DNA of 64,000 nucleotides, from the IMG/VR virus record IMGVR_UViG_3300040801_001812, positions 62,001 to 126,000 of that record, one strand, 5' to 3'. Every line of letters begins with the position of its first letter. Within the stretch, counting starts at the first letter, position 1. Shown here one piece after another: positions 1 to 64,000 of the stretch. Below the pieces are notes generated by a model. That model worked only from the letters and a program-made list of their open reading frames with translations. It was not told the DNA's origin and did not search any database. This DNA comes from a virus. The translations under genes were made by a program, and so were the position numbers.

Positions 1-350
1 ATGGCGTCGAAGAGCCGCTTCTTCACCCGCTTAGGGGAATACTTGTCGTGCTCCCACACCTCGTTGAGGGCATCGATCACGGCCTCGGTCTTCTCGTCAT
101 CGAGGTTCCCATCCTCACACGCGAGCTTGACCTCACTCTCCAACTCGTGAAACCGGGGGCGTTCCCCGAACTCTTCAATGAAATTCTTAAAGACCTGGAA
201 AACCACGTCAGTGTCCGGGTCATTCTCGAAGAAGTCTTCGGGGATGTCAGCCACCACGGACTTGGCTGCGATCTTGTCCTTCAGCAGATAGGCGAAGGCG
301 TCACGCTTAAAGTTGGGGTCAAGTAGTTTTAGGTTGTGTTGTTTGGCCAC
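1..350 (-). CDS. Replicative DnaB-family helicase, N-terminal part (T4 gp41-like), cut by window edge
   Basis: The frame is open from a GTG at 350 to the window edge, giving 116 codons with no stop. AAGGAGGAG sits five bases upstream, which decides the GTG start. The visible part is all helical and acidic. It resembles the N-terminal domain of gp41/DnaB helicases in its spacing: a DFF-x-D segment, then VFKNFIEEFGERPRFHELE, then a KRVKKRLFDA helix. In that family this domain packs the hexamer ring and contacts primase. The RecA-like motor domain, which would settle the call, lies outside the window. The preceding gene stops one base before the start. The position downstream of a UvsW-type helicase supports a replication and recombination cluster. 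The family call is inferred from pattern only. Confidence 0.55.
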   Translation of the reverse strand, partial: MAKQHNLKLLDPNFKRDAFAYLLKDKIAAKSVVADIPEDFFENDPDTDVVFQVFKNFIEEFGERPRFHELESEVKLACEDGNLDDEKTEAVIDALNEVWEHDKYSPKRVKKRLFDA

Positions 351-351
351 T

Positions 352-1473
352 CTATCTCCTCCTTAAATCCCTCACGGGTACCTCGCTCCCATCCATACGT
401 CGAGGAGCACCTGTCCCGTACGTGAAGTACAGTAGCGTATCCGGATGCGCTTTGTCTATGGGGTTCACACGATCTTCGATGTCAGATATGACATGTTCGT
501 CCAGGGGATCCTTACCCTCGGCGATAGCCTTCCTGAACTCTTGCACGCGTTTGTAGTCCACATCCGACAACCAGTCGTAATCAGGGTCAGCGACCATAAG
601 GGTCTTGTAGGGGGGTTTCATACCGCGATCCCGAAGACTCTGAAGCTGTTCCATAGACTCTTGGAATGTCTTCTCCCGCCCATCCTTGAGCGCGTCGTGG
701 AGCGTCTCCAGGGCCGCGTACACCTCCTGCTTGGTTGCCCCTGCGTAGCCCCCACGCTCAGCCACAACAGCGTAGCAGCGAGCCAGGGACTCCGAGGTAC
801 GGATAGCTGACCGGCGCAGGTAGAACGGCCCCCAGTGTGCGGGATTCCCCCAGTACTGCTCTTCCGTCCTACGAGACCGTGCTGAACACCAACGGCCCAC
901 ACGCCTGTCCACTGCTGCACCCGCGTCCCACGCACCCTGGTCCACCTTCCCCTGAAGGATGAAAGAAGAGGGCGTGAAGTCCAACTTCAGGAAGTCATCC
1001 AAGAACGCCTGACCGTGCTCACAGATGAACTTGAGGCTGGGGTAGCTCCACCCAGGTTGGGCCTGAACATCGCGCCACTTCCCTGTCTTCACACGGGCGA
1101 TGGCACGAAGCGCACGCTGACCGGAGTCGGCATCCCCCTCGGCGATGAACATCTCGAAGATGAACGCCATGAAGTTCTCGGGATCCTCGACCTCCGAGAG
1201 CTGCTCAGCCAGATCATAGAACTCCTTGTAGTAGAACTTGGACTTCCGGAAGTCGGTCTTACCCGGCTTCATGTTGATCCGACGCATCCCACGTGGGTTC
1301 TTCTTGTAGTGGTAGTAAGGGGTGTCGTTGTACCGCTGGTAGACGATGTCGAAGTAGGTCTTCAGCAGCCGCAGGACGATGCACTCCGTCTCGTTCTTGC
1401 AGTAATCGTAGTCATCGTCCAGCAGCGCGTACGGTGGGGGATCGTAACCCCCGAACATCGTGCTAATCGACAT
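352..1473 (-). CDS. Unknown protein in the helicase cluster
   Basis: I do not recognise this 373-residue protein. Two starts are possible. The ATG at 1473 overlaps the helicase stop by 11 bases and has AGGA just upstream. It is preferred over a farther in-frame start at 1500 that lies deep inside the helicase. The N-terminal third is rich in Tyr and Asp (DDDYDYCKNE, YFDIVYQRYND). The middle is helical, and the C-terminal half has Lys/Glu-rich helices around QESMEQLQSLRDRGM. No signal peptide, membrane segment or nucleotide-binding motif is evident. It is translationally tied to the helicase before it and the gp41-like gene after it, which suggests a role in DNA replication or recombination. 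A loader or primase-associated role is possible but not shown. Confidence 0.75.
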   Translation of the reverse strand: MSISTMFGGYDPPPYALLDDDYDYCKNETECIVLRLLKTYFDIVYQRYNDTPYYHYKKNPRGMRRINMKPGKTDFRKSKFYYKEFYDLAEQLSEVEDPENFMAFIFEMFIAEGDADSGQRALRAIARVKTGKWRDVQAQPGWSYPSLKFICEHGQAFLDDFLKLDFTPSSFILQGKVDQGAWDAGAAVDRRVGRWCSARSRRTEEQYWGNPAHWGPFYLRRSAIRTSESLARCYAVVAERGGYAGATKQEVYAALETLHDALKDGREKTFQESMEQLQSLRDRGMKPPYKTLMVADPDYDWLSDVDYKRVQEFRKAIAEGKDPLDEHVISDIEDRVNPIDKAHPDTLLYFTYGTGAPRRMDGSEVPVRDLRRR

Positions 1474-2770
1474 GGTCAATCCTGTAGAAGAAGTTCTCAC
1501 CCTCGTAAACCTTCAGACGCTGACGGTCATGACGCTCGGTGTACTTGTTGCCGTTGGTGAAGTAGTCACGGACGACTAGCTCACCATCGCCCTCCTTCCT
1601 CCGAAGCCCCCTGCCGATGCGCTGCACCGCAGCAACATACGCCTTCCCCCCGCCCACCAGGAAGAGGAGGTTAACGCTGGGGATATCGATGCCCTCGTCA
1701 GCGATCTTGGTCGTGATAACGCACTGAAGATCCCCACGACGGAGGCGTTCGAAGGAACGAGTGACTTTCTTGCTGGACGACTGCCCCGACACCACCTCAA
1801 ACGGGCGGTACCCCAACTGGCGCTGGAGTGGACGAGTCAGCGCGTTCAGCTCCTCGTAGATGGACTCGGCCATCTCGACCGAGTTCCCCGTCAGCACGAG
1901 CATACGTGTGTTGGGTTCCATCAACGCGGCACGGATATCACTTGCGATTTCAACATGTCGATCTGTGTTTGAAACTAAAAGTTCTTTTCTCGCCGTTTGA
2001 TAGTTCATCTTGCGAGTTTTTTCTGATGTGAAGTCAAGTGTTTTGATTTCTAGTCTGGCTTTCGCGAGGTACGAGTGTTCCTGTAGCCACCGGGCGTTGA
2101 GGTCAAAGACCACAGGCCCAACGAGACTGATCATGAGCATGTCTGAGAGTTCGTCGTGCTTCAGGGGTGTGCCGCTGAGACCTACACGGTAGTACGCCTC
2201 GGTGGCCTTGCCGATGTCCTGCCAGGAGTCGGCTGAGCCATGATGGCACTCGTCGAACATGAGCATATCTACTTCATTTTCAAGGTACTTGACAAATCGA
2301 GTCTTCTCTTTTTCGAACTTCTTGGGGTCCATGATCGGCACCCCTGTCTTCTTCTTGACCGGGACGCCCTTCTTGTTGAGGTAGAACGAGAAAGTATTGA
2401 TAGAAGCGATAGTTACGGTGCTGGGTTCAAACCCGTCCGGGGTGATGAACCCCACGTTCTCAGGACCGAGGAACCTCGCGAACTCCTGGTAGGTCTGCTC
2501 GATGAGGGCAGTACCGGAGATCATCACCACCGTTTTCCTGGGGAAGAAGGAACCGCAAATGGCTGAGGCTATGAGAGTTTTACCACTCCCCGTCGCAGCC
2601 CTAACAACCCCTCTGTAGCCAGAAAAAAGCACTGACGCTGTGGCCAGTGCTTGGTAGGATCTGAACTCGATTTCGCCGTTATCTTCCATGTCTGCAATTG
2701 GTTGCACGCCGGGGAAGTGATCGGCGATGTCCTGCCAGGATGAGATTTGGAGTTGAGCGGTTCTAGTCAT
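1463..2770 (-). CDS. Superfamily 2 DNA helicase core, UvsW-like
   Basis: This 435-residue protein has the full SF2 motor. A Q-motif-like FRSYQ lies near residue 36. Walker A ATGSGKT is at 59-65, DECH at 173-176, SGTP at 199-202, and motif VI QRIGRGLRR at 383-391. This is the arrangement of UvsW, the ATP-driven helicase that unwinds branched recombination intermediates and R-loops in T4-like phages. The ATG at 2770 is chosen because GAGGAGG lies seven bases upstream; a longer start at 2815 has no such site. The N-terminal DNA-binding domain normally fused to UvsW is missing here. A matching domain is encoded separately at 3062-3643. A 290-base leader precedes the gene, and its stop overlaps the next gene by 11 bases. 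Confidence 0.9.
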   Translation of the reverse strand: MTRTAQLQISSWQDIADHFPGVQPIADMEDNGEIEFRSYQALATASVLFSGYRGVVRAATGSGKTLIASAICGSFFPRKTVVMISGTALIEQTYQEFARFLGPENVGFITPDGFEPSTVTIASINTFSFYLNKKGVPVKKKTGVPIMDPKKFEKEKTRFVKYLENEVDMLMFDECHHGSADSWQDIGKATEAYYRVGLSGTPLKHDELSDMLMISLVGPVVFDLNARWLQEHSYLAKARLEIKTLDFTSEKTRKMNYQTARKELLVSNTDRHVEIASDIRAALMEPNTRMLVLTGNSVEMAESIYEELNALTRPLQRQLGYRPFEVVSGQSSSKKVTRSFERLRRGDLQCVITTKIADEGIDIPSVNLLFLVGGGKAYVAAVQRIGRGLRRKEGDGELVVRDYFTNGNKYTERHDRQRLKVYEGENFFYRIDHVD

Positions 2771-2813
2771 GGGCCTCCTCGGTTCCCCCACCCGTTTCTG
2801 AGGGTGGACTCCC

Positions 2814-2843
2814 AACGTACACCAAGTCAGCCGTGGTTGTCAA
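2814..2843 (-). promoter_or_regulatory. Weak sigma70-like promoter candidate for the helicase
   Basis: Reading the minus strand, a perfect TTGACA at 2843-2838 is followed after 18 bases by TACGTT at 2819-2814. The -10 match is poor. It is the only such element near the helicase start, about 45 bases upstream of its ATG. Confidence 0.3.
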
Positions 2844-2912
2844 GGCCAACCCCGGAGGCTGAGGGAGAAGGAAGATCCAATGGTTTCCCCCCACACCCCC
2901 CTTCCATCTCGT

Positions 2913-2931
2913 TCTTTTACTTCGTAAAAGA
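2913..2931. other. Perfect hairpin, 8-bp stem
   Basis: TCTTTTAC and GTAAAAGA flank a three-base loop. No T-run follows on either strand, so it is not a classical terminator. It lies in the 290-base leader of the helicase gene. Confidence 0.7.
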
Positions 2932-2943
2932 CCTTCGATTCTC

Positions 2944-2994
2944 GTTACTTCCCACTTATCTACTCTCTTCGAGAGTATCTAAGTAGAAAGTAAC
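2944..2994. other. Long three-tier inverted repeat in the helicase leader
   Basis: Three nested arm pairs share one axis. GTTACTT (2944-2950) pairs with AAGTAAC (2988-2994). ACTTA (2954-2958) pairs with TAAGT (2980-2984). TACTCTC (2961-2967) pairs with GAGAGTA (2971-2977) around a TTC/GAA loop. In all, 19 bp are paired with small internal loops. No T-run follows, so RNA processing, protein binding or DNA cruciform roles are as likely as termination. Confidence 0.75.
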
Positions 2995-2999
2995 TCAAA

Positions 3000-3037
3000 C
3001 GCACATGCACACGCGCACACACGCGTGCGTGTATATA
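3000..3037. other. 38-base perfect alternating pyrimidine-purine tract (Z-DNA prone)
   Basis: Every base from 3000 to 3037 alternates pyrimidine and purine. It is mostly CA, CG and TG steps, ending in TATATA, and is followed by AT-rich sequence up to the stop of the upstream gene. Tracts of this type are known to adopt left-handed DNA under negative supercoiling. The tract is adjacent to the three-tier hairpin. Confidence 0.8.
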
Positions 3038-3061
3038 ATACTCTTATATTAGGGGGGGAGC

Positions 3062-3643
3062 TTAATCCTTGATAACTAAGGACTTACCGAGAGCAAGAAT
3101 TTGCTTCGCGAGAGGGTTGACGTTCTTCACCTTCGCCCATCGATTTAGGAGTCCGACAGGGTACGCGAATGTTCCATTCGCGTCATTCAGGGTCTTGAGA
3201 ACATCAAAATCTTCCCAGAGGTCTAACATACCCGGATAGAAAATCGCCTGCATATCGTCAGGGATAATTACGGTTACTTTTTCGACGGGTTTAGTGAGCA
3301 CATTTTTGCCCTTATCCCCGTCCTCTATCATCGGGTTTTTACCTGTTTTTAGGACGTGATATACGAGGGGTAATAGACCAGTGGGGAAGTACCCTGCTCG
3401 TGTGATGAGATGCTTCCTACCATCCCAGTTCCCGTTCTTGAACTGTGGGGAGAAGAAGTACCCTGGGGTAGGTGGAGCCATGGCCTTCTCGACAGGAGAC
3501 GGGTAAGGTGTGACGAACTGACACTTCGACTTACCCACCTTGATAACGACCTCCTGCCCCTGCTTGTAGCCCGCGTAGCGGGGAGAGGAGATGGTCTTCT
3601 TCTTAGTCTTCAGCTTGCCGGTTTTGGTTCTATAAAAACTCAT
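3062..3643 (-). CDS. Stand-alone UvsW-type N-terminal DNA-binding domain protein
   Basis: This is a 193-residue basic protein. The segment YFFSPQFKNGNWDGRKHLI followed by FPTGLLPLVYHVL (about residues 61-96) has the G-x-WDG-x-(I/H) and F-P-(A/T)-GLL pattern I associate with the N-terminal domain of phage UvsW-type helicases. That domain precedes the ATPase core and binds branched DNA. Here it is a separate gene, and the core (1463-2770) follows after 290 bases. The first ATG (3643) has no Shine-Dalgarno sequence. It overlaps the stop of an upstream 15-codon frame as ATGA, so start and coupling are uncertain. A strong TTGACA/TATCTT promoter lies 134 bases upstream. An unrelated small DNA-binding protein remains possible. 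Confidence 0.7.
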   Translation of the reverse strand: MSFYRTKTGKLKTKKKTISSPRYAGYKQGQEVVIKVGKSKCQFVTPYPSPVEKAMAPPTPGYFFSPQFKNGNWDGRKHLITRAGYFPTGLLPLVYHVLKTGKNPMIEDGDKGKNVLTKPVEKVTVIIPDDMQAIFYPGMLDLWEDFDVLKTLNDANGTFAYPVGLLNRWAKVKNVNPLAKQILALGKSLVIKD

Positions 3644-3644
3644 G

Positions 3645-3672
3645 ACAATATCATGGTAATCGAGCCTGTCAA
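3645..3672 (-). promoter_or_regulatory. Sigma70-like promoter candidate overlapping the start of the UvsW-N gene
   Basis: On the minus strand TTGACA (3672-3667) is followed after 16 bases by TATTGT (3650-3645). Transcription would begin around the annotated ATG, implying a leaderless message or use of a later start. It may instead serve only the downstream helicase. Confidence 0.4.
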
Positions 3673-3696
3673 GGAAGTCAAGCCCATAAGGGAATC

Positions 3697-3718
3697 GGGG
3701 GCCTCTTGTGAGGCCCCC
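3697..3718. other. GC-rich perfect hairpin, 9-bp stem
   Basis: GGGGGCCTC and GAGGCCCCC flank a four-base loop. No T-run follows on the minus strand. It falls inside the predicted leader transcript of the UvsW-N gene. It could be an RNA-stabilising or attenuating element. Confidence 0.7.
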
Positions 3719-3731
3719 TCTGAGGAATTTG

Positions 3732-3773
3732 GAGTGTCAAACTCGGCACAACACCTAAGCCCGTCTGACACTC
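3732..3773. other. 8-bp inverted repeat at the predicted 5' end of the leader
   Basis: GAGTGTCA (3732-3739) and TGACACTC (3766-3773) are perfect complements 26 bases apart. The right arm lies just downstream of the -10 at 3777-3782. It could be an operator or the first stem of the leader RNA. Confidence 0.55.
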
Positions 3774-3776
3774 ACT

Positions 3777-3805
3777 AAGATAGACCATGTTACCTGGGAT
3801 GTCAA
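3777..3805 (-). promoter_or_regulatory. Strong sigma70-like promoter
   Basis: On the minus strand TTGACA (3805-3800) and TATCTT (3782-3777) are separated by exactly 17 bases. The promoter follows the terminator of the HU-like gene directly, so it restarts transcription for the UvsW-N and helicase genes. A start near 3770 would give a leader of about 130 bases containing two hairpins. Confidence 0.7.
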
Positions 3806-3824
3806 GCCCTAATTTGAAATAATC

Positions 3825-3853
3825 CAAAAAAAGTCCCCCGCAGGGTGCGGGGG
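3825..3853 (-). terminator. Rho-independent terminator after the HU-like gene
   Basis: CCCCCGCA and TGCGGGGG form an 8-bp stem around a three-base loop. On the minus strand it is followed by ACTTTTTT. It lies 27 bases past the stop of the HU-like gene, a textbook intrinsic terminator. Confidence 0.9.
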
Positions 3854-3879
3854 ATGCGAGAAACAAGCGTGGGGGTTGG

Positions 3880-4224
3880 TTAGGGTAGGGGGGATCCCAC
3901 GCTCTCTCCGAACTTGTCAGCGATGGCACGAAGAAGCTCGGCACCGGGCTTGAAAACTACCGTGTATCGCTCAGGAACGGTGTGCTCCTCTCCACGCACG
4001 CTGTAGGTACGCCCTCGCCTCTTGATGAGCCTGAAGGTACCAAAGGACCGGAGCATCACCTTGCGTTCTTCCTCATCGCCCTCTGGCTCTGAGTTCAGTA
4101 AGCCGTCCGTGATCGAGTCCACTATCAGCTCCAACAGCGCGTTGATGTCGGAGTGGGTAAACGGCGGATCAAAGAGCTGCCCTGCTCTGTCGTATATGTT
4201 CTTACGTAGTTGTGATGTATTCAT
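3880..4224 (-). CDS. HU/IHF-family DNA-bending protein
   Basis: This 114-residue protein follows the HU/IHF fold. Two N-terminal helices are followed by LRSFGTFRLIKRRGR, matching the family's GFG-x-F-x-(V/L)-x-x-R-x-x-R beta segment. A short flexible arm comes next, then a terminal VVFKPG-x-E-L, matching the usual V-x-FKPG-x-x-L. HU-family proteins bend DNA as dimers and act in nucleoid packing, replication and transcription. The arm is shorter than in bacterial HU and lacks the usual N-P tip. GGAGG lies six bases before the ATG, and an intrinsic terminator follows the stop. It is probably a single-gene unit behind the promoter-like motif at 4249-4277. Phage-encoded HU relatives are known in several large phages. 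Confidence 0.85.
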   Translation of the reverse strand: MNTSQLRKNIYDRAGQLFDPPFTHSDINALLELIVDSITDGLLNSEPEGDEEERKVMLRSFGTFRLIKRRGRTYSVRGEEHTVPERYTVVFKPGAELLRAIADKFGESVGSPLP

Positions 4225-4244
4225 GCTTCCTCCAACATTACACT

Positions 4245-4262
4245 CCCCAATATACCTTGGGG
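4245..4262. other. Short hairpin in the HU leader
   Basis: CCCCAA and TTGGGG are perfect 6-bp arms around TATACC. The hairpin overlaps the -10-like TATATT of the neighbouring promoter candidate, so it may be an operator rather than an RNA stem. Confidence 0.45.
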
Positions 4263-4277
4263 CATTAGATAACGCAA
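4249..4277 (-). promoter_or_regulatory. Promoter-like motif, copy 1 (HU-like gene)
   Basis: On the minus strand a weak -35 TTGCGT (4277-4272) and a -10 TATATT (4254-4249) are 17 bases apart. The blocks GTTATC, AATGCC and AAGGTATA recur in the same order and spacing at 6447-6470, apart from one and two variable bases between them. This suggests a phage-specific promoter class. Confidence 0.5.
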
Positions 4278-4291
4278 ATCCTATCAGGGTT

Positions 4292-4627
4292 TCAGCGGGT
4301 CTTAGGTTTCACCCGGTTAGGGCGTTTCGTCTTACGGAGCTTGTTCTTCTGCTTCTTCAGGTTCACAACAGCGATCTCGATCAACAGGTAGATCAAGGCT
4401 GAAGAAACGGTGCTTGTGTCCACGCCCTTTTCGTCGAGGAACTCCAGTGCTCCGTCAAAGACGAGAGTCCGCTTTTCGAGACCATGCAGGTCTTTGACAT
4501 CAGCGTCGTCAACCCGGTCCTTGATGTACGTGTAGGTTCCCTTCATCAGAACATCAGCACAGTCCTTGAGGGCGGGTACAACGTATTGCCATGCGAACGA
4601 TGCTACAGATAGCCATCCAATTGCCAT
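4292..4627 (-). CDS. Holin-like small protein (LL-H holin type), tentative
   Basis: This is a 111-residue protein. The ATG at 4627 is preferred because GGAGG lies eight bases upstream. An upstream in-frame start at 4648 lies before that site. The N-terminus (about residues 3-20) is moderately hydrophobic. The middle and end read K-R-x-L-V-F-x-x-A-L-x-F-L-x-E-KGV, then SALIYLLIEIAVVNLKK. This resembles the soluble C-terminal part of LL-H-type phage holins, followed by a basic tail. Those holins permeabilise the inner membrane to release the endolysin. The gene sits 2.7 kb downstream of the amidase, between two hairpins and the HU gene. The weak membrane segment is a reason for doubt. A non-lysis role is possible. 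Confidence 0.45.
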   Translation of the reverse strand: MAIGWLSVASFAWQYVVPALKDCADVLMKGTYTYIKDRVDDADVKDLHGLEKRTLVFDGALEFLDEKGVDTSTVSSALIYLLIEIAVVNLKKQKNKLRKTKRPNRVKPKTR

Positions 4628-4649
4628 TTTCGAATCCTCCTTACACAAT

Positions 4650-4674
4650 AAACCCCGGATAATATCCGGGGTTT
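4650..4674. terminator. Strong symmetrical hairpin, probable terminator
   Basis: AAACCCCGGAT and ATCCGGGGTTT form an 11-bp perfect stem around a three-base loop. On the minus strand the 3' arm ends in TTT and continues ATTGTG. It separates the membrane-protein gene at 4714 from the holin-like gene, whose ribosome site begins about 12 bases further on. Confidence 0.75.
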
Positions 4675-4682
4675 GACAATAG

Positions 4683-4699
4683 TGAGACCAAGGGTCTCA
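4683..4699. other. Second hairpin beside the terminator
   Basis: TGAGACC and GGTCTCA form a perfect 7-bp stem with a three-base loop. It lies between the stop of the gene at 4714 and the terminator, making a tandem pair of stems. Confidence 0.55.
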
Positions 4700-4713
4700 G
4701 GCGAATCGTCCTG

Positions 4714-5082
4714 TTAACGCTTACCGACCTGCTGCTTGCCCTTCTCTCCAAAGAGGATGTCCAAGAAGTTCCAGTACTTATGGCCCTTGAAGTGGCCAAG
4801 GTTTGCAGCCATCATTGTGCAAGACCCAGCCACGGTGGCGACGGTATAGAAGACGGCCATGAGGCCCATCCCCCACCAGTTCGCGTTCTGGAAGGCATCC
4901 CACCAGCCGCGCATCACAAGGCCGTTGCAGATCAGCCAGACCCCGTTGGATCCCACTGCTGCCTTGGCATGGTGCCAGATGTCCGCGCTGTTTCTCGATC
5001 TCGATGTCCAGGTGAAAGCCATGTTCTGGATGAACCCCGCAGGGATAACCGCGAGGATCCACCAAAAGTCACTCCACGTCAC
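4714..5082 (-). CDS. Small integral membrane protein, holin candidate
   Basis: This 122-residue protein has three likely membrane segments, about residues 6-24, 43-58 and 70-93. A charged loop (TSRSRNSADIWHHAK) separates the first two, and the C-terminal tail is basic. Trp is unusually frequent. The start is GTG at 5082, fixed by GGGAGGA five bases upstream, and overlaps the end of the metallophosphoesterase gene by 14 bases. Its size and topology suit a class I holin, but I recognise no family signature. Two other holin candidates lie nearby (4292-4627, 6967-7332). Alternatives are an antiholin or an unrelated membrane protein of infected cells. Confidence 0.7.
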   Translation of the reverse strand: MTWSDFWWILAVIPAGFIQNMAFTWTSRSRNSADIWHHAKAAVGSNGVWLICNGLVMRGWWDAFQNANWWGMGLMAVFYTVATVAGSCTMMAANLGHFKGHKYWNFLDILFGEKGKQQVGKR

Positions 5083-6310
5083 GTTCTCCTCCCATCTGTT
5101 TCATGACGATGCGATTAGAAAGGTTGACCTGGAGTCGAGCCTCTGGCCCGATGTCATGGTTCCATATCCAACCCATTGCTCCACGCTTCTGGTGATTGAA
5201 CGACTTCTCGCGGTGCCACCCGTTGGGGACCACGATGCTCGGCAAGAACTCAACGCTCACGCCCTGCTCTTCGAGGGCAGAAGGCTTCGCAGATCCCTTA
5301 CGGTGCTGGTCAGCGAGGTGCCACTCTCTGTAGCCATCCTTCGTTGCTGCCCACTCATCCGGGGCCTCGTTAGCCATGAGGGCCGCTAGACGAACCTGGG
5401 CCAGCCCTGAACCGTGCTGGAAGCCGATCAGGTTGCACCCGTAGTGGATGAACTTGTACGGGCTAGGGCGGCAGTCTACCTTCACGTTGTCGTCGTTTCG
5501 ATAGTAAGCGTTCATGACACGCGCCATGGTGAACGAGGTGTATCGGTCGTGGTTACCGGAGATCTCCAGCACACGAACAGGAGCGACCTCTTTCAGCCGG
5601 TCAATGGCTTGGATGAGAAGCAGCTCTCCACGCTCGTAGACGTGGTGCCAGTCGGTCATCTCAGGCTGGGCTACCCCAGATGTTGTGGTGTAGTTGGTCC
5701 CCTTATTGGTCGGGGTAGGCTCCGCATGGAGGAAGTCATTACCCATGACGAAGACGATCTCTTCCAGGGCACCATAGATCTGACCGTTCTCTAGAAGGTT
5801 TTCCACGGCCCAGAGGAAGGTTTTTTCTGCGATGTCCAGGTTGTAGTCAAGATCGGAGTGGGGGGAGTAACAGACCATCCCAAGGTGAGGATCGGCAATG
5901 GCGATTTCCAGCATACGACGGTCGCCGTCCCGGTCTGATCTGCGGTATCTAGGGTGAAGGCGCGGCACACGCCGGGAACTAGCTGCCAGCCGCTCCAGGA
6001 GGTTCTCTGTGGCCTCTAGACCAGGATCCGGAGGGCAGAACACGCCTCGGATTTGGTGAGCAATGAAGGGGCCTTCTTTGTCCTGTGCTGCCCAAGAGTT
6101 GGGGCGTAGGAACTCGCAGTGGTAATCGGCGGGGATGTTGGCGATCCCGCGAAGCTCTTCTTCAGTGGTATAACCGAAGTGTCGGACACCTTCCAGGTCT
6201 TCATAGAAAGCGCTGGGTTGCCCCTTAAGCATGGGGCTGACTTCGACCTCAATAGTGCCATTCGGGTTTACAGTACGGCGGATATCTTGTTGTTGTTGTT
6301 TTTGGTTCAT
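5069..6310 (-). CDS. Calcineurin-like metallophosphoesterase
   Basis: This 413-residue protein contains the metallophosphoesterase motifs in order: D-x-H (ADPHLG, D140 and H142), GND (190-192), GNHD (252-255) and a later HGSG (H about 304). These ligate two metal ions and act on phosphodiesters or phosphomonoesters. A 135-residue N-terminal region without recognised motifs precedes the catalytic domain. A His/Lys-rich tail (WHREKSFNHQKRGAMGW) may bind nucleic acid. Family members in phages range from nucleases of the SbcD/Mre11 branch to RNA or nucleotide phosphatases, and the substrate cannot be read from sequence. The ATG at 6310 overlaps the stop of a 14-codon leader ORF as ATGA. No separate ribosome site is visible, so translation is probably coupled. 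Confidence 0.85.
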   Translation of the reverse strand: MNQKQQQQDIRRTVNPNGTIEVEVSPMLKGQPSAFYEDLEGVRHFGYTTEEELRGIANIPADYHCEFLRPNSWAAQDKEGPFIAHQIRGVFCPPDPGLEATENLLERLAASSRRVPRLHPRYRRSDRDGDRRMLEIAIADPHLGMVCYSPHSDLDYNLDIAEKTFLWAVENLLENGQIYGALEEIVFVMGNDFLHAEPTPTNKGTNYTTTSGVAQPEMTDWHHVYERGELLLIQAIDRLKEVAPVRVLEISGNHDRYTSFTMARVMNAYYRNDDNVKVDCRPSPYKFIHYGCNLIGFQHGSGLAQVRLAALMANEAPDEWAATKDGYREWHLADQHRKGSAKPSALEEQGVSVEFLPSIVVPNGWHREKSFNHQKRGAMGWIWNHDIGPEARLQVNLSNRIVMKQMGGERDVE

Positions 6311-6351
6311 GAAAGAATAGACCTTGGGCTATGCTTCACGGTAATGCTCAT
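6307..6351 (-). CDS. 14-residue leader peptide overlapping the phosphoesterase start
   Basis: AAAGGAG lies five bases before an ATG at 6351. The frame encodes MSITVKHSPRSILS and ends in TGA inside the ATGA start of the metallophosphoesterase. The leader, not the main gene, has the good ribosome site, so the main gene is probably translated by termination-reinitiation. A regulatory peptide is possible, but coupling alone explains the arrangement. Confidence 0.6.
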   Translation of the reverse strand: MSITVKHSPRSILS

Positions 6352-6390
6352 GTGAACTCCTTTGGGTTCCCTAACCCTCTCCTCTCGTCC

Positions 6391-6400
6391 ACTAATAAAG
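6391..6400 (-). promoter_or_regulatory. CTTTATTAGT element, late-promoter candidate
   Basis: CTTTATTAGT on the minus strand lies 40 bases before the leader peptide and directly after a GC hairpin. Close variants occur upstream of other structural genes (40659-40667, 44084-44093, 48130-48138, 57989-57998). It may be a phage late promoter or the T-rich tail of a terminator. Confidence 0.4.
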
Positions 6401-6403
6401 CGA

Positions 6404-6433
6404 CCCCACCATGAGGGAGCGCCTCAGGTGGGG
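6404..6433 (-). terminator. GC hairpin, probable terminator
   Basis: CCCCACC and GGTGGGG form a 7-bp outer stem. A further 5 bp (TGAGG with CCTCA) follow after a one-base bulge. On the minus strand it is followed by TCGCTTTATT. It would end transcription from the 6471-6983 gene. Confidence 0.55.
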
Positions 6434-6446
6434 CCAGTTGGGGCCA

Positions 6447-6470
6447 GTATACCTTATGGCATTGGATAAC
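6447..6470 (-). promoter_or_regulatory. Promoter-like motif, copy 2
   Basis: GTTATC, AATGCC and AAGGTATA occur in the same order and spacing as at 4249-4273. A -10-like TATACT (6452-6447) follows, but no -35 hexamer is visible. It begins immediately after the stop codon of the upstream gene. A GC hairpin downstream makes attenuation possible. Confidence 0.45.
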
Positions 6471-6722
6471 CTACTCGTTGTCCTCTTCTTCGAACAGCGG
6501 GGCCAGAGACCGGAGAGCGGCTCCCTGCGCCTCGAAGAACGCCTTGATGTACTCATCGTCGGTCGGATCTGCGAGAGCTTCGAAGATCGCAGCCGCGATG
6601 AGGACGCCCTCATCGACCGAGATCTTCTGGTCGTCGTTGTAGTGCGGCCAGATCTCCCCAATCAGCTCGGGGATCATAGCCATGAGTTCTTTCGGGGTAA
6701 TGCCAAGTTCGATCTTCTTCAT
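6471..6722 (-). CDS. Possible nested in-frame product (83 residues)
   Basis: An internal ATG at 6722 is preceded by GGAGG with seven bases between. It would produce the C-terminal 83 residues of the preceding entry, beginning MKKIELGITPKELM. Nested in-frame starts are known in phage lysis genes and scaffold genes. The product would be strongly acidic and helical. Support is the ribosome site alone. Confidence 0.35.
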   Translation of the reverse strand: MKKIELGITPKELMAMIPELIGEIWPHYNDDQKISVDEGVLIAAAIFEALADPTDDEYIKAFFEAQGAALRSLAPLFEEEDNE

Positions 6723-6983
6723 TCTGATACCTCCGTGGTCCAGTACGTAACTGAGTTGACGTAGGGCGTTTCCTTGCTCATCAAAAGCAGGACGCCAGGG
6801 CTTGTGGGCCTTCTTACCAGCCTTCTCAATGAATGTGGCTAGCGACTGAAGTAATGGGCGTAGAGCGATAGTATTGGATTTCTCATCAACAGCGTATTTG
6901 ATCTGCTGACGAAGGGTCAACAAGAGGAGAGCCATCTCGAATTTGTTGATACCAAGCGACTTTTTCTTACTTTTTTGTACCAT
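6471..6983 (-). CDS. Unknown protein with an internal translation start
   Basis: I do not recognise this 170-residue protein. It is helical, basic at the N-terminus (QKSKKKSLG) and acidic at the C-terminus (FEEEDNE). A hydrophobic helix spans about residues 16-25 (FEMALLLLTL). The start at 6983 is supported by AGGAGGAAC upstream and overlaps the holin-like gene by 17 bases. A second in-frame ATG at 6722 has its own GGAGG eight bases upstream. It would yield an 83-residue product comprising only the acidic half. Its location inside the lysis region suggests a lysis accessory role, but that is inference from position only. Confidence 0.7.
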   Translation of the reverse strand: MVQKSKKKSLGINKFEMALLLLTLRQQIKYAVDEKSNTIALRPLLQSLATFIEKAGKKAHKPWRPAFDEQGNALRQLSYVLDHGGIRMKKIELGITPKELMAMIPELIGEIWPHYNDDQKISVDEGVLIAAAIFEALADPTDDEYIKAFFEAQGAALRSLAPLFEEEDNE

Positions 6984-7332
6984 CGCCTGTTCCTCCTCTG
7001 CCCGTGAGGGTTTTCATTTTCTGAGTGGTGAAGTCCTTAACCTCTTGGACATCTACCTTCTGGGCCTTCTTGACACCCTGGTGGAACAGCCATGCAAGAC
7101 CAGCATCAGCTAACCCCTGGATTGTTGGGTGATCCAGACCTGGGTTAGGGTCCTTGTACGCAAGAGCAATTCCAACGACACCTAATAAAATCGGGATGAT
7201 ATCCGTCCACCTCTGATTACCGGTGTGGTGTAAAGCACATTTTACCCACCACCCAATAAGGTTGAGAACAAGAACGTGTCCTAGATCAACGTGTTGGGCG
7301 AACTCGTTCAGTGGAGTGAGCAGAATATCCAT
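6967..7332 (-). CDS. Holin-like membrane protein
   Basis: This 121-residue protein has two clear hydrophobic segments (about 18-34 and 45-59), a third weaker amphipathic one near 71-87, and a basic tail. The central WTDIIPILLGVVGIALAY followed by a Gly-rich amphipathic helix ending LFHQGVK resembles the phage holin 5 type of small holins. The ATG at 7332 overlaps the endolysin stop as TAATG, and the amidase is immediately upstream. This makes it the best holin candidate in the window. Holins set lysis timing by forming inner-membrane lesions. Its stop overlaps the next gene by 17 bases. Confidence 0.65.
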   Translation of the reverse strand: MDILLTPLNEFAQHVDLGHVLVLNLIGWWVKCALHHTGNQRWTDIIPILLGVVGIALAYKDPNPGLDHPTIQGLADAGLAWLFHQGVKKAQKVDVQEVKDFTTQKMKTLTGRGGTGDGTKK

Positions 7333-7868
7333 TACGCCCCCGGAGGGGTCCACACCGCGAGGTAATCAGCTACCCTCTCACGGAAAAAGACTAGGTCAAA
7401 CTTCTCGCCGGGACAGGACTTGTAATCAACGAACTCCCTGTGCCCGTGTACGTTGTCTACCGGGATGCGGTACATCCGGCAGAGCCAAGCGACGAAGTCA
7501 GCCGACTTCTCGAAGACATCTTCAGGAGGTGGAGCCTCGTCGAAGTTGCCGACAATACAAACGCCGATCCCCTTCCGGTTCATGCCCTGCTGTGGACAGT
7601 GTGCTCCGGTCTGCATCAGGCTACGCCCTTGGATAACCCATGGGCGACCATCAGATAGACGTTCAACCAGCCAGTGGTACCCGATGTCTCGCCAGGGCCG
7701 GACAAGACCCTTCGCGTTTTCGTCGCGAAGAGTGTAGTACTGATCTTCAGTGATGATGTTACCGCCTTGGCGGTAGGACGTGTGGAAATTTCGTATCGCT
7801 ACCGTATCTGGTAGCGTCGTATCCCCGGTCCAAGAATGATGCACGACAACATGTGACCATCTTGGCAT
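7332..7868 (-). CDS. Endolysin: N-acetylmuramoyl-L-alanine amidase (Amidase_2 fold)
   Basis: This 178-residue, single-domain enzyme cleaves the bond between MurNAc and L-alanine in peptidoglycan. Zinc ligands are likely H10 (VVVHHSW), H141 (VHGHREF) and C152 (KSCPGEKFD), matching the H/H/C pattern of T7 lysozyme-type amidases. IGYHWLV (62-68) and the N-x-x-GIGVCIVGNF strand (97-109) are also typical. There is no signal peptide and no wall-binding domain, so release depends on a holin, which suits the adjacent membrane gene. AGGAGG lies five bases before the ATG, overlapped by a potential alternative RNA stem (7871-7899). Confidence 0.95.
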   Translation of the reverse strand: MPRWSHVVVHHSWTGDTTLPDTVAIRNFHTSYRQGGNIITEDQYYTLRDENAKGLVRPWRDIGYHWLVERLSDGRPWVIQGRSLMQTGAHCPQQGMNRKGIGVCIVGNFDEAPPPEDVFEKSADFVAWLCRMYRIPVDNVHGHREFVDYKSCPGEKFDLVFFRERVADYLAVWTPPGA

Positions 7869-7870
7869 TG

Positions 7871-7899
7871 CAACCTCCTATACGGTTGTATATACAACC
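7871..7899 (-). promoter_or_regulatory. Palindrome and alternative stem over the endolysin ribosome site
   Basis: GGTTGTATATACAACC (7884-7899) is a perfect 16-bp palindrome. Its 3' arm CAACC (7888-7884 on the minus strand) could pair instead with GGTTG at 7875-7871. That pairing would cover the end of AGGAGG and the spacer before the ATG. The upstream pairing leaves the ribosome site open and the downstream one closes it. It could equally be a DNA operator. Confidence 0.5.
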
Positions 7900-7906
7900 A
7901 AATTTC

Positions 7907-8059
7907 CTATTGGGAAGAGTCCTCCTTCGGTTTTTTGGCGGACTCACGCACCTCTTCCAAAATTCGCCAGTCGAGAGCAGCGACCTCATGGCCGTGCTCT
8001 TCAACTAGGCGAGTAGTTACGTCTTCTAGGACGGCATCGACAGCGTCTTCACGATCCAT
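7907..8059 (-). CDS. Small acidic protein, 50 residues, unknown
   Basis: The ATG at 8059 overlaps the stop of the upstream gene as TAATG, and the frame ends 38 bases before the endolysin. The product is acidic and helical (MDREDAVDAVLEDVTTRL at the start) and ends in a charged Lys/Glu tail. It has no hydrophobic segment, so it is not an obvious holin or spanin. There is no strong ribosome site of its own, so it is probably translated by reinitiation. I cannot assign a function. Confidence 0.6.
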   Translation of the reverse strand: MDREDAVDAVLEDVTTRLVEEHGHEVAALDWRILEEVRESAKKPKEDSSQ

Positions 8060-8469
8060 TACGAGGTCGCCCCGGTGTTCGAAACATTCTGTTTCGGGTT
8101 GATTGCACGGGTACCACGCTGCGCCGGGGTGGTCGGGATCGTACGACGGTCTCCCCGGTGTACCGGAAGATGCTGGCGAGGGATCCCACGGCGTGCAGGA
8201 GCGTTCCTGGTGTACCTAGAAGCCCTCACAGCCCTCGCGGTAGTACGACGGCAGGAGTAGCGATACAGAATGCCCTTACGGCCCTTTCCACGCGGTCCTG
8301 CTGGCATGTTACGCACGAAGGTATGCCCAAACCCGCAGACGCCCTTTTGTTTGATAGGAACACGCCCCGGTGGCTCGATAATCGGCGGTTGGGGTTCCTT
8401 GGGGTTACGCGGGTTCCAGTTGGATCGGCGTAGCTGCGGCATGTCAACGACAGTAGCGATAAAAGCCAT
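8059..8469 (-). CDS. Arg/Pro-rich basic protein, unknown
   Basis: This is a 136-residue protein. AAGGAGGA lies immediately before two adjacent ATGs. The second (8469) has the normal spacing and is chosen. The sequence is low in hydrophobic residues, with a proline-rich segment (PKEPQPPIIEPPGRVP) followed by a strongly Arg-rich C-terminal half. Two cysteines (GVCGFGH, YSCRR) could be structural. Such composition suggests an RNA-, DNA- or virion-bound protein with little fold. Location at the end of the tail gene block suggests a minor virion component. Codon usage looks like its neighbours. Confidence 0.6.
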   Translation of the reverse strand: MAFIATVVDMPQLRRSNWNPRNPKEPQPPIIEPPGRVPIKQKGVCGFGHTFVRNMPAGPRGKGRKGILYRYSCRRTTARAVRASRYTRNAPARRGIPRQHLPVHRGDRRTIPTTPAQRGTRAINPKQNVSNTGATS

Positions 8470-8499
8470 CATTCCTCCTTAAGGAATGGTCATTCCCAT

Positions 8500-9357
8500 T
8501 TAGGGTACAGTGCGGAGGCGCAAGAAGAGCATGTAGTTCTCGATCTCGAACGTGTCGGTCGTCAGATTGTGGATCTTGAATGTGATCGACGTACAAGACC
8601 GAAGGGTAGACGTGTTGTCATCCGATGTAGGCATCTCCGCGTCGGTAATAGCAGTCTGCCACGTAGATCCGTGCGATCCACCGTCCCAGGTGGCCTGCCA
8701 ATAAACCCTAACTCCTTGGGGGAACTCGGGTTCGGTGGAGAAGTAGTAAGTGTCAAAGACATACTGCATCCCCTCATTGAAGCTAGTCGGTGCACTGCCC
8801 GCACGCTTAGGAGCCACAAACTCAAAGGCTGAGGTTTGGAGGACCCCGCCAGGAGCGAGCATACACTTTCCTTCACTGAGCACGTAGTCGGATGAGTTCC
8901 CCGTGTCGATATGGTCTGTCGAGAGGAACTCCTCACCGATGACCACCTGATAGGGGTAGTTCTCAGCCAAGATGGACTCGTACTTCACTTGAGCCAGCTC
9001 AGAAGCCGTCCAGTTGTAGGGGTGTGCGTAGATTGGGATATCCACGAACTCCTCAACGTCATTTCCATCGAGATCAGCGGCTTTGATGAACAGAGGCTCG
9101 TGCTTCACATGGTAAGCGCGATCTTCGGCATCATAAGCCCTGTGTGAAGGTTTGATGGTGGGCACGCCCCCGCCCTCGTCGAACAAGCGTAGACCACTGG
9201 TGTTGATCTGCTGCCCGATGACGTTGGTGGTCGCCCGACGTGGGAACGCAATATCGTCCGTAACCTCGATCATAGATTCACTCGGGAGGAGCGAGGCCAG
9301 ATCATGGACGATCCGATTGATGATCCCAGTACGTTTCGAAAAGACTGCGTAAGGCAT
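8500..9357 (-). CDS. Probable tail or baseplate-periphery structural protein
   Basis: I do not recognise this 285-residue, beta-rich protein. It opens with MPYAVFSKRTGIINRIVHDL and is rich in Thr, Asp and aromatic residues, as is usual for phage adhesin or fibre-attachment proteins. There is no signal peptide or membrane segment. A consensus GGAGG lies seven bases before the ATG. It follows the 1,664-residue propeller protein by 12 bases, so the two are co-transcribed and may assemble together. A host-recognition or fibre-connector role is inferred from position and composition only. Confidence 0.6.
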   Translation of the reverse strand: MPYAVFSKRTGIINRIVHDLASLLPSESMIEVTDDIAFPRRATTNVIGQQINTSGLRLFDEGGGVPTIKPSHRAYDAEDRAYHVKHEPLFIKAADLDGNDVEEFVDIPIYAHPYNWTASELAQVKYESILAENYPYQVVIGEEFLSTDHIDTGNSSDYVLSEGKCMLAPGGVLQTSAFEFVAPKRAGSAPTSFNEGMQYVFDTYYFSTEPEFPQGVRVYWQATWDGGSHGSTWQTAITDAEMPTSDDNTSTLRSCTSITFKIHNLTTDTFEIENYMLFLRLRTVP

Positions 9358-9369
9358 TCGCCCCTCCTA

Positions 9370-12300
9370 TTAGTACCGCGTCCGGATACCCGGATTACCG
9401 AAGAGCTTGAAGAGGTCAGCCGCGATGGGTGTTCCATCGTTCAACCGGTTGCGCTCTTCAGCACGGTAGGATGAGAAGATGACCAAGTAGCCCTCTCCGT
9501 CGATCTCGACGATGGCCGTCGAGAAGATGACGCGAGGGACTGAGATGGTCTTAAGTGGGAAGGTCTCCAGCGTATCGAATCCGGGGAAAGTACCCGTGGC
9601 TTCGAACCCACGCTGTGAGTAGTCCAGCGGAACGTTGTCTCCCCACTCGGTGGAAATGGCACGCCCCGGACCCTGGATGAAGAACACCCGGTTGAAATCG
9701 AAGCGGGATCCACCGCCATAATAGGGGTTGATTTCTTGGGCCGAGGCGGGGTAGCGGTTGATAACCGGAAGCCGTGCATATGGGGTACCGCCCGTTTCCC
9801 CCGTGATTGGAAGCGGCTCCGGAGCAAATAGATACTCATCAGTCACACGCGGTGACTTGTTCGGTGAATCGATAGGGGTTGGCAGGTGCGCCAGCATGTT
9901 GGCGTAGAAGCCCATCCCGCCATCCTGTGTGACAGTGGTTGGTGTACCACGCCCAAGAGTGGAGATGTAGATCATGTTGGTGTCGGACACATAGTGCCGC
10001 CCATAGACTCCCGACTCGTTGATGAAGCGCCAGCAACCTTGGTACGGAGCAAACCGCGCCTGGTAGGTGCAAGTGATGGTCGCTGGTGGCGCGATCAAAT
10101 AAGAGATCCGTCCAGTACCCCGTTCCACGTTCGGGAAGTAGCGGTAGCCCCGAACCACCCGGTTGTTGTAGGTGTCAGCGAACCAGAGTTCGTCATCGTA
10201 AACCACTACACCACCAGGACCGGCCATCGAAGCCTTACCGCGACCAACCACCGCAGGAGAACCGATCTGACCGAGAACGGTCAGGGAGGTCGCATCAATT
10301 GCCGTGAGGGTGTTAGTCGTCACATCGGCAACGTATAGGATATCGTCCTTCAGGTGAACGGCTCTAACGTTTTCCCACTCAACCGCGAGGTCAAGATCGA
10401 TGTCCAGTGGCAGGTCCGCAGTATCGTACAGGAAGTTAGTCGAGATCTTACCGGACACCGGGGTGAACGGCTGCTCGTAGACCTGCATCGAAGTAACGTC
10501 AGCCAGCAGAACGTAAGCGTTGCCGTTATTGGCGAAACGAATGTTGGCGGGCCAGGATCCGCTCGGCCAGTTCTGTGGGTCATACAGATCGTTGGCTGCG
10601 GCCACCATAGTGCTTGTGTCGATGTCGCGGATGAACCCCGCAGTCGAGTTACCATCCAGTGAACCACCACAAACGTACAGGTGGGATTCCGTGTCGTCCA
10701 AAGCCATACCCCAAGGAGCAGTCACACCCACAGCAGCGGGATATGCAGAGGTCTTGCTCTGGGTCACAAGGTCAGCAGTTGCTGTCAAAGTTGGGGTACC
10801 CGGAGTCGGATCGACCTTCAAGACCTTACCGGTTAGGAAATCACCTACGTAGATGACGTTACCCGCAGCGTTAACCTCCACGTCGTGGCAGAAGGTGAAC
10901 GTGTGGCCCCCAACGGCAGTCACATCCCAGTCCTCAGACCAGCTTGCCGTTGTACCGCGAGATGCAGCAGTTGGAAGCGCGATCTTACGAAGATGGTTCT
11001 GACCAGCGAGATAGAGCTTAGCCGAAGTACCCGAGTCTGGGAACAGGGCCATGCCGGTAACAGGTTCTGTGTCGTAAGCTCCAACATAAGACAGGTCAGC
11101 GGCGTCAAGGACAACAACACGGCCCTCTGTTGCAGGCCCTGGTTGCGTGTAGTCCGCAACGTAGACCAGGGCAGCGTCAGGGTCGTAGACCACATCCCGT
11201 GGGTTGTTCAGGTGGCTAGAGTCAAACCCGCTCACACCATCTTCGCCGAAAGTAGCAACGAGCTGGAAGCCCTTGTTGAACTTGAGGATCTGCTTACGAT
11301 CCGCAGCAACGCAGTACTTGTTCTCGTTGGCATCCTCTTCGATGGCAACCCAGTCGTCGCGGTAGAACTGCTGCATGTCCGCGCCCATCATCGAACCTAG
11401 GATGGACTCGATGCTCATTTGCGTCGGATCCACGAGGACGATACGACTTTCGTCAGCAACGTAAACGTACTCGTCACCACCGACCGACCCTACGTCGAGA
11501 CCCATCGGCTGGATGAACTGTTCCTTACTCGAACCGCTGGTACCATCACCAATCTGAGACACATAAGTCAGTGAGCTATTAAGCTTGACCAGCCTATACA
11601 GGCCCGTATCCGCAATGAAGACGTTACCCGAGCTATCGACCGTGACGCCCTCGGGGTTATACAGCCGGGTAGTGTGGGTAGCCGTGTTGGCCGGGGTGTT
11701 AGCTGTACCGAATGAGGCAACCAGCGCGGTTAGTCCCGCGTTGAGTTTCACCACACGGTGGCTGTCTCGGTCGGCAACATACACGTTACCGGACGAGTCG
11801 CAAGCTACATCCACCGGGTACCGAAGGTGCTTCGAGGCATCCCACGGCGTGTCGTCATAGTTAGCGGGCGTCGGCCACTGGGCATCGTATTCCAGAGTTG
11901 CAGCCACGATCCGTGCTACGCGGTTGTTGGCCGAGTCACAGACATAGATGTAGGTGTTCGTCGGGTCAATGCACATTCCAGAAGGCAGGTTGTACCCTGG
12001 CTCCAGGCTTTCGCTGATCTTCCAGAGGACCATGTCCGGGTCGTCCGGAGACCCGTCCTCGTTGCCAGCAACAGCCGTTGCGTAGTCGTTCACGCCGTCG
12101 TGGAAAAGAACGTGGTCGCAATACTTGAGCGGACGAGCGATGCCCGTGCACTCTGGGTAAAGTACCTCGACGATTCCGTCGATAGTACCGTTGGGTTCGT
12201 AGGTCGCAGCCGAAGTGTCGATAGTGGCCGTAGCGGTGTTCGTTCCAAGACCGGACCACACCGAAGAGAAAATAACCGGCTGGCGAGAACCCCTCCACCA

Positions 12301-14364
12301 CAAACGTGGATAGGAATCGTTGATGATCGCGCCCTTACCCGAGGTGGCCGAGTACCCAGAAAGCTGAGTGTCGGTGGTCGCCAGGGTGATGACCTTTGTC
12401 GAGTTGTTGTAGCTGATCAGAGGCGAGGGGTTACACGCAGTCGAGGCAGTCACGTCTGTGATGCTGACTGGAACCTCCTGCACCTCTTCCTGGGGCGAGA
12501 ACAAACGACGGATACCATCGTGGTGTGCAACTGGAGCCGTGTAAGCCGCGCCGTCTGAGGGGTCAGAGCTGGTGGACAACCCGATGTCACGTACCGTAGC
12601 GATGTTGGTGTTGATGGCCAAGCCTGAGTACTGGTAAACACGCCAAATCTCAGGAGTCTCGACCCCCCACACCTCGATGAACACGTCTGCGTCACTGTTG
12701 TCGCCCGAGTTGATGATCGGTTGACCGAAGATCGAACGGTGATCGCCACGGATAATGCGGTCGAGAGTGTTCTCAGCCGCTTCGTTCATCCCATAACGTT
12801 CGGAGAAGACCACAGGGCGCAGATCGATGACGTGCCGGTCGTCCGGAACATCGTGGGACAACCCGTCTGGGCGGTCGGTACCACCGTTCTGGTTGTCATA
12901 CGCCCAGGCGGTAGTGTTGAAACGGGACCACACGCAGAGCGGGATCGCGTAGATGTAGCCGTCGTAGGTACCAAGATCCGTTTTCGAGGTTGTGTCTCCT
13001 GCGCCCGAGAACCAGAGGGTACCGTCGTGGAAATCGTTGAGTCCGTTGCTGAAAGCATACCCGGAAACCGGGCTGCTGTTCGGACCACGGGCTTCGACGT
13101 TGGTATCGTCGTCCATCCATCGGGGGTAGTTCGCGTAGTCTACGTCAGGAGCCACACGCAGTCGGTGCTGCACTTGAATGTAGTTGCCGCTTCCAAGGAA
13201 GCTAATCGTACCCTGGAGACGCACGTCGTCGGGGTCGGTGATCGCTTGGTAACGGTAGGCCACTACAAGCTCTTGGCTGGAAGTCGGAGGTGAGCCTCCG
13301 GGGGCCGTTAAAGTCCATTCCCCAGTGTCGTAGTCGATGGTACCGGACCAACCAGAACCACTTACTTCTGTAAGAACTCCTGAACCGTTGTCCATACACA
13401 CAGGGGTTTCGGAATCGTAGTCAATATCCCCAGCTCCAGTAGCACGGAGATACACAGAGAACCCCCAGAGGTTTTTCAATTCAGTGTACTTAACAATATC
13501 TCGGCCTACAACTTGCCCGTTGAAAGATTCTGTTGCGTCATCACCCGCAGCAAGAGTGGCGCGTCCCCAAATACCGAAGTCACGCGATCCGTAGGGATAG
13601 AAGCGAGGATCGTTGGCGTCCACCTCTTGCAGCCAGACCTCAAGAAAGGCGAGGTCAAAGCGATGCCCTGTTGTTGGAGCGGGTGGGAAGTTAATAGTGA
13701 TCTGCCCCCAGTTCCCAAAGGCCAACTTTTTGTCTGCGCTCTGAGAGGCGTCATAAGTACCTCCGTGACAGTTGAGAACTGGAACCACAAAACCATTGAC
13801 CAACACGTAAATAGGCTTGGTGTTCGCTTTACGGGACATGCCATCTTGTTCGATCCGCGTCTCGATGGCGAGACAGTTCTTAGTTTCCTCATCTGGCACG
13901 TTCTGATTCTTGACGGTCCACGCTCTCTCAGGGACAAAGAACCCACCGAAGGGCGAGGGCATGAACTCATTGTTTTCCATCGCGAAATTAGAGCGGATGA
14001 ACTTGTCTGGGTAAGGACCGTTCATAAACCCGCTGGTATATCTCTCCCGCAAGAACGCAGCCGACTGCTGAAACGCGGAGAACTGGACATTCCGGATGTC
14101 AAACAGCTCTTGAAGGAAGATATCCATGTTGTCGAGACGGGAGTCAAGAGTTCCCCAGGTGTATGCACTTCCTGCGGGCCACTGGACACCAACATATGCA
14201 TCCTCGATCTCGTCAACGAGTTCATCCACCGCGTCCTTGATCGCTATGTCGTTAGCAGCAAGGTGATTCAGTGGCCGATTGTCCACATCGTAGCGGTAGA
14301 TATCAGAGCTGGTGAATAGCTCAAGACCCGCGCCAGTGGTAATAACTGGTTTGTAGATGGCCAT
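9370..14364 (-). CDS. Giant tail protein with NHL-type beta-propeller
   Basis: This is a 1,664-residue protein. The N-terminus begins MAIYKPVITTGAGLELFTSS and includes helices around residues 60-110 that probably anchor it to the baseplate. The middle is beta-rich. From about residue 780 to 1410 repeated NHL-like blades occur, for example IYVCDSANNRVARI, VYVADRDSHRVVKLN and VFIADTGLYRLVKLN, with a last blade around WFADTYNNRVVRG. NHL propellers bind proteins, glycans or RNA. In a tail protein they would be exposed receptor-binding or decoration domains. The C-terminal 250 residues are unassigned. It has a normal Shine-Dalgarno site (CGGAGG) and sits in the tail-periphery operon. The repeats are recognised by eye, and the blade count is not established. 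Confidence 0.75.
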   Translation of the reverse strand: MAIYKPVITTGAGLELFTSSDIYRYDVDNRPLNHLAANDIAIKDAVDELVDEIEDAYVGVQWPAGSAYTWGTLDSRLDNMDIFLQELFDIRNVQFSAFQQSAAFLRERYTSGFMNGPYPDKFIRSNFAMENNEFMPSPFGGFFVPERAWTVKNQNVPDEETKNCLAIETRIEQDGMSRKANTKPIYVLVNGFVVPVLNCHGGTYDASQSADKKLAFGNWGQITINFPPAPTTGHRFDLAFLEVWLQEVDANDPRFYPYGSRDFGIWGRATLAAGDDATESFNGQVVGRDIVKYTELKNLWGFSVYLRATGAGDIDYDSETPVCMDNGSGVLTEVSGSGWSGTIDYDTGEWTLTAPGGSPPTSSQELVVAYRYQAITDPDDVRLQGTISFLGSGNYIQVQHRLRVAPDVDYANYPRWMDDDTNVEARGPNSSPVSGYAFSNGLNDFHDGTLWFSGAGDTTSKTDLGTYDGYIYAIPLCVWSRFNTTAWAYDNQNGGTDRPDGLSHDVPDDRHVIDLRPVVFSERYGMNEAAENTLDRIIRGDHRSIFGQPIINSGDNSDADVFIEVWGVETPEIWRVYQYSGLAINTNIATVRDIGLSTSSDPSDGAAYTAPVAHHDGIRRLFSPQEEVQEVPVSITDVTASTACNPSPLISYNNSTKVITLATTDTQLSGYSATSGKGAIINDSYPRLWWRGSRQPVIFSSVWSGLGTNTATATIDTSAATYEPNGTIDGIVEVLYPECTGIARPLKYCDHVLFHDGVNDYATAVAGNEDGSPDDPDMVLWKISESLEPGYNLPSGMCIDPTNTYIYVCDSANNRVARIVAATLEYDAQWPTPANYDDTPWDASKHLRYPVDVACDSSGNVYVADRDSHRVVKLNAGLTALVASFGTANTPANTATHTTRLYNPEGVTVDSSGNVFIADTGLYRLVKLNSSLTYVSQIGDGTSGSSKEQFIQPMGLDVGSVGGDEYVYVADESRIVLVDPTQMSIESILGSMMGADMQQFYRDDWVAIEEDANENKYCVAADRKQILKFNKGFQLVATFGEDGVSGFDSSHLNNPRDVVYDPDAALVYVADYTQPGPATEGRVVVLDAADLSYVGAYDTEPVTGMALFPDSGTSAKLYLAGQNHLRKIALPTAASRGTTASWSEDWDVTAVGGHTFTFCHDVEVNAAGNVIYVGDFLTGKVLKVDPTPGTPTLTATADLVTQSKTSAYPAAVGVTAPWGMALDDTESHLYVCGGSLDGNSTAGFIRDIDTSTMVAAANDLYDPQNWPSGSWPANIRFANNGNAYVLLADVTSMQVYEQPFTPVSGKISTNFLYDTADLPLDIDLDLAVEWENVRAVHLKDDILYVADVTTNTLTAIDATSLTVLGQIGSPAVVGRGKASMAGPGGVVVYDDELWFADTYNNRVVRGYRYFPNVERGTGRISYLIAPPATITCTYQARFAPYQGCWRFINESGVYGRHYVSDTNMIYISTLGRGTPTTVTQDGGMGFYANMLAHLPTPIDSPNKSPRVTDEYLFAPEPLPITGETGGTPYARLPVINRYPASAQEINPYYGGGSRFDFNRVFFIQGPGRAISTEWGDNVPLDYSQRGFEATGTFPGFDTLETFPLKTISVPRVIFSTAIVEIDGEGYLVIFSSYRAEERNRLNDGTPIAADLFKLFGNPGIRTRY

Positions 14365-14380
14365 TTAGTTCCTCCGAGAC

Positions 14381-16567
14381 TTAGACGAAACCTAAGCGTT
14401 TTTCGCGTTCGCGTTTCTCTTTAATGCGATCTCGCCGTCGTTGACTGATGTTTGTCGTTCTAGACTTAACCGCCCGTTTATGGGTAGCCTTGAACGGCGT
14501 GGTGTGCACGTACTTACCTTCTCGTTTAGCCTGTGCCCGAAGTGCACGGCGTTGGAGAGGGGAGAGTCCTTGGTTGAGTGCAACGCCTGTTGGGACGGGG
14601 TTGTACCCATACTTCTTGATCGGTGTTCTCTTTCGAGTCTTACGTGCCATAATCTCCGCAACGCGTTCATTCTCCTTCTTGCGTTGAAGAATTCGCTCGG
14701 CATCGATGATGTCAGCACGCTTCCTCCGGGCGTCCATATTCTCATGGTCAAACCGATCCAGTGTTCCACCGATCTTTGGCTCCCATCCGGTGGCTCTCTT
14801 CCGCTCCCTGTAAGCAGCAGACCTGAGTTTCATCTTGTTCTGGGTCTGCGGGTTCCATGAGGATCCAGACTTACGGGCCAGCTTCCTAGCTACGGGGAGA
14901 CTGAACTTCTCCCTACCTTGAATTAAGCGTTCTCCACCATGGAAGGGGGAGTCAAAGTACTGTAGATAGATGACAGCCGGTATCAGGGCGAACTGCCTTT
15001 GTTGGTTACCACCAATAAAAGTTCGAACAGGGCCGTTCAATGTGGCTCTCACATGGAGCTTGTTTGTTTTTCGCCCCACAATACCTAAGTCCCGGTTAGC
15101 CGCAAGTTTAGAGTGGGCCAGATAGTCGGCGATATTTTGTGGATGGAGCTTCAACCCGAAACGCTCACGTAGGTTACCCACCAGAGGTACCCAGAGTCTA
15201 CGGATTTCTTCATTGCTATTCACAAAATTATAGTTCGATTTTCGGAGATGTCGGGTGAATCTGTCCCAGTCGTTTCCGTGGTAACCCAACCCCTTAAGGA
15301 TCGTTTTATCCCACTGGTAATTTTCCGACGTACGTGGGGGTTGGATCGTCCACTGCGACTTATGCCGTTTGGTTTTCGCTGGCTCAGCGGAGTAGCCGGG
15401 GAAAAGTTTGCGTCGATCTGCGAGACGGGTTCCGTATTCATGTTCCGACGCCATAAGCCACACGTACCACATGAAGGCTTCTTTCGCGGTACTCGCGACG
15501 TTGGCGTAGGCTGATCGGAAAGCACGCCGATTGCCGGTCAGCTTATCATCAGGAGCCTTCCCGATGAGAGCACGGCGCGATTGGTGAGCGTGCTCGTACG
15601 CCTCGCTGTGCTTCTCTTCGTCTTCGGGGCTGAGACCTCCCCCGGTTTGAGCTTGGATGGCCTTCTCTTTCTTCTCCAGGCGCTCTAACTGAAGTTCCCA
15701 CTTGGATAGGGCCTGCCTGATGACAAACCAGTTGTATGCCTTTTTCCAAGCTTTTTCCTGGAGACGAGTAATGGCCTCTTCAAAGTTAGGATATTCTTTG
15801 GGAGACTCCAGCGGGACAAAGTTCTCAGAATTGCTGAGGAGTCTGTTCCATTTGGCGCTCTTGAAGTACTTCTTCAGGTCATCGAAGGTTAGCCCTTTAG
15901 AGACGAAGTGCATGTCGGCGGGGAGCATGGGAGCAAATTTGTTAGTCCCCGTCACGTGACCTGGAGCAGACTTATAAGGCCGGATAAAGATGTAGTACGG
16001 GACTCCGTCCAGGTCGTGTACTACAGCCCTGTCCTTCCGGTAGTCTTCCTTCTCAGTGTCAACAGCCCGCCCGATACGCTGGAGGTCGGGGTGGTAGTGC
16101 CCCTTGAGTTCTCGGGCAGAGATGGTATGTGGGTCTTCGATGTCACCCAGATTCATCCTCATCTGACGATCTGGGCCAAAGTGAACACCTGGGTGGGTGT
16201 TCAAGTCGTAGTTAGAGACACCGGGGCGTTGATGGGCTACGGGACGGGATCTCTGAAGATCGTAATCCTGTAGCATTTTGCGGATAGCCCCCTTGAATGT
16301 AGAGGGGGCCATCTTCTGGAGGTAAGCATTACCCTTCTTGTGGGCTACGCCCTTCAAGGCACTCATCACACGGCGTCGTGCAGCTTGGTGTTGGTCGCCG
16401 TCTAGGTCCATCTCTTTAAAGACGGCAGCTACCTTCTGCTGCCAAGGCATACGAGCCGCGAAATCCGGCCCCTTAGCAGGGAGTCCCCGGTGCTCGTAGT
16501 CAAGTCGTTGTTTGATTTGGCTACGGTTCGTGGGCTTTTTAGCCTCGTGAAGAAGGTAGAAACGCAT
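14381..16567 (-). CDS. Large basic virion-type protein, unknown
   Basis: This is a 728-residue protein. The ATG at 16567 overlaps the previous stop as TAATG, which is preferred to an upstream start at 16585. It starts MRFYLLHEAKK and is rich in Lys, Arg, Trp and Tyr throughout. A coiled segment lies near residues 295-325. The terminal 150 residues are extremely basic (KSRTTNISQRRRDRIKEKR near the end). No enzyme motif is visible. Its style matches the large basic proteins of the head module (52972-54468, 54470-56725, 59161-62475), yet it lies in the tail block. A DNA-contacting or ejected virion protein is a guess. Confidence 0.65.
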   Translation of the reverse strand: MRFYLLHEAKKPTNRSQIKQRLDYEHRGLPAKGPDFAARMPWQQKVAAVFKEMDLDGDQHQAARRRVMSALKGVAHKKGNAYLQKMAPSTFKGAIRKMLQDYDLQRSRPVAHQRPGVSNYDLNTHPGVHFGPDRQMRMNLGDIEDPHTISARELKGHYHPDLQRIGRAVDTEKEDYRKDRAVVHDLDGVPYYIFIRPYKSAPGHVTGTNKFAPMLPADMHFVSKGLTFDDLKKYFKSAKWNRLLSNSENFVPLESPKEYPNFEEAITRLQEKAWKKAYNWFVIRQALSKWELQLERLEKKEKAIQAQTGGGLSPEDEEKHSEAYEHAHQSRRALIGKAPDDKLTGNRRAFRSAYANVASTAKEAFMWYVWLMASEHEYGTRLADRRKLFPGYSAEPAKTKRHKSQWTIQPPRTSENYQWDKTILKGLGYHGNDWDRFTRHLRKSNYNFVNSNEEIRRLWVPLVGNLRERFGLKLHPQNIADYLAHSKLAANRDLGIVGRKTNKLHVRATLNGPVRTFIGGNQQRQFALIPAVIYLQYFDSPFHGGERLIQGREKFSLPVARKLARKSGSSWNPQTQNKMKLRSAAYRERKRATGWEPKIGGTLDRFDHENMDARRKRADIIDAERILQRKKENERVAEIMARKTRKRTPIKKYGYNPVPTGVALNQGLSPLQRRALRAQAKREGKYVHTTPFKATHKRAVKSRTTNISQRRRDRIKEKREREKRLGFV

Positions 16568-17061
16568 TAGAACGTAAACGTCCACGTGGCTACTAGCTTG
16601 ATCGTGCTGTTCTTCACGATGTAGCCAAACGCTTTGTGCGCGAACATCAGTGTGCCGCTAGCGTAGTATAACCCAGCCTCAGAGTACTCCAGTGTTCCGG
16701 TCCCGTTCCCCTCAGCGGCCTCAACAGTGGCTTCAAATTGAACCTTCCGGTCAGAAGGCCATGTGGTTGTGCTGGTAACGTCATACGAGAAATTCTCATT
16801 ACCGTAAAGATCGGTGTCGGTGACATCCACGGTTTCCATGACTGTAACGTCTGAAGGGTCGTGTCCTCCGTCACCGAACTTCATCGTATCAACAAACCAG
16901 TCGCCAGAGGCGTTGCCCAGAAGTCTAGCGAGAGCTTCCCGACCGTCGTTGACCACGATATTTTCGCCAGTCACGTGCTGTACGAGTCGTCCTGAGGGTG
17001 CGTGGAAGGCTCTTAGGTCGAAAACGCCGACCGGTACCTTCACGGTGTCGAATAGGTTCAT
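16567..17061 (-). CDS. Tail structural protein, unknown family
   Basis: This is a 164-residue beta-rich protein. GGGAGGA seven bases upstream fixes the ATG at 17061, even though the start lies 137 bases inside the preceding sulfotransferase frame. It contains V-N-DGREALARLLG, then FGDGGHDPSD, and ends in alternating strands (STIKLVATWTFTF). This layout is familiar from small myovirus and siphovirus tail-tip or fibre-attachment proteins, but I cannot name the family. It is followed through a TAATG junction by the 728-residue basic protein. The strong ribosome site and ordinary composition say this, not the overlapping frame, is the ancestral coding frame here. Confidence 0.7.
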   Translation of the reverse strand: MNLFDTVKVPVGVFDLRAFHAPSGRLVQHVTGENIVVNDGREALARLLGNASGDWFVDTMKFGDGGHDPSDVTVMETVDVTDTDLYGNENFSYDVTSTTTWPSDRKVQFEATVEAAEGNGTGTLEYSEAGLYYASGTLMFAHKAFGYIVKNSTIKLVATWTFTF

Positions 17062-18121
17062 GGTCTTCCTCCCAGAAATTGTGCGCTATGCTTTCTTCGA
17101 TGGAGATAAGCGGTTCGTCAAGGGCGTAAGCCACTTCGTAAGGGCAGGGACGTAACTTCCACTCAATCCCCTTTTCATCACTAAATCTCCGAAGAGACCC
17201 TCGAAACGCTGCACTGGCTTTGCAGTTTTTGCAGTGGGCTTCGTTGACACCACCCATGAATCGAGGGCACAACCACGTTTGAGTCTCCCGGTGGAAGTGT
17301 CTTCCTCGATCCTTGAAAAACTCGATAATTTCATGGAATTCACCTCTTCGAAGCCAGTCATACGTTCGCTCCGCTTCTCCCCATAGGGTGTTCTCTCGCT
17401 TTTCGGGGTAACTCCGTCGCAGCTTGGGTTTGATGTTCCCTGCCGCACATCGGAAGTCTCCCTCTCCAATAAACCCCGTGAGACGCCATAACGACTCAGT
17501 AGGGCGGTCGATAAGGTCGTCGAAATCAACCATGAGATAAGGGACCTCTGGGTGGGCGGTAAACCATTCAGCCAGTTCGATAGAGACGCGAATGAACATC
17601 TGGGGGGAGTGAACGACCTCCGAGTTGATGTCAAACTCTTCGCCCCCTAGCGTACGCAGCTTTTCACGGCCTAGCCGTTCTTGGGACTTCGCTACAGCAC
17701 GCGGATGGCGAATCATAACGACGACCTTTTCCACATAGGTCGGGTCCGTCTTCGATAGCCCTTGTGAGACGATCTTGCCAACAAGGGGGCGTTCCGCAGC
17801 TTTCACCTCCGCTATAAGCGAACGCAATTGAGGCTTGTAGCGAAATCCACTAACTGAAAAACGGCCATCTTCCCAGAACCCGTCCGGATTCATGTCGTGA
17901 TACCGCTCCTCCTCAGCGTCAGAGGGTAGCTGGTCCTGAACGGTCAGGTAGTACATCCGGAGGGCGTATTGCGCGTCAGACTCTTTGAGGTGCTGTTCCA
18001 ACTTAGTTCTCTGGGGCTTCTCAACCCCGAGGATCCGATTTTCACCAAGCGTTGTCCTAAAACAGGACATCATTAGGGAGGTTCCGGATCGGGGACACCC
18101 GGAAATTACATACAAGCCCAT
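16925..18121 (-). CDS. P-loop sulfotransferase-family protein in the tail operon
   Basis: This is a 398-residue protein. The N-terminal ISGCPRSGTSLMM (6-18) is the 5'-phosphosulfate-binding loop of PAPS-dependent sulfotransferases. VVVMIRHPRAVAKS (133-146) matches the 3'-phosphate motif R-x-P-R-x-x-x-x-S. A later VDFDDLIDRPTESLWRLTGF also fits the fold. These enzymes move sulfate from PAPS to sugar or tyrosine hydroxyls. The substrate is unknown. A Cys cluster (LCPRF, HCKNCK, RPCPYE) near residues 280-330 may bind zinc. Residues 354-398 overlap the next gene in another frame and are Arg/Thr-rich, suggesting a lost stop. It lies between a fibre gene and tail genes, so the target may be the virion's own fibre or a host surface glycan. 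Confidence 0.8.
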   Translation of the reverse strand: MGLYVISGCPRSGTSLMMSCFRTTLGENRILGVEKPQRTKLEQHLKESDAQYALRMYYLTVQDQLPSDAEEERYHDMNPDGFWEDGRFSVSGFRYKPQLRSLIAEVKAAERPLVGKIVSQGLSKTDPTYVEKVVVMIRHPRAVAKSQERLGREKLRTLGGEEFDINSEVVHSPQMFIRVSIELAEWFTAHPEVPYLMVDFDDLIDRPTESLWRLTGFIGEGDFRCAAGNIKPKLRRSYPEKRENTLWGEAERTYDWLRRGEFHEIIEFFKDRGRHFHRETQTWLCPRFMGGVNEAHCKNCKASAAFRGSLRRFSDEKGIEWKLRPCPYEVAYALDEPLISIEESIAHNFWEEDHEPIRHREGTGRRFRPKSLPRTLRTTRTARDWRKYRGQRRSGSSR

Positions 18122-18129
18122 AAGTCTCC

Positions 18130-20166
18130 TTACGTTGAAGCAGTCTCAGGTTTCAACGGGAAGTTGGATGCCCGAGATATGGTAATTGTTTTTCCGTCAA
18201 CAGTATACTCCTTAAACCCCCAATCTCCTATACCAATTCCCTTGGCATAGGCCCCTGTGGGGGATGTCGTTACCCAGGAATCTCCATTTTGTCCCGTAGA
18301 TGTACCCGTGTAGTAATAAAAATTCACCGCAGATGACCGAGTAGACCCGTTGAAATTCGCTTCCAAAGCAACTTTATAGAACGATGGTGAAGTCGTTGAC
18401 CATGCCCAGTTGAGGACAAGGTTTGTAGGGGCGCTATAAGTACCCCCATAGGAGAACTCATAGTTACTTGGGGTCAATAAATGCACACCCTCAGATAGTC
18501 CACCCCAAGAACCCCCAGAAATGGTAGCGATTATCTGAGGAGTACCGCTTCCAACCGCAGCCGTGGTCGTAGGTTCTTTAATGTACTTCAGGAGTACTTG
18601 GTAAGACACGCCGCTGAGATCAGAATCCGAGGTACAATAGATCTTGTAGTCCAGTTTGTTATAGGTAAACGACGCCTTGGCGTTAGCCGTAACTGAATCG
18701 TCCTCGCGCCCCACCCAACCTTCTGAAGCGGTGTTAGCGGAGACCTGAACATCAATCACGTGGAAAACGTCGTTGACACCCAGCCCAGAAGCCACAGATT
18801 TCGTTGTCGCGTTCGGTCCTGTTCCAAAATCTACAACCACAGCGTAGACTGGGATTCCTTTGTAGGTGTCTCCTGTGTCATACTCAGCAGTGGTGTACGC
18901 CTTGCCACCCCCAGACGCTGCATCTTCCCACGTCGGGTTAGCAGCCGCTCCACCAGACGTAAGAACTTGACCAACAGTACCTGCGCTCAAAGCAGCCCAG
19001 GCCGAACCACTATGATAAAGAATATCCCCCTGAGAGGACGCGGTGGGGAGGGTTTCTAAAGCACTCCACGTGGGCTGACCAGACCCAACGGTAAGAACAT
19101 CCCCCGCTGTACCTAGCCCAAGGTTAACCCAGGAGCTGGTATCATCGTCATAGTACACGATATCCCCGTCAGCAATTTCACTACTAGGCAAGCTACCAAT
19201 ATCTTCCCAAGCAACGTTTGCCCCTGCCCCACCCGATGTGAGAACTTGGCCGTCCGTTCCAACAGCCAGTGCTACCCAGCTAGAACCATTGTGGTATAGG
19301 ACGTTTCCTTGTACCCCGGATGGTAAGCCCGACCCGCCAGATTCATCCGCCCAAATAGGATTCGATCCTGCCCCTTGGGTTTTCAGGACTTGGCCACTAG
19401 TACCAACCCCGAGGTTATCCCACGCAGATCCGTTGTAGAACAAGATCTCGCCCTGTGCTGCACCAGCGGGAGCAGGGATCGCAGAAGCATCAGCTACCGC
19501 TTCCCAGGTGGGGTCGGCCCCGGCCCCTTGCGTAGTAAGAACATAGCCAGCAGTGCCGACACCAAGACTAGCCCAATCAGATCCATCATAGTAAAGTACC
19601 TCGCCCTGAGCGGGTGTAGCAGGCTCTGAAATCCAGTCTTTAACGATGTACTCCAGAGCATTTGCCGCTGAGTTAACAGCGACGATACGACCCGACAAAT
19701 AAGGATCTGGTGTATCTGACAGCCCGAGGAAGGTCCCCCCGCTGCCCGATACGTCCATAGCAACCCAACCAGTGTTGCTCGTCCCCGACTCTTTAATATA
19801 CGCAGAGGTACCCGCCCCGCCATCCGTTCTTAGCGCAAGAGATCCGGGGCTAGCGGTAACGGCCCCCTCGGGAGTTCCCGTAACGAAGTGAATAGCCACA
19901 TCTGTATCGGTCTTGTAAGTCAGCTTGTCAGCAATCAGCTCATCAGCCGTCAAAGGAACGGTAGCATCAAGAACGACTCCAGTAGAGACCTTCGCGCTTA
20001 GGATGCCTGCGAACTCGATCTCGTCCTGGCTCAGCCCTAGGAGGGTAGCGTTATCGCCCCCGTCCTTTAAGATTTGAGGAGTAGACGCCGGAAGCCCCGC
20101 ATTGGAGTTATCCAAGTACAGGAGATCCAGGTAGTTATCTTTGGGTGCGCTTCCGGTTAGTGCCAT
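18130..20166 (-). CDS. Repeat-containing tail fibre protein
   Basis: This is a 678-residue protein. After an N-terminal region (MALTGSAPKDNYLDLLYLDN) and residues 30-175 of fibre-like beta sequence, five repeats of about 40-47 residues follow (about 185-413). Each is built around Q-G-(E/D)-(I/V)-L-Y-x-(D/N/S)-G-S-x-W-x-x-L-x-x-GT-x-G-x-VL and ends P-T-W-(E/S). Similar repeats occur in many phage fibres and probably form a trimeric shaft. The C-terminal 260 residues (from about GKAYTTAEYD) are Ser/Thr/aromatic-rich and likely carry the receptor-binding head. GGAGG lies seven bases before the ATG. The sulfotransferase gene follows after only eight bases. Confidence 0.85.
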   Translation of the reverse strand: MALTGSAPKDNYLDLLYLDNSNAGLPASTPQILKDGGDNATLLGLSQDEIEFAGILSAKVSTGVVLDATVPLTADELIADKLTYKTDTDVAIHFVTGTPEGAVTASPGSLALRTDGGAGTSAYIKESGTSNTGWVAMDVSGSGGTFLGLSDTPDPYLSGRIVAVNSAANALEYIVKDWISEPATPAQGEVLYYDGSDWASLGVGTAGYVLTTQGAGADPTWEAVADASAIPAPAGAAQGEILFYNGSAWDNLGVGTSGQVLKTQGAGSNPIWADESGGSGLPSGVQGNVLYHNGSSWVALAVGTDGQVLTSGGAGANVAWEDIGSLPSSEIADGDIVYYDDDTSSWVNLGLGTAGDVLTVGSGQPTWSALETLPTASSQGDILYHSGSAWAALSAGTVGQVLTSGGAAANPTWEDAASGGGKAYTTAEYDTGDTYKGIPVYAVVVDFGTGPNATTKSVASGLGVNDVFHVIDVQVSANTASEGWVGREDDSVTANAKASFTYNKLDYKIYCTSDSDLSGVSYQVLLKYIKEPTTTAAVGSGTPQIIATISGGSWGGLSEGVHLLTPSNYEFSYGGTYSAPTNLVLNWAWSTTSPSFYKVALEANFNGSTRSSAVNFYYYTGTSTGQNGDSWVTTSPTGAYAKGIGIGDWGFKEYTVDGKTITISRASNFPLKPETAST
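18925..19614 (-). repeat. Five tandem shaft repeats in the tail fibre gene
   Basis: Five divergent units of about 120-140 bases encode the Q-G-D-I-L-Y ... GT-x-G-x-VLT ... PTWE module. The repeat is clear at protein level and degenerate at DNA level, so recent duplication is not implied. Confidence 0.75.
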
Positions 20167-20207
20167 CTAATCCTCCATAATGTGGGCATATAATAAACAC
20201 CCCTCTA

Positions 20208-22766
20208 TTAAACTGTGGGCATCTGGTGGTGTGGCCAACTATCAGTGGGTGCCCCAATCCAGAACCCGAGTAGCCAAGCGTCCCTCAAATAGGTATTTAA
20301 CTGGGCACTGGCATACACACGGAAGATGTTCAGTTCGGTCAGACCATCAGCCAGACCGGAACCATTCGCTAGAGTCACGGTCGTCTCGGCTGCGTGATCT
20401 GTCCCGGTGGTTGAGTAAATTGAACGGGTATAGAGCTGACCGGTAGATGGGAACCACTCCATCCGAATGCAAAGCCAAGCATTGGCCTGATCACAGCTCT
20501 GTGGGGTGGAATGAATTACCCCGGCAGAATCGACATACGATGAACGCTGAATATCGTATGGGCTTGCTCGCCATACGGCAACCTGGACCCCATCTTCATC
20601 GGTGTTTCCATCCCTGGATTTGTTCCAAACACCAACATAGGGTCCTGCGGGTCCAGACGTTTCGTGAGATATCCAATAAGACAAGCGGAATCCCCCAGTG
20701 GCATCGACTGGATCTGGCAGAGTAAACTCTCCGATGCAGGCGTTAGTGGGGTCGGTGTCAAAGTGAAGGCATTTTCGACTTGGATCCCAACCGTGAATCC
20801 TGTTTGAAACAACAGTTGGAGCGACACCAGTTTCACCCGGAGGCTTAACCCAACCGTCTGGCGTTGCTCCAATCGTCGCGTCGTCAAACCTGTGGAAGTA
20901 AGGGAGAGAGAGGTACGAAGAGGCACTTCCTCCCCAGTCTTCAAACAGCTCGTCCTCAGCTTCCCAGTTATCCGCCTGCATTTCCCAAGGCGTCTCCCCA
21001 GATGGGTTCTGCTCAACCCGCAACACCGACAGAGGACGCGTAGCGTAGCCAAACTCTCGCGTAAGGGTGTTAGCATGACCAGCAGCACTCAGGACGTCTG
21101 TGAAACCCCTGGAGGGGAAGTCGGCCTTATCGATGAACGGCACTGGACCAGTGGCCGGATACAAGTTCATCCCATCCCGAGTGAGAGGAAGGGTGTATGG
21201 TTCTTCTGGGATCCACGAGACCTCGACGTACAGATCCTCAGGTGGGTGACAGTAGCCTTCTTGTGGGTCACGCACATGCGGGAATGGAAGCTCGGAAGAA
21301 CCACGCGGGAAGAGACCAGAGCGATCACACGGGGGGATCTCTGTGGAGTAGCTGTAGTCTACTACAATATCCGTGCCATTATCTGGTTCGTAGCCCGAGT
21401 CGAAGTCCATCCACCACGCGCCGGTTAGGTAATCCAGAACGCCCGTAACCCCTTCTGCGATAAGGACACCTTCTTCGCCAACGTCTTCAACGTCAACCGG
21501 GGAACCTCCGATAGTAACCGTGAAAACGACCCCTGGGAACATCCAAGCATTGGCGAGAGTACCTGAAACATGGTCTAACCCAGCCGAGGCTACGCTGTAG
21601 GTGACCTCGTCTACAACATCAGTGGCTACAACGGACCCGGCCAACGGGGTCGTAAGCGCCAAGGGGTTCGAACCCAAAAGACGTTCATCCAAACGGGTGT
21701 ACTGGATGTCGTCTTGGTCGCAGTAGCCTAGATACCAGCCCTTCTCGTCCCGAACCGGGTTTGCCGTCATGATTGACGTTGGTTCGACGGGGTCGTCTAC
21801 CTGCTCCTGCATCTCGGTCAAGAACTCTAGCCATTCAAGAACAGCGAACACGGGGCGCAGGAACTCAATCCTACGGTGCATGTAGTTGAAGTCGGGAGTA
21901 TCGAAATGGAGCCTCAGCAGGGCACCAGCAGCCGATAGCTCGTCAACCATCTCATACCACGCCTCGTCCTCTCCAACCTCCTCGGCGAGCGCCTCGTACT
22001 CGTCGATGAGCAACTGGGGAGTTGCCCCCCACTCGATGAACACGTGTCGGTCGCCTACGATCCCTCGGAGACGGATGCCATAGTGCGGACTACGGTACCA
22101 CGTGCCTCCGTTCTCGATCAAAAGAGGAAAATCGTTCGGCGGATCATTTCCCGCTGCCACACCAGGGATTGTATCGGTGAAGGTTGCGTAATCCTCTGTC
22201 CATAGCGGGATCATCTCTGTGTCGAACCCAAAGGCGTACAGGATTGCCCGGAACGCCTTACGGCTACCCTTGGCTTTATACCAGTCAATAGCCGTCCGAA
22301 GTTGTCTCCGCTGCTCAGCCGTGTTGTCCACATCTTCCAGGGGGAAGTTCAGCATCTCTGCGATTACACGGAGGTACCGTGGGGGGCAATGCTCGATATC
22401 AAGAATGAGTGGTAACTCGTCGATAGCCTGCTTGATCTCGTCCAACGTGATAGCGAACACCTGGGTAAACGCATCGAGGGCACCGTCACCCCCACCCTCA
22501 GGAATTGTCTGGACGTCCTTCCTCCAATATTCGTAAGGGAGGAAATTGAGGATATTGTCCTGAAAATAGGTCTGGGTGATGGACTCGATCAAGATGGTCC
22601 CGCTATCCCGTGCGATATCCTGACTCGGAATAACCGCAATACGTCCACTAGCGTGCGTTGGTTCAACAACGTAGATGACCGCACTCCCCGCATAGAGTGG
22701 GTCAATGATGAAGATTCGACCTGAACCTTCAGTGGCCGGGATCGTTGGAGGAGATGGCAGAGGCAT
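20208..22766 (-). CDS. Baseplate protein with P2 gpI-like domain and long C-terminal extension
   Basis: This is an 852-residue protein. Residues 66-190 read like phage tail protein I of the P2 gpI family. QDNILNFLPYEYWRKD is followed by LRVIAEMLNFPLEDVDN, then the family's R-R-x-L-x-x-A-I-x-W-Y-K-x-KGS and A-I-L-Y-A-F-G-F. P2 gpI links the baseplate edge to the fibres. Here the domain is fused to about 650 further residues of beta-rich sequence with several lectin- or jelly-roll-like stretches (e.g. GGFRLSYWISHETSGPAG), far longer than P2 gpI. The ATG at 22766 overlaps the previous stop as TAATG. A combined baseplate-fibre connector is the likely role. Confidence 0.75.
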   Translation of the reverse strand: MPLPSPPTIPATEGSGRIFIIDPLYAGSAVIYVVEPTHASGRIAVIPSQDIARDSGTILIESITQTYFQDNILNFLPYEYWRKDVQTIPEGGGDGALDAFTQVFAITLDEIKQAIDELPLILDIEHCPPRYLRVIAEMLNFPLEDVDNTAEQRRQLRTAIDWYKAKGSRKAFRAILYAFGFDTEMIPLWTEDYATFTDTIPGVAAGNDPPNDFPLLIENGGTWYRSPHYGIRLRGIVGDRHVFIEWGATPQLLIDEYEALAEEVGEDEAWYEMVDELSAAGALLRLHFDTPDFNYMHRRIEFLRPVFAVLEWLEFLTEMQEQVDDPVEPTSIMTANPVRDEKGWYLGYCDQDDIQYTRLDERLLGSNPLALTTPLAGSVVATDVVDEVTYSVASAGLDHVSGTLANAWMFPGVVFTVTIGGSPVDVEDVGEEGVLIAEGVTGVLDYLTGAWWMDFDSGYEPDNGTDIVVDYSYSTEIPPCDRSGLFPRGSSELPFPHVRDPQEGYCHPPEDLYVEVSWIPEEPYTLPLTRDGMNLYPATGPVPFIDKADFPSRGFTDVLSAAGHANTLTREFGYATRPLSVLRVEQNPSGETPWEMQADNWEAEDELFEDWGGSASSYLSLPYFHRFDDATIGATPDGWVKPPGETGVAPTVVSNRIHGWDPSRKCLHFDTDPTNACIGEFTLPDPVDATGGFRLSYWISHETSGPAGPYVGVWNKSRDGNTDEDGVQVAVWRASPYDIQRSSYVDSAGVIHSTPQSCDQANAWLCIRMEWFPSTGQLYTRSIYSTTGTDHAAETTVTLANGSGLADGLTELNIFRVYASAQLNTYLRDAWLLGFWIGAPTDSWPHHQMPTV

Positions 22767-24028
22767 TAGCTATCCGATGGGCAGTAAACGTCGATGTCGT
22801 CGATTTCACTACCACTTCCGCTTCGCATCGGTTTGTAGTAGGCAGTGGCGATACCTGAGGCGTTCGTAGCAGCAATCGCCTGGATCGAAGTAGGAACTCC
22901 GTTAGCGTCAAAAAATGTATCCCCGGTGTTATCCTGGATGCTGCCAATACGATCAGTCCAAGTCGAGGAATCGTCAGGATCTTCCCCGTTTATCACGAAC
23001 TTCGTGTTGACGCTGGGGATCACAACGTTGAAAGCATCCCGAGCGTGATACTCCAGGGTGATTGGGTCGTCAGAACCGAAAGTCGTCAGGTTATTCCCGA
23101 TCACGAAGTTACTTCGATCAGCATCGGGGATTTGGGTAGCACGGTCATAGTAGATCGCCGACTTCCAAGCCAGCGAGCTATTGCTGTTGAGTCCTTCAAA
23201 CAGCATGAAGACCTCAGAAGCCATGACTACATAGCCCCAGATGCTCGTAGAGATCGAGGGTGCCCACGTCGTCTGACCCAGATAGCTGAGGTCGTCCTTG
23301 TCAAATTTCAACACGCGGCAGGAGGTAGCGGTTGACCCGGTGTTCACAAACACAATGATGTTTCCATCGTTCGCGATAGCAATACCACGGATCCTTGCCA
23401 GCGTGTTGTTCGACATGTAGTTAGGTGAGAGATCCACCTCGTGACTGGGATCAACATCAGATCCATCCCAGGTAACCGGGTAAGCGTACCGACGAAGCTG
23501 GAACTCGTTGCCGTCGTTGTTGTTGGTCACGATATAGAACGCCGTGCCCTGGTCCACATCCAACCCAGCAACATGGTTCATCTCAACCGGGTCTCCCCCA
23601 CCACCAACGGTGTCAAGAGGCACGCACCCGGTATCTGAACCCGCGCTAAAACCGTCAGCCACCACAAAGCGATGGATAATGGTATTTGGCGAGACCGAAG
23701 ATGTGCTTTTGCCCAGGACATAGAGCTTCGCTGTGGCACCTCGGATACAGCCGCACCCAATGGCCCCGTTTGGCCCCCCCTCGTCCTGTTCGTAGACGAA
23801 CTTATCTTCCGGGTTCGCAGCAACTTCTGCAAAATCCCAGTCCGACATCGGGTAGTTGGCGTTGCTTGACCCAATATCGATTTTTTTGAAAACCGGGGCG
23901 TCATCCTCAACAAAGCCCGCGTAAATCCACGACCCATACGGGGCCATGAACCACATGCGCCAGGAACCCTGTCCAAGGCCACTCCAGTTTGCCCATACAC
24001 TTTTCGCTCCGATAATCGGAAATGACAT
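22766..24028 (-). CDS. Tail-periphery protein, possible beta-propeller plus Ig-like domain
   Basis: I recognise no named family in this 420-residue protein. Residues 20-290 contain repeated short strands with loops such as GIAIANDGNIIVFVN and VLKFDKDDLSYLG, suggesting a beta-propeller related in style to that of the 9370-14364 protein. The last 110 residues (from about DDPITLEYHARD to IDVYCPSDS) resemble a bacterial Ig-like fold with a free end. AGGAG lies before the ATG. It stands between gpJ and the gpI-like protein, the place of baseplate-to-fibre components. Confidence 0.6.
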   Translation of the reverse strand: MSFPIIGAKSVWANWSGLGQGSWRMWFMAPYGSWIYAGFVEDDAPVFKKIDIGSSNANYPMSDWDFAEVAANPEDKFVYEQDEGGPNGAIGCGCIRGATAKLYVLGKSTSSVSPNTIIHRFVVADGFSAGSDTGCVPLDTVGGGGDPVEMNHVAGLDVDQGTAFYIVTNNNDGNEFQLRRYAYPVTWDGSDVDPSHEVDLSPNYMSNNTLARIRGIAIANDGNIIVFVNTGSTATSCRVLKFDKDDLSYLGQTTWAPSISTSIWGYVVMASEVFMLFEGLNSNSSLAWKSAIYYDRATQIPDADRSNFVIGNNLTTFGSDDPITLEYHARDAFNVVIPSVNTKFVINGEDPDDSSTWTDRIGSIQDNTGDTFFDANGVPTSIQAIAATNASGIATAYYKPMRSGSGSEIDDIDVYCPSDS

Positions 24029-24037
24029 TAGTTACTC

Positions 24038-25570
24038 CTACGTAAGAGGTTCTTCACCGGGATAGATGTCTGGCGTTGGTAGCTCTATGGCCTCTGCCAT
24101 GGTGATGGTGGCTGAGTTCAACACCGGGACTTCCCACTTCTGGAGCACCACCTCGGTGCCTTTGTCGGTCGTGGTATCGGTATCAGGGTCGTACTCTGTG
24201 AAATTCGACATGAAGACGTGGTTCACGCCGGGGACCGCCATGACCATCCTGTAGAAAGTGGACTGACGGATATCTTGACCGAAGCCCACGTTCTCCAGTT
24301 GGAAAAATTCTCGGATGGCATCGGTAACTTGGATACGGACGTTTTCCTGGGAGTAGCCCGGAGTGACGTAGACGGTCATCGCTACGTTGAGATACACATA
24401 CTCGGGATCGATGAAACGCAGTCTAACTGTGATAGGCTGCACCTCCAACAGGTAATCCCGTACGATAGACCGAAGATTTTCTGAAGGAAGGCCCCCTCCG
24501 ATGGGGACGAGGCAGATGTTGGCCCAGTTCATGTTCTCATACGACGGTGGATCCTCTTCCTGTTCGCCCCACACGTTCACGTGCTGGACGCCTCCTAACC
24601 TCACGATGAGGGCGGTGTAGTCGTACTTTGACAAAGGCCGATAGAGAGCCGACAGGGCACCAGGGGCGTTGGTTTTGACCTGCTCCAAGGATTGGCGATC
24701 ATCGCCCCCGGCAGCAGCGGCTTCGTTGTTAACCGTGATTCCCTCGACCTTGGCGTTTGTCCTCACTGTGCGGATCGTAGAGAAGACGAGGCTGATTGAC
24801 CCCGCTCCAACGTTCCCAGAACTACCGGACGACTGCGTGTAGGAGACTGTGATGGTCTCACCAACCGAAGGAGCACGCCCGTATTTACCGTCTCCGAAGT
24901 AGATCCGGCACACACCCAGGTAGTCAGTTTTGACTACAAAGTGGAAGTCGTTGGTCTCACTGTAGAGGAAGCTCTCCTCCTGAGTCCACTTGACGTTCCC
25001 GGTGAGAACTTCAATGGTGGAGATATCTACGTCCTGCACACCCAGCTTGACGAACTGGCCTGCGGTCCCATCTGCGGTGAAGGTCTCGGTGTAAGGGTAG
25101 CCCTGTACGGCTTCCACGGCTTCGCTGGTAAGATCCCCAGCGGGGATCGTGGTGTTTTCAGACGTGAGGAACATCCCCGCGTTTCCAGCTCCACCACCAG
25201 CAGCAACACCGATTCGAGTACCCTTTGGGATAAACACCTCTTCGGTTAGTTCTGTGGGGAGCGTGAACTTCACGTCAGCCCGCGCCGATGTCCGCTCGCG
25301 GATACGGTATCCAATCAACTGGGTCAGGCGGTACACGTTCTCAGGCTGGCGGACAGTGGGGAGGAAGGCTTCGAGAGCGTTGGAATCCAGGTAGAACGCG
25401 AGCATGTCGCCGAGACCGGCCATCACCTCGACGAGGGTGACCGAGACAGATGACTCGTTCAGATCGGTGATCTGTCCATTCGACAACAGCGGTAGACGAG
25501 CAATCATCTCCGTACGGAGAGTCCCGAAGTCTTTCAGGAAGTAGTCAGCTTTGAACTTGGTGTCAGACAT
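24038..25570 (-). CDS. Baseplate assembly protein J family (T4 gp6-like)
   Basis: This is a 510-residue protein. The N-terminal helices (ALEAFLPTVRQPENVYRLTQLIGYRIRE as two parts around residues 64-91) lead into the beta domain beginning F-IPKGTRIGVAAGGG. In the baseplate J / gp6 family such residues form the ring joining wedges. Near residues 275-300, the AAAGGDDRQSLEQVKTNAP segment is the family's helical insertion. A C-terminal domain with YVTPGYSQENVRIQV also fits. It follows the gp25-like gene as in P2, Mu and many myoviruses (W-J-I order), and GGAG precedes the ATG. It is a structural wedge protein of the baseplate. Confidence 0.88.
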   Translation of the reverse strand: MSDTKFKADYFLKDFGTLRTEMIARLPLLSNGQITDLNESSVSVTLVEVMAGLGDMLAFYLDSNALEAFLPTVRQPENVYRLTQLIGYRIRERTSARADVKFTLPTELTEEVFIPKGTRIGVAAGGGAGNAGMFLTSENTTIPAGDLTSEAVEAVQGYPYTETFTADGTAGQFVKLGVQDVDISTIEVLTGNVKWTQEESFLYSETNDFHFVVKTDYLGVCRIYFGDGKYGRAPSVGETITVSYTQSSGSSGNVGAGSISLVFSTIRTVRTNAKVEGITVNNEAAAAGGDDRQSLEQVKTNAPGALSALYRPLSKYDYTALIVRLGGVQHVNVWGEQEEDPPSYENMNWANICLVPIGGGLPSENLRSIVRDYLLEVQPITVRLRFIDPEYVYLNVAMTVYVTPGYSQENVRIQVTDAIREFFQLENVGFGQDIRQSTFYRMVMAVPGVNHVFMSNFTEYDPDTDTTTDKGTEVVLQKWEVPVLNSATITMAEAIELPTPDIYPGEEPLT

Positions 25571-25572
25571 GC

Positions 25573-26094
25573 TTACTCCGTAACCTGACCACGGTTAGCC
25601 ATCCGTGTGGCTTCAACCCCGGTGTAAAGGCTCCCGGTCTCAGCGCCCTCACGCACGAAGGGATACACGTAGCTCCCCTTGATGTGCGAGTTGCGGATCC
25701 GGTACTGGATGTGGACCCCCAGCGTGTGCCCGTCGCTGCTCAGGTTGTCGAGGATCGCGACGTTCAAAATCTCGATGCGCTTCTCCCATCGCTTCAGCGC
25801 GTCAGAGGTGTAGAAGACCAACAGCCTCTTGAGGATGGCATCGTTGGGTTCGAAGACCAAATCTGGAAGTTTACTTCCAAATTCTGGGTTGAACAACCGC
25901 TCACCGATCCGAGTCGCGAGGATGAGATGGATCGAGTCGCTGATCCTCTCACCCGCATTAGACTGCGGAATGATCCCAACCGTATTCCCGTCCGTGAAGC
26001 GCAGAGGAAAATCAATATCCTGCCCGATAACTTCGAGCAGGTTTGTCTTCACAGTATTTTGGGCGATCAGTTGTTCTTCTTCACTAATGGGCAT
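25573..26094 (-). CDS. Baseplate wedge protein, T4 gp25 / P2 gpW family
   Basis: This is a 173-residue protein. The family signature is plain: SI-x-LILATRIGERLFNPEFGSKLPDL (in two parts, residues 53-79) followed by FEPND. The EPR-like core of gp25 is represented by NPEFGS. In T4 gp25 holds the wedge to the sheath and nucleates sheath assembly. The gene overlaps the preceding one by 11 bases and is followed by gpJ three bases later, the classic order. The C-terminal tail with VYPFVREGAETGS is longer than usual. Confidence 0.92.
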   Translation of the reverse strand: MPISEEEQLIAQNTVKTNLLEVIGQDIDFPLRFTDGNTVGIIPQSNAGERISDSIHLILATRIGERLFNPEFGSKLPDLVFEPNDAILKRLLVFYTSDALKRWEKRIEILNVAILDNLSSDGHTLGVHIQYRIRNSHIKGSYVYPFVREGAETGSLYTGVEATRMANRGQVTE

Positions 26095-26737
26095 ACTCTA
26101 CGCTCCCTGGAACGAGGACGAAGAAATCCGAGCTGATGGAAAGGTTGCGGATATACGACCCACGCAGCTTGATCTTCCCCTTGTGCCCGAACTGTGGCCC
26201 CAAGTTCGCGAAGGCCACCGCGATGTCACCCGCAGGGTCGAATGAGATAAGACTCGCGATGTGGCCACCTAATAAACCCTCTCCGGGCTTAGGCATCGGG
26301 ACAACACCGGTAGTCTCGGCCTTGAGGAAGCTGTCGTAGACAGAACCTCCTACCATCGGGGATAGTCCCTCGGCTAACGCCAGCTTGAGTTGCTTCCAAC
26401 TAGCAATGCGGTGAAGGGTGTATTGGAGGATGGTTTTTTTGTTTAGCTCACCCACCAATTCATAGATAGAATCGGATATTCCGGTTGTCCGCATCATGTG
26501 CTCGTGGAGTACCGGGAGGTCTTCTTCTGTAGGTACTGCTTGTGTAGGGGCGTGTGAGTTTATTCCAACGGATAACAGTAGGGCGTTCAGAAGCGGACCC
26601 CCCGTAAAATGACGGGGGGAACCGTTGAGACCTGTGAGATCTACCTGGAGTAGCTCATCTGGGGCCTCGCGGATTGACCGTGCCTTGTACTCATGCGGCA
26701 CATTCATATTGGGTAATTGTGGGCGGTACGTGAACAT
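26084..26737 (-). CDS. Baseplate-associated protein, unknown
   Basis: I do not recognise this 217-residue protein. It has a mixed composition with a Gly-rich section (GEGLLGGHIASLISFDPAGD) and a beta-rich C-terminus (IKLRGSYIRNLSISSDFFVLVPG). TAGGAGG lies before the ATG at 26737, and the stop overlaps the gp25-like gene by 11 bases. It is embedded between the giant beta-helix protein and gp25, so a wedge or spike-collar role in the baseplate is likely. No motif supports anything more specific. Confidence 0.65.
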   Translation of the reverse strand: MFTYRPQLPNMNVPHEYKARSIREAPDELLQVDLTGLNGSPRHFTGGPLLNALLLSVGINSHAPTQAVPTEEDLPVLHEHMMRTTGISDSIYELVGELNKKTILQYTLHRIASWKQLKLALAEGLSPMVGGSVYDSFLKAETTGVVPMPKPGEGLLGGHIASLISFDPAGDIAVAFANLGPQFGHKGKIKLRGSYIRNLSISSDFFVLVPGSVEYAH

Positions 26738-26745
26738 TAAGCCTC

Positions 26746-29700
26746 CTACGGAGAGTGAGTCGGGGCAGTACCACCAACAGAACTGTGGTCGCCTGCGGAT
26801 TGAAGCAACAGATCGTTAGCGGCATCGATTGTGATATCTCCATTCGCTGAGGAATCAGCATGGATGTCAATCCCATAATTGGTGGCCCCGATATCTATAG
26901 CGTTGAGGGCAGTGACGGTAACATCTGCTCCCCCCATAGCAAGCTCCCCTTTATCGGCTGCCGTACCCCATTGGATACTTGTAGAATCCCCAGCAAGCTC
27001 CTGCCAGTTGTTGTGGATCCATGCGTAATCTCGGTGAAAATAAGCCCCCGTTTTACCTACAACTCCTGGTTGCGTAGCATCCGTTCCGTTGACAGTTAAA
27101 GCAGTACCTCTTCCCCCAAAACTACTCGTTGATGGCGTGTTCCCAACAGCGACAGAAGACACCGCAGTGTACCCCTCATACCCGTGGTCGATTGACACTC
27201 CCCCGCCAACACCAAGACACGCTGCCTGATTTAGCAGGTCGCCTGTGCATCCCACAGCAATACCACCCGCCTCAGGGTAAACCCGAGTGTAGCCTGTAAC
27301 GCCCACTGAACAAACGCCTCCACCATATGTGCTGGAAGCCGCATTCTTAGTCCCTCCAACATGCAAGGCTCCACCACCTGAGATAATTCCTCCTGTGCCA
27401 TCCGAACCAATAAAAGCCACGCCTTTATCGCAAATCATACTTGCCGTACCACCGACCATTAGACCGCCATCCCCGCCACCGAAAAGAAGTCCATCGGCCC
27501 CAACGCTGAGGAAGTCCCCATCTCCCCGCGAGTTGTAGAATGACCCACCAACAAGAACTACACCGTCTGAAGCCTTAAACTCCCCTGTAGCCCCGCACCC
27601 AACAGCCAGTGCGGTAGTGAAATTTGACCCGACCATGTCAGTGATACCAACACCGATAGCGTCTGTCCCGCTCTGGATCTTATCTCCCTTTGCGACTACC
27701 GTTTGGGGGCAACCATCGACTTCGTCAAGGTCTGCCCCAACCACAGAACCCGCAAATTGAATACGCCCTTCAAGGGAAGCTAGAAGAGCGGCCCCACCGT
27801 TTTGCATATTGATGTTATGGGGTTGTCGGGCACAGATTAGCCCGATTTTGTCGCCGTGGCAAGTTAACTCTGAGTTGTGTCGTGCCGTGATAACTCCAAT
27901 ATCTCCAGACCCCGTCACGATCCCACCCTCGGAACGTGCAGAAATTACCCCTGAAGTGAGGTACACAGTTAGATTGTCCGAGAAAGTACTACGAGCAATG
28001 ATAACACCACTACCATCTCCAATAACCGCGTCCCCTCCAGAAGAGTCCCATCGGGAACCCACAACACCTGAATAACGGCCAACATTGAATTGATCAAGCT
28101 CCGAACCAGCAAACATCAACCCAGCGTTCTCGCCAAATGTGGTGTATGCTACTTCAGACCCCACATCTACCCAGCTCGCGTCGTTTCCAAAACTGATCTC
28201 ATCGGATACGATATGCCCGGACACCACCCCACAGTCATCACCAAAGATGAACTCATCACCGGCAGCACGATTGACTAGGAAAGAGCTAGATCCAGCATTT
28301 TCTGAAGCGGCTACCTCTACTCGGTTGAGAAGGAGGGCGCTTTCAGCCTCGGTCGATACGTTTTCGAAAGCTGCATTGTTAACTAGCAGGGCAGCATGGG
28401 TATCCAGCTCTGTGGTACCCCCAATTTGCCCGTTGTTGATGATCAACGCCGCCATCGCACCAGAGCTTAGGTCTCCTGTGATCTGGACTCGGTTCAAGAC
28501 TACGCTGCTATCATTGCCTGCGAGGTCTAGCTCATCGCAGTCAAAACCACTACCCTCCAGCACCTGGGAGGATCCTGTCAGCGTAACCTTCTTCTCGCTA
28601 GTCACCTTTGAAAACTGAAGAACGCTGTCTGACACCGCATCAACGCCTGCGTCCCAATTAGCGTAGACTCCCCGCACAACACTACCGGTCACCGACCACG
28701 TTTCGGCTCCGACCAGGGGTGTTGAACACCTAATAGCCTCGAACACCGAATTGGTGATGTTAACTTCTTCCTCCCCTGTGAGTTCACTATCGTAAATGTA
28801 GAATACACAGGAGTTCAGCGTTAGCGTTTTGTCAGGGCCATCGTTAGCCCCAAGATCGATAGTAGAGTTGTACAGGCTGTATTGACACTGGTCCAGAGAA
28901 AAGCCACAAGTGAGGGTGGTTTCGATAGCTTCTCCCGTGCACTTTTCGAAAGACACGGAACCGTTAAGATTACAGTACTTTAGGTGTACATTAGAGTCCG
29001 TGATGGACACCTTCCCCTTACTGGCTGTCACATCCACCTTGGTCATCTCAACCGTAGTGATGCCTTCTCCGTTGAGGATATCCAACGCCTTAGTGTCTTG
29101 ATCCTGGGCTTCGACTACCGTGGTTTGGTCTCCGAGGACATGGAGATCGATGACCCCATCTACGTGAACACTCGTTTCTCCCGAATCTGGAGCCGTCCAG
29201 CTAGGACAGTTCACGATGAAAAGCTCAGTGCAGTTATGCGCGTGTAGTGCCTTCTTACCACGGACACTATCAATATTTTCGAGCCTCATGTAGGGGCAAC
29301 CATCAGCGTATACGCCGTTTAGTGAGCCGTCTGTGTTCTCAAAACTCGCGTAGTTCGCGATAACCCCACTTACGTCATGGGCGTACACAAGATGCTCGGA
29401 CCCCGTATCCGCTACAACCGTACCTTTTTCGGATGTGCAGTGCATTTGGACATCGCCACACTCATGGAGGTGCACACCCCCCTGGCACTCTGAAGCCGTG
29501 AAGTTGACAACGTCAACCAGCTCAATCTTACCCAGCCCCGCACCGTTCGACTGGAGATATGCGATATACCCAGAAGTAGTTCCCGCATCCAGGGTAGGGA
29601 TGTTAACCAGCCGAATATGGGCTGTAGCTGTGATGCTGACAAGATCTCCCGAAGGCTCCGAGGCAGTAATAGTCCCGATGTCTCGCAGTTCGACGAAGGA

Positions 29701-32415
29701 CCCTGTAGATCCCCCACCGTCCAACACAACTGCTTGACCTTCTGTCGTTTCAATGGCGTCCACATCACGCAATAGCGTGCGGCCTTCTGAAGTACCGTTT
29801 ACGGCGACTCCCTCGGTAGATTTGATAGAAGGGACATAGCGTACGAAGAGTTCCGTCCCTTCCCCGATATTCAGATCCATCCCATCGCCTTCGGTAGACT
29901 CGACGCTATCCAGGTGAAGAAAGCTAACCTTAGATGTATCAGCGGTTGTAACCGATACGGCTTTCCCTTCGGTAGACTCGATGCTTCCGATCTTCTCGAA
30001 GCGGGCAGTTGAAGTTCCTGAAGCAGTGACGACGACAGCGTCCCCCTCGGTGGAAGACACGCCGGAAGCCTCACGAATATCGATGATCGAGTCCCCTAAG
30101 ACCGAAAGATCCCATGCGGTCTCTTGCTCAGTTGTGCACTCGGAAAGAACCTCAACAACATAGCACCGCGAAGCGTCACTGGCCTGTACCTTAAGGGGTA
30201 TCCCCTCAGAACTCTCAAACCCCTGGACGGCCCGGAACGTAGCAACAGCCCGACCGCTCAATGTAACATTGGCCCCGTCCCCTTCTTGGGATGTTAGAGC
30301 AGAGGTTACGTCCCAAAACGCAACATCTGCGTTTCCATTCGCAGTGACCAACAGGGCGTCTCCCTGCTGGCTCTCAACCGTTCCGAGGGCTTTGAACCGG
30401 GCCTTTGCACTGCCAAGTACCGTGAGGTTGAGAGCGTCGTCCTGCTGACTGGTGATTTCATCAACGTCACTGACGTACACCTCTCCGGTCTCGGAAACAT
30501 GAAAGAAGGCCGCTTTCCCCTGTTGCGAAGTGATCGATGCCCACTCTCTAGCTTTCACACTACCCTTGATTTGCCCATTGAATGCGAAACTCTGTTGGGA
30601 CTCAAGGGTCGCGATGTCTGTGGACCAAAACTGTCCTCCGTCTACCTCTAAGCTGAACGCCATCTCGTTTTGAGAGGAGATCTCCCCGATGTGATCGAAC
30701 TGAACCTCTCCCGAGTCCTGTTGCCAGTCCAGAGCCATCGCCTTTTCGCTAGTGATACTCCCCACATTGAGGATGCGGAACTGCTTCAGGGCACCGGAGA
30801 CAACCATCGCCTTGGCTTGGTCACTCGTGATCGTATCGATGTCATCCCACTCAGTTGGACCAGAACACCCAGATACCGTTACGCCGACACCCTGGCCTCC
30901 GTTGATCGTACCAATACTGGTCAAGATCCCCTTGGACTCAGTGATAGATAGTGCCCCATTTCCAGAGATATTATCGATGGAACGGAGGTCATACGTGCAC
31001 GACGATAGTTCCACGCCAATACCGGACTCACCACCAAAGATGTTCCCGGTGATGTTGACACGGAGCTTACTGTCAGTCGCACTGATCCCGCCCAGCGTTC
31101 CTGTAATATCCGCCCCACCCAAGTTTTCAAAGCGGGCACTATTGAGGTCCACAGCCACCCCGGATCCAGACGAGATCGTTGTCGTGTCTCCGAAGTAGAT
31201 CTCGTGGTCTTCCGAGATCTGGAGGCACGTTCCCTGACCGCTAATCACGGTGTGAACGTTACGGAAGTAGGAGCGGGCCTGCCCGGTGAGGATCATGCAC
31301 GTTCCTTGGCCAGAAGAAACCGTGATAACGTCGTTGAATTCGAAAGATGTAGCATCCCCCAGGAGGCAGGTACCTTGCCCGCAAGTGACCGAAATCGCGC
31401 CGTTGACGTAGACCTTTGAATCGGTAGCGTCGATACACGTCCCCTGACCGGCTGTGATGTTCTCGACCAGCGTGCACCGCACACGGGCGTTGTCTAGTAC
31501 CATAGTAGTACCAGTACCCGAAGAAAGAGACTGGCCATCCCGCATGAAGAACTCGGAGTCAGTGATCTCCAGGCAATTTGCCTGACCAGAACTGATAACG
31601 TCTACCTCGTGTGCCTCAAATTTACTGTCGCTCTCCAGAGTAATCGTAACACCTGTAGTAGCCATAATGCCTGCCATGTTGTAGGCACGCACGTGGCTGT
31701 TGTTCTTCGCAACAATGGCCTTGGCCATATCCGCCGACAGGGTCTCGCTGTTGTTAAGGTTAAGCAGGCAGTCTGTATCGACTTCGAAGAAGACGTCCTC
31801 TGGGGCGTTGCTCAGATCACACTGGTCCACGTAGATCTTGCAATGGTTGGTAGCCTTGACAAAGTGGCTGTCAGTCTCGTCGAACGTGCAGCGACGGAAC
31901 TTCACGTCACAGTAGTCTTCGAAAGTCAGGGCGACCTCGAAGTCGCACTCGATGAATTCCACCCGGCAGTTCTCACCGATCTCGATGGGGTCATCGGCCT
32001 CGAAGGTACACTGGTGAAAGATGACGTTGCAGTTGTCGCGGATCTCGAAGGTTTCAGTGAACTTACATTGGGTGAAGTGGAGACCGTTGTTGCCGTAGGG
32101 CGGGAAGGGTTCTTGGTTGACGTCGGTCTCACGTGTGTCCTCTTCCAGCCGGTCACCCTCGACTCCGAAGTGGAACTTCTCTTTGAAGAAGCACCCTCTG
32201 AACGTCCAGTCCATGTGACCCTCGAACCACACCTCTTCCTTTTTGAATACCTTACCCTTCAGCGTGATGCTGGTCATCTCGTGATCGGAAAACCGATAAT
32301 ACGCATACAGGTCGCGGATGTCGCCTGTAGCGGTCGTAAGCTCCTTAGCGAGATCTTTTATGCCAGCATCCTGCTGCTGGCCATATGAAGTTTCAGGTAC
32401 GTCTGTGTCAGCCAT
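26746..32415 (-). CDS. Giant right-handed beta-helix protein of the baseplate/tail
   Basis: This is a 1,889-residue protein. The ATG at 32415 is chosen because GGTGG precedes it and the spike gene ends just before. Residues 60-240 form a first parallel helix with F-x-x-C-x-F turns (FRGCFF, FTQCKF, FHQCTF, FIECDF, FRRCTF). Residues about 260-900 contain some 26 coils of 23-26 residues whose turn signature drifts from GQGTC through SQQGKA to STEGDA. A Gly-rich helix with GVI and SGV turns spans about 1430-1700. The C-terminus resembles a fibre tip. Such proteins form needle-like trimers, as depolymerases or long spikes. No catalytic pair can be assigned. It sits directly after the gp5-like spike gene. 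Confidence 0.8.
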   Translation of the reverse strand: MADTDVPETSYGQQQDAGIKDLAKELTTATGDIRDLYAYYRFSDHEMTSITLKGKVFKKEEVWFEGHMDWTFRGCFFKEKFHFGVEGDRLEEDTRETDVNQEPFPPYGNNGLHFTQCKFTETFEIRDNCNVIFHQCTFEADDPIEIGENCRVEFIECDFEVALTFEDYCDVKFRRCTFDETDSHFVKATNHCKIYVDQCDLSNAPEDVFFEVDTDCLLNLNNSETLSADMAKAIVAKNNSHVRAYNMAGIMATTGVTITLESDSKFEAHEVDVISSGQANCLEITDSEFFMRDGQSLSSGTGTTMVLDNARVRCTLVENITAGQGTCIDATDSKVYVNGAISVTCGQGTCLLGDATSFEFNDVITVSSGQGTCMILTGQARSYFRNVHTVISGQGTCLQISEDHEIYFGDTTTISSGSGVAVDLNSARFENLGGADITGTLGGISATDSKLRVNITGNIFGGESGIGVELSSCTYDLRSIDNISGNGALSITESKGILTSIGTINGGQGVGVTVSGCSGPTEWDDIDTITSDQAKAMVVSGALKQFRILNVGSITSEKAMALDWQQDSGEVQFDHIGEISSQNEMAFSLEVDGGQFWSTDIATLESQQSFAFNGQIKGSVKAREWASITSQQGKAAFFHVSETGEVYVSDVDEITSQQDDALNLTVLGSAKARFKALGTVESQQGDALLVTANGNADVAFWDVTSALTSQEGDGANVTLSGRAVATFRAVQGFESSEGIPLKVQASDASRCYVVEVLSECTTEQETAWDLSVLGDSIIDIREASGVSSTEGDAVVVTASGTSTARFEKIGSIESTEGKAVSVTTADTSKVSFLHLDSVESTEGDGMDLNIGEGTELFVRYVPSIKSTEGVAVNGTSEGRTLLRDVDAIETTEGQAVVLDGGGSTGSFVELRDIGTITASEPSGDLVSITATAHIRLVNIPTLDAGTTSGYIAYLQSNGAGLGKIELVDVVNFTASECQGGVHLHECGDVQMHCTSEKGTVVADTGSEHLVYAHDVSGVIANYASFENTDGSLNGVYADGCPYMRLENIDSVRGKKALHAHNCTELFIVNCPSWTAPDSGETSVHVDGVIDLHVLGDQTTVVEAQDQDTKALDILNGEGITTVEMTKVDVTASKGKVSITDSNVHLKYCNLNGSVSFEKCTGEAIETTLTCGFSLDQCQYSLYNSTIDLGANDGPDKTLTLNSCVFYIYDSELTGEEEVNITNSVFEAIRCSTPLVGAETWSVTGSVVRGVYANWDAGVDAVSDSVLQFSKVTSEKKVTLTGSSQVLEGSGFDCDELDLAGNDSSVVLNRVQITGDLSSGAMAALIINNGQIGGTTELDTHAALLVNNAAFENVSTEAESALLLNRVEVAASENAGSSSFLVNRAAGDEFIFGDDCGVVSGHIVSDEISFGNDASWVDVGSEVAYTTFGENAGLMFAGSELDQFNVGRYSGVVGSRWDSSGGDAVIGDGSGVIIARSTFSDNLTVYLTSGVISARSEGGIVTGSGDIGVITARHNSELTCHGDKIGLICARQPHNINMQNGGAALLASLEGRIQFAGSVVGADLDEVDGCPQTVVAKGDKIQSGTDAIGVGITDMVGSNFTTALAVGCGATGEFKASDGVVLVGGSFYNSRGDGDFLSVGADGLLFGGGDGGLMVGGTASMICDKGVAFIGSDGTGGIISGGGALHVGGTKNAASSTYGGGVCSVGVTGYTRVYPEAGGIAVGCTGDLLNQAACLGVGGGVSIDHGYEGYTAVSSVAVGNTPSTSSFGGRGTALTVNGTDATQPGVVGKTGAYFHRDYAWIHNNWQELAGDSTSIQWGTAADKGELAMGGADVTVTALNAIDIGATNYGIDIHADSSANGDITIDAANDLLLQSAGDHSSVGGTAPTHSP

Positions 32416-32417
32416 TG

Positions 32418-33692
32418 CTACCACCTATCGGGGTCTTCATCTCGCCGGAATCCGTCCCAGTTGTCGTCATCATCTTCAGGCCAGAAGTTACGGGTCTGGC
32501 CGTTGTCGTGGTTGTCCACGAAGGTCATCTGGTCGCCACCGATGTGACGGATCTCACCTTCGATCTCTAGGTCTCCTCGGACCCGGATTTGTGGGGCTTC
32601 AAGTTCGATAGCTCGATCTGACGAAATTTGGATGTGGTCCAGCCCCTGGATATCCAGCCGGGAGGACACGGCGTCAAAGGTAATCCGTCCGACGACGGTT
32701 CCTCCTTCAAGATAAAGGAGCTGGAGTCGTTGCTCTCCTTCGTCAAGCTCAACAGCCATTCGTGTAGCTTGTAGCTCACGAGCACGACTTTTGGAAAACG
32801 TCGTGGCTGGAGAAGTCTGGAGACTAATGCTGTCGTTTCCATGCTTACCAGACTCCATTTCTAACCCCGTGCCTGCTCCCGTCATCAGAGAGACGCGTTG
32901 GGCCGGGTCAATGAGACTATCAAGCCCCATAGGCTCTAGCTGGGAGACTGAGTTCATCCCGCGCCGGATGACGCCGTCTTCCTGCAACTCGGTGCTTGCT
33001 TCGAACCGAAGCTCAGAGCCGAGACGGTCAATGAGGAAGAACTCTTCGACCTCATCTCGCTCTTTGACCATCATTGTAGCACCCTTCAGAGTCTTGAAGA
33101 ACATCTGAATGTCGGGCGTGTGGTCGAGCATCTCGACTAACTCTAGCGGGATCTCTGGCCCCTGCTCCTCTGTCCAGTGCCCACCGTAGGGTGTGGGTTT
33201 CGGGGGGTAGCGGTAGTCGCCCCCTGGATTGCCGTTCTCATCGAACCCCGGCTCATCCTCATGCTGGGTATTCGGTGGCGTGATTGTCGTCTTTGTGACG
33301 CCATAACGCCTACGCCGAGGAGAGTTGGCGTACCAGCCTCCGAAGTAGAGCGGCTGATCTACGTGACCTCGTTCATAGAGCACAAAAACCCGCGACCCCA
33401 CAGGGGGCACCGTGAAGGAGCCAAACCCCATTCCCGCCCCGGCAGGAAAGAGCGGGTCGCACCACGTGAGATCGAAGGTGGCTGTACGTGGCACATTCGT
33501 GTTCGCCACCTGCATCTCGGGGCCGTCTTCTACTACACGGACAAGCACGCGCCCCCTGCGTTCCGGGTCGCGGGTGTACTCTACAACGCCTCGGCAGATA
33601 TAAGGGCGGGTGCTATGCCTGCCCTCCTGAAACATCCAATCAGACACGAAGTTGTGGGCGTTCTCTAGGTCGCGTTTAATGATCTTGTGCAT
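32418..33692 (-). CDS. Baseplate central spike protein, gp5/VgrG/gpV OB-fold type
   Basis: This is a 424-residue protein. After an N-terminal helix, residues 30-125 form the OB domain: RGVVEYTRDPERRGRVLVRVV, then W-C-D-P-LFPAGAG, then FTVPPVGSRVFVLYERG and QPLYFGGWY. These match gp5 and VgrG spike cores. The C-terminal part (ITFDAVSSRLDIQGLDHIQI and later repeats) looks like the rigid beta-prism needle. There is no lysozyme domain between them, unlike T4 gp5. The trimeric spike pierces the outer membrane on contraction. The last residues are very acidic. It is followed by the beta-helix giant within three bases. Confidence 0.85.
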   Translation of the reverse strand: MHKIIKRDLENAHNFVSDWMFQEGRHSTRPYICRGVVEYTRDPERRGRVLVRVVEDGPEMQVANTNVPRTATFDLTWCDPLFPAGAGMGFGSFTVPPVGSRVFVLYERGHVDQPLYFGGWYANSPRRRRYGVTKTTITPPNTQHEDEPGFDENGNPGGDYRYPPKPTPYGGHWTEEQGPEIPLELVEMLDHTPDIQMFFKTLKGATMMVKERDEVEEFFLIDRLGSELRFEASTELQEDGVIRRGMNSVSQLEPMGLDSLIDPAQRVSLMTGAGTGLEMESGKHGNDSISLQTSPATTFSKSRARELQATRMAVELDEGEQRLQLLYLEGGTVVGRITFDAVSSRLDIQGLDHIQISSDRAIELEAPQIRVRGDLEIEGEIRHIGGDQMTFVDNHDNGQTRNFWPEDDDDNWDGFRRDEDPDRW

Positions 33693-35231
33693 TTACGCCC
33701 CCAACCTGTCCAAGCTCTCCTCGTCCATCGTTTCGATCAAAGTGTTGTACAGCGCCTTGGTCGCCGTACCCCCCTTACCGTACGAGCCATTTCGAACTAA
33801 ATCTAAGCTCGTAGTATACATCCCGCTAGCAATCTGATGGACTACCCCGCGTACCTGCCACATACTTGATGTCCAATGGATCCGGAACTCATCGTTCTCA
33901 GCCGGAACGAACACATAAACAGCAACCAGCGAGGGGGGTTGGATGTAAGGGTCACCAAAGATCTGGAGCGTGGCTCGGTTCACGTACTTGTGGGCTGACA
34001 GCCAAACGTTCATGTACTCGCGATCAGCGAAAAAGCGGTTATTAACCGGGGAAACATGCTCTACACTAGGGGCGTCTGGGTCACTTTTTTCCTGAGGAGC
34101 GACCTGTTGGGGTCCAGTAGTCGCCCCCTCGATGACCCCGTCTTCCTCTTCTTTTTCAGGTTCACCTTCCTGTAGCGTACCCAACTCGGCCAGGGTCATA
34201 CCGGTAGTCGGACGACGGTGACCGAAGTACTTAACCTTCCGGTCAACTTCAGAGTACGAATGGAAAGCCATCTCCCCATGTCGGGCATCGTCATTTCGGG
34301 TGTAAACCCCGGCAGCACCAGACGATACAACCACCTGGGCAAGCAACGTCGGTGCAAAAGCCAAAACATCCGAATGTGGATCCCGCATGTAAACGTACTT
34401 CCGTTCAGGACGGATCATCATGTCCTCAGGGCCGAAGTAAAGGTACCCCTTCACATTCCCTGGGCGAAGACCACCTTCAGTGCGTTGCCCATCGGCCCGG
34501 TATTCTAGCCTACACGAGAACCCCTGGTACTTCGGTCCTTGCGGTCGTGAGTACCCACACAACCTCTGAATGAACGCGTAGGGGTCTTCCCCCGGACGCA
34601 TCTTGAACCCCCGAGGAGCTTCTTCCGTACTTTCGACGGACTGCCCGGTGTCGAGGAGAAGTTCTGGGCGCTTATCTTCGGGTAGCTCCTCCACCTCTTC
34701 AGGCTCTAACATCGGGCGGAATTCCCACCCCTGGTGATCGCACACACGCTTCACAATGTCATAAATGCTCGCCGAGTAGAACGTACGCTTGTCAACAGCG
34801 TAGTTCATTTTTCCACTACGCAGTGAGTAACCCTCGATGGTGTAAGACGTTCCGTGTGGTTGATACTCTGGGGTAAACCGGGCAACCGTTCCTACGTAGT
34901 ACTCCTCCCCGCTAGGCGGATTGGAGAGCACTTTTCCGTCTTGCGAAACGTACCCATACTTGAACATGGCCCCTGTCGTTATTTCTTTTTCCGCACCATC
35001 GCCCTCTTGCTCACGTGCCCGCGCCAAGTCGAAAATTAGCTCTTCCACCTCAGTGTACGCAGGGTCAAAAACCTCAAGAACCCAGGATCCTTTTCCATAC
35101 AGGGAAACTGTGTGCGTGAAGGAAACTAACTCACGGGGCCGACCATCGCTACTACGCAGCAGGTCAACGCCCCCGAGGAAGAACTCCACGAAGGGTGTGT
35201 AGGTCTGGTACATGGCTGGGCGTTCAGGCAT
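33693..35231 (-). CDS. Baseplate hub protein, gp27/gpD-like
   Basis: This is a 512-residue protein. The N-terminal FVEFFLGGVDLLRSSDG and the later SIYDIVKRVCDHQGWEF, GEDPYAFIQRLCGYSR and YVNRATLQIFGDPYIQP segments match the order of tube-like domains in gpD/gp27 hub proteins. These form the trimeric base on which the spike sits. A Glu-rich, probably disordered linker (GEPEKEEEDGVIEG) interrupts the second half. The ATG at 35231 overlaps the LysM-like gene's stop as TAATG. The context is LysM, hub, spike, exactly as in contractile tails. A gp29 role is not indicated. Confidence 0.8.
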   Translation of the reverse strand: MPERPAMYQTYTPFVEFFLGGVDLLRSSDGRPRELVSFTHTVSLYGKGSWVLEVFDPAYTEVEELIFDLARAREQEGDGAEKEITTGAMFKYGYVSQDGKVLSNPPSGEEYYVGTVARFTPEYQPHGTSYTIEGYSLRSGKMNYAVDKRTFYSASIYDIVKRVCDHQGWEFRPMLEPEEVEELPEDKRPELLLDTGQSVESTEEAPRGFKMRPGEDPYAFIQRLCGYSRPQGPKYQGFSCRLEYRADGQRTEGGLRPGNVKGYLYFGPEDMMIRPERKYVYMRDPHSDVLAFAPTLLAQVVVSSGAAGVYTRNDDARHGEMAFHSYSEVDRKVKYFGHRRPTTGMTLAELGTLQEGEPEKEEEDGVIEGATTGPQQVAPQEKSDPDAPSVEHVSPVNNRFFADREYMNVWLSAHKYVNRATLQIFGDPYIQPPSLVAVYVFVPAENDEFRIHWTSSMWQVRGVVHQIASGMYTTSLDLVRNGSYGKGGTATKALYNTLIETMDEESLDRLGA

Positions 35232-35593
35232 TAGGCTTTCACTCCAAACTCAGCAAGACGCCGAAGGGTCGGGATCCGCAACGTCATACCAGGATACATC
35301 TGCTCGAAAGGATCGTTGATCCCGTTAACCCACAGGATAACCCAATAGTACGCCGGGGTCTTGTAGTGCATATACGAAATGAGGTCTGGACGCGCCACGT
35401 GACCAGCCTCTAGGATGTATAGGCTATCCGTAGAGTGGGGAGGGATCTCTACAGGAGGGAACGTACCAAGGAAATACCGCCCCTCAGCGTCCTGGTAGGC
35501 CCAGGACTTCTCGTAACGACCTGGGCTGTGTCTCTTAGCCTGTGGGATCTTTCCCTTCGTTAGAGGCGTCAGGAGCGTTTTTGTGATAGGCAT
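35231..35593 (-). CDS. LysM-like baseplate protein, gp53/tail protein X-like
   Basis: This is a 120-residue protein. The C-terminal half reads like a LysM domain: LYILEAGHVARPDLISYMHYKT, then YYWVILWVNGINDPFEQ, then MYPGMTLRIPTL. T4 gp53 and P2 gpX-type proteins carry this fold as a structural joint between hub and wedge, not as a wall-binding enzyme. The N-terminal 50 residues are basic and contain an aromatic strand (SWAYQDAEGRYFLGTFPP). It lies between the tube initiator and the hub, the usual position. The assignment to gp53 rather than gpX is uncertain. Confidence 0.75.
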   Translation of the reverse strand: MPITKTLLTPLTKGKIPQAKRHSPGRYEKSWAYQDAEGRYFLGTFPPVEIPPHSTDSLYILEAGHVARPDLISYMHYKTPAYYWVILWVNGINDPFEQMYPGMTLRIPTLRRLAEFGVKA

Positions 35594-35594
35594 A

Positions 35595-36203
35595 CTACAC
35601 CACCAGTGGGATATCTACGTACTGGGTAGAACCGCTCTGTTCGAAACGTTGGTTTTCCCCGGATTTCGCTTGAGCGTGATCGTGCGGATGGCCGATCTCG
35701 TCCTCGTTCATACCGTACTCCTGGAATTGACAGTCCACTTGAGCACGGAACGGGGTAGCTGTTGATTCCGTGAACGCCCACGGACCCATCCACGCGGTGT
35801 TAACCGACGTCATAACCGCCTGCATCCCGATAGCCACCCCAACAACCACGAGTAGCCGATGGGGCGGGTAGACAAAGCCGTCCTCGTACTCGGGGTAAAC
35901 CTTGGACTCTAGCCAGCGTACTTGCTCAACTATCCACTCAGGGGAGTATTTCCCAGACGGGTGGGTGGCTGTGAACTGGAGGCTCAGCCCCATCGCTCTG
36001 GATGTCGATGAACCGTACCCAAGTAGAGGAAGACTCCGTCCTACGATAGGTACCTCGTGGTACATTGCGCTCTTGTTCTCAGAGATGATATCTGGCATGA
36101 GCTGGAATTCAAGCCTATCGTCCCCGTCTAAATCGAGGATGAAGCAATACGCCTCAGGCGATAATACCCGTGCGTGCCCCCGCCCGCCATCATAGTCAGC
36201 CAT
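35595..36203 (-). CDS. Tube-initiator / CIS tube-cap protein
   Basis: This is a 202-residue protein. LEFQLMPDIISENKSAMYHEV is followed by a beta strand pair ending GYGSSTSRAMGLSLQFTA. This has the shape of the contractile-injection-system tube-cap proteins (T4 gp48/gp54 region, Afp7 N-terminal domain), which start tail tube polymerisation. The tail of the protein is polar and His-rich (GHPHDHAQAKSG). It follows the tape measure by a TAATG junction and precedes the LysM-like protein, consistent with the role. The family name is inferred from the strand pattern and order. Confidence 0.65.
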   Translation of the reverse strand: MADYDGGRGHARVLSPEAYCFILDLDGDDRLEFQLMPDIISENKSAMYHEVPIVGRSLPLLGYGSSTSRAMGLSLQFTATHPSGKYSPEWIVEQVRWLESKVYPEYEDGFVYPPHRLLVVVGVAIGMQAVMTSVNTAWMGPWAFTESTATPFRAQVDCQFQEYGMNEDEIGHPHDHAQAKSGENQRFEQSGSTQYVDIPLVV

Positions 36204-38926
36204 TAGCCTCTTCCTTCACGGCGCATCAGGAACCTGTCGCCGTCCTCATAGTTGCCCCGGACAAACTTCTCTTGAGATTTTTTCTCTGGAGTACCTGTGA
36301 CAGTAGGGGGCGCTGCTGTGTTGTTTGCAATTCGCATAAGCAACTGCTTCATCTCGCGTTGAAGACCAGTCTGCTTAGCCGATTCTGGGTTCTCCAAGGT
36401 AACGGACATTTCCTGAATCTGACGAACAGTGTCTGCGGCAGCGGCTTTCATCGCCTCTATCTCAGCAGTAACATCAGACTGCCCGACAGCAGGGGTCGCC
36501 ATCTTTTCAGGAACTGAAACCACGGGAACAGTTTCTTGGGCAGCTTCCGAAATCTCAGTAATAGTGGGTACTGTCTCTCTAACCACGGGAACAGTTTCTT
36601 GGGCAGCTTCCGAAATCCCAGTAGCGGAAACTGTTTCTTCAGAACGCTTCTTGAGCGTGTTTGCAATAGCTTGGTCAGTTAAACCAGCTTCCCTCATCGC
36701 AGAAATTTCAGTCGCAAGATCAGCAACTTCAGGAGAATTCACTACGTCATTGAGTGTAGGGGACTCTATAGTGGGGGCATCCTCCTCCCCACCAAACAAG
36801 CCTTTAGCCCAACCAAGTAGCCCCGTAGTGGCCCGCGCCCCCTCTTCCATAACCACACCCGGAGCCATTTTCCCACCCGCATAGATATCCTTGAAAGCGT
36901 TTTTACCTTCTTCAAACGCCCGTTTTTCTGCGAGCTGAATTTCAGTGTCCGTAAGCCCCTCTGATTTCAGTCGGTCACGAACCTTAGCCAAGTCTTCGGG
37001 GGCTACAACATCCTCCATACTCTGTGCCCCGTGGAATTTGTTGAGAGCGTACGCCCCGGTAGCCCCCCGGATAGCCGTGTGCTCAAGGAACCCACCTTCA
37101 AGTGCCTTCCCAAAAGCACCCGCTCCAGGGACATCTAGCTTACCGACAGCCCCACCAATAGCTTTCGAAGCAGTAACCGCAGCCTCACCGGACACGACTC
37201 CCGCAACACCGGAAGACCACAGACCCCCAGAAGCTCGGTCCTGTTCGATGAACCACTGTGCCATCCCGCCCACAGCAGCGTCAAAACCTTCGACCGCGTC
37301 AGAGAAGATATTGACAGTCTTCTCACCAGGGATGATAAGTCCTTCTTGGAGACTGCCCATGAGCTGCTCGGTACGTTCCGCAGCCGTATCACGAATCATT
37401 GCCTCACTTAGCTCAAGAGTACCTGCTGCCTTTTCATCAGCCGCTGCTACTAACTCTTGGGCAGTCCCCCCTGTTCCTTCCCCAGTCGTACGAACACCCT
37501 CCTGCATACGCAGAAGCATCTCAGGACTCAACCCAGTCATTTCTTGGAAAGCCCCACGTTCAACAGCATCCCGCATATTAAGTTCGCCGAAAACCTTTGG
37601 TAGGGCTGTCGTTAGCGTGTCGATAAGACGCGCTTGCCCATTCGGGTCATTCATGATGTCTTGGACATCTACGTTCATCCCCGCAGCATCAAAAATACCC
37701 TGCATCCGGGCAACCTGCTCAGGGCTGTCATACAGTTGTTGCATCAACTCGGCTGGAGTACTGGCATCCAACCCCATGGTCTTCGCGGAAGCCGCAGCAG
37801 CCATAGACGACTCAACAAAGGCTGTTCGAGCGTCTCGGCTGAACATGATCATCTGGTCACCAGCCTGCTGAAGTACTCCGAACAACTCGGGCAGTTCAGC
37901 CGCCGTGTTGTGAGCCAAATACGCCATCTCATCCATGGCTTTTGTAAACTCTTCGGGGGTGAGTGCTCCAAGACGGGTGGTCTGGTCATAGAGCATAGCA
38001 AGCTCTTCGCCCGCAAGACCTGTGGCCTTCTGCAACCCGTAAATCTCGTCAATAAGCGGGGCCATGACGTCATTCGGAACAGCCCGCAATTGCATGAATA
38101 CGTCCATAAGGGGCTGAACGTTAGACATGGTGGTGTTCGCTTGGACTGTCACATCTTGGAGAAGCTCGGGCATATCTCCCCAGATATCCGTTCCACGCAT
38201 CCGCGCTGCTTCGATCTGTCGCTCCTGCACTTCAGAACCGATCACACCCAACGTACCCGCTGACGCGACATTTACCGCGTCTCGGATGCCCATAGTGACC
38301 TCGTCCACAGCTTCTGTGACGCCCTGAACACGGCTCTTCATTCGCTCGACTACCCCACCGCCGTCTTCGAGCATCTTCAGCCGGTCTTCTTCCAGCTTGT
38401 TGATGTCCTCCAACGTGTCTGGGTAGTCGTCAAGTGTGGCGTGCAAATTCTCAAACGCCGGGATAACCTTCGTGTTAAGGCTGTCGTGCGCTACTGCGGA
38501 GATAGACCGCGCTTTGCTCGATACCGCTTTCTGGGTGCTGGCCATCCCCTTGAAGGTTCGGTTTAGCTTGCCTAGATCGTCATCCAGTTCCCCCATCTTG
38601 CTCGACGCACCCTGAGAGTACATCGAGTCTTCGATGGCTTGTCCAATCTTCTGAGAACTCTGGGTTGCCGTGTCCCCGGTCTCACGGAAGGACTCTGCGA
38701 CACCGTCAAGTTCTTTTTTCAGTGAGGCAGTGCTCTCCTGTACGTCGCTAGACATCTTAGACGCAGAAGAACCGACCTTCCCGCCACCCTGCTGAATCTC
38801 ATCCACCATTTGGGAGACGGCTTCACGGGTAGTGCGGGAATGTCGTTCGATCTTCTGAAGCTCAGGCGTGACCTTATCGTCTAGCTGCGCCTTCATCGAA
38901 AGGGATTGGTCGAGATCCGGTGTCAC
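36203..38926 (-). CDS. Tape measure protein
   Basis: This 907-residue protein is dominated by long helices and low-complexity Ala/Glu/Ser segments (e.g. SMAAAASAKTMGLDASTPAE). The N-terminal part is coiled coil (residues 1-200), and Gly/Ala-rich stretches at 560-640 could insert in membranes. The start is GTG at 38926 with GGAG seven bases upstream. Tape measures fix tail length at about 1.5 angstroms per residue, which would give a tail near 135 nm. That number is an estimate from the rule. The gene directly follows the gp26/gp51-like chaperone pair, the universal position. A 37-base direct repeat near the C-terminal end encodes a duplicated SEAAQETVPVV segment. Confidence 0.85.
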   Translation of the reverse strand: MTPDLDQSLSMKAQLDDKVTPELQKIERHSRTTREAVSQMVDEIQQGGGKVGSSASKMSSDVQESTASLKKELDGVAESFRETGDTATQSSQKIGQAIEDSMYSQGASSKMGELDDDLGKLNRTFKGMASTQKAVSSKARSISAVAHDSLNTKVIPAFENLHATLDDYPDTLEDINKLEEDRLKMLEDGGGVVERMKSRVQGVTEAVDEVTMGIRDAVNVASAGTLGVIGSEVQERQIEAARMRGTDIWGDMPELLQDVTVQANTTMSNVQPLMDVFMQLRAVPNDVMAPLIDEIYGLQKATGLAGEELAMLYDQTTRLGALTPEEFTKAMDEMAYLAHNTAAELPELFGVLQQAGDQMIMFSRDARTAFVESSMAAAASAKTMGLDASTPAELMQQLYDSPEQVARMQGIFDAAGMNVDVQDIMNDPNGQARLIDTLTTALPKVFGELNMRDAVERGAFQEMTGLSPEMLLRMQEGVRTTGEGTGGTAQELVAAADEKAAGTLELSEAMIRDTAAERTEQLMGSLQEGLIIPGEKTVNIFSDAVEGFDAAVGGMAQWFIEQDRASGGLWSSGVAGVVSGEAAVTASKAIGGAVGKLDVPGAGAFGKALEGGFLEHTAIRGATGAYALNKFHGAQSMEDVVAPEDLAKVRDRLKSEGLTDTEIQLAEKRAFEEGKNAFKDIYAGGKMAPGVVMEEGARATTGLLGWAKGLFGGEEDAPTIESPTLNDVVNSPEVADLATEISAMREAGLTDQAIANTLKKRSEETVSATGISEAAQETVPVVRETVPTITEISEAAQETVPVVSVPEKMATPAVGQSDVTAEIEAMKAAAADTVRQIQEMSVTLENPESAKQTGLQREMKQLLMRIANNTAAPPTVTGTPEKKSQEKFVRGNYEDGDRFLMRREGRG
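36518..36617 (-). repeat. 37-base perfect direct repeat in the tape measure gene
   Basis: Bases 36518-36554 and 36581-36617 are identical. They are 63 bases apart, start to start, and in the same frame. They encode a duplicated EISEAAQETVPVV-type block. A precise DNA identity implies recent duplication or gene conversion, a common way for tape measures to change length. Confidence 0.8.
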
Positions 38927-38929
38927 GGC

Positions 38930-39175
38930 TTACTCCAAAGGAGGAGGCTCTTTAGCGCCTCCTGCTGCTCGTTTGATCACTCCTGCTGACGCGCCGAGGA
39001 GCATGGCGTCGAGCTTGAGCTTCTCCAACGCCGCTTCCGACTCCTTCACCTCGATCAGCTTCTTGTGGTGGTACGTCAGTTCCGCTAGGTCCATCGTCAT
39101 GATCTCCTGGTTGCTCATCCCCAGGTAGTACATCAGGTCGAACTTCATCGCCCACTGGTCCTTCAAGCTCCTCAT
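38930..39175 (-). CDS. gp51-like hub-assembly chaperone segment, probably reached by frameshift
   Basis: This 81-codon frame starts with an ATG at 39175 that has no ribosome-binding site. It overlaps the upstream gene's frame for 224 bases, in the +1 register. The product (DQWAMKFDLMYYLGMSNQEI, then MDLAELTYHHKKLIEVKE) is a well-formed helical protein. The zero frame over the same DNA is low-complexity acidic then Arg-rich. It probably continues the gp26-like protein as a C-terminal domain through a +1 (or -2) ribosomal frameshift, with the join possibly at CTT-G (39167-39164). An independent small protein is the alternative. It ends just before the tape measure GTG. Confidence 0.65.
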   Translation of the reverse strand: MRSLKDQWAMKFDLMYYLGMSNQEIMTMDLAELTYHHKKLIEVKESEAALEKLKLDAMLLGASAGVIKRAAGGAKEPPPLE

Positions 39176-39971
39176 CTGAGAGGCGAAAGAAGTTCGCCGT
39201 GAACGGCAGGTCTCCCTCTTGAACAAAACCACACTCGTCGCACACGAGCGTCACGTCGGTGCTGATCCCCGGTGTGTAGTACGACACCTTCGCTCGGAGG
39301 TACTGAACGTCCTTGGCCGGGAGCGAGAGGATGAAAGCCAATAGCTTCTGCTCCGGTGCGTTAGTGACGTCCTTCCCATCCACCTTGAGGATCTGGCGAG
39401 CCAGCCGGAAAGCCGGAACGGTGTTCTCGACCATGATGCCCTGCTTCTTCTGAGCCTCTAGGCCCTTGGCATACCGCTCGATAACCGGCTCGTCGTACCC
39501 GCGCATGAGCCTGAAAGAGATCTCCCGTTGAGTCTCAGGCAGGCGCACAGTGAACGGCTCCGTGTCATCATCCGCAAGGTACTTCATCTGAAAGTCATCG
39601 GGGATGTGCACCGTCTTGGTGTTCTTGTGACCGCATGTCTCACGCATGGTCTTCCGGGCAGGGCACGTCCAGGTGAACGTGTACTCAGGACCGTAAGAGA
39701 TCGCACGAAGCATGAGGAAGAGGAAGAACTTATCACTGCCGATAAGGCTGTTAACTTCTATGGTTTCGGCGATGCAGCGCTTCAACATACGGTCGATGGA
39801 ATCACCACCGGGGTTATTGAAGATGGCCTCTTCGACCATGGTCATTGGGGAAAGACTCAGCTTCCCAGAGTGCATCGGAGTACCCTTCGGGTACAGGATC
39901 CCACGGGATGGTAGACTCACCGAAACGGTGGTCTTCGGGATCGGCTCCAAGAAATCATACTCATTCGCCAT
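38952..39971 (-). CDS. Baseplate hub / tape-measure chaperone, T4 gp26-like
   Basis: This is a 339-residue frame. The first 270 residues match gp26-type hub proteins: LPSRGILYP, then PMTMVEEAIFNNPGGDSIDRML, then FFLFLMLRAISYGPEYTFTW. Two Cys pairs (CPARKTMRETCGH and CDEC) may form a zinc ribbon. After SDEEL (about 268) the frame turns into a Gly/Asp-rich then Arg-rich run unlike a folded domain, while the other frame encodes the expected helical tail. The short zero-frame product may therefore be a minor form or the non-shifted product, as with lambda gpG and gpGT. TTAGGAGG precedes the ATG, and a terminator lies upstream at 40003-40047. Confidence 0.75.
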   Translation of the reverse strand: MANEYDFLEPIPKTTVSVSLPSRGILYPKGTPMHSGKLSLSPMTMVEEAIFNNPGGDSIDRMLKRCIAETIEVNSLIGSDKFFLFLMLRAISYGPEYTFTWTCPARKTMRETCGHKNTKTVHIPDDFQMKYLADDDTEPFTVRLPETQREISFRLMRGYDEPVIERYAKGLEAQKKQGIMVENTVPAFRLARQILKVDGKDVTNAPEQKLLAFILSLPAKDVQYLRAKVSYYTPGISTDVTLVCDECGFVQEGDLPFTANFFRLSDEELEGPVGDEVRPDVLPGDEQPGDHDDGPSGTDVPPQEADRGEGVGSGVGEAQARRHAPRRVSRSDQTSSRRR

Positions 39972-40002
39972 TGTGTCCTCCTAATCAGGATTGGTTGGTT
40001 AT

Positions 40003-40047
40003 TGCAAAAATACAGCCTGCCTCTTATCGGAAAAAGAAGGCAGGCTG
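40003..40047 (-). terminator. Rho-independent terminator after the tail tube gene
   Basis: CAGCCTGCCT (40013-40022) pairs perfectly with AGGCAGGCTG (40038-40047) as a 10-bp stem with a 15-base loop. It is followed on the minus strand by TATTTTTG. It would end most transcripts of the abundant sheath and tube genes, letting tape-measure genes be expressed at a lower level. Confidence 0.85.
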
Positions 40048-40087
40048 AAAGTTCTTATAAAGAGAGAGAGAGTCGAACAACGTCACA

Positions 40088-40630
40088 TTAGACCGATACG
40101 AACAACGGAACTGCCTTGTCGAACTGGAATGTCACGTTCAGGCGCATGATATCACCGTTGATATGCGATGGGGCTTCCTGTGAGATGTCTTGCGGCCAGA
40201 CACCGATAAGTTCCCAAGATCGAGAAATTGAACCCTTAGTGTCGTACATCGTCAGGGTACCGTGGCTCTTGTAATCCGCAGCATATCCGATTTCAGAAGT
40301 GAGCGGGTTGTACACGAGGTTGGACCACGCTTCGATCATTGCGTAGACACCCATGTTGACCATGTCACGGTACACCACCGGTCCCGGTGCGTAGAGTGGC
40401 CGACCAGCGATATACACGGTTTCGTTCATGTAGGGGAGCTGGAGAGGTTCACTGTTGTGGCTAACCCCGAGCGCGGTTTCGACAGACTTCAAGAGGATTT
40501 CTGCATCGCCTGCGGGAGGAGAAATGAGCAGCTCAAAGTTATGTCCTCTCTGTGGCTCGTACCCACCGCCTGGATTGGCGATGTGCTTGGCTCCCAGAAG
40601 ATCAGATCCGATTGGTTCCCAGTAAGGCAT
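40088..40630 (-). CDS. Tail tube protein, gp19-like
   Basis: This is a 180-residue protein. NPGGGYEPQRGHNFELLISPP leads into the strand pattern of contractile tail tubes, including LPYMNETVYIAGRP, VVYRDMVNMGVYAMIEAW and LTMYDTKGSISRSWELIGVWP. Tube hexamers stack inside the sheath and form the DNA channel. AGGAGGG precedes the ATG. It is separated from the sheath gene by the basic 378-residue gene rather than following it directly, which is unusual. A terminator follows 41 bases after the stop. Confidence 0.9.
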   Translation of the reverse strand: MPYWEPIGSDLLGAKHIANPGGGYEPQRGHNFELLISPPAGDAEILLKSVETALGVSHNSEPLQLPYMNETVYIAGRPLYAPGPVVYRDMVNMGVYAMIEAWSNLVYNPLTSEIGYAADYKSHGTLTMYDTKGSISRSWELIGVWPQDISQEAPSHINGDIMRLNVTFQFDKAVPLFVSV

Positions 40631-40658
40631 GTTAAGAACCCTCCTATGTAGTTCACAT

Positions 40659-40667
40659 CAAATAAAG
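40659..40667 (-). promoter_or_regulatory. CTTTATTTG element, late-promoter candidate
   Basis: GGCTCTTTATTT on the minus strand lies about 30 bases before the tube protein start. The same GGCTCTTTATTT recurs at 44084-44096 upstream of the gene at 43692-44063. The shared context argues against chance, but no -35 element is visible. Confidence 0.4.
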
Positions 40668-40679
40668 AGCCTTCAAGGG

Positions 40680-41816
40680 CTACACCCTAAGAAGACTTTC
40701 AACCAATCTACTGATGATTTCCTCTCGTGATTCAGCACGCATGAGGGACATCCGCAGACGGTGGTTCGATTTCCTCGCTTTCTTCCCGGCTTCCATGTAG
40801 TGGTGAGCCGGTAGGTCAATAGGCGTTTCCTGTTTTGGGGCATTTACAGCCCGCTTCAGGGAGTGGTAGTGATCCGTTTCGTGCCGTAGGCTGTTCAACC
40901 CAGCCCCAGCGAAGGCCCCGAGTGTCGTTCCAACTTTGGGCGCGTGCTTACGGACGTACCGATGAGGAGACCCTGCTGCCAGCATTTGGCCTGCAACGTG
41001 CCCTGCAACCGCTCCAGCAGCGATCCGGACACCAGAGCGCCCAATACGTTGCTTGTTGTAGGCAAGACGCTTAGAGGGGCTTGCTTGCACGCTACGCTCG
41101 GACTTCATCATCTGGTTCTGAAGCATGTCTTCCCGCTTCTTGAACCATTTGGCGAAGCTCTTCTTACGCTTACTTACCTTTTTTACGTAAGGGTGGAGCT
41201 TAGAGCGAATTCCAACATAGCGAAAACGACGACGCTTCCGTTGGAACCCGGTGATTTGCTTGGGCAGCTCATGAGAACGGCGGGACTCTGTCATCCGCAC
41301 CATGCGCGGGGCGTCCCCAGCCTCTTCATCGCCGTAGTAGACAGGGCTGTTGGTACGCTGCACCGGCATGGCGGCATAGTTATGCTGGGGATACACATCG
41401 TACCCACGGTAACGAGCTTCCTTGTTGGCCCGGATCTTTTGCCGCATGGCCCGAACTTTCTTGATCGCGTAGCCCGTAGCAAGTGCTCCCGTAAGAGCCA
41501 CACCAGCGCGAATAGCCGTTCCTCGAAGCGCGTCGTTCCGTACAGCAGCCATCTTGTTGTAGTGACGGTCCTGCATAGCCACCCGGTTAGCCAACTTGCG
41601 CTGCTGCACGACACCAAGAGGCATCGTGCGTAGGTGACTCTGTCTGGTGAGATGATCCATGCGACGTTGGCGATCCCCAAGGTACTTGGTGGCCCTGCGG
41701 TAGCGGCCAACGTCTCTTCCAGCAGCACGGAACTGCTGCCCAGGATAACGGGCAGCAGAAGCCAGGGACTGTCTCCAGCCCCCGGCTTCAGCGAGAGTAG
41801 TCGTACGGCCCGACAT
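40680..41816 (-). CDS. Very basic virion-type protein with hydrophobic Gly/Ala segments
   Basis: This 378-residue protein is unusually rich in Arg, Lys and His. Two Gly/Ala-rich hydrophobic stretches (about residues 100-118 and 265-290, e.g. GVALTGALATGYAI) could be membrane-active or dimerisation helices. Basic clusters lie between them (KKVSKRKKSFAKWFKKRE). The combination suggests a DNA-associated or membrane-penetrating virion protein. It lies between sheath and tube, where a sheath-related gene would be expected. There is no ribosome site, so it is coupled to the sheath gene, whose stop lies five bases upstream. No family is recognised. Confidence 0.65.
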   Translation of the reverse strand: MSGRTTTLAEAGGWRQSLASAARYPGQQFRAAGRDVGRYRRATKYLGDRQRRMDHLTRQSHLRTMPLGVVQQRKLANRVAMQDRHYNKMAAVRNDALRGTAIRAGVALTGALATGYAIKKVRAMRQKIRANKEARYRGYDVYPQHNYAAMPVQRTNSPVYYGDEEAGDAPRMVRMTESRRSHELPKQITGFQRKRRRFRYVGIRSKLHPYVKKVSKRKKSFAKWFKKREDMLQNQMMKSERSVQASPSKRLAYNKQRIGRSGVRIAAGAVAGHVAGQMLAAGSPHRYVRKHAPKVGTTLGAFAGAGLNSLRHETDHYHSLKRAVNAPKQETPIDLPAHHYMEAGKKARKSNHRLRMSLMRAESREEIISRLVESLLRV

Positions 41817-41820
41817 GGGC

Positions 41821-43659
41821 TTAGTACAGGATTTCGTCGAAGTTCGCGCCGGTTGCGGTGATCACGAGATCAACCTGGATGAACTCAGCCGCTTTGACTG
41901 GCTTCAGGAAGATCTGTGCGTGCATCTCGTTCCGGTCGATCACCGCAGGGGTGTTCGTGGTCTCGTCGCACTTCACGCGGAAGTCGTACAGGCCACGGCG
42001 CTGGGTAACGTCGTTAAGGAACGGGATGACGAGGTGACCGAACAGTCTCCAGGTCTTCTCGTCGTTAGGCTCGAAGACGAGGTAGCGAACGGCGGTGCTG
42101 ATCACCTTACGGAGATACAGCAACAGACGACGGACGTTGATGCGGTCCAGAGCGGTTGGCGCACGTTGGAGCGTACGCTGACCCCAGATCACCAGACCGT
42201 CCTTCGTGAACTTGGCGATGGGGTTGATCGCGTTCTGGTCGCCGTAGAGCAGGTCCATCTCGCCAGGAGTGGCACCCATCTCGACGTCGATACCGGAGAT
42301 CACGCGGCCTCGGGAGATACCGGCTGGAGCAAACCAGCTCTCGGTGCTCTGGTCGGTGTAAGCGAACACCGCCAGCGCGTGACCCGAAGGAGGCGTCCAA
42401 GCGTAGGCTCCGTTGTAGGAATCGTACACCTTGACCCAGGGCCAGTAGCAGGCCGCATAGCTGCTGTTGAAGGCAGAGTGCTGGCCAGCGTAGTCGCCCG
42501 TACCGTTGTGCCAGTCCACGACCTCGGAAGGACGCAGGTTCTCTGGCGGGTCAATGATCGCGAGGCAGTCCGCACGGGACTCAGCGATAAGGATCAACTG
42601 GTTGACGACAGCCGCGTCTGACCAGCCCGGAGCAGCGATCAAGTTGATGTCCACAGCGCTTGGCGAAGCGAAGAGCTGCAAGCCGGTGGGTGAGGAGAGC
42701 GTGTCGTCCCAGGCCACACCGTTGATCTCGGTCGCGCTCACGCTGCTAGCGTCGGTGTCACCACCGGACAGCGTCATTGCGAAAGTTGAGGTCAGGTTAG
42801 TGGGCAGTTCAGAAGAGCCACCAGCAAGATCCGTATCCAGATCCACGGTGATGTACTCGGACACGTCGTTGATCTTAGTCTCGATGAACTGAGTGTTGCC
42901 CGTGGTGTCATCCAGGTCTACGTTGTTGAACGACTCAACAGCAACCCCGTCCATGAAAACGTTGATCTTCTTGGTCCCAGTAAGCGAACCATCTTCGACG
43001 GTGATCGAGATGTTGTTGCCCCACTCACCTTCGGAGATGGCCGAAACGGCTACGGCGTCCGTCAGGTAGGTGTAGTCGGCATCAACAGTCGAAGCGGTCT
43101 TCGGGGCAAGGGTACCAAACGCCATGGTGACCACGCCTGTGCTGTACACGATGCTTCCAGCTCCGTCCACAGAACCCACCAGAACACCAGCACCGTTATC
43201 GGTGAAGGTTTCAGTGCTGTCGTCGCTCATGGTGAAGGTGATGGTGACGGATCCGGGTTTGATACCATCGTCGCCCAGGTTGCTGAACGCGGCAAGAACG
43301 AAGCTCTTGGTCGCATTATCAAACGCAGGAGTCGGGGCGGGGTTTTCGGCCTCAACGTCCGTGCCATACTGGAGGGTATCAGTAGCTGCCGCAGCCGAAT
43401 CACCGACCACACGGACGAACCAAAGCTGACGGCCACGACGCAGGTACTGGAGAGCCGCATAGGACTCGTACCCGATGGAGCTGTCAGGGGCACCAAAGGT
43501 CTCGACGAACTGTTGCTGATTGGTGATGTAGGTCCGCACGTTCGTCGGTCCCTTCGAAGACACACCAACCATGCCTACGATAGTGGTAGACAGGGCAGGC
43601 ACGTACAGCGAAAGATCCACTTCGCGGGTGTACACGCCAGGGGAAACATAAACGCTCAT
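41821..43659 (-). CDS. Tail sheath protein, gp18-like
   Basis: This is a 612-residue protein. The N-terminus (YVSPGVYTREVDLSLY, then TTIVGMVGVSSKGPTN) is the beta-strand and threading arm of myovirus sheath subunits. The conserved C-terminal core includes ISRGRVISGIDVEM, LQRAPTALDRINVRRLLLYL and WRLFGHLVIPFLNDVTQRRGLYDFRVKCD. Sheath subunits contract to drive the spike. The middle insertion (about residues 130-330) is variable and likely faces outwards. TTAGGAGG precedes the ATG. Its length is close to T4 gp18 (659). Confidence 0.95.
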   Translation of the reverse strand: MSVYVSPGVYTREVDLSLYVPALSTTIVGMVGVSSKGPTNVRTYITNQQQFVETFGAPDSSIGYESYAALQYLRRGRQLWFVRVVGDSAAAATDTLQYGTDVEAENPAPTPAFDNATKSFVLAAFSNLGDDGIKPGSVTITFTMSDDSTETFTDNGAGVLVGSVDGAGSIVYSTGVVTMAFGTLAPKTASTVDADYTYLTDAVAVSAISEGEWGNNISITVEDGSLTGTKKINVFMDGVAVESFNNVDLDDTTGNTQFIETKINDVSEYITVDLDTDLAGGSSELPTNLTSTFAMTLSGGDTDASSVSATEINGVAWDDTLSSPTGLQLFASPSAVDINLIAAPGWSDAAVVNQLILIAESRADCLAIIDPPENLRPSEVVDWHNGTGDYAGQHSAFNSSYAACYWPWVKVYDSYNGAYAWTPPSGHALAVFAYTDQSTESWFAPAGISRGRVISGIDVEMGATPGEMDLLYGDQNAINPIAKFTKDGLVIWGQRTLQRAPTALDRINVRRLLLYLRKVISTAVRYLVFEPNDEKTWRLFGHLVIPFLNDVTQRRGLYDFRVKCDETTNTPAVIDRNEMHAQIFLKPVKAAEFIQVDLVITATGANFDEILY

Positions 43660-43691
43660 AACTTAACCTCCTAACGGTCTTATCAAGGGTC

Positions 43692-44063
43692 TTATTCGGT
43701 CTCTTCGTCTTTGCCCTCAGCCTTCTTCAGACGGCTGCGGGGTTTCTTAGAGGCGGGTTTCTCTTTCTCCTCAGGCTCTTCTTCGTCGAGTTGGATAGGG
43801 TCGAGTTGGATAGGCGACTCCCACGGAACTACGGGCTTTTCAACCTTAGCCTCAGGTTCGGGTTGGGGCTCGACCTCGATTTCTTCGATCTTGAGGATGC
43901 CGAAACCGGCTTGACGACGGATGTGGAACGTCATTTCCTCTTCGGTCAGCTCCACTTTTCCACCGCGCATAATCTTGAACTGAATGAACTTCCCTGTGTC
44001 GGGGTCACGACGGAAACTGGAACGCGCTTGTCCCGATTTTCCGATTAAGAGATACTTCTTCAT
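43692..44063 (-). CDS. Small protein with acidic, Pro/Glu-rich tail, unknown
   Basis: This is a 123-residue protein. The ATG at 44063 has AGGAGGG in front, whereas a start at 44084 lies upstream of that site. Residues 1-55 look folded (MKKYLLIGKSGQARSSFRR, then GGKVELTEEEMTFHIRRQAG). The rest is low-complexity Pro/Glu/Lys with a duplicated PIQLDPIQLDEEE, probably disordered. It lies between neck genes and the sheath. The DNA duplication of ATCCAACTCGACCCT-type units is visible near 43792-43815. Function is unknown. Confidence 0.65.
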   Translation of the reverse strand: MKKYLLIGKSGQARSSFRRDPDTGKFIQFKIMRGGKVELTEEEMTFHIRRQAGFGILKIEEIEVEPQPEPEAKVEKPVVPWESPIQLDPIQLDEEEPEEKEKPASKKPRSRLKKAEGKDEETE

Positions 44064-44083
44064 GGACCCTCCTAACTTGGTCA

Positions 44084-44093
44084 CTAAATAAAG
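44084..44093 (-). promoter_or_regulatory. CTTTATTTAG element, late-promoter candidate
   Basis: GGCTCTTTATTTAGTG on the minus strand occurs 20 bases before the ATG at 44063 and just after the preceding stop. It shares GGCTCTTTATTT with 40659-40670. There is no GC hairpin here, so the terminator-tail explanation does not apply to this copy. Confidence 0.45.
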
Positions 44094-44102
44094 AGCCGTA
44101 CG

Positions 44103-44693
44103 TTACTGCCTGGGGGAAGACTTCTTCTTCTTCAACTCCCCAAGAGCGAACCGTAGCTGCTGTTTCGTGAACCGGTTACGGCCTCCCATAGCCGGGTCAT
44201 CCTTGTTGATGCCCATGGGCATGTTGAACCCACCGATAGCCGATGCCATCGTGTCTTCGATTACCTGCTGGAGAACCTCCTGCTGCTCCTCAGATCTGAG
44301 CAGCCAGAACTTCCCCTTCTTAGCCCCCGCACGGATACGGGCGTTGGTTGCTTCGTGACGACGCTCTATCTCATCAACGGCCTCTGGGATAGAAGCCTTC
44401 TCATTCCAGCCTGGGTGCTTGCCACGAACAGCCAGTGCAACACGTTTATGTAGTGGAGTGCGTTTCTTCCAGTTTTCAACACGCTTTCGCCTACCACGAG
44501 CCTCTCTTTCCATTTGCTTATAGTGCCATGCTGAAAAATGATGCCGTTCAGATTTTTTGACCCCCTTGGGGAACACCCCTTCAGTATGATCAAAGAAATC
44601 CGTGGGGTGGGCTTTGTGTGCTGCGTGAAAACGCTTACGCATTTCAGGTGTGGTCTCTTTTCTAAGTCGATGTGCATATTCATCCCATTCCAT
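44103..44693 (-). CDS. Basic helical protein, unknown
   Basis: This is a 196-residue protein. The ATG at 44693 overlaps the preceding stop as TAATG, and a GTG nine bases upstream is less likely. It is Arg/Lys/His-rich (REARGRRKRVENWKKR), with a helical middle (EVLQQVIEDTMASAIGGF) and a basic tail. It lies in the neck region after the tail-completion protein. No family is recognised. A DNA-contacting or scaffold-like connector role is possible on composition only. Confidence 0.6.
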   Translation of the reverse strand: MEWDEYAHRLRKETTPEMRKRFHAAHKAHPTDFFDHTEGVFPKGVKKSERHHFSAWHYKQMEREARGRRKRVENWKKRTPLHKRVALAVRGKHPGWNEKASIPEAVDEIERRHEATNARIRAGAKKGKFWLLRSEEQQEVLQQVIEDTMASAIGGFNMPMGINKDDPAMGGRNRFTKQQLRFALGELKKKKSSPRQ

Positions 44694-45526
44694 TATTTCC
44701 ACTCCAATACCTGGGAAGTGTCGCCGGTATCCCAGAACTCTTGCTTGTCAGCCCACTCAGTCTCCAGCGTTTGGAGGATCTCCTGCGTGCTATCCTCGAT
44801 CAAGGAGACGGAGACCTTCTGAACCGTACGCACCCAAGAGGTTGGGAGCGGGATCCAGCCCTGAAGCGTGACTGTAGCTACTCCTCGGAGTTCGCGTTGC
44901 TGCTCACCACCTTCGAGGGTAGACACGTTAGAAAAAATGCCCTGGCTCTGCATGTGCACGCCCTGCTCTCCCCACGGGGGTGGATACTGCACATCCACGT
45001 AGTAGGTGGGTTGCGGGAACTTCCTCGCCCACTGCTCCATCATCATGTTCAGCTCTGACTGTTCTAGAACCCAGAAGTCGAACTGGTAGGTGAAGTTGTA
45101 GGGTAGTGGGAAGTTAGACCCCAAGACCATGTTCAAGTCATCAGAGTAGAGCAACTTGCGCCACGGAGCGTAGGTGAACCGGACCTGATCGAATGTGATA
45201 TCCAGCCGGGTAACCGAGATCGCCGGGTGAACGATCCTCTCAAGCTGGGTGGGGGCGAACTCGCCCTCCCATTCCATGGCCGTTTTCTTGTCATCCGTCT
45301 GGGTGTGGATGTCCCGCTCGGAGACCTCTCTACGCGGGGTAGCGAAAACCTGCGGAACCATCTTCTCCATCAGCTTGTTAGTTGACTCATCAACGTAAGG
45401 CACCCAGAACTGGAAGTAGTTCATGATCGCGATATCGTGACGACGAATAACATCGTAGTTCTCTACGCGCTCACGGGCGACCTCTTGTACCTGATCGCTG
45501 AATTCGTCTTCACGGTAGATGCTCAT
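44693..45526 (-). CDS. Tail terminator / sheath-completion candidate
   Basis: This is a 277-residue protein close in size to T4 gp15 (272). Long helical and strand stretches include DIAIMNYFQFWVPYVDE, VTRLDITFDQVRFTYAPW and NFTYQFDFWVLEQSELNMMM. Position (after the HK97 gp10-like protein and before the sheath) fits a tail-completion or sheath-terminator role. No single motif identifies gp15, so the call rests on length and place. Its start overlaps the previous stop as ATGA. Confidence 0.5.
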   Translation of the reverse strand: MSIYREDEFSDQVQEVARERVENYDVIRRHDIAIMNYFQFWVPYVDESTNKLMEKMVPQVFATPRREVSERDIHTQTDDKKTAMEWEGEFAPTQLERIVHPAISVTRLDITFDQVRFTYAPWRKLLYSDDLNMVLGSNFPLPYNFTYQFDFWVLEQSELNMMMEQWARKFPQPTYYVDVQYPPPWGEQGVHMQSQGIFSNVSTLEGGEQQRELRGVATVTLQGWIPLPTSWVRTVQKVSVSLIEDSTQEILQTLETEWADKQEFWDTGDTSQVLEWK

Positions 45527-46065
45527 CTAAACCCCGCCTTTTTCATCGTCTGGGCTAGGTCGTGTCGCGCACGACGCCTTACTTGATAAATCTTCGTACG
45601 CCACAGTTGGGTGGCAGGACGCCAGTGGGGGCGGGCGGGCATCGTTCGTGTTCCGTACTCCAGCCACTTACCCAGATCCCGCAGTGTGTACTTGCTCCCA
45701 GGAGCCAGAGGCTCTTCAGGAACAGCAACAATCCAGGTGCCATCCCGCTGTTGGGTAGCCTGGATCGAGCGAACATACCGCCCTGTCGCGATCAAAATGC
45801 GGGGGTCTAACCCCAACATTCTCTTCCTCTTAGCGTATCCTTTTGACAGGGGCACCCAGGAGATCAACTGCCGCTGGATGATCTCTTTCAGGTCATCAGC
45901 GAACTCTTCAGCCATCTCCTGACTAAGACCGGTGATGGCCATATTCCCGGCCAGCTTGACGTTCTTTCGCGCTTCGGCACTGGCTTTACGGGCAGTTGGC
46001 CTCCGGATACGAAGGAGTTTAAGCGCCTTTGTAACGGCCCTACGCACTCGCGTGCGGAACGCCAT
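45523..46065 (-). CDS. HK97 gp10-like neck / tail-completion protein
   Basis: This is a 180-residue protein. LISWVPLSKGYAKRK, a substrate-like LIATGRYVRSIQA, then GKWLEYGTRTMPARPHWRPA and a C-terminal helix make the usual HK97 gp10 pattern (residues 67-165). In siphoviruses and myoviruses this protein sits at the head-tail junction and stops tail polymerisation. The N-terminal extension is Arg-rich (RVRRAVTKALKLLRIRR). The ATG at 46065 overlaps the previous stop as TAATG. Confidence 0.75.
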   Translation of the reverse strand: MAFRTRVRRAVTKALKLLRIRRPTARKASAEARKNVKLAGNMAITGLSQEMAEEFADDLKEIIQRQLISWVPLSKGYAKRKRMLGLDPRILIATGRYVRSIQATQQRDGTWIVAVPEEPLAPGSKYTLRDLGKWLEYGTRTMPARPHWRPATQLWRTKIYQVRRRARHDLAQTMKKAGFR

Positions 46066-46571
46066 TAGTACCTCTGGAAAGGCTTACGAGTTTCGTCCTT
46101 CGGCGTGCCCTTCCGGATCCAAGGCGTGATCAAGAACTGGAAGTCGAAAGGGAATCTGCGGTCGTTCATATGAAATCCCTTCGGATCCACGGTCACGACT
46201 TCCCAGAAAATGTCTTGAACCCACACAACGTCCCCATCAGTGGGGACATCCCGATACCTATCCAGCCCCAGACTAGCGATCTTATCCTCAAGACCCTTAC
46301 GACTCATGTAAACGATCAGTGAGCGGTCTAGCTGTTGACCCATCTTGTAGAGATTCGCAGTACCGGGGTCACTCACCTCAACGTATCCCGGAACCTCGTA
46401 CGTCGCGTCTTCAGGGATATCCCGGTTGATATCCTCATGATACAGCTCGTCGAAGGTCTCAGTGCGGAAGCTGAGTTTATAGACCTTTATCGGGTGCATG
46501 TACAGTTCGTACATCTCCTTCCCAACCTGCTCCATGTACTGGCGGTCTTTCGTGCAGGAAAACGTAGGCAT
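46065..46571 (-). CDS. Probable head-tail connector (stopper-type) protein
   Basis: This 168-residue, beta-rich protein includes GDVVWVQDIFWEVVTVDPKG, a strand motif common in head-closure (stopper) proteins where W-x-x-x-V-x-x-V precedes a loop. The N-terminus is helical (MEQVGKEMYELYMHP). It lies between the neck protein at 46575 and the gp10-like protein, as expected for a stopper such as SPP1 gp16 or T4 gp14. The assignment is by order and strand pattern only. Confidence 0.55.
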   Translation of the reverse strand: MPTFSCTKDRQYMEQVGKEMYELYMHPIKVYKLSFRTETFDELYHEDINRDIPEDATYEVPGYVEVSDPGTANLYKMGQQLDRSLIVYMSRKGLEDKIASLGLDRYRDVPTDGDVVWVQDIFWEVVTVDPKGFHMNDRRFPFDFQFLITPWIRKGTPKDETRKPFQRY

Positions 46572-46574
46572 CTA

Positions 46575-47300
46575 TTACCCCATAGACGGTAGGAAGTGAA
46601 CACTGGTCCGGATTAGCTCATCCGTGTAGGCCGCTTCGTCTTGTTCGCCTTTTTGTCGTTGGTAGTCTCCATCCAGACTAACCATCCCACCAGCACCAGG
46701 AACACCCTGAGCGAATTTTCCCCGGATGTTCCCCAGTACCTGACGAGCCTTAGCTAGCGCAAGATTGAGGAAAAGCTGTTGGTATTGCCGTTTCACGTCA
46801 CACACGCCATCCAACGGGTCGGCCCAGAACAGCGTGACGTTCATCTGCCCAGGAACTTGGAGGAAGACAGGACCCTCGTCCGTGATGTAGTATCCTTCTT
46901 CGGCTCCAAATTCCCGAGAGATGATCTCGGTCCAGTGACGGACCATATCGTACGTCTGAACGTCAATTCCACTGATACCACCAGCAGAAAGGAAGTAGAA
47001 GGGGTCGTAGAGTAGAGCGCCTTCGATGGACTCATAGGACGAGTAGTCCACACGAACAAACTCTACGTCGAGAACCCCCATCAGGTCGTCTTCCGGAGGA
47101 GGAATTACATGGTAACCCCGCGAAGCCGAGTACGCCTGAACATAGATTTTCGGCTGGTACTTGTTGAAGAGTTCCAACACGTCATCAACAATATGACCAA
47201 CCTGCATCTCGTTTAGCTCGACGCAAATCGTAGGATCACCCAGCTTCTTGTTGATCCAGTCACGAATGTAGGTCATCGTGAACTTCGCGGGTGCAACCAT
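46575..47300 (-). CDS. Neck protein, gp13-like
   Basis: This is a 241-residue protein. It begins with helices reading DWINKKLGDPTICVELNEMQV and HIVDDVLELFNKYQPK, matching myovirus neck proteins that plug onto the portal. A central beta region and LALAKARQVLGNIRGKF follow. GAAGGAG precedes the ATG. Being the first neck gene after the capsid genes fits T4 gp13. Its position and the N-terminal helix pattern are the evidence. Confidence 0.65.
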   Translation of the reverse strand: MVAPAKFTMTYIRDWINKKLGDPTICVELNEMQVGHIVDDVLELFNKYQPKIYVQAYSASRGYHVIPPPEDDLMGVLDVEFVRVDYSSYESIEGALLYDPFYFLSAGGISGIDVQTYDMVRHWTEIISREFGAEEGYYITDEGPVFLQVPGQMNVTLFWADPLDGVCDVKRQYQQLFLNLALAKARQVLGNIRGKFAQGVPGAGGMVSLDGDYQRQKGEQDEAAYTDELIRTSVHFLPSMG

Positions 47301-47303
47301 GGG

Positions 47304-48113
47304 TTACTCCTTCTCGTCGTAACCGAAGTAGGACCACATCGCCACGAACATCACACCCTTGGTGGTGTTCTCGTCGAACTCAGAGAAGGTCTCCAGCATT
47401 TCCGGCTTCAGAGGACACCCAGCTTCGGCAACACCAAGAGCGGCCTCGCGCAGCTCTTCCACGTTGAGCCTACGAAGCTCAGTTCGACTTGGGAAGAACT
47501 TCGGCCCCTGATCGGCCTCGATAACGGTTTCGTCATCGTCGTCTTCAACAACGGTGTCGTCATCGTCATCTTCAACAACGGTGTCGTCGTCATCTTCAAC
47601 GATCTCGTCGGTGTCGTCCTCGACGACAGGATCTTCGTCCTCTTCGTCTTCGAGAACCTCCACTCGCTCCTCAACCTTCTCCCCCTCAGGGTTCGGTTCA
47701 GAATCACCAGTTTTGAAAGTAGTGACCTCAACCTTGGCGTCGGTCGGCTCGCCGTCTTCGCCCAAACCCAGGTCATAGGGGTTATCAACGACTGTTTCCT
47801 CGATGAGCGCGGGCGATGTCGCTTGGACTACCTCGGGTTCCTTGCTGAACGCCTTGGGGTCCTCACTGGAGCGAACAGGCAGTCCACCCACTGGATCCGG
47901 TTTGAGGAAGAACGGTGTGCGCCCGAAGGTGTGCTTCGGCTTCACAGATCCCATCGGTTTTTCAATCAGCAACGAAGAGTCGATATTACTGAGGATAAAC
48001 TCTTCGTACCCCACGATAGCATCCTGGGGCATCACAGGAAACGAAGTACCATTCCAACACACGTTGGTGGGTACGCGACCCACGTACAAGAACAACTTCT
48101 GTTTGATAGCCAT
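47304..48113 (-). CDS. Acidic-repeat protein beside the capsid gene
   Basis: This is a 269-residue protein. GGAGG precedes the ATG at 48113. A longer frame from 48155 would begin inside a terminator and is rejected. Residues 1-100 look folded (LFLYVGRVPTNVCWNG). Residues 120-205 are strongly acidic, with four degenerate copies of VVED-DDD-(D)-(T/E). The last 55 residues (RTELRRLNVEELREAALG, then FVAMWSYFGYDEKE) form a compact helical domain. The acidic block may mimic DNA or bind basic head proteins. It is expressed right after the capsid terminator. No family is recognised. Confidence 0.7.
   Translation of the reverse strand: MAIKQKLFLYVGRVPTNVCWNGTSFPVMPQDAIVGYEEFILSNIDSSLLIEKPMGSVKPKHTFGRTPFFLKPDPVGGLPVRSSEDPKAFSKEPEVVQATSPALIEETVVDNPYDLGLGEDGEPTDAKVEVTTFKTGDSEPNPEGEKVEERVEVLEDEEDEDPVVEDDTDEIVEDDDDTVVEDDDDDTVVEDDDDETVIEADQGPKFFPSRTELRRLNVEELREAALGVAEAGCPLKPEMLETFSEFDENTTKGVMFVAMWSYFGYDEKE
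47524..47632 (-). repeat. Acidic tandem repeat within the 47304-48113 gene
   Basis: Units of about 27-30 bases encode VVEDDDDDT-type blocks, with nearly identical TCATCGTCATCTTCAACAAC-like DNA in consecutive copies. The similarity at DNA level indicates slippage-type expansion. Confidence 0.75.
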
Positions 48114-48129
48114 CTCGGCCTCCAATCTA

Positions 48130-48138
48130 CTAATAAAG
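48130..48138 (-). promoter_or_regulatory. CTTTATTAG element, late-promoter candidate
   Basis: The element directly follows a terminator stem and precedes the ribosome site of the gene starting at 48113 by eight bases. Together with the stem it could simply be the T-rich end of the terminator. Confidence 0.4.
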
Positions 48139-48167
48139 ACAAAACCCCCCGGCACAGGGCCGGGGGG
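48139..48167 (-). terminator. Rho-independent terminator after the major capsid gene
   Basis: CCCCCCGGC and GCCGGGGGG form a 9-bp stem around a five-base loop. On the minus strand it is followed by TTTTGTC. It lies 25 bases past the capsid stop, and is probably responsible for high capsid-to-neck transcript ratios. Confidence 0.9.
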
Positions 48168-48192
48168 CTGTTGTTACGGGTTTTTTAGAACC

Positions 48193-49596
48193 TTACACAG
48201 TGGTGTAAGTGATGCTTCCAGTGGCGTAGAAGTCACCGTTGATGGCCTTGACGCCGTACTGGCTCATCATGCCCTTACGGTTGAGCATGTCGTCCAGCAC
48301 GTAGGTCGGAGTGGTGTACAGGGGCACGTACGGAGCGAAGACGTATCCGGCTTCGAGGAAGCTCGAACCCTTCCAACCGACGAGGAAGGTGTCTGCGTCA
48401 AGGTACGGATCCTTGTAGATCGACCAGCGACCCTGGAGGGTACCGATGAAGACCACGCCGTTACCCGCGACAGCCTGCGGACGGAAGCCGTAGAGGCTCT
48501 CCACCACGTTGGCGACGTTGGTACCGCAGACCACGAAGTTACCAGTCCCCCGGCGAGTCGCACGGAAGATGAGGTTCGACGCCTCGATGAGAGCATCGAT
48601 GAAGGTCTGCTTGTGGTCGTTGTACGAGACCGCAGCAGGCGCGGGCTTGTTCCAGGTAACGGAACCGGCGCTCGCGATGGTGAACAGGTCGCTGATGACG
48701 CGACGGTCAACGTCCCAGCGGATCTTCTCGGAGAGAAGCGCAACCAGCTCGCTCTCAGCGTCCATACCGTGGACCGCCTTGAGGTTGGTGGCCGCTTCAA
48801 CCGACCAACGAGCACGCAGCTTGTGGGGGATCGCCCGCACAGGCACGCTCGACAGGTTGATGTCCACGATTGGGATGTTCGCGGAACCTTCCGAGTTGTA
48901 GTAGTACGACACGGTGATAGCAGTCGCGGCCAACTGGGCAGTGCCCAAGGTGAACGTGCTAATAGCGCCAGTGGCGTAGTTGATGGTCGGTGCAGTCACG
49001 GGGGCGGTGTTACCGGTGAAGATGAACCCACCAATACCGTTGTCCCGAGCTGTCCAAACAGCCTCGGTTCCGGTTACCTGACCAGACATCACAACGGTAC
49101 CCGGACGGGCACTGCCGTAATCCAACGTCGAGGCCGGAATCACGGTGTTACCACCAGCGTCAGCAGCCGTCACGAGAGTCTCGCCGGTGACCGCCTCAGA
49201 AGAATACTGGTCGTCAGCAAGGTGACCCTTACGGGCGCTGAACATGGTGTCACCAGCGGTGACGGTTCCCTTTGAGGAACCATAGACCGCGTCAAGATAG
49301 AACACCAGCGAGGTCGGGCCGGTCATCGGCTGGACCGAAACGATGTCCTTCGCGATCAGGTTGGGGAACACGGCGCGGACGATGGGGAAGACGAACTTCT
49401 CGAACGAGCCGATAGAGCTGATCTTGACGTCCTCTTCCATGTTCGCGATGTACCTAGATTCGTTTTCGAGCAGCACGGCGGTGAGTTCACGAGCACCTTT
49501 GTCCTGAATGGACTCAACCAAAGGACGCCACTTACCGGCGGCTAGCTGCTTGCCCATCTCTCCCATTGCCTGGGATTGAATTTCCTGAGCATTCAT
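48193..49596 (-). CDS. Major capsid protein, T4 gp23-like
   Basis: This is a 467-residue protein. The N-terminal helical arm (MNAQEIQSQAMGEMGKQLAAG) is likely cleaved by the prohead protease, though no site is assigned. The HK97-type core has FVFPIVRAVFPNLIAKDIVSVQPM, then TSLVFYLDAVYG, a central insertion, and the conserved C-terminal region with GRWSIYKDPYLDADTFLVGWKGSSFLEAG (in parts) and AGYVFAPYVPLYTTPTY. This is the gp23 pattern (T4 gp23 is 521 residues). It has the strongest Shine-Dalgarno sequence in the area (AAGGAGGAGG) and a terminator right after. Pentamer-vertex gp24 is not separately visible. Confidence 0.95.
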   Translation of the reverse strand: MNAQEIQSQAMGEMGKQLAAGKWRPLVESIQDKGARELTAVLLENESRYIANMEEDVKISSIGSFEKFVFPIVRAVFPNLIAKDIVSVQPMTGPTSLVFYLDAVYGSSKGTVTAGDTMFSARKGHLADDQYSSEAVTGETLVTAADAGGNTVIPASTLDYGSARPGTVVMSGQVTGTEAVWTARDNGIGGFIFTGNTAPVTAPTINYATGAISTFTLGTAQLAATAITVSYYYNSEGSANIPIVDINLSSVPVRAIPHKLRARWSVEAATNLKAVHGMDAESELVALLSEKIRWDVDRRVISDLFTIASAGSVTWNKPAPAAVSYNDHKQTFIDALIEASNLIFRATRRGTGNFVVCGTNVANVVESLYGFRPQAVAGNGVVFIGTLQGRWSIYKDPYLDADTFLVGWKGSSFLEAGYVFAPYVPLYTTPTYVLDDMLNRKGMMSQYGVKAINGDFYATGSITYTTV

Positions 49597-49609
49597 ATCA
49601 GCCTCCTCC

Positions 49610-50200
49610 TTAGTTCAGGCCAGTACGGTCAAGGGCACCCTCGGTGAGTTCCTTATACCGGGCCATAGTTGGGTCGATGCCGTCGTCGCCGTCCTCGTTG
49701 AGAATGGCAGTCACGTCATCGGCGTCTTCGTTGATATCGTACTCATCAGCCTCAGCGGCTTCGAGTTTGGCGAGATGCGACTCCATCAGCCTATCGGCCT
49801 TGTCGTCGCCACCGACGGCTTCAGCCAAGAGCTGGTAACGACCGACAGTCTCCTGAATGATGCCGAGAGCGGCCTCATACTTGAGCTGAAGGTCAGCAAC
49901 CTCGTCGGAATTCTCTTCCAACTCGGCCAGATATTGGATAACCTCGGTTGCCTCGGCGAGATCCTCTTCGAGAGCGTCGATGTGGTCAAGCAGGTCTTCC
50001 GGGGTGATTTCCACCTCGTCGTCGTCATACTCGTCCTCTTCGAGATCTTCCGGAGAGATCACCCCAGCTTCCAGGGCCATCTCCACGAGGTCGTCATCCG
50101 AGTACTGATCAAGCTCCTGACGCAGCTCTTCGGCCTCGTCAATCAGCTCTTCATCAGCCTCTTGAAGGCGATCTTTGATGAATTCGAGCCTGTTCTTCAT
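49610..50200 (-). CDS. Nested scaffold protein from an internal start
   Basis: The ATG at 50200 is in frame with the protease and preceded by AGGAGG with six bases between. It encodes 196 residues, the C-terminal scaffold part (MKNRLEFIKDRLQEADEEL at the start). Lambda gpC/Nu3 and many prohead protease genes are built this way, with scaffold made in excess over protease. The product is very acidic with coiled-coil character. Support is the ribosome site and gene architecture. Confidence 0.65.
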   Translation of the reverse strand: MKNRLEFIKDRLQEADEELIDEAEELRQELDQYSDDDLVEMALEAGVISPEDLEEDEYDDDEVEITPEDLLDHIDALEEDLAEATEVIQYLAELEENSDEVADLQLKYEAALGIIQETVGRYQLLAEAVGGDDKADRLMESHLAKLEAAEADEYDINEDADDVTAILNEDGDDGIDPTMARYKELTEGALDRTGLN

Positions 50201-51082
50201 GGGTTCCTCCTGTGTCATATTTTCAGATGTGGGCCACATAAGCATGGCCTCACGGCTTTCTTCAACCTTGCTCAGCAGGTCTGTGACAACTGGCCTGTAT
50301 GCAGGGTGTTCAGCAGCCAGACTTGTGAGTTCGTGACCAAGCTCCAGAACCTGAGAGTTAACCTCTTCCATCAGGTCCGGGGTCCGTTCGAGATCTTCAG
50401 AATGGGTCGCGTTATGCAAGTCGATGACGTGCTCTGCGATCTCGTTGAAGTCTCTGGTGCGGAACTCGTCGTCCTCGTAATCTCCGATTCCCAAGGCTTC
50501 CAGGTCGCTCATGAGCGCCTCGATCTCAGGATCGTCTTCGACGACGGTGACCTCAGCGTCTTCGACGCCTTCGGTCCTGCTCCCACCTTTAGATTCCCCC
50601 GAAGGACGGGGGAGCGCACCGGGGGTAGACGGTCGCGCTACAAAGTCAAATGTATTGAGTTTGAAGTCCTCCTGAACGCGTCCGTTCTGAACACTCCCAG
50701 ACCCACGGGAACTGATGCCAACCTGAACGCCTGATTCAAACAGGCTCTTCAAGATTTTGCCGTTGGGGGTGGGCAGAATTTCTGCGGCTCCGGTCATCAC
50801 GCCATCTTCCTGAAGTTCCAGGTTTGTGATCACGTGGCTGACTCGTTGAAGTTTCGTCTTACCGTCTGCTGGGTGGTCCAGTTCGCCGAACATGGCCTTG
50901 TTTTGCAGGGCCTCTACGACACGGGGTGCCTCCAGCTCTTTTTCCCAGATGCTGCGCGGGTAGACCCGCTTGTTCGCGTTCTCGGTGTCCGACCGCTGAA
51001 AAACTCCTTCAACGCGGAAGTTGCCATTCTCAGACTCTACGATCTGATATTCGAAAGGCATCACTTCGATCAAGTCGTTCAT
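49610..51082 (-). CDS. Prohead core protease fused to scaffold protein
   Basis: This is a 490-residue protein. The first 160 residues match the gp21/U9 prohead serine protease: NKRVYPRSIWEKEL, GELDHPADG (H70), GISSRGSGS (nucleophile S124 or S125) and FDFVARPSTPGA. This class matures the prohead by cleaving scaffold and capsid arms. From about residue 190 the sequence is acidic and helical like gp22 or Nu3 scaffolds, so protease and scaffold are one polypeptide. An internal ATG at 50200 with CAGGAGGAACCC before it would give a free scaffold. The gene precedes the capsid gene by 13 bases, the usual order. Confidence 0.9.
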   Translation of the reverse strand: MNDLIEVMPFEYQIVESENGNFRVEGVFQRSDTENANKRVYPRSIWEKELEAPRVVEALQNKAMFGELDHPADGKTKLQRVSHVITNLELQEDGVMTGAAEILPTPNGKILKSLFESGVQVGISSRGSGSVQNGRVQEDFKLNTFDFVARPSTPGALPRPSGESKGGSRTEGVEDAEVTVVEDDPEIEALMSDLEALGIGDYEDDEFRTRDFNEIAEHVIDLHNATHSEDLERTPDLMEEVNSQVLELGHELTSLAAEHPAYRPVVTDLLSKVEESREAMLMWPTSENMTQEEPMKNRLEFIKDRLQEADEELIDEAEELRQELDQYSDDDLVEMALEAGVISPEDLEEDEYDDDEVEITPEDLLDHIDALEEDLAEATEVIQYLAELEENSDEVADLQLKYEAALGIIQETVGRYQLLAEAVGGDDKADRLMESHLAKLEAAEADEYDINEDADDVTAILNEDGDDGIDPTMARYKELTEGALDRTGLN

Positions 51083-51091
51083 CAGTGGCTC

Positions 51092-51457
51092 CTAAAAATA
51101 GGTCGTTGACCATTCACCAGACTGCATAGCTGGCACGTCTACGCGGATTTCGGATCTTTGAGAATCAACCGGATGCTTGTACACGACCCAGTAGTAGCTA
51201 CCCAGGAGGTGTTCAAGGATCTTCCAGTCTTCCTCGTCGATATTCAGGGCCTCGCGAACGAGGGCAAAATCCCATTCGGTGGGATGTTCACAGATTTTGT
51301 ACCACTGAGCGCGTTCCGTGACGTCACCGTCAGGGTAGTGCGAGATGTGCAACTCCGTATTGCTCGTTGGGAGCATCGAGTTTTCCATGTCGAGATGGAA
51401 CCGGGTGATGGATTCACCCGGAACGATATCGGCCTGGATAGCTCTACGGCGCTGCAT
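51092..51457 (-). CDS. Small protein of the head module, unknown
   Basis: I recognise no family in this 121-residue protein. It has a beta-rich N-terminal half (ITRFHLDMENSMLP) and a mixed acidic/aromatic second half (LNIDEEDWKILEHLLGSYYW). It lies directly before the protease-scaffold gene, where head decoration or vertex proteins are often found. The ATG at 51457 has no strong ribosome site and lies 10 bases past the preceding stop. Function unknown. Confidence 0.65.
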   Translation of the reverse strand: MQRRRAIQADIVPGESITRFHLDMENSMLPTSNTELHISHYPDGDVTERAQWYKICEHPTEWDFALVREALNIDEEDWKILEHLLGSYYWVVYKHPVDSQRSEIRVDVPAMQSGEWSTTYF

Positions 51458-51467
51458 ACCCGACTAC

Positions 51468-51740
51468 TTACGGAACCAGCGCCCAGATGGCGTCGAAGTG
51501 GACCATCGATGCAACAAGATCCGTCACGAGGTTGGTGATATTGGTGTCGAAAGTGCTTTCGTCACCAGCGTTCACGACCTTTTCTGGATACAGGTTGCGG
51601 GTGTCGATGTCATGCAGGGTCTGAATCGCCGCCCAAATCTGCCAGTACGACAGTTGGAGAGCGCGTTCAGCCTGATCCGTACCTACCCTGAGATCAATCC
51701 CATCGGGCAGACTCTGGAGATCCATGTTCGGATATGCCAT
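51468..51740 (-). CDS. Small helical protein of the head module, unknown
   Basis: This 90-residue protein is acidic and mostly helical, with aromatic residues clustered in LSYWQIWAAIQTLHDI and a beta end (HFDAIWALVP). AGGAGG precedes the ATG. It is the first gene after a 108-base gap carrying a short hairpin. No family is recognised. A scaffold-binding or vertex role is a guess from location. Confidence 0.65.
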   Translation of the reverse strand: MAYPNMDLQSLPDGIDLRVGTDQAERALQLSYWQIWAAIQTLHDIDTRNLYPEKVVNAGDESTFDTNITNLVTDLVASMVHFDAIWALVP

Positions 51741-51767
51741 TCTGTTACCTCCTGTGGTTTAATGAGT

Positions 51768-51780
51768 GGTGTGAAACACC
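51768..51780. other. Short hairpin in the 108-base gap before 51740
   Basis: GGTGT and ACACC flank a three-base loop, with partly complementary GAGTG and CACTC outside. No T-run follows. The rest of the gap (51781-51848) shows only an AT-rich AAATTATTGAG stretch on the minus strand. Confidence 0.4.
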
Positions 51781-51848
51781 AGTTCCCTAATCACTCAATA
51801 ATTTGGTTGGAGGTACAAGCAACCCGAATCGTGCCTGCTTTTTCAAGG

Positions 51849-52247
51849 TTATCGTTTTAGGGCTTGTTGTATATCCCCGTATAGGTCGGAAGGCATGGTA
51901 GCAACTTCGATTCTAGCGTCTTCGGTGAGACGCGAATTCAATACCTTCCCGCCCTTGATCAGGGGGATCAGATCGTCCACGCAGATCTCCCATTCATGGA
52001 TGACCACACCCTTCGGAGGTTCGTCCTCTTCCCAGATGCGTTCCTGCGCGTACCAGTCTGTTAGAGCCGCTCTTTGGGAGAAGAAAGCCCTCTCGGCGAG
52101 ATTGTCGGAAGGGTCTACCTTCCAGGCATACAGCTTCACTTTACGGTGCTTGCGTCGTATGATGCCCTCGATCAACTTTTGGCGGATCTTAGGGTCCGCA
52201 TCAAGCTCACTGAGCTTGAGGACTTGCCGTTGCCTACGTAGGCTCAT
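51849..52247 (-). CDS. Charged protein, head module, unknown
   Basis: This 132-residue protein has a basic N-terminal half (RRQRQVLKLSELD, RRKHRKVKLYAWK) followed by an acidic beta-rich part (EEDEPPKGVVIHEWEICVDDL). The ATG at 52247 overlaps the preceding stop as TAATG. No family is recognised. Its conserved place after the large basic proteins suggests a virion component. Confidence 0.6.
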   Translation of the reverse strand: MSLRRQRQVLKLSELDADPKIRQKLIEGIIRRKHRKVKLYAWKVDPSDNLAERAFFSQRAALTDWYAQERIWEEDEPPKGVVIHEWEICVDDLIPLIKGGKVLNSRLTEDARIEVATMPSDLYGDIQQALKR

Positions 52248-52972
52248 TAGTAGACCTTCCCACCTCTGAATTTTACGCTACGGCCATACCGCTGTCTATG
52301 CCACGCCTTGTTCGCCTTGTTCTGGGTGTAATGGGAATAGCGTACCCCCGCCTTCTTCACTCCCGCCCCTATCTTCTCGTAACCACCAAGATGACGAAGA
52401 GATTTGAACATCAACCCCATAGCGGCCATGGCAACCGGGGCATAGATAACCCACTCGAAGGGGATCTTATCGATCACACGACCTACAGGAGCAAATACCC
52501 TCTTCCAGAACAACCGGAGTTTTGTTCTACTCGGTCTCTCGGGCATCTTCTGTGCTTCGTATGCGGCCTTGGACCAGTCGATTTTCGCCAACACGGCTTC
52601 AACGGTCTTGTCGTCTGGCTCGTCCAGCCCCCGATCCTTGGCGATCCGCTTCATAATCGACTTCATATACGGGTTAATAGCTTGCGTCACATGAGCGTTA
52701 AATACTGACGAGGTAGTGACCGGAGCCATGTACCGAGGGTGGTGGGGGTCGAGGGTTGCTGGGTCTGGCTTATCCAAGTGGATAACCTTCGCTGCTTCGC
52801 TGAGCAGCCCACGATAATCACCCTCTTGAATCCTATCCACAAGGTTATCAAGACCGCGCACGACGTCCAGGGCCTCATCCTCCGTAACGTCTAGTCTCCG
52901 GGAGAGCACCATAGCGAGGTTGTCCACTCCAGCAGCAACCTGACGGATCGCCTGTTCCTGTTCCGGGTGCAT
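52247..52972 (-). CDS. Head-module protein with one possible membrane segment
   Basis: This is a 241-residue protein. Residues 1-80 are acidic helices, and 90-160 are mixed with many Lys. A hydrophobic helix (about 173-192, VIYAPVAMAAMGLMF) is followed by a very basic tail (QNKANKAWHRQRYGRSVKF). The layout is compatible with a membrane-contacting protein ejected with DNA, but no family is recognised. TAATG junctions link it to both neighbours. Confidence 0.6.
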   Translation of the reverse strand: MHPEQEQAIRQVAAGVDNLAMVLSRRLDVTEDEALDVVRGLDNLVDRIQEGDYRGLLSEAAKVIHLDKPDPATLDPHHPRYMAPVTTSSVFNAHVTQAINPYMKSIMKRIAKDRGLDEPDDKTVEAVLAKIDWSKAAYEAQKMPERPSRTKLRLFWKRVFAPVGRVIDKIPFEWVIYAPVAMAAMGLMFKSLRHLGGYEKIGAGVKKAGVRYSHYTQNKANKAWHRQRYGRSVKFRGGKVY

Positions 52973-54468
52973 TAGTACGCCCCATAAGAAGACGGCATCC
53001 CATCCAAGTACCAGTCGTTGATCTCACGGCTGATATCCGGCAGGAGGCGGGCAACAAAATCATCGTAATACCGCTGGTTGAACGCTGGAGGTTGCCCATC
53101 CTTCTTGATCGTGAAATTGCCCATGACGGCAGCGTTGAATTTAGCTGACTGCTGAACACTAGGCTTGTTCAGCGTGATCTTGATAGGGACATCAGCCTGC
53201 GGGTTGACTTTAATCGTGTAGATCCGTTTCAAATCCACCACGTCCCCGGTTGCTTCAGCATGGAGGCTATGGAGCTTCTCTAGGATCCGGCGTTCCTGTT
53301 CGGCTTTCGACGCAGGCACCTTGTTCTTCGACCGGAGGTGCATACTCGATGCCCCAAACTCCATAGCGTTCACAACAGGGTTGATCTCGATCTTACGGAG
53401 CGTACGCCCCGCCCAGTTCTTGGACCTACCTACCTTGGACGTCTTGACGCTGTCTACAACCATGGAAACCACAGCCGAGAGCATCTGGCGGACAACCCAA
53501 CGGCCCGCTGACTCTGCGGCCACGGCTACCTCGTCCTTTACGATCTCCTTCAAACGAGGGATCATGACTTGATTGACCCAGGTTTTGACGCCCGCCTTAC
53601 CACTACGCTCGTGTCTGCGTAGAAGTTCTCGGCTAGTAGCAGGTTGACCCAGCCAGTCCTCGATCTCCTTCGCCTCCTTGGAGTGTTGGGAGATCTCCAT
53701 CTTGCCCGTTACAACAGGCATCACATCCCGCTTAAGTGCGATAGAAGTCTCTTTCAGCACGTCAGTAGCAATCCGATCCTGGCGAGGTGTAAACCGTGGT
53801 TTAGGCTTACGGGGTCCACGTTTTCGAGGCTTCGGTTTCCGGCTATGTGTTGGATACCACTCGACTATAGAATCACGAACTTTTTCATCTTTGCCCTCCA
53901 AATTGAGCGACCGGCTGAGGTGCTTAGTTGCCCCCGGAGGAGCAACAAAGTACATCCCCATTCGGCCCGACGTGTACAGCTTGTTCTTGATGAACAGCGG
54001 TGAGAAGAACTGGCGCAAGAACCCTAGAAATACCTTCCTCTTGAACCGAGCTGACGGTACATCATTGGCAGGAAAAATGAGGGCCATATTATCGACCTTC
54101 GCGATCTGCTTCGCAAGAGCCGGGAAGTCTGTCCGGAAGTAGTTACGGTTCTTGATATGGCGTGGGTGAACCGAGACCTCGCCGATAACCGCAGCTTTGT
54201 TCACATCAATACCGTGCATTTGAAGCTCATGAATTGATGGAAGTTCGATCATCCGGTAGGTTACGTTCTGCTGGATATCCAGAAGTGTATGGGACTTCTT
54301 GGGGTAAAACGCGTGTTGGAAAATGGGCACCTCTACCCGCACCCGCTTCGAGGGGTGGAGTTCGTAACCACGCAGCGTCAGATCCATACCGTTAGTCCAC
54401 TCGATATACGGGGCATTGGGGAACCCGGTGTGTGCTGATGCTCGTTTGTGAAGCGCCGTACGCGACAT
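52972..54468 (-). CDS. Large basic head-module protein, unknown
   Basis: This is a 498-residue protein. It is rich in Arg, Lys and Pro (SRKPKPRKRGPRKPKPRF near residue 210) around two ordered regions: MDLTLRGYELHPSKRVRVEV at the N-terminus, and a helical region (residues 230-360) with VAVAAESAGRWVVRQMLSAV. No enzyme motif is seen. The KPKPRKRGPRK segment looks like a DNA-binding tail. It is joined to the next gene by TAATG. The role is probably packaging, head-DNA contact or ejection. Confidence 0.6.
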   Translation of the reverse strand: MSRTALHKRASAHTGFPNAPYIEWTNGMDLTLRGYELHPSKRVRVEVPIFQHAFYPKKSHTLLDIQQNVTYRMIELPSIHELQMHGIDVNKAAVIGEVSVHPRHIKNRNYFRTDFPALAKQIAKVDNMALIFPANDVPSARFKRKVFLGFLRQFFSPLFIKNKLYTSGRMGMYFVAPPGATKHLSRSLNLEGKDEKVRDSIVEWYPTHSRKPKPRKRGPRKPKPRFTPRQDRIATDVLKETSIALKRDVMPVVTGKMEISQHSKEAKEIEDWLGQPATSRELLRRHERSGKAGVKTWVNQVMIPRLKEIVKDEVAVAAESAGRWVVRQMLSAVVSMVVDSVKTSKVGRSKNWAGRTLRKIEINPVVNAMEFGASSMHLRSKNKVPASKAEQERRILEKLHSLHAEATGDVVDLKRIYTIKVNPQADVPIKITLNKPSVQQSAKFNAAVMGNFTIKKDGQPPAFNQRYYDDFVARLLPDISREINDWYLDGMPSSYGAY

Positions 54469-54469
54469 A

Positions 54470-56725
54470 TTACCTCCGCAAGAACGAAACGTCCCAGGAC
54501 TGCACGCCCGCCTTAGCAGACTTGTAACGCTCCGACCAGGACTTGTGGCGAACCTTTGGGTAGGGCTTGTTCGTCGTCATGGGGGCAGTACGTGTGTGCA
54601 TCACTGCCCGATCCGGAGAAGGCAACTGGCCTCGGGGATCAGTGTCGTAACCCCGCATGATCCTGTCATGCCGACGCACATTTGCCATCTTCTGGGACGC
54701 GCCGAACTTCGTATCTGCTGTTGCTTCCAGCCCTGGGCGCATGTGGGATGGGATCTTGGGTGCTACACGCTTTACCTTCTTAGGAAGCGGGTTCTGTAGC
54801 CAGCCGAAGAAAAGCCCGTCTAAGACCGAGTGATTAAAGAAGTGCGTCTTAATCGTTTTGATTAGCGTGTTTGTGGCCTCTGGATACGGGTTCAACTTCA
54901 TGACAACAAGGGGGACGATCCAGTCTCGGATCACGGCGATGATCGTGTGATACCGCCCGTAACGCTGCCCGTATTGATGATAGCGTTGGATCTGCTTCAA
55001 CCCAGCCTGTTCTGACATCCGCATGGTTTCGAAATCAGAACGGGTCAGGGGGTGCACGGTAACTTCTTTGAGGAACTGAGTTACCTTCTGATCCCCAATC
55101 TTGTGCGTTCGCACAGTGTTTTGAAAGACCTTGTTCTGGATCGTGTTGTGCACCTTAGCTATAGAATCCAGCCGCTTGGGGTCGTGGCGCATCTGCTCGA
55201 TGTGGCTTTTGGTAATCAAGCCGGTAGCCAATAGGCGACGACGGTTCTCTTCCATCTCACGGTCAAACGCGAGGATGCTATCCTGGTGCTTTTCAGCCGC
55301 CTTGAGGTGCCCCTCTAGGTACGACCGCATGGCTTCCAAGTCTGAAGTGTTGTTAGAGGCATCCAATTCTTTGGCGTACTCTAAGGCACGGGCGATACTC
55401 GTGTACCGGTGCTCCCCCTTGAACATGAGCTTTTTGCTCTCTGGGGATAGCCCGGTCAACCAGTTGGCGAACTGGGTGTAGTTACGGCTTTTCCCGGTCT
55501 GAGAGAATCCAGATTCATGACCCGTACGGGTCTGCCCCTTACCGCTGCCCTTACTCTGTTTCGCGGCTCCCTTAGCAGCCCTCTTAGCTGCCTTCTTCGC
55601 GGCTTTCTTAGCTGCCTTCTTCGCGGCTTTCTTAGCTGCTGCATTTTCCTGTTCCGCAGCCACATCTGCCTTGGTCTTCACAGGCTCAGGCTGGGCATCG
55701 GGACCGGATCCATACTCAGGGGAGTCTCCCATGTAAGCGTCAAAGTCGTCCTGTGATGGCAGGTTATCATCTACGCCATCAGCCGACCAGCCCGTTGGAG
55801 CTGCTGCGCTCTTCTTCCCATTCTTGCCCTTAGGCTTTGTGTCGGGAGGCGTAGAATCGTCGCTGTCGGTCTTTGGACCCTGCTCGTCGTTTGCTCCAGG
55901 GGTGCCGAAAAGCGGATCGAGGATCTCATCCGTGTTCGTAGTCCCGCCACTAGCCTGATCCAACATGGCTTTGTGGTCTAAGTGGTCCTGGGCAGTCGGG
56001 AACCGCGTGAGCATTCGTTCATGGATAACGCGGTACAGGGCTTCAGTTGCTTGGTCAAAACGCTGCCTTCCTCCTCCGACAAATTTCAGGTTTAACCCCT
56101 TGTTACTTCCGGAGTAGTCTTGCATGTCAGCCAGAAGATTATCCACCCGGTGCTTGAAGGCTTCTTTACTACGGCGGTCGTACTTCGGGCGACCCGTTTT
56201 TTGATTTTCTCCGGAGGGTTCTGGGGTAGGAAGGACGCCCAAGTCCGCGAGCGTATCAACCATACTCATAACTTGGTCCTTACCCATGGCCGTGAGACCA
56301 CCACCGTCACCCAGAAGTCCTTCTCCGGGATCGGCGATAGTTGAAACAGCCGCTGCTAGAAGGGCAGCATCATCGCTGAGCTTAGGACCGCCCGCTTCCT
56401 CTACGAGGCTTACGATTTCTTGGAATCGAGACCCCCCTTTTTTGCCCTCTGTGAGGGCCTCTACGCGGGGGGTCCGTTCTGGTGTAATCAGACTTCGCTG
56501 AGGGTTCATGTTGCCTCGGGCGATGTTGTTCGTGTACTTCTTGCACTTACGGTAGTTGAAACCCACGAACGGGCACATCGCGCCGTCCAGAGCACAGAAC
56601 TCCCCCTGCTCCTGGTCCAGGAAAGGGCAACGGCGGGAAGCGTCTGTGGCGGGCAGGGAAACACCGGGACCGCCTTGGTCCCCGTAGAACATGCCCAGGT
56701 CTGGAAAACGGCTGTCTCTTGGCAT
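54470..56725 (-). CDS. Large head-module protein with histone H1-like Lys/Ala repeat and Cys cluster
   Basis: This is a 751-residue protein. Four cysteines (C33, C44, C51, C61) in an RRCPFLDQ...CALDGAMCPF...KCKKY context could bind zinc or an iron-sulfur cluster. Residues 80-190 are helical and 250-360 low-complexity acidic and disordered. Residues about 362-388 are repeated K-K-A-A blocks, like the histone H1 and AlgP C-terminal tails that neutralise DNA. The C-terminal 350 residues are helical and basic, with an aromatic segment (IIAVIRDWIVPLVVMKL). A DNA-condensing virion protein is the simplest reading. No family is recognised for the rest. Confidence 0.65.
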   Translation of the reverse strand: MPRDSRFPDLGMFYGDQGGPGVSLPATDASRRCPFLDQEQGEFCALDGAMCPFVGFNYRKCKKYTNNIARGNMNPQRSLITPERTPRVEALTEGKKGGSRFQEIVSLVEEAGGPKLSDDAALLAAAVSTIADPGEGLLGDGGGLTAMGKDQVMSMVDTLADLGVLPTPEPSGENQKTGRPKYDRRSKEAFKHRVDNLLADMQDYSGSNKGLNLKFVGGGRQRFDQATEALYRVIHERMLTRFPTAQDHLDHKAMLDQASGGTTNTDEILDPLFGTPGANDEQGPKTDSDDSTPPDTKPKGKNGKKSAAAPTGWSADGVDDNLPSQDDFDAYMGDSPEYGSGPDAQPEPVKTKADVAAEQENAAAKKAAKKAAKKAAKKAAKRAAKGAAKQSKGSGKGQTRTGHESGFSQTGKSRNYTQFANWLTGLSPESKKLMFKGEHRYTSIARALEYAKELDASNNTSDLEAMRSYLEGHLKAAEKHQDSILAFDREMEENRRRLLATGLITKSHIEQMRHDPKRLDSIAKVHNTIQNKVFQNTVRTHKIGDQKVTQFLKEVTVHPLTRSDFETMRMSEQAGLKQIQRYHQYGQRYGRYHTIIAVIRDWIVPLVVMKLNPYPEATNTLIKTIKTHFFNHSVLDGLFFGWLQNPLPKKVKRVAPKIPSHMRPGLEATADTKFGASQKMANVRRHDRIMRGYDTDPRGQLPSPDRAVMHTRTAPMTTNKPYPKVRHKSWSERYKSAKAGVQSWDVSFLRR
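55564..55640 (-). repeat. Lys/Ala tandem repeat in the 54470-56725 gene
   Basis: Two perfect 24-base units (55591-55614 and 55615-55638) are flanked by degenerate copies. They encode KKAAKKAA blocks. The exact identity of two copies suggests recent expansion. Confidence 0.85.
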
Positions 56726-56728
56726 TGG

Positions 56729-57097
56729 CTACGCTCCTGCGATCAGATCGTATACAGCGGGGTCTGTTCCTGATGTCTCCGTAATAACGAGGTCCGTTAC
56801 TAGGGTATTCAAGAGGATAAGCATCCCCGATGTAGACATCGGGAACACCGCAGCGTCGGAACTGTCATCTGTGACTTCGACCGAGACTGCCCCTGAAGAC
56901 AAAGAAAATAGGATCGCTGTTGCCTTGTTAGAGGGCAGGTCGTTGAAGTGAACCTCATGCGCTTCTCCCGCAGGAACGGAAGAGCGCAAGCGGCTCATCA
57001 TCATGTCCACATCCAGAGAAGGCGCGATACGCACCAACTCCTTCCGATCTACCTCGGTGGAGTGGTAGACCGACCCATCGAATGATAGGGTCGGCAT
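56729..57097 (-). CDS. Small beta-rich head-module protein, unknown
   Basis: This 122-residue protein is beta-rich with Ser/Thr and hydrophobic strands (ATAILFSLSSGAVSVEVTDD), no charge clusters and no cysteines. TTGGAG precedes the ATG. A capsid-decoration (Soc/Hoc/gpD-like) or head-fibre role is possible for a small beta protein in a head operon, but nothing identifies it. Confidence 0.65.
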   Translation of the reverse strand: MPTLSFDGSVYHSTEVDRKELVRIAPSLDVDMMMSRLRSSVPAGEAHEVHFNDLPSNKATAILFSLSSGAVSVEVTDDSSDAAVFPMSTSGMLILLNTLVTDLVITETSGTDPAVYDLIAGA

Positions 57098-57100
57098 GAC

Positions 57101-57586
57101 TTAGTCTCCAACAAACAGATTCGAGAAGTCCACGATCTCGTTGACGTCAGCCATCACCTGCGCGAAGCGGGCACCCGCCTCGGCTGCGTTGATCTTACCG
57201 GCGCGGAGATCCCCGGCCACCTCGGACAACTCATCGTAGTGAAGATGGAGGGCGCGTTTCTGGAAATTGGGAACGGCCAGTGTATAGCACGAACTCAATC
57301 TCTCAACTGCACTGTCCAGCTTCTCCAGAAGCGATCCAGTAGGGAGTTTCGTGGGGTTGACTTCCACGTTCTCCGAGATCACCTCATCAATGTCTGAAAG
57401 CTCTTCATACCACATTTTCATAGCGTCTGCTCCTTCACCATAGTGGTGGTTGTTCCACCCACGGGCACGGGTGTCCCGTGCAACTTCGTCTCCCCCTCTG
57501 AGAAGGGAAGCAACAGCGGCCTGGATCGCGTCATCATCCACGATCTGGGACGCTCTAGCTAGCGGTTCACCTGTGCCACGAGGCAT
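57101..57586 (-). CDS. Helical acidic head-module protein, unknown
   Basis: This 161-residue protein is helical and acidic (GADAMKMWYEELSDIDEV, LRAGKINAAEAGARFAQV). The DNA and composition are ordinary for the region. TTGGAG precedes the ATG. The next gene lies only four bases on. It may be a scaffold helper or an assembly chaperone. No family is recognised. Confidence 0.65.
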   Translation of the reverse strand: MPRGTGEPLARASQIVDDDAIQAAVASLLRGGDEVARDTRARGWNNHHYGEGADAMKMWYEELSDIDEVISENVEVNPTKLPTGSLLEKLDSAVERLSSCYTLAVPNFQKRALHLHYDELSEVAGDLRAGKINAAEAGARFAQVMADVNEIVDFSNLFVGD

Positions 57587-57589
57587 GGA

Positions 57590-57955
57590 TTACTCCAAGC
57601 CCGCCATGACTGCGACGAAATTGTCATGGAACATATCAAGCTGCGCGGAAGCAGCCTCAACGTATCCTTCACTCTCGACCACGTCGTCAATCTCAGAGAT
57701 CGCCTCGGCGACCTCGGTGTCACTGCACTCGGCCAGCTCGGGGTCTTCCTTGGCACGTGCGATGTAATCGTCGAGCACGGAACGATGGCTGACCTCGGCT
57801 TCAATCAGTTGAGCAACGAGTTCTGCGTGAACGCCCAACAGATCATGGATCTTCTCGGCTTCGTCGATGTCTTGGATGTCTTCGAAAATCGATGGGGCCT
57901 TCTTGTCGTCTTCGTCAGTGGCCCACTGGTAGTAAAGTGTGTCAATCGGGGTCAT
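57590..57955 (-). CDS. Acidic helical protein, head module, unknown
   Basis: This 121-residue protein is very acidic (TDEDDKKAPSIFEDIQDIDE) and helical throughout, ending DMFHDNFVAVMAGLE. GGGAGGATTC precedes the ATG. A CTTTATTAG-like element lies about 35 bases upstream (57989). It resembles the previous protein in size and style, and the pair may be paralogues, but identity is not evident by eye. Function unknown. Confidence 0.65.
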   Translation of the reverse strand: MTPIDTLYYQWATDEDDKKAPSIFEDIQDIDEAEKIHDLLGVHAELVAQLIEAEVSHRSVLDDYIARAKEDPELAECSDTEVAEAISEIDDVVESEGYVEAASAQLDMFHDNFVAVMAGLE

Positions 57956-57988
57956 TTTGAATCCTCCCTAAAATACGCGAACGTACAC

Positions 57989-57998
57989 CTAATAAAAC
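57989..57998 (-). promoter_or_regulatory. TTTTATTAGG element, late-promoter candidate
   Basis: GGTTTTATTAGGTG on the minus strand lies just past the stop of the 58007 gene. An identical TTTTATTAGGTGT occurs inside a coding region at about 7176-7188, where it encodes ILLGV, a warning that chance copies occur. Confidence 0.35.
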
Positions 57999-58006
57999 CC
58001 TATTGC

Positions 58007-59161
58007 TCAGATCTCTTCAAGAGAATCCTCTCGTACTGGAAGAGAAACCCTTGTCGAGACAAAACTACGTCGTTTACGGGATCTCTGGCTACGCATCGTC
58101 GTGTTGAACGCTGAAGCCGAGATAACCCGGTTCCCAGTACGAGACCACGCGGTCTCTCTGCGAAGAGCCTCTAACCGGTGGGCGGTGTTCTTGGCACGGT
58201 CCAGAGCAACCTGGATTTTCTGTTGCGCCTCATCGTGGTTGCGGGCTGTTACTTTTGCGATCCGACGAAGAACTCGGTCTTCATCCGGATCCGTCCGTGT
58301 CACACCGCGCCCCGGCGTGTATGTCTGGAACCCCTGGCCCCTATAACGCTGGATAAGGTTGTTGGGCATGTGGTCTTCAGGGATAAACTCACCAATCCCA
58401 TACCACTCTTCCCCGTCCGGAACTCCGATGTTAGCCATGTGCTCGCGGATCCGCTTGCTGATACGGTCGTTCCACACCACGTCGGGTGGGGCAACTTCGT
58501 GATAGGTCAAACGGAAACCGACGCCCAACGGGGTGTACACATCCGGGTTATGGCCCCCGTCTCGCCCAATTTGTACGCGCCGAACCTTGGTAGCCCCTGT
58601 TCGCGTAGTACGGGTTCTGGATGCCCGCGAGTAGACCTTACCCAGCGGCTTATCCAGTACTTGCGAGGCGTACCTCTTGGCCGTCTCCATGGATGCAAAA
58701 CGCATCCCAGGCAGGGTAGGATCCCACGGAAGCCAGATCTCATGAAGACGGGGCTTAACTGGGTGGGGCATAACGCCCGCAGCTATCCCGCCTTTGGCCT
58801 GCAACCGCTTCAGCAGGATGTTGCCCAAGTCTTTACCCGACATCAGAGCCGTGGGCTTGGGTACATCAGCAACGATGATACTTGGGTGCTTCCATACCGT
58901 TCGGCCCGATGCTACGCCCAACACGTAATCACGCATCGCAGACGTTGAGGTTCCTACTTGACGGCCTCCGCTGTTGATTTGGGTATCATGGATGTACCCG
59001 ATTGTCTTGGCCGTACCACCTTCCCATGGGAGCCGAACCGTGCGGATCTCGAAGCTATGGCGTACGCCAGACTTACCGTAGTCAGCGTCTTCTGGCCGTG
59101 AATACTTCTGAGTCTTAACGGCAAGATAAAACAGGCACTTCTCAACACTGATAAGGCCCAT
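58007..59161 (-). CDS. Large basic head-module protein, unknown
   Basis: This is a 384-residue protein. The N-terminal half is beta-rich with aromatic strands (EIRTVRLPWEGGTAKTIGYI). An Arg/Thr-rich middle (SRASRTRTTRTGATKVRR) is followed by helical and very basic C-terminal residues (RSQRSRKRRSF). The ATG at 59161 overlaps the previous stop as TAATG. I cannot name a fold. It may be a virion protein bound to DNA. Confidence 0.6.
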   Translation of the reverse strand: MGLISVEKCLFYLAVKTQKYSRPEDADYGKSGVRHSFEIRTVRLPWEGGTAKTIGYIHDTQINSGGRQVGTSTSAMRDYVLGVASGRTVWKHPSIIVADVPKPTALMSGKDLGNILLKRLQAKGGIAAGVMPHPVKPRLHEIWLPWDPTLPGMRFASMETAKRYASQVLDKPLGKVYSRASRTRTTRTGATKVRRVQIGRDGGHNPDVYTPLGVGFRLTYHEVAPPDVVWNDRISKRIREHMANIGVPDGEEWYGIGEFIPEDHMPNNLIQRYRGQGFQTYTPGRGVTRTDPDEDRVLRRIAKVTARNHDEAQQKIQVALDRAKNTAHRLEALRRETAWSRTGNRVISASAFNTTMRSQRSRKRRSFVSTRVSLPVREDSLEEI

Positions 59162-62100
59162 TAGTCAACTCTCATCATCTTAGCGGCCATGTGGGCACCG
59201 ATGCCCCCAGGCACAGTTGAACGGCTCCGGTAATCCTTCTTGTGTTTTTTGCCCTGTTGGTATTTTCCGCTATCCCCATATTGGCGGTTTCGAATACTTT
59301 CCCAGTCAGTGTTGGAATACTCTTGAGGCTTGTACTGCGTCCAAGTGCCCGCACTTTCATTCTGGATAACTCCGAAGTGCATGGAGGCCCACTGGGCTAG
59401 AAGACGGGCATGTTCTTCTGGAAAGAGCTTACGGCGACCACCAAGATCGGTGACTTTCATCAAGCGTCCAACGGCCTTGTTATTCACCGACCGGCGAAGA
59501 AGACGGTAGAAGATTACCAACTTAGCGATATCTTCAGAAGGAGCCTTGACAGCAAGAACTCCGGTACGGTGCCCTGACGAGCCAACGGGGGCATGATACT
59601 CCGACAGCTTCATCTGCTTCACAACTTCTGGAACCCGAACAGTCCTCCCAGAAGAGCCAATCTCCTTCTTAACAAAACGTACGTATTGCCGTACGTTGTT
59701 CATCATGTCATACTCTTTTGTCCCCCGCTCAGGACGACGACGGAGCTGCACAGCTAGGAGATGCTGCATCATGTTGTTGATCTGCGTCTCAGTTGTGGTT
59801 TCTAGCTCCATCGCTTCACGGATGTACTGGTCCCACGCGGCTTCACGCTGCTCGGCAGATCCGCTGTGTTCGTATGCCGAAAAAATACGCTTGATTACGT
59901 TCCCTGCTCTGTCAAAATGTGATTTGATGACCGGGGAGAACTTCTCACCAAGGTCCATGTACTCCATTTCGGGTGTTGCATAAGGGGTGTGGTGGTCTAC
60001 CACCCCGGCACTCACCGGGTCTGTGTCCCCTAGCCGTGCGCGGTTTCGAATAGAAGTGATGATCTTTTTGTCGTAATCTGGGCGCTGCACAAATTTGCCG
60101 GGGGGCGCAAAAACCGCCTTTCCAGTCTTTTTGTCGCGGATGTAGTAGTTGTTCCCTGCACGACTCACAAACTTGAACTCAACATCCGCGTCATCATCCG
60201 GATGAGATGCGCCTGCTCCCACAAAGGGCGTAGGAGCCGCAAAGAGATCAAGCTCTTGCATGGAACGCCGCTTACCCCTCGGAGTACGACGGAGGCGGTT
60301 CAACATCTCGTTATCAGTGATGATTTTACGAGCAGTCTTGTTCTTCGAAAGCAGGCCAAACTCTTTCTCAGCCGCAGACGGGGGCATCGCGACGACCATC
60401 ATATACGCGTCATACGAGACCCCGTTAATCCGATAACCACGCTGAGTAACTTGGATCCCCTTCGGGAGCATCCTGTTGTACCGCTCACGTGCCTTCGGGT
60501 CTGTCGAGATCGAAGGCCGGATTAAACGGGCGTACGGGAACGGCAGGTTAGGATGGGCGCGAATGAACGACCACGCATGGACCTGCTCAAAGAATTTGAA
60601 GTCTGAATGGTTGTCCCGTAGCCACTTCTTGAGGTGGGACTCACGCACCGATGTCAACTTCATGGGTTTGATCTTCACCCGCTTCGACCGGATGATGTTA
60701 AGCGGGATCATAAACGTCGGGCTGGCATTCGTCTCCGACGCTCCATGAGCGAGCACGTACTGGATGAGGAAAAGCGCCCACGGCTCTTTCTTCCCACCAC
60801 TAAACGCCTGCGTACGCCGCTTAGCCCGCCTCTTGTTGATCTCTCCACGAGACCAAACTAGCGGGAGTCTTTCCCCTTTGGAATTCAGGTACTTCGCCCC
60901 TTCAGCCGCTGAAAGATTGAACCCCATAGGCTTTTTGAACCCCTTACGGAGCCAATTGACGTAGTTGTTCCAATCCTCTTCGTCAATGCCCTCTGGAGAG
61001 TCTGCCAGTGGGTTAGAGGGTGTTTCGAACATCCCCGCTTTCTTTACATCGTAGTTGAACTTCTGGAGCATATGAACCGGGAACATACGTTGTCCCTCGG
61101 CATTGGCGTTGTAGGCATCCTTGATGGTTGTTTCAACGGCCCGTTTGAACGCCTGAGCTTGGTCATCAGTACGCCGATCAAGCTCACGCTTAGAGATCAT
61201 CATCCCGGCCTTCGGACCACTTGTTTGCACCATATAGTAGGCTAGGTGTGGTCGGTCGCCAGTGACTTCCCCGTAATGCTTTAAGGCCCCGTGATACAGG
61301 CTCTTGCTCTGGTACCACCACGTAGAATCCCTCAACCCAGGACGGATGATCGGGTGGTCGATGTACAAGCCGAATACGGCCTTGTACCCCGGAACCTCAA
61401 CGATAGCCTTTACGTTCTTAGCCGCAGGCATATCGAAGAGCGACCGCTGATCCACAGACTCAGCAGGTTTTGTGAAAGATCCGTCTGACAGCATCCAAAC
61501 ACGCATACGCTCGTCAGCCGTGACGGTCTCGTGGCGCATTTCCCCGCCCTCAGCTCGAATGGACCCCACTACAAGGCTTCCCGTAGCTGGGCGGTTAGGG
61601 CGAACAGGGGGCTTGGCCCGCTTGATGTTCTTCAAGACGTCATGCTCGTCCCTGTGGTCCGCCATGGCGTGTTCAACGGTCTTCTGCGGACCCTCATGGG
61701 ACTGGGTAGCAAAAACGTAAAATCCGGGCTGAGATGCGTACCCCCAAGCGGTGGTGACGTAGTACTGCATCAGACGGTCTACGAGCTGTTCCTGGGTATT
61801 GTGGCGGGTTACTGGGCTAATGAGCTTGGTGTAATCAGGGTCATCGATGTAACGGATAACCTCGGGTGTTCCGCCCAGATGGTGAATCGCCTTCCCGGTC
61901 ACCTTGAATTGCAGCGAAGGGTGCCCCTCAGGGGTGCGGATGGTAGTCCGGGTGAGGTCAATCCACCCCAACACCTGCTTGTTAGACTGATACCACGCAC
62001 GCCCTTTTGACATCAGAGCACGGGCAACAGCCGCCCTATCTCCCTTTTCGTAGTGTTTCTGCCCTTCTGCAACGAGCTTTTCGAATACTGAACGATCCGG

Positions 62101-62475
62101 CCCCACAAGGTACACCCGCATCTTGGATACGGGGAACCCCTTCTTCATAGAGGTTGCAGCCAGATCAGCAGTACCCCTACGGTCGTGTGCCCACTTAAAC
62201 AGGGCCGCGTAATCAGAAGGCATCTCCGACGAAGGCATGAGATGGACATACACCTCGGGATCTGACACCTTGGTTGCAAAGAAACCGGGAACCACGACCG
62301 ATGAGAAGTTCTTGTTCGAGACCAACTGCTTCCAGTTATCGGCATTGCCGATTTCAATGGTGTCGAACACCTTCCAATCGGGCTGCTTGAAAGTGTCCTC
62401 TACCCCATGTTGAAACGGGGATGAGAAGGACTCCAGCAGGGCGCTGGCCGATTCATATGGACCAAATACACCCAT
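59161..62475 (-). CDS. Giant basic head-module protein, unknown
   Basis: This is a 1,104-residue protein, the largest in the head module. The N-terminus is MGVFGPYESASALLESFSSP. The rest is a mosaic of beta-rich, aromatic segments (FYVFATQSHEGPQKTVEH, IVEVPGYKAVFGLYIDH) and very basic stretches (SRGEINKRRAKRRTQAF). No catalytic motif is recognised. A Lys/Arg-rich C-terminal tail (KYQQGKKHKKDYRSR) could bind DNA. Giant uncharacterised proteins of this type in head operons of large phages are often ejected with the genome. That is inference by position, and it might carry an undescribed enzyme. Confidence 0.6.
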   Translation of the reverse strand: MGVFGPYESASALLESFSSPFQHGVEDTFKQPDWKVFDTIEIGNADNWKQLVSNKNFSSVVVPGFFATKVSDPEVYVHLMPSSEMPSDYAALFKWAHDRRGTADLAATSMKKGFPVSKMRVYLVGPDRSVFEKLVAEGQKHYEKGDRAAVARALMSKGRAWYQSNKQVLGWIDLTRTTIRTPEGHPSLQFKVTGKAIHHLGGTPEVIRYIDDPDYTKLISPVTRHNTQEQLVDRLMQYYVTTAWGYASQPGFYVFATQSHEGPQKTVEHAMADHRDEHDVLKNIKRAKPPVRPNRPATGSLVVGSIRAEGGEMRHETVTADERMRVWMLSDGSFTKPAESVDQRSLFDMPAAKNVKAIVEVPGYKAVFGLYIDHPIIRPGLRDSTWWYQSKSLYHGALKHYGEVTGDRPHLAYYMVQTSGPKAGMMISKRELDRRTDDQAQAFKRAVETTIKDAYNANAEGQRMFPVHMLQKFNYDVKKAGMFETPSNPLADSPEGIDEEDWNNYVNWLRKGFKKPMGFNLSAAEGAKYLNSKGERLPLVWSRGEINKRRAKRRTQAFSGGKKEPWALFLIQYVLAHGASETNASPTFMIPLNIIRSKRVKIKPMKLTSVRESHLKKWLRDNHSDFKFFEQVHAWSFIRAHPNLPFPYARLIRPSISTDPKARERYNRMLPKGIQVTQRGYRINGVSYDAYMMVVAMPPSAAEKEFGLLSKNKTARKIITDNEMLNRLRRTPRGKRRSMQELDLFAAPTPFVGAGASHPDDDADVEFKFVSRAGNNYYIRDKKTGKAVFAPPGKFVQRPDYDKKIITSIRNRARLGDTDPVSAGVVDHHTPYATPEMEYMDLGEKFSPVIKSHFDRAGNVIKRIFSAYEHSGSAEQREAAWDQYIREAMELETTTETQINNMMQHLLAVQLRRRPERGTKEYDMMNNVRQYVRFVKKEIGSSGRTVRVPEVVKQMKLSEYHAPVGSSGHRTGVLAVKAPSEDIAKLVIFYRLLRRSVNNKAVGRLMKVTDLGGRRKLFPEEHARLLAQWASMHFGVIQNESAGTWTQYKPQEYSNTDWESIRNRQYGDSGKYQQGKKHKKDYRSRSTVPGGIGAHMAAKMMRVD

Positions 62476-62477
62476 AC

Positions 62478-62876
62478 TTACCGCCTACGGTACGTGCGGC
62501 GAGCAACGCGGGGGCGGGCACCGGCACGTGGACGCCGAGGACGGGATGGGCCAACCATGCGTTTTCGGACAGCCAAAGTACGCTGACGCTTCATCTTGGA
62601 CCGGGGATTACGGGCCGCACGCATACGAGCAGCACGGCCTTTACGAGCAGCCCTTTTCGCGATCATGCGTCTTTTCGGGTCTTTTCGCCCGATAACCCGC
62701 TTAGTCATGTACCCCCCACTAGCAACCTTCACGCGAACACGGTGGGCCTCTTCAATAGCCTGCTGCTTCCAGTCTTCATGCTCTTCATAGAGGAGTACAT
62801 CCGAAATATCCGAAACGTCATAGCCACGGGCTAGACACTCGTCAAGAATCTTGTCAAGAGTTGGGTCGAAGTTCAT
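62478..62876 (-). CDS. Small Arg-rich protein, unknown
   Basis: This is a 132-residue protein. The first 45 residues are acidic helices (DPTLDKILDECLARGYDVSD). From residue 55 on the sequence is Arg/Lys-rich without hydrophobic core (RAARKGRAARMRAARNPRSK, then PSRPRRPRAGARPRVARR). Composition alone suggests DNA or RNA binding, like phage internal-head or protamine-like proteins. CAGGAG precedes the ATG. It is followed at once by the giant protein. Confidence 0.65.
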   Translation of the reverse strand: MNFDPTLDKILDECLARGYDVSDISDVLLYEEHEDWKQQAIEEAHRVRVKVASGGYMTKRVIGRKDPKRRMIAKRAARKGRAARMRAARNPRSKMKRQRTLAVRKRMVGPSRPRRPRAGARPRVARRTYRRR

Positions 62877-62913
62877 AGGCTCACTCCTGTCACATAATGA
62901 ATACCGGAGCTTG

Positions 62914-63750
62914 CTACTTCAGGGCACGCATTCCACGAAGTAGCTCTTCCCTCGTTGGTGCGTTCCTCTTCACCTGCCGGTAACGCAACACTGTCGGGTG
63001 CTCGATTCGTAAGTGACACTTGCAGTTGCTCTTACACTGGGTATCCCCAGAAGCGGGTACTGTCGGAAGATTCGACTTGATGAACGGACTCTTCGCTGCC
63101 AGATACAGGCAATGGGGACAGTGCTCGGCTGGTGAGGTCTCCCAATAGTAGAGGGCCGTAACCGACGACCCCAACACCCGAGAGGTATTGTACATCGTCT
63201 TGAGCGTTTGGACGTACATCTCGATCCGACGCTTGGGGTCCATCTTGGAGCGATCTCTCTTGACGTCTTCGATAAACTTCTTCCAGTAGTCGAACTCTTT
63301 ACGGAGGAAGGACTCCAACCAACGTTTGTCTTCGGCGTCCAGACGCCCCCCGACGAACCCTCCCTTGATAGACTTGTTCCCGAGAATAAACGCCTCCGTA
63401 TAGAACTTACGGAAGATAGCTTTAACCGTTCGATTATGAGGATACTGTGCGGGTTTCCCCGGAACGTAGTCAGAAGGCTTGCCCGCTTTTCCCGCTTTTT
63501 GAGGTGACCCCTTAGGCTTCACCTCTGGGGTTATCCCGGCGAATAACCTCTTAAGCTCTCGCCGGAACTCGGCTTCGAGACGGGCAAATTGTGGAAACGT
63601 AAAACGTTGCCCCACGTCGTGGTGCACCTGATGGCGCTTAGGACGTAGGGCAGAATTGATAACAGCAGCGATAGCATGGTGCCGCCAGGGATCCTTTGCC
63701 TTGGCGTGCCCACCGATGTTTTTCGCTTCAGTCAGATTTTTCTTTGTCAT
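62914..63750 (-). CDS. Minor head protein, Mu gpF / SPP1 gp7-like
   Basis: This is a 278-residue protein. The ATG at 63750 has AAGG in front and is preferred over an upstream start at 63813. Helices at residues 50-195 are followed by a Cys-rich C-terminal motif: ETSPAEHCPHCLYLAAKSPF, then SGDTQCKSNCKCHLRIEHP (C211, C214, C239, C243, C245). This C-x2-C ... C-x3-C-x-C-H pattern is typical of phage head morphogenesis proteins that join portal and prohead and are injected with DNA. Overlap with the upstream small gene is 23 bases. Confidence 0.75.
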   Translation of the reverse strand: MTKKNLTEAKNIGGHAKAKDPWRHHAIAAVINSALRPKRHQVHHDVGQRFTFPQFARLEAEFRRELKRLFAGITPEVKPKGSPQKAGKAGKPSDYVPGKPAQYPHNRTVKAIFRKFYTEAFILGNKSIKGGFVGGRLDAEDKRWLESFLRKEFDYWKKFIEDVKRDRSKMDPKRRIEMYVQTLKTMYNTSRVLGSSVTALYYWETSPAEHCPHCLYLAAKSPFIKSNLPTVPASGDTQCKSNCKCHLRIEHPTVLRYRQVKRNAPTREELLRGMRALK

Positions 63751-63883
63751 CCTTCGGCTCTTCGACCTGAGGGGTGTCAGGGTGAGTAGCGTTGTACATC
63801 TTAGCCATCTCACGCTCGACTGTAGTGAACTCCTCTGGAGCTTCCGGTTCCTGCATCATGTGGGGCAACTTCGTGTTAAACAT
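63728..63883 (-). CDS. Small acidic protein, unknown
   Basis: This is a 51-residue protein. AGGAGACC precedes the ATG at 63883, which is preferred to a start at 63913. It is acidic, starting MFNTKLPHMMQEPEAPEEF and ending in EEPKDDKEKSD. It overlaps the minor head gene by 23 bases and the upstream stop by eight. No fold or function is evident. A portal- or terminase-associated small protein is possible by place. Confidence 0.5.
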   Translation of the reverse strand: MFNTKLPHMMQEPEAPEEFTTVEREMAKMYNATHPDTPQVEEPKDDKEKSD

Positions 63884-64000
63884 CGTCGGTCTCCTCTTCT
63901 TCGGCGAGTCCAATCAAGTGCATGAACTCTTGTACGCGATTATTGAGCTGTTTGAACGCGTTAAATCGCACAAAGACCTTGAACTTGGTCATGTGCGTCT
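63876..64000 (-). CDS. C-terminal end of an upstream gene (partial)
   Basis: The frame is open from the window edge to TAA at 63878-63876. Its last residues are acidic (GLAEEEETDDV) after a helix (RFNAFKQLNNRVQEF). An ATG at 63992 lies in frame without a ribosome site, so this is more likely the end of a longer gene than a complete 38-residue ORF. By order the portal protein would be expected here, but 41 residues do not identify it. Confidence 0.5.
   Translation of the reverse strand, partial: THMTKFKVFVRFNAFKQLNNRVQEFMHLIGLAEEEETDDV

Follow-up and report, generated by a model that had tools for sequence, protein, structure and literature searches.

A phage-specific family of predicted PAPS sulfotransferases encoded beside a conserved fibre-tip domain

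The sulfotransferase gene and its operon

The window, that is, the whole stretch of 64,000 nucleotides analysed here, comprises positions 62001-126000 of IMGVR_UViG_3300040801_001812, a virus record of 139,526 bp, and contains the myovirus structural region of an uncultured tailed phage, encoded on the minus strand. The gene under study codes for a predicted sulfotransferase (STF) and is placed among the following features.

16567-17061, minus strand: downstream gene, PHROG 5417, unknown function (6.5e-18)
16925-18121, minus strand: STF gene, 398 residues as opened, the conserved protein being residues 1-351
16925-17068, minus strand: non-conserved tail of the STF frame, about 47 residues, mostly within the span of the next gene
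18126-18131, minus strand: AAGGAG, the Shine-Dalgarno sequence of STF itself, overlapping the fibre stop
18130-20166, minus strand: repeat-containing tail fibre of 678 residues, 5′ neighbour of STF (PHROG 9851 tail fibre, 2e-7)
20208-22766, minus strand: Tail_P2_I baseplate/tail protein of the operon context (Pfam, 1.4e-8)
24038-25570, minus strand: baseplate J-like protein, the query for finding relatives of the window phage
25573-26094, minus strand: gp25-like wedge of the structural region
41821-43659, minus strand: tail sheath of the structural region

STF starts 8 bp past the stop of the 678-residue fibre, which is built with repeated 'GDILYHSGSAWAALSAGTVGQVLTSGGA'-type units. The preliminary description had located at 16925-18121 a PAPS-type sulfotransferase with both PAPS motifs, lying between the repeat fibre and a tail structural gene and sharing one transcript with them. 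The open reading frame is there, with CPRSGTSLM at residues 9-17 and IRHPRAVAKS further on, and the fibre flanks it on the 5′ side; the gene on the other side, taken for a tail structural gene, proved to be the PHROG 5417 member. A single transcript is likely, given that the genes are on the same strand with mostly short gaps and that promoter and terminator matches occur only at background level. The operon also encodes two very large proteins, one of 1664 residues with NHL-like propeller repeats (9370-14364) and one of 1892 residues with short repeats around 'SITSQQG' (26746-32424).

When the window STF is compared with those of two related records, L015 and L126, the third codon position differs at 0.59-0.62 of the sites and the first and second at 0.22-0.37. 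A third position changing about twice as often, together with relatives in 27 other virus records, indicates that the frame is not a chance one, and the codon pattern shows purifying selection on it. The STF frame and the next gene overlap by 137 bp in a phase that L015 and L126 share, and there the codon-position comparison with these two records follows the frame of the downstream gene and not that of STF; the real STF protein would have about 351 residues followed by a free tail.

Enzyme class and conserved residues

The family was collected by iterated, selective IMG/VR scans and comprises at least 28 non-redundant virus records, namely the window and 27 others (L002, L003, L009-L016, L018-L024, L035, L126, L135, L137, L149, L152, L153, L154, L157 and L159); L017 and L127, second copies of L016 and L126, respectively, were excluded, and L152 and L153 are close relatives. 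No member was found by tblastn in 50,697 INPHARED records with four different members as queries. A selective pattern search of 84,980 prokaryote genomes, in which absence is not proof, revealed no close relative and only two distant proteins of 25-27% identity, from Chthoniobacteraceae and Phycisphaerae MAGs (L163, L164), in which a phosphodiesterase-like domain is followed by an STF-like C-terminus.

Both Pfam families concerned, Sulfotransfer_3 (PF13469) and Sulfotransfer_1 (PF00685), match the window STF marginally, the former with E=8e-6 and 26.7 bits, 0.3 under the cut-off of 27. Three other members (L020 with 47 bits, L024 with 48.5 bits, and L035) exceed the cut-off. The window sequence alone found no match in the PDB and only a weak match, to a group of unknown function, in PHROGs. 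The family profile matches SULTs (1e-6), and in its alignment with SULT1A3 (1cjm) the R and S of that enzyme pair with R138 and S146. A match to cytochrome P450 appeared with a 3-sequence profile, and that identity was discarded since the match was gone with the 19-sequence profile.

An AlphaFold model of residues 1-355 built from 19 sequences reached a pLDDT of 89.4 and a pTM of 0.83, superseding an earlier one from 9 sequences (pLDDT 74.6). In a Foldseek search of the PDB with this model, all 21 matches at E<=0.001 were sulfotransferases or sulfotransferase-fold enzymes, with low TM-scores of 0.26-0.45. The tyrosylprotein sulfotransferases TPST1/2 (5wrj, 3ap1, 8w5z) ranked first and made up 13 of the first 14 matches, at scores close to those of other sulfotransferases. 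They share with STF a PRSGT-type loop and gave the best E-values, 1.5e-6 to 2e-4, but they are animal Golgi membrane enzymes with 13-18% identity to STF and TM-scores of 0.30-0.39. The model matches thus support the predicted fold class, while TM-scores this low do not settle the substrate class. The predicted sulfotransferase fold and the conserved PAPS-loop residues bear out the assignment first made from the two motifs.

Residues invariant in 19 homologues include G8, R11, S12, S15, G26, N78-P79, G81-F82-W83-E84, K116, V118, G121, R138, V143, A144, S146, P207, R236, S237, C285, R287, C297, C300, P325, C326, S344 and W350, besides others. They fall in the following elements.

18071-18097, minus strand: 5′-phosphosulfate-binding loop CPRSGTSLM, residues 9-17, with R11, S12 and S15 invariant, as is G8, and G13/T14 near-invariant
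17870-17893, minus strand: MNPDGFWE motif, residues 77-84, invariant at N78, P79, G81, F82, W83 and E84 (NPxGFWE)
17774-17776, minus strand: K116 of KIVSQG, invariant
17684-17710, minus strand: 3′-phosphate-binding motif R138-x7-S146, both residues invariant and aligned with SULT1A3
17072-17275, minus strand: C-terminal four-cysteine domain, with C285, C297, C300, C326 and W350 all invariant

E84 is a candidate for the catalytic base, and K116 appears to sit where known sulfotransferases have their catalytic lysine. STF shares the PAPS loop, the R-x7-S motif and the fold with the Pfam sulfotransferase superfamily and differs from it by the added, invariant C-terminal four-Cys domain. The cysteines are spaced C-x11-C-x2-C-x25-C in the window protein, and four invariant cysteines suggest a site that probably binds zinc; in L019 the domain is present twice.

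We consider STF very probably a genuine PAPS sulfotransferase. That it could instead be a different, kinase-like P-loop enzyme, or a relative without activity that acts as scaffold or chaperone for the fibre, would fit the sub-threshold Pfam score and unmatched PDB search of the window protein, as well as an enzymatic activity that is a predicted one for every member. Such an identity is nevertheless highly improbable, considering the members well above the Pfam cut-offs, the invariant PAPS-site residues, the fold matches, the purifying selection and the enrichment of APS kinase described below.

STF and the fibre-tip domain

The fibre preceding STF ends in a domain that is common to the 5′ neighbours of STF elsewhere:

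18160-18564, minus strand: C-terminal tip domain of the fibre, residues 535-669

In the protein encoded 5′ of STF, the domain makes up the last ~135-185 residues. With the window, L009 and L012 as seeds, a profile was iterated at E<1e-3 over open reading frames of both strands, 646 forward and 545 reverse, the latter serving as decoys; it gathered 33 domain matches and not one decoy. The proximity to fibre genes to which the preliminary description had given weight recurs in most records, the tip domain being found in the 5′ neighbour of STF in 20 of the 27 records with 5′ sequence (window, L009, L012, L013, L014, L015, L019, L021, L022, L023, L035, L126, L135, L137, L149, L152, L153, L154, L157 and L159). 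This count includes three records in which nothing intervenes but an APS kinase gene or a single small Cys-rich gene, and it is partly circular for the three seed records, not for the others. The 5′ gene gave no match to the tip profile in L002, L003, L010, L016, L018, L020 and L024; it is a collagen-like tail fibre in L010, and in L016 the tip domain lies about 5 kb upstream of STF. In L011, outside the 27, the sequence is cut just before STF, and the next gene carries the tip domain. The tips of L014, L019 and L137 are stand-alone proteins of ~180-270 residues. Tip domains average 6.2% Tyr, against 3.6% in the window genes; this enrichment is suggestive, too weak to name tyrosine as the acceptor.

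The tip domain can at times do without STF, as it occurs without one in L038-L041. In L038 (5911-7115) it is followed by a glycosyltransferase-like gene, with no Pfam match, in the place of STF; possibly alternative modifying enzymes serve one tip fold.

Relatives of the window phage were sought with the baseplate protein, regardless of STF. Those found have the same gene order throughout, with baseplate proteins 72% (L126/L127), 71% (L129) and 62% (L130) identical to that of the window. STF and the tip domain are present together in the window, L015 and L126, the STF of L126 being 51% identical to that of the window; STF is absent from the whole records L129 and L130, and the tip domain from their fibres. 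The fibres of the three carriers align along their full length, with STF directly after, whereas those of L129 and L130 align only in the N-terminal ~400-500 residues (in the window fibre as far as residue ~420), the remainder being divergent. The flanking genes on the baseplate side are syntenic and 54-79% identical in carriers and non-carriers, and the PHROG 5417 gene is retained in relatives with and without STF. In a tree of three proteins of the baseplate region, one branch parts the carriers from the non-carriers. The difference may be due to a single event, which would have altered the fibre C-terminus and STF together, so that STF appears to travel with the tip.

Phage sulfotransferases have usually been classed as auxiliary metabolic genes (PMC12285232, PMC10580990), and STF might likewise be a moron in the fibre module, real as an enzyme and acting on neither fibre nor receptor: its substrate would be a small molecule, a virion protein other than the fibre, or a target in nucleotide or sulfur metabolism. 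A distant relative, L028, adjoins a terminase-like gene and no fibre, and second STF copies lie elsewhere in G010, G011 and G015. A random moron would not be expected, however, to show the strong and repeated association with the tip domain across tape-measure, sipho-type records (L014, L019) and baseplate, myo-type ones (window, L009, L012), and we judge this origin improbable. The second sulfotransferase of G010 (C1:252213-252674) lies at a great distance from the copy beside the fibre; the record measures 476 kb, the size of a jumbo phage.

Sulfotransferase domains are annotated in OM43 phages (MVGs) and in the Synechococcus phages S-SRM01 and S-SCSM1, with a function that 'remains unclear'; unlike STF, they are described with neither a fibre-tip link nor a Cys domain in the available part of that source (PMC10580990). 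The CSP3 'sulfotransferase' of the literature was rejected as a homologue, being actually a CysH-type PAPS reductase. Phage sulfotransferases were thus earlier known by annotation only, and new here is a known enzyme class in a phage-specific, fibre-coupled form.

PAPS supply and the proposed acceptor

APS kinase is present in 7 of the 28 STF records and adjoins STF in four. It is the gene directly 3′ of STF in L020 (PF01583, 5e-42), lies between fibre and STF in L019 and L149, and is found 3′ of STF in L035 (PF01583, 39 bits), a record that a separate scan, made for the tip domain, had brought up first; in L016, L021 and L022 it is located away from STF. The gene is very rare in phages: one phage APS kinase has matches in 5 of 50,697 INPHARED records and, in IMG/VR, in at least 433 of 2.9 million contigs, both figures being lower bounds not matched for genome length. 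The enrichment in STF records gives a binomial p of ~1e-15 for a 0.1% background and ~1e-8 for 1%. In the reverse direction, 15 of 50 viral APS-kinase records contain a Sulfotransfer_3 protein. ATP sulfurylase (PF01747) occurs in none of 20 STF records, so that of PAPS synthesis the phages appear to carry just the final step. The record of the window phage has no APS kinase, and this phage would draw on PAPS of the host. Sulfatase genes were absent from 19 STF records, which gives no sign of sulfate-removing spikes.

Since STF travels with the part of the fibre that binds the receptor, its gene coming immediately next, the simplest reading is that STF sulfates the tip of the phage's own fibre, or a glycan on the tip, and we give this an even chance. 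It is supported computationally by family and fold, the conserved PAPS-site residues, the adjacency to the tip domain, their joint presence or absence and the association with APS kinase. Catalysis, acceptor, timing and effect on binding we infer as follows. STF would be a cytoplasmic PAPS-dependent enzyme acting on the fibre before assembly, during late expression; the gene sits in the late operon with its own Shine-Dalgarno sequence. PAPS would come from host sulfate assimilation, to which some relatives would contribute their own APS kinase, and the fibre encoded by the adjacent gene would receive the sulfate on its C-terminal tip domain, either on an amino-acid side chain, e.g. of tyrosine, or on a small glycan placed by a glycosyltransferase. 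The four-Cys domain would probably help to hold the protein substrate. Sulfation of the tip could change its charge and receptor specificity, or else aid folding. As for the broader proposal of a widespread module, in which tip domain, dedicated STF and sometimes APS kinase yield sulfated, e.g. tyrosine-sulfated, receptor-binding tips, we hold it at somewhat less than even.

The main alternative is that the target of STF is the glycan or lipid on the host surface that the tip recognises, sulfated late in infection as a mask by which progeny would neither stick to debris nor superinfect. An enzyme matched to the receptor would be equally expected to travel with the tip that recognises it, and this tells against the tip reading. 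The tip domains without STF in L038-L041, the seven 5′ genes outside the tip profile and the single event that may lie behind the joint difference count against it as well. Glycosyltransferase or glycan-type genes near STF in L013, L018, L021, L023 and L149 fit such a glycan acceptor, although a glycan carried by the fibre could just as well be their product. Behind an APS kinase, the viral contig L114 (945-3694) has three sulfotransferase-like genes along with genes of glycan type, which looks like a sulfated-polysaccharide cluster. On the other hand, STF is located inside a virion-assembly operon and not in an early or lysogenic module. O-antigen conversion cassettes usually include a membrane-export component, and no such component adjoins STF; serotype-conversion enzymes (gtr, oac) are membrane-embedded. 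Signs of integrase are few: tyrosine integrase, the only type searched for, had no match in 22 of 24 records, many of them fragments, with one clear and one weak match in the others, so that lysogenic conversion is unlikely as a general role of STF. The nearest fold matches of the model, protein (tyrosine) sulfotransferases, also argue weakly for a protein substrate. On this balance, sulfation of the receptor seems unlikely, while still clearly more credible than the moron.

Both proposed acceptors, on the virion or on the receptor, had been named in the preliminary description, whose interpretation is supported in part, and each would have its counterpart in known systems. The tip reading resembles the glycosyltransferases of mycobacteriophages, for which glycosylation of the capsid has been proposed (PMC11256854) and which would likewise be phage-encoded modifiers of phage-borne structures, albeit with sugar instead of sulfate and from another enzyme family. 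Receptor masking would follow the same logic as the O-antigen-modifying enzymes of serotype-converting phages (gtr, oac; SfIV, PMC3851460), phage-carried enzymes that modify a surface glycan used as receptor; these differ from STF in their chemistry and in belonging to temperate phages. No report of phage sulfation of tails or virions was found in the open-access papers searched. Tying a phage-specific STF family both to PAPS synthesis and to a single fibre-tip domain provides a substrate that is concrete and open to testing. Sulfation of the tip, if it occurs, would add a new chemical layer to phage receptor binding, one missed by sequence-based prediction of host range; if the receptor is sulfated, it would be a new route of receptor masking.

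Other small genes recur on the 3′ side of STF. Related proteins with a GSGxSL motif, possibly DUF115-like glycosyltransferases, are encoded downstream of STF in L003 (11937-12617; no Pfam match for this copy) and L024 (11803-12468). A small Cys-rich protein (CxxC ... CxDCxxKHLxxA), with no Pfam match, is encoded 3′ of STF in four phages, at L003:10992-11516, L020:2771-3448 (with the APS kinase intervening), L022:15591-16088 and L024:10963-11649.
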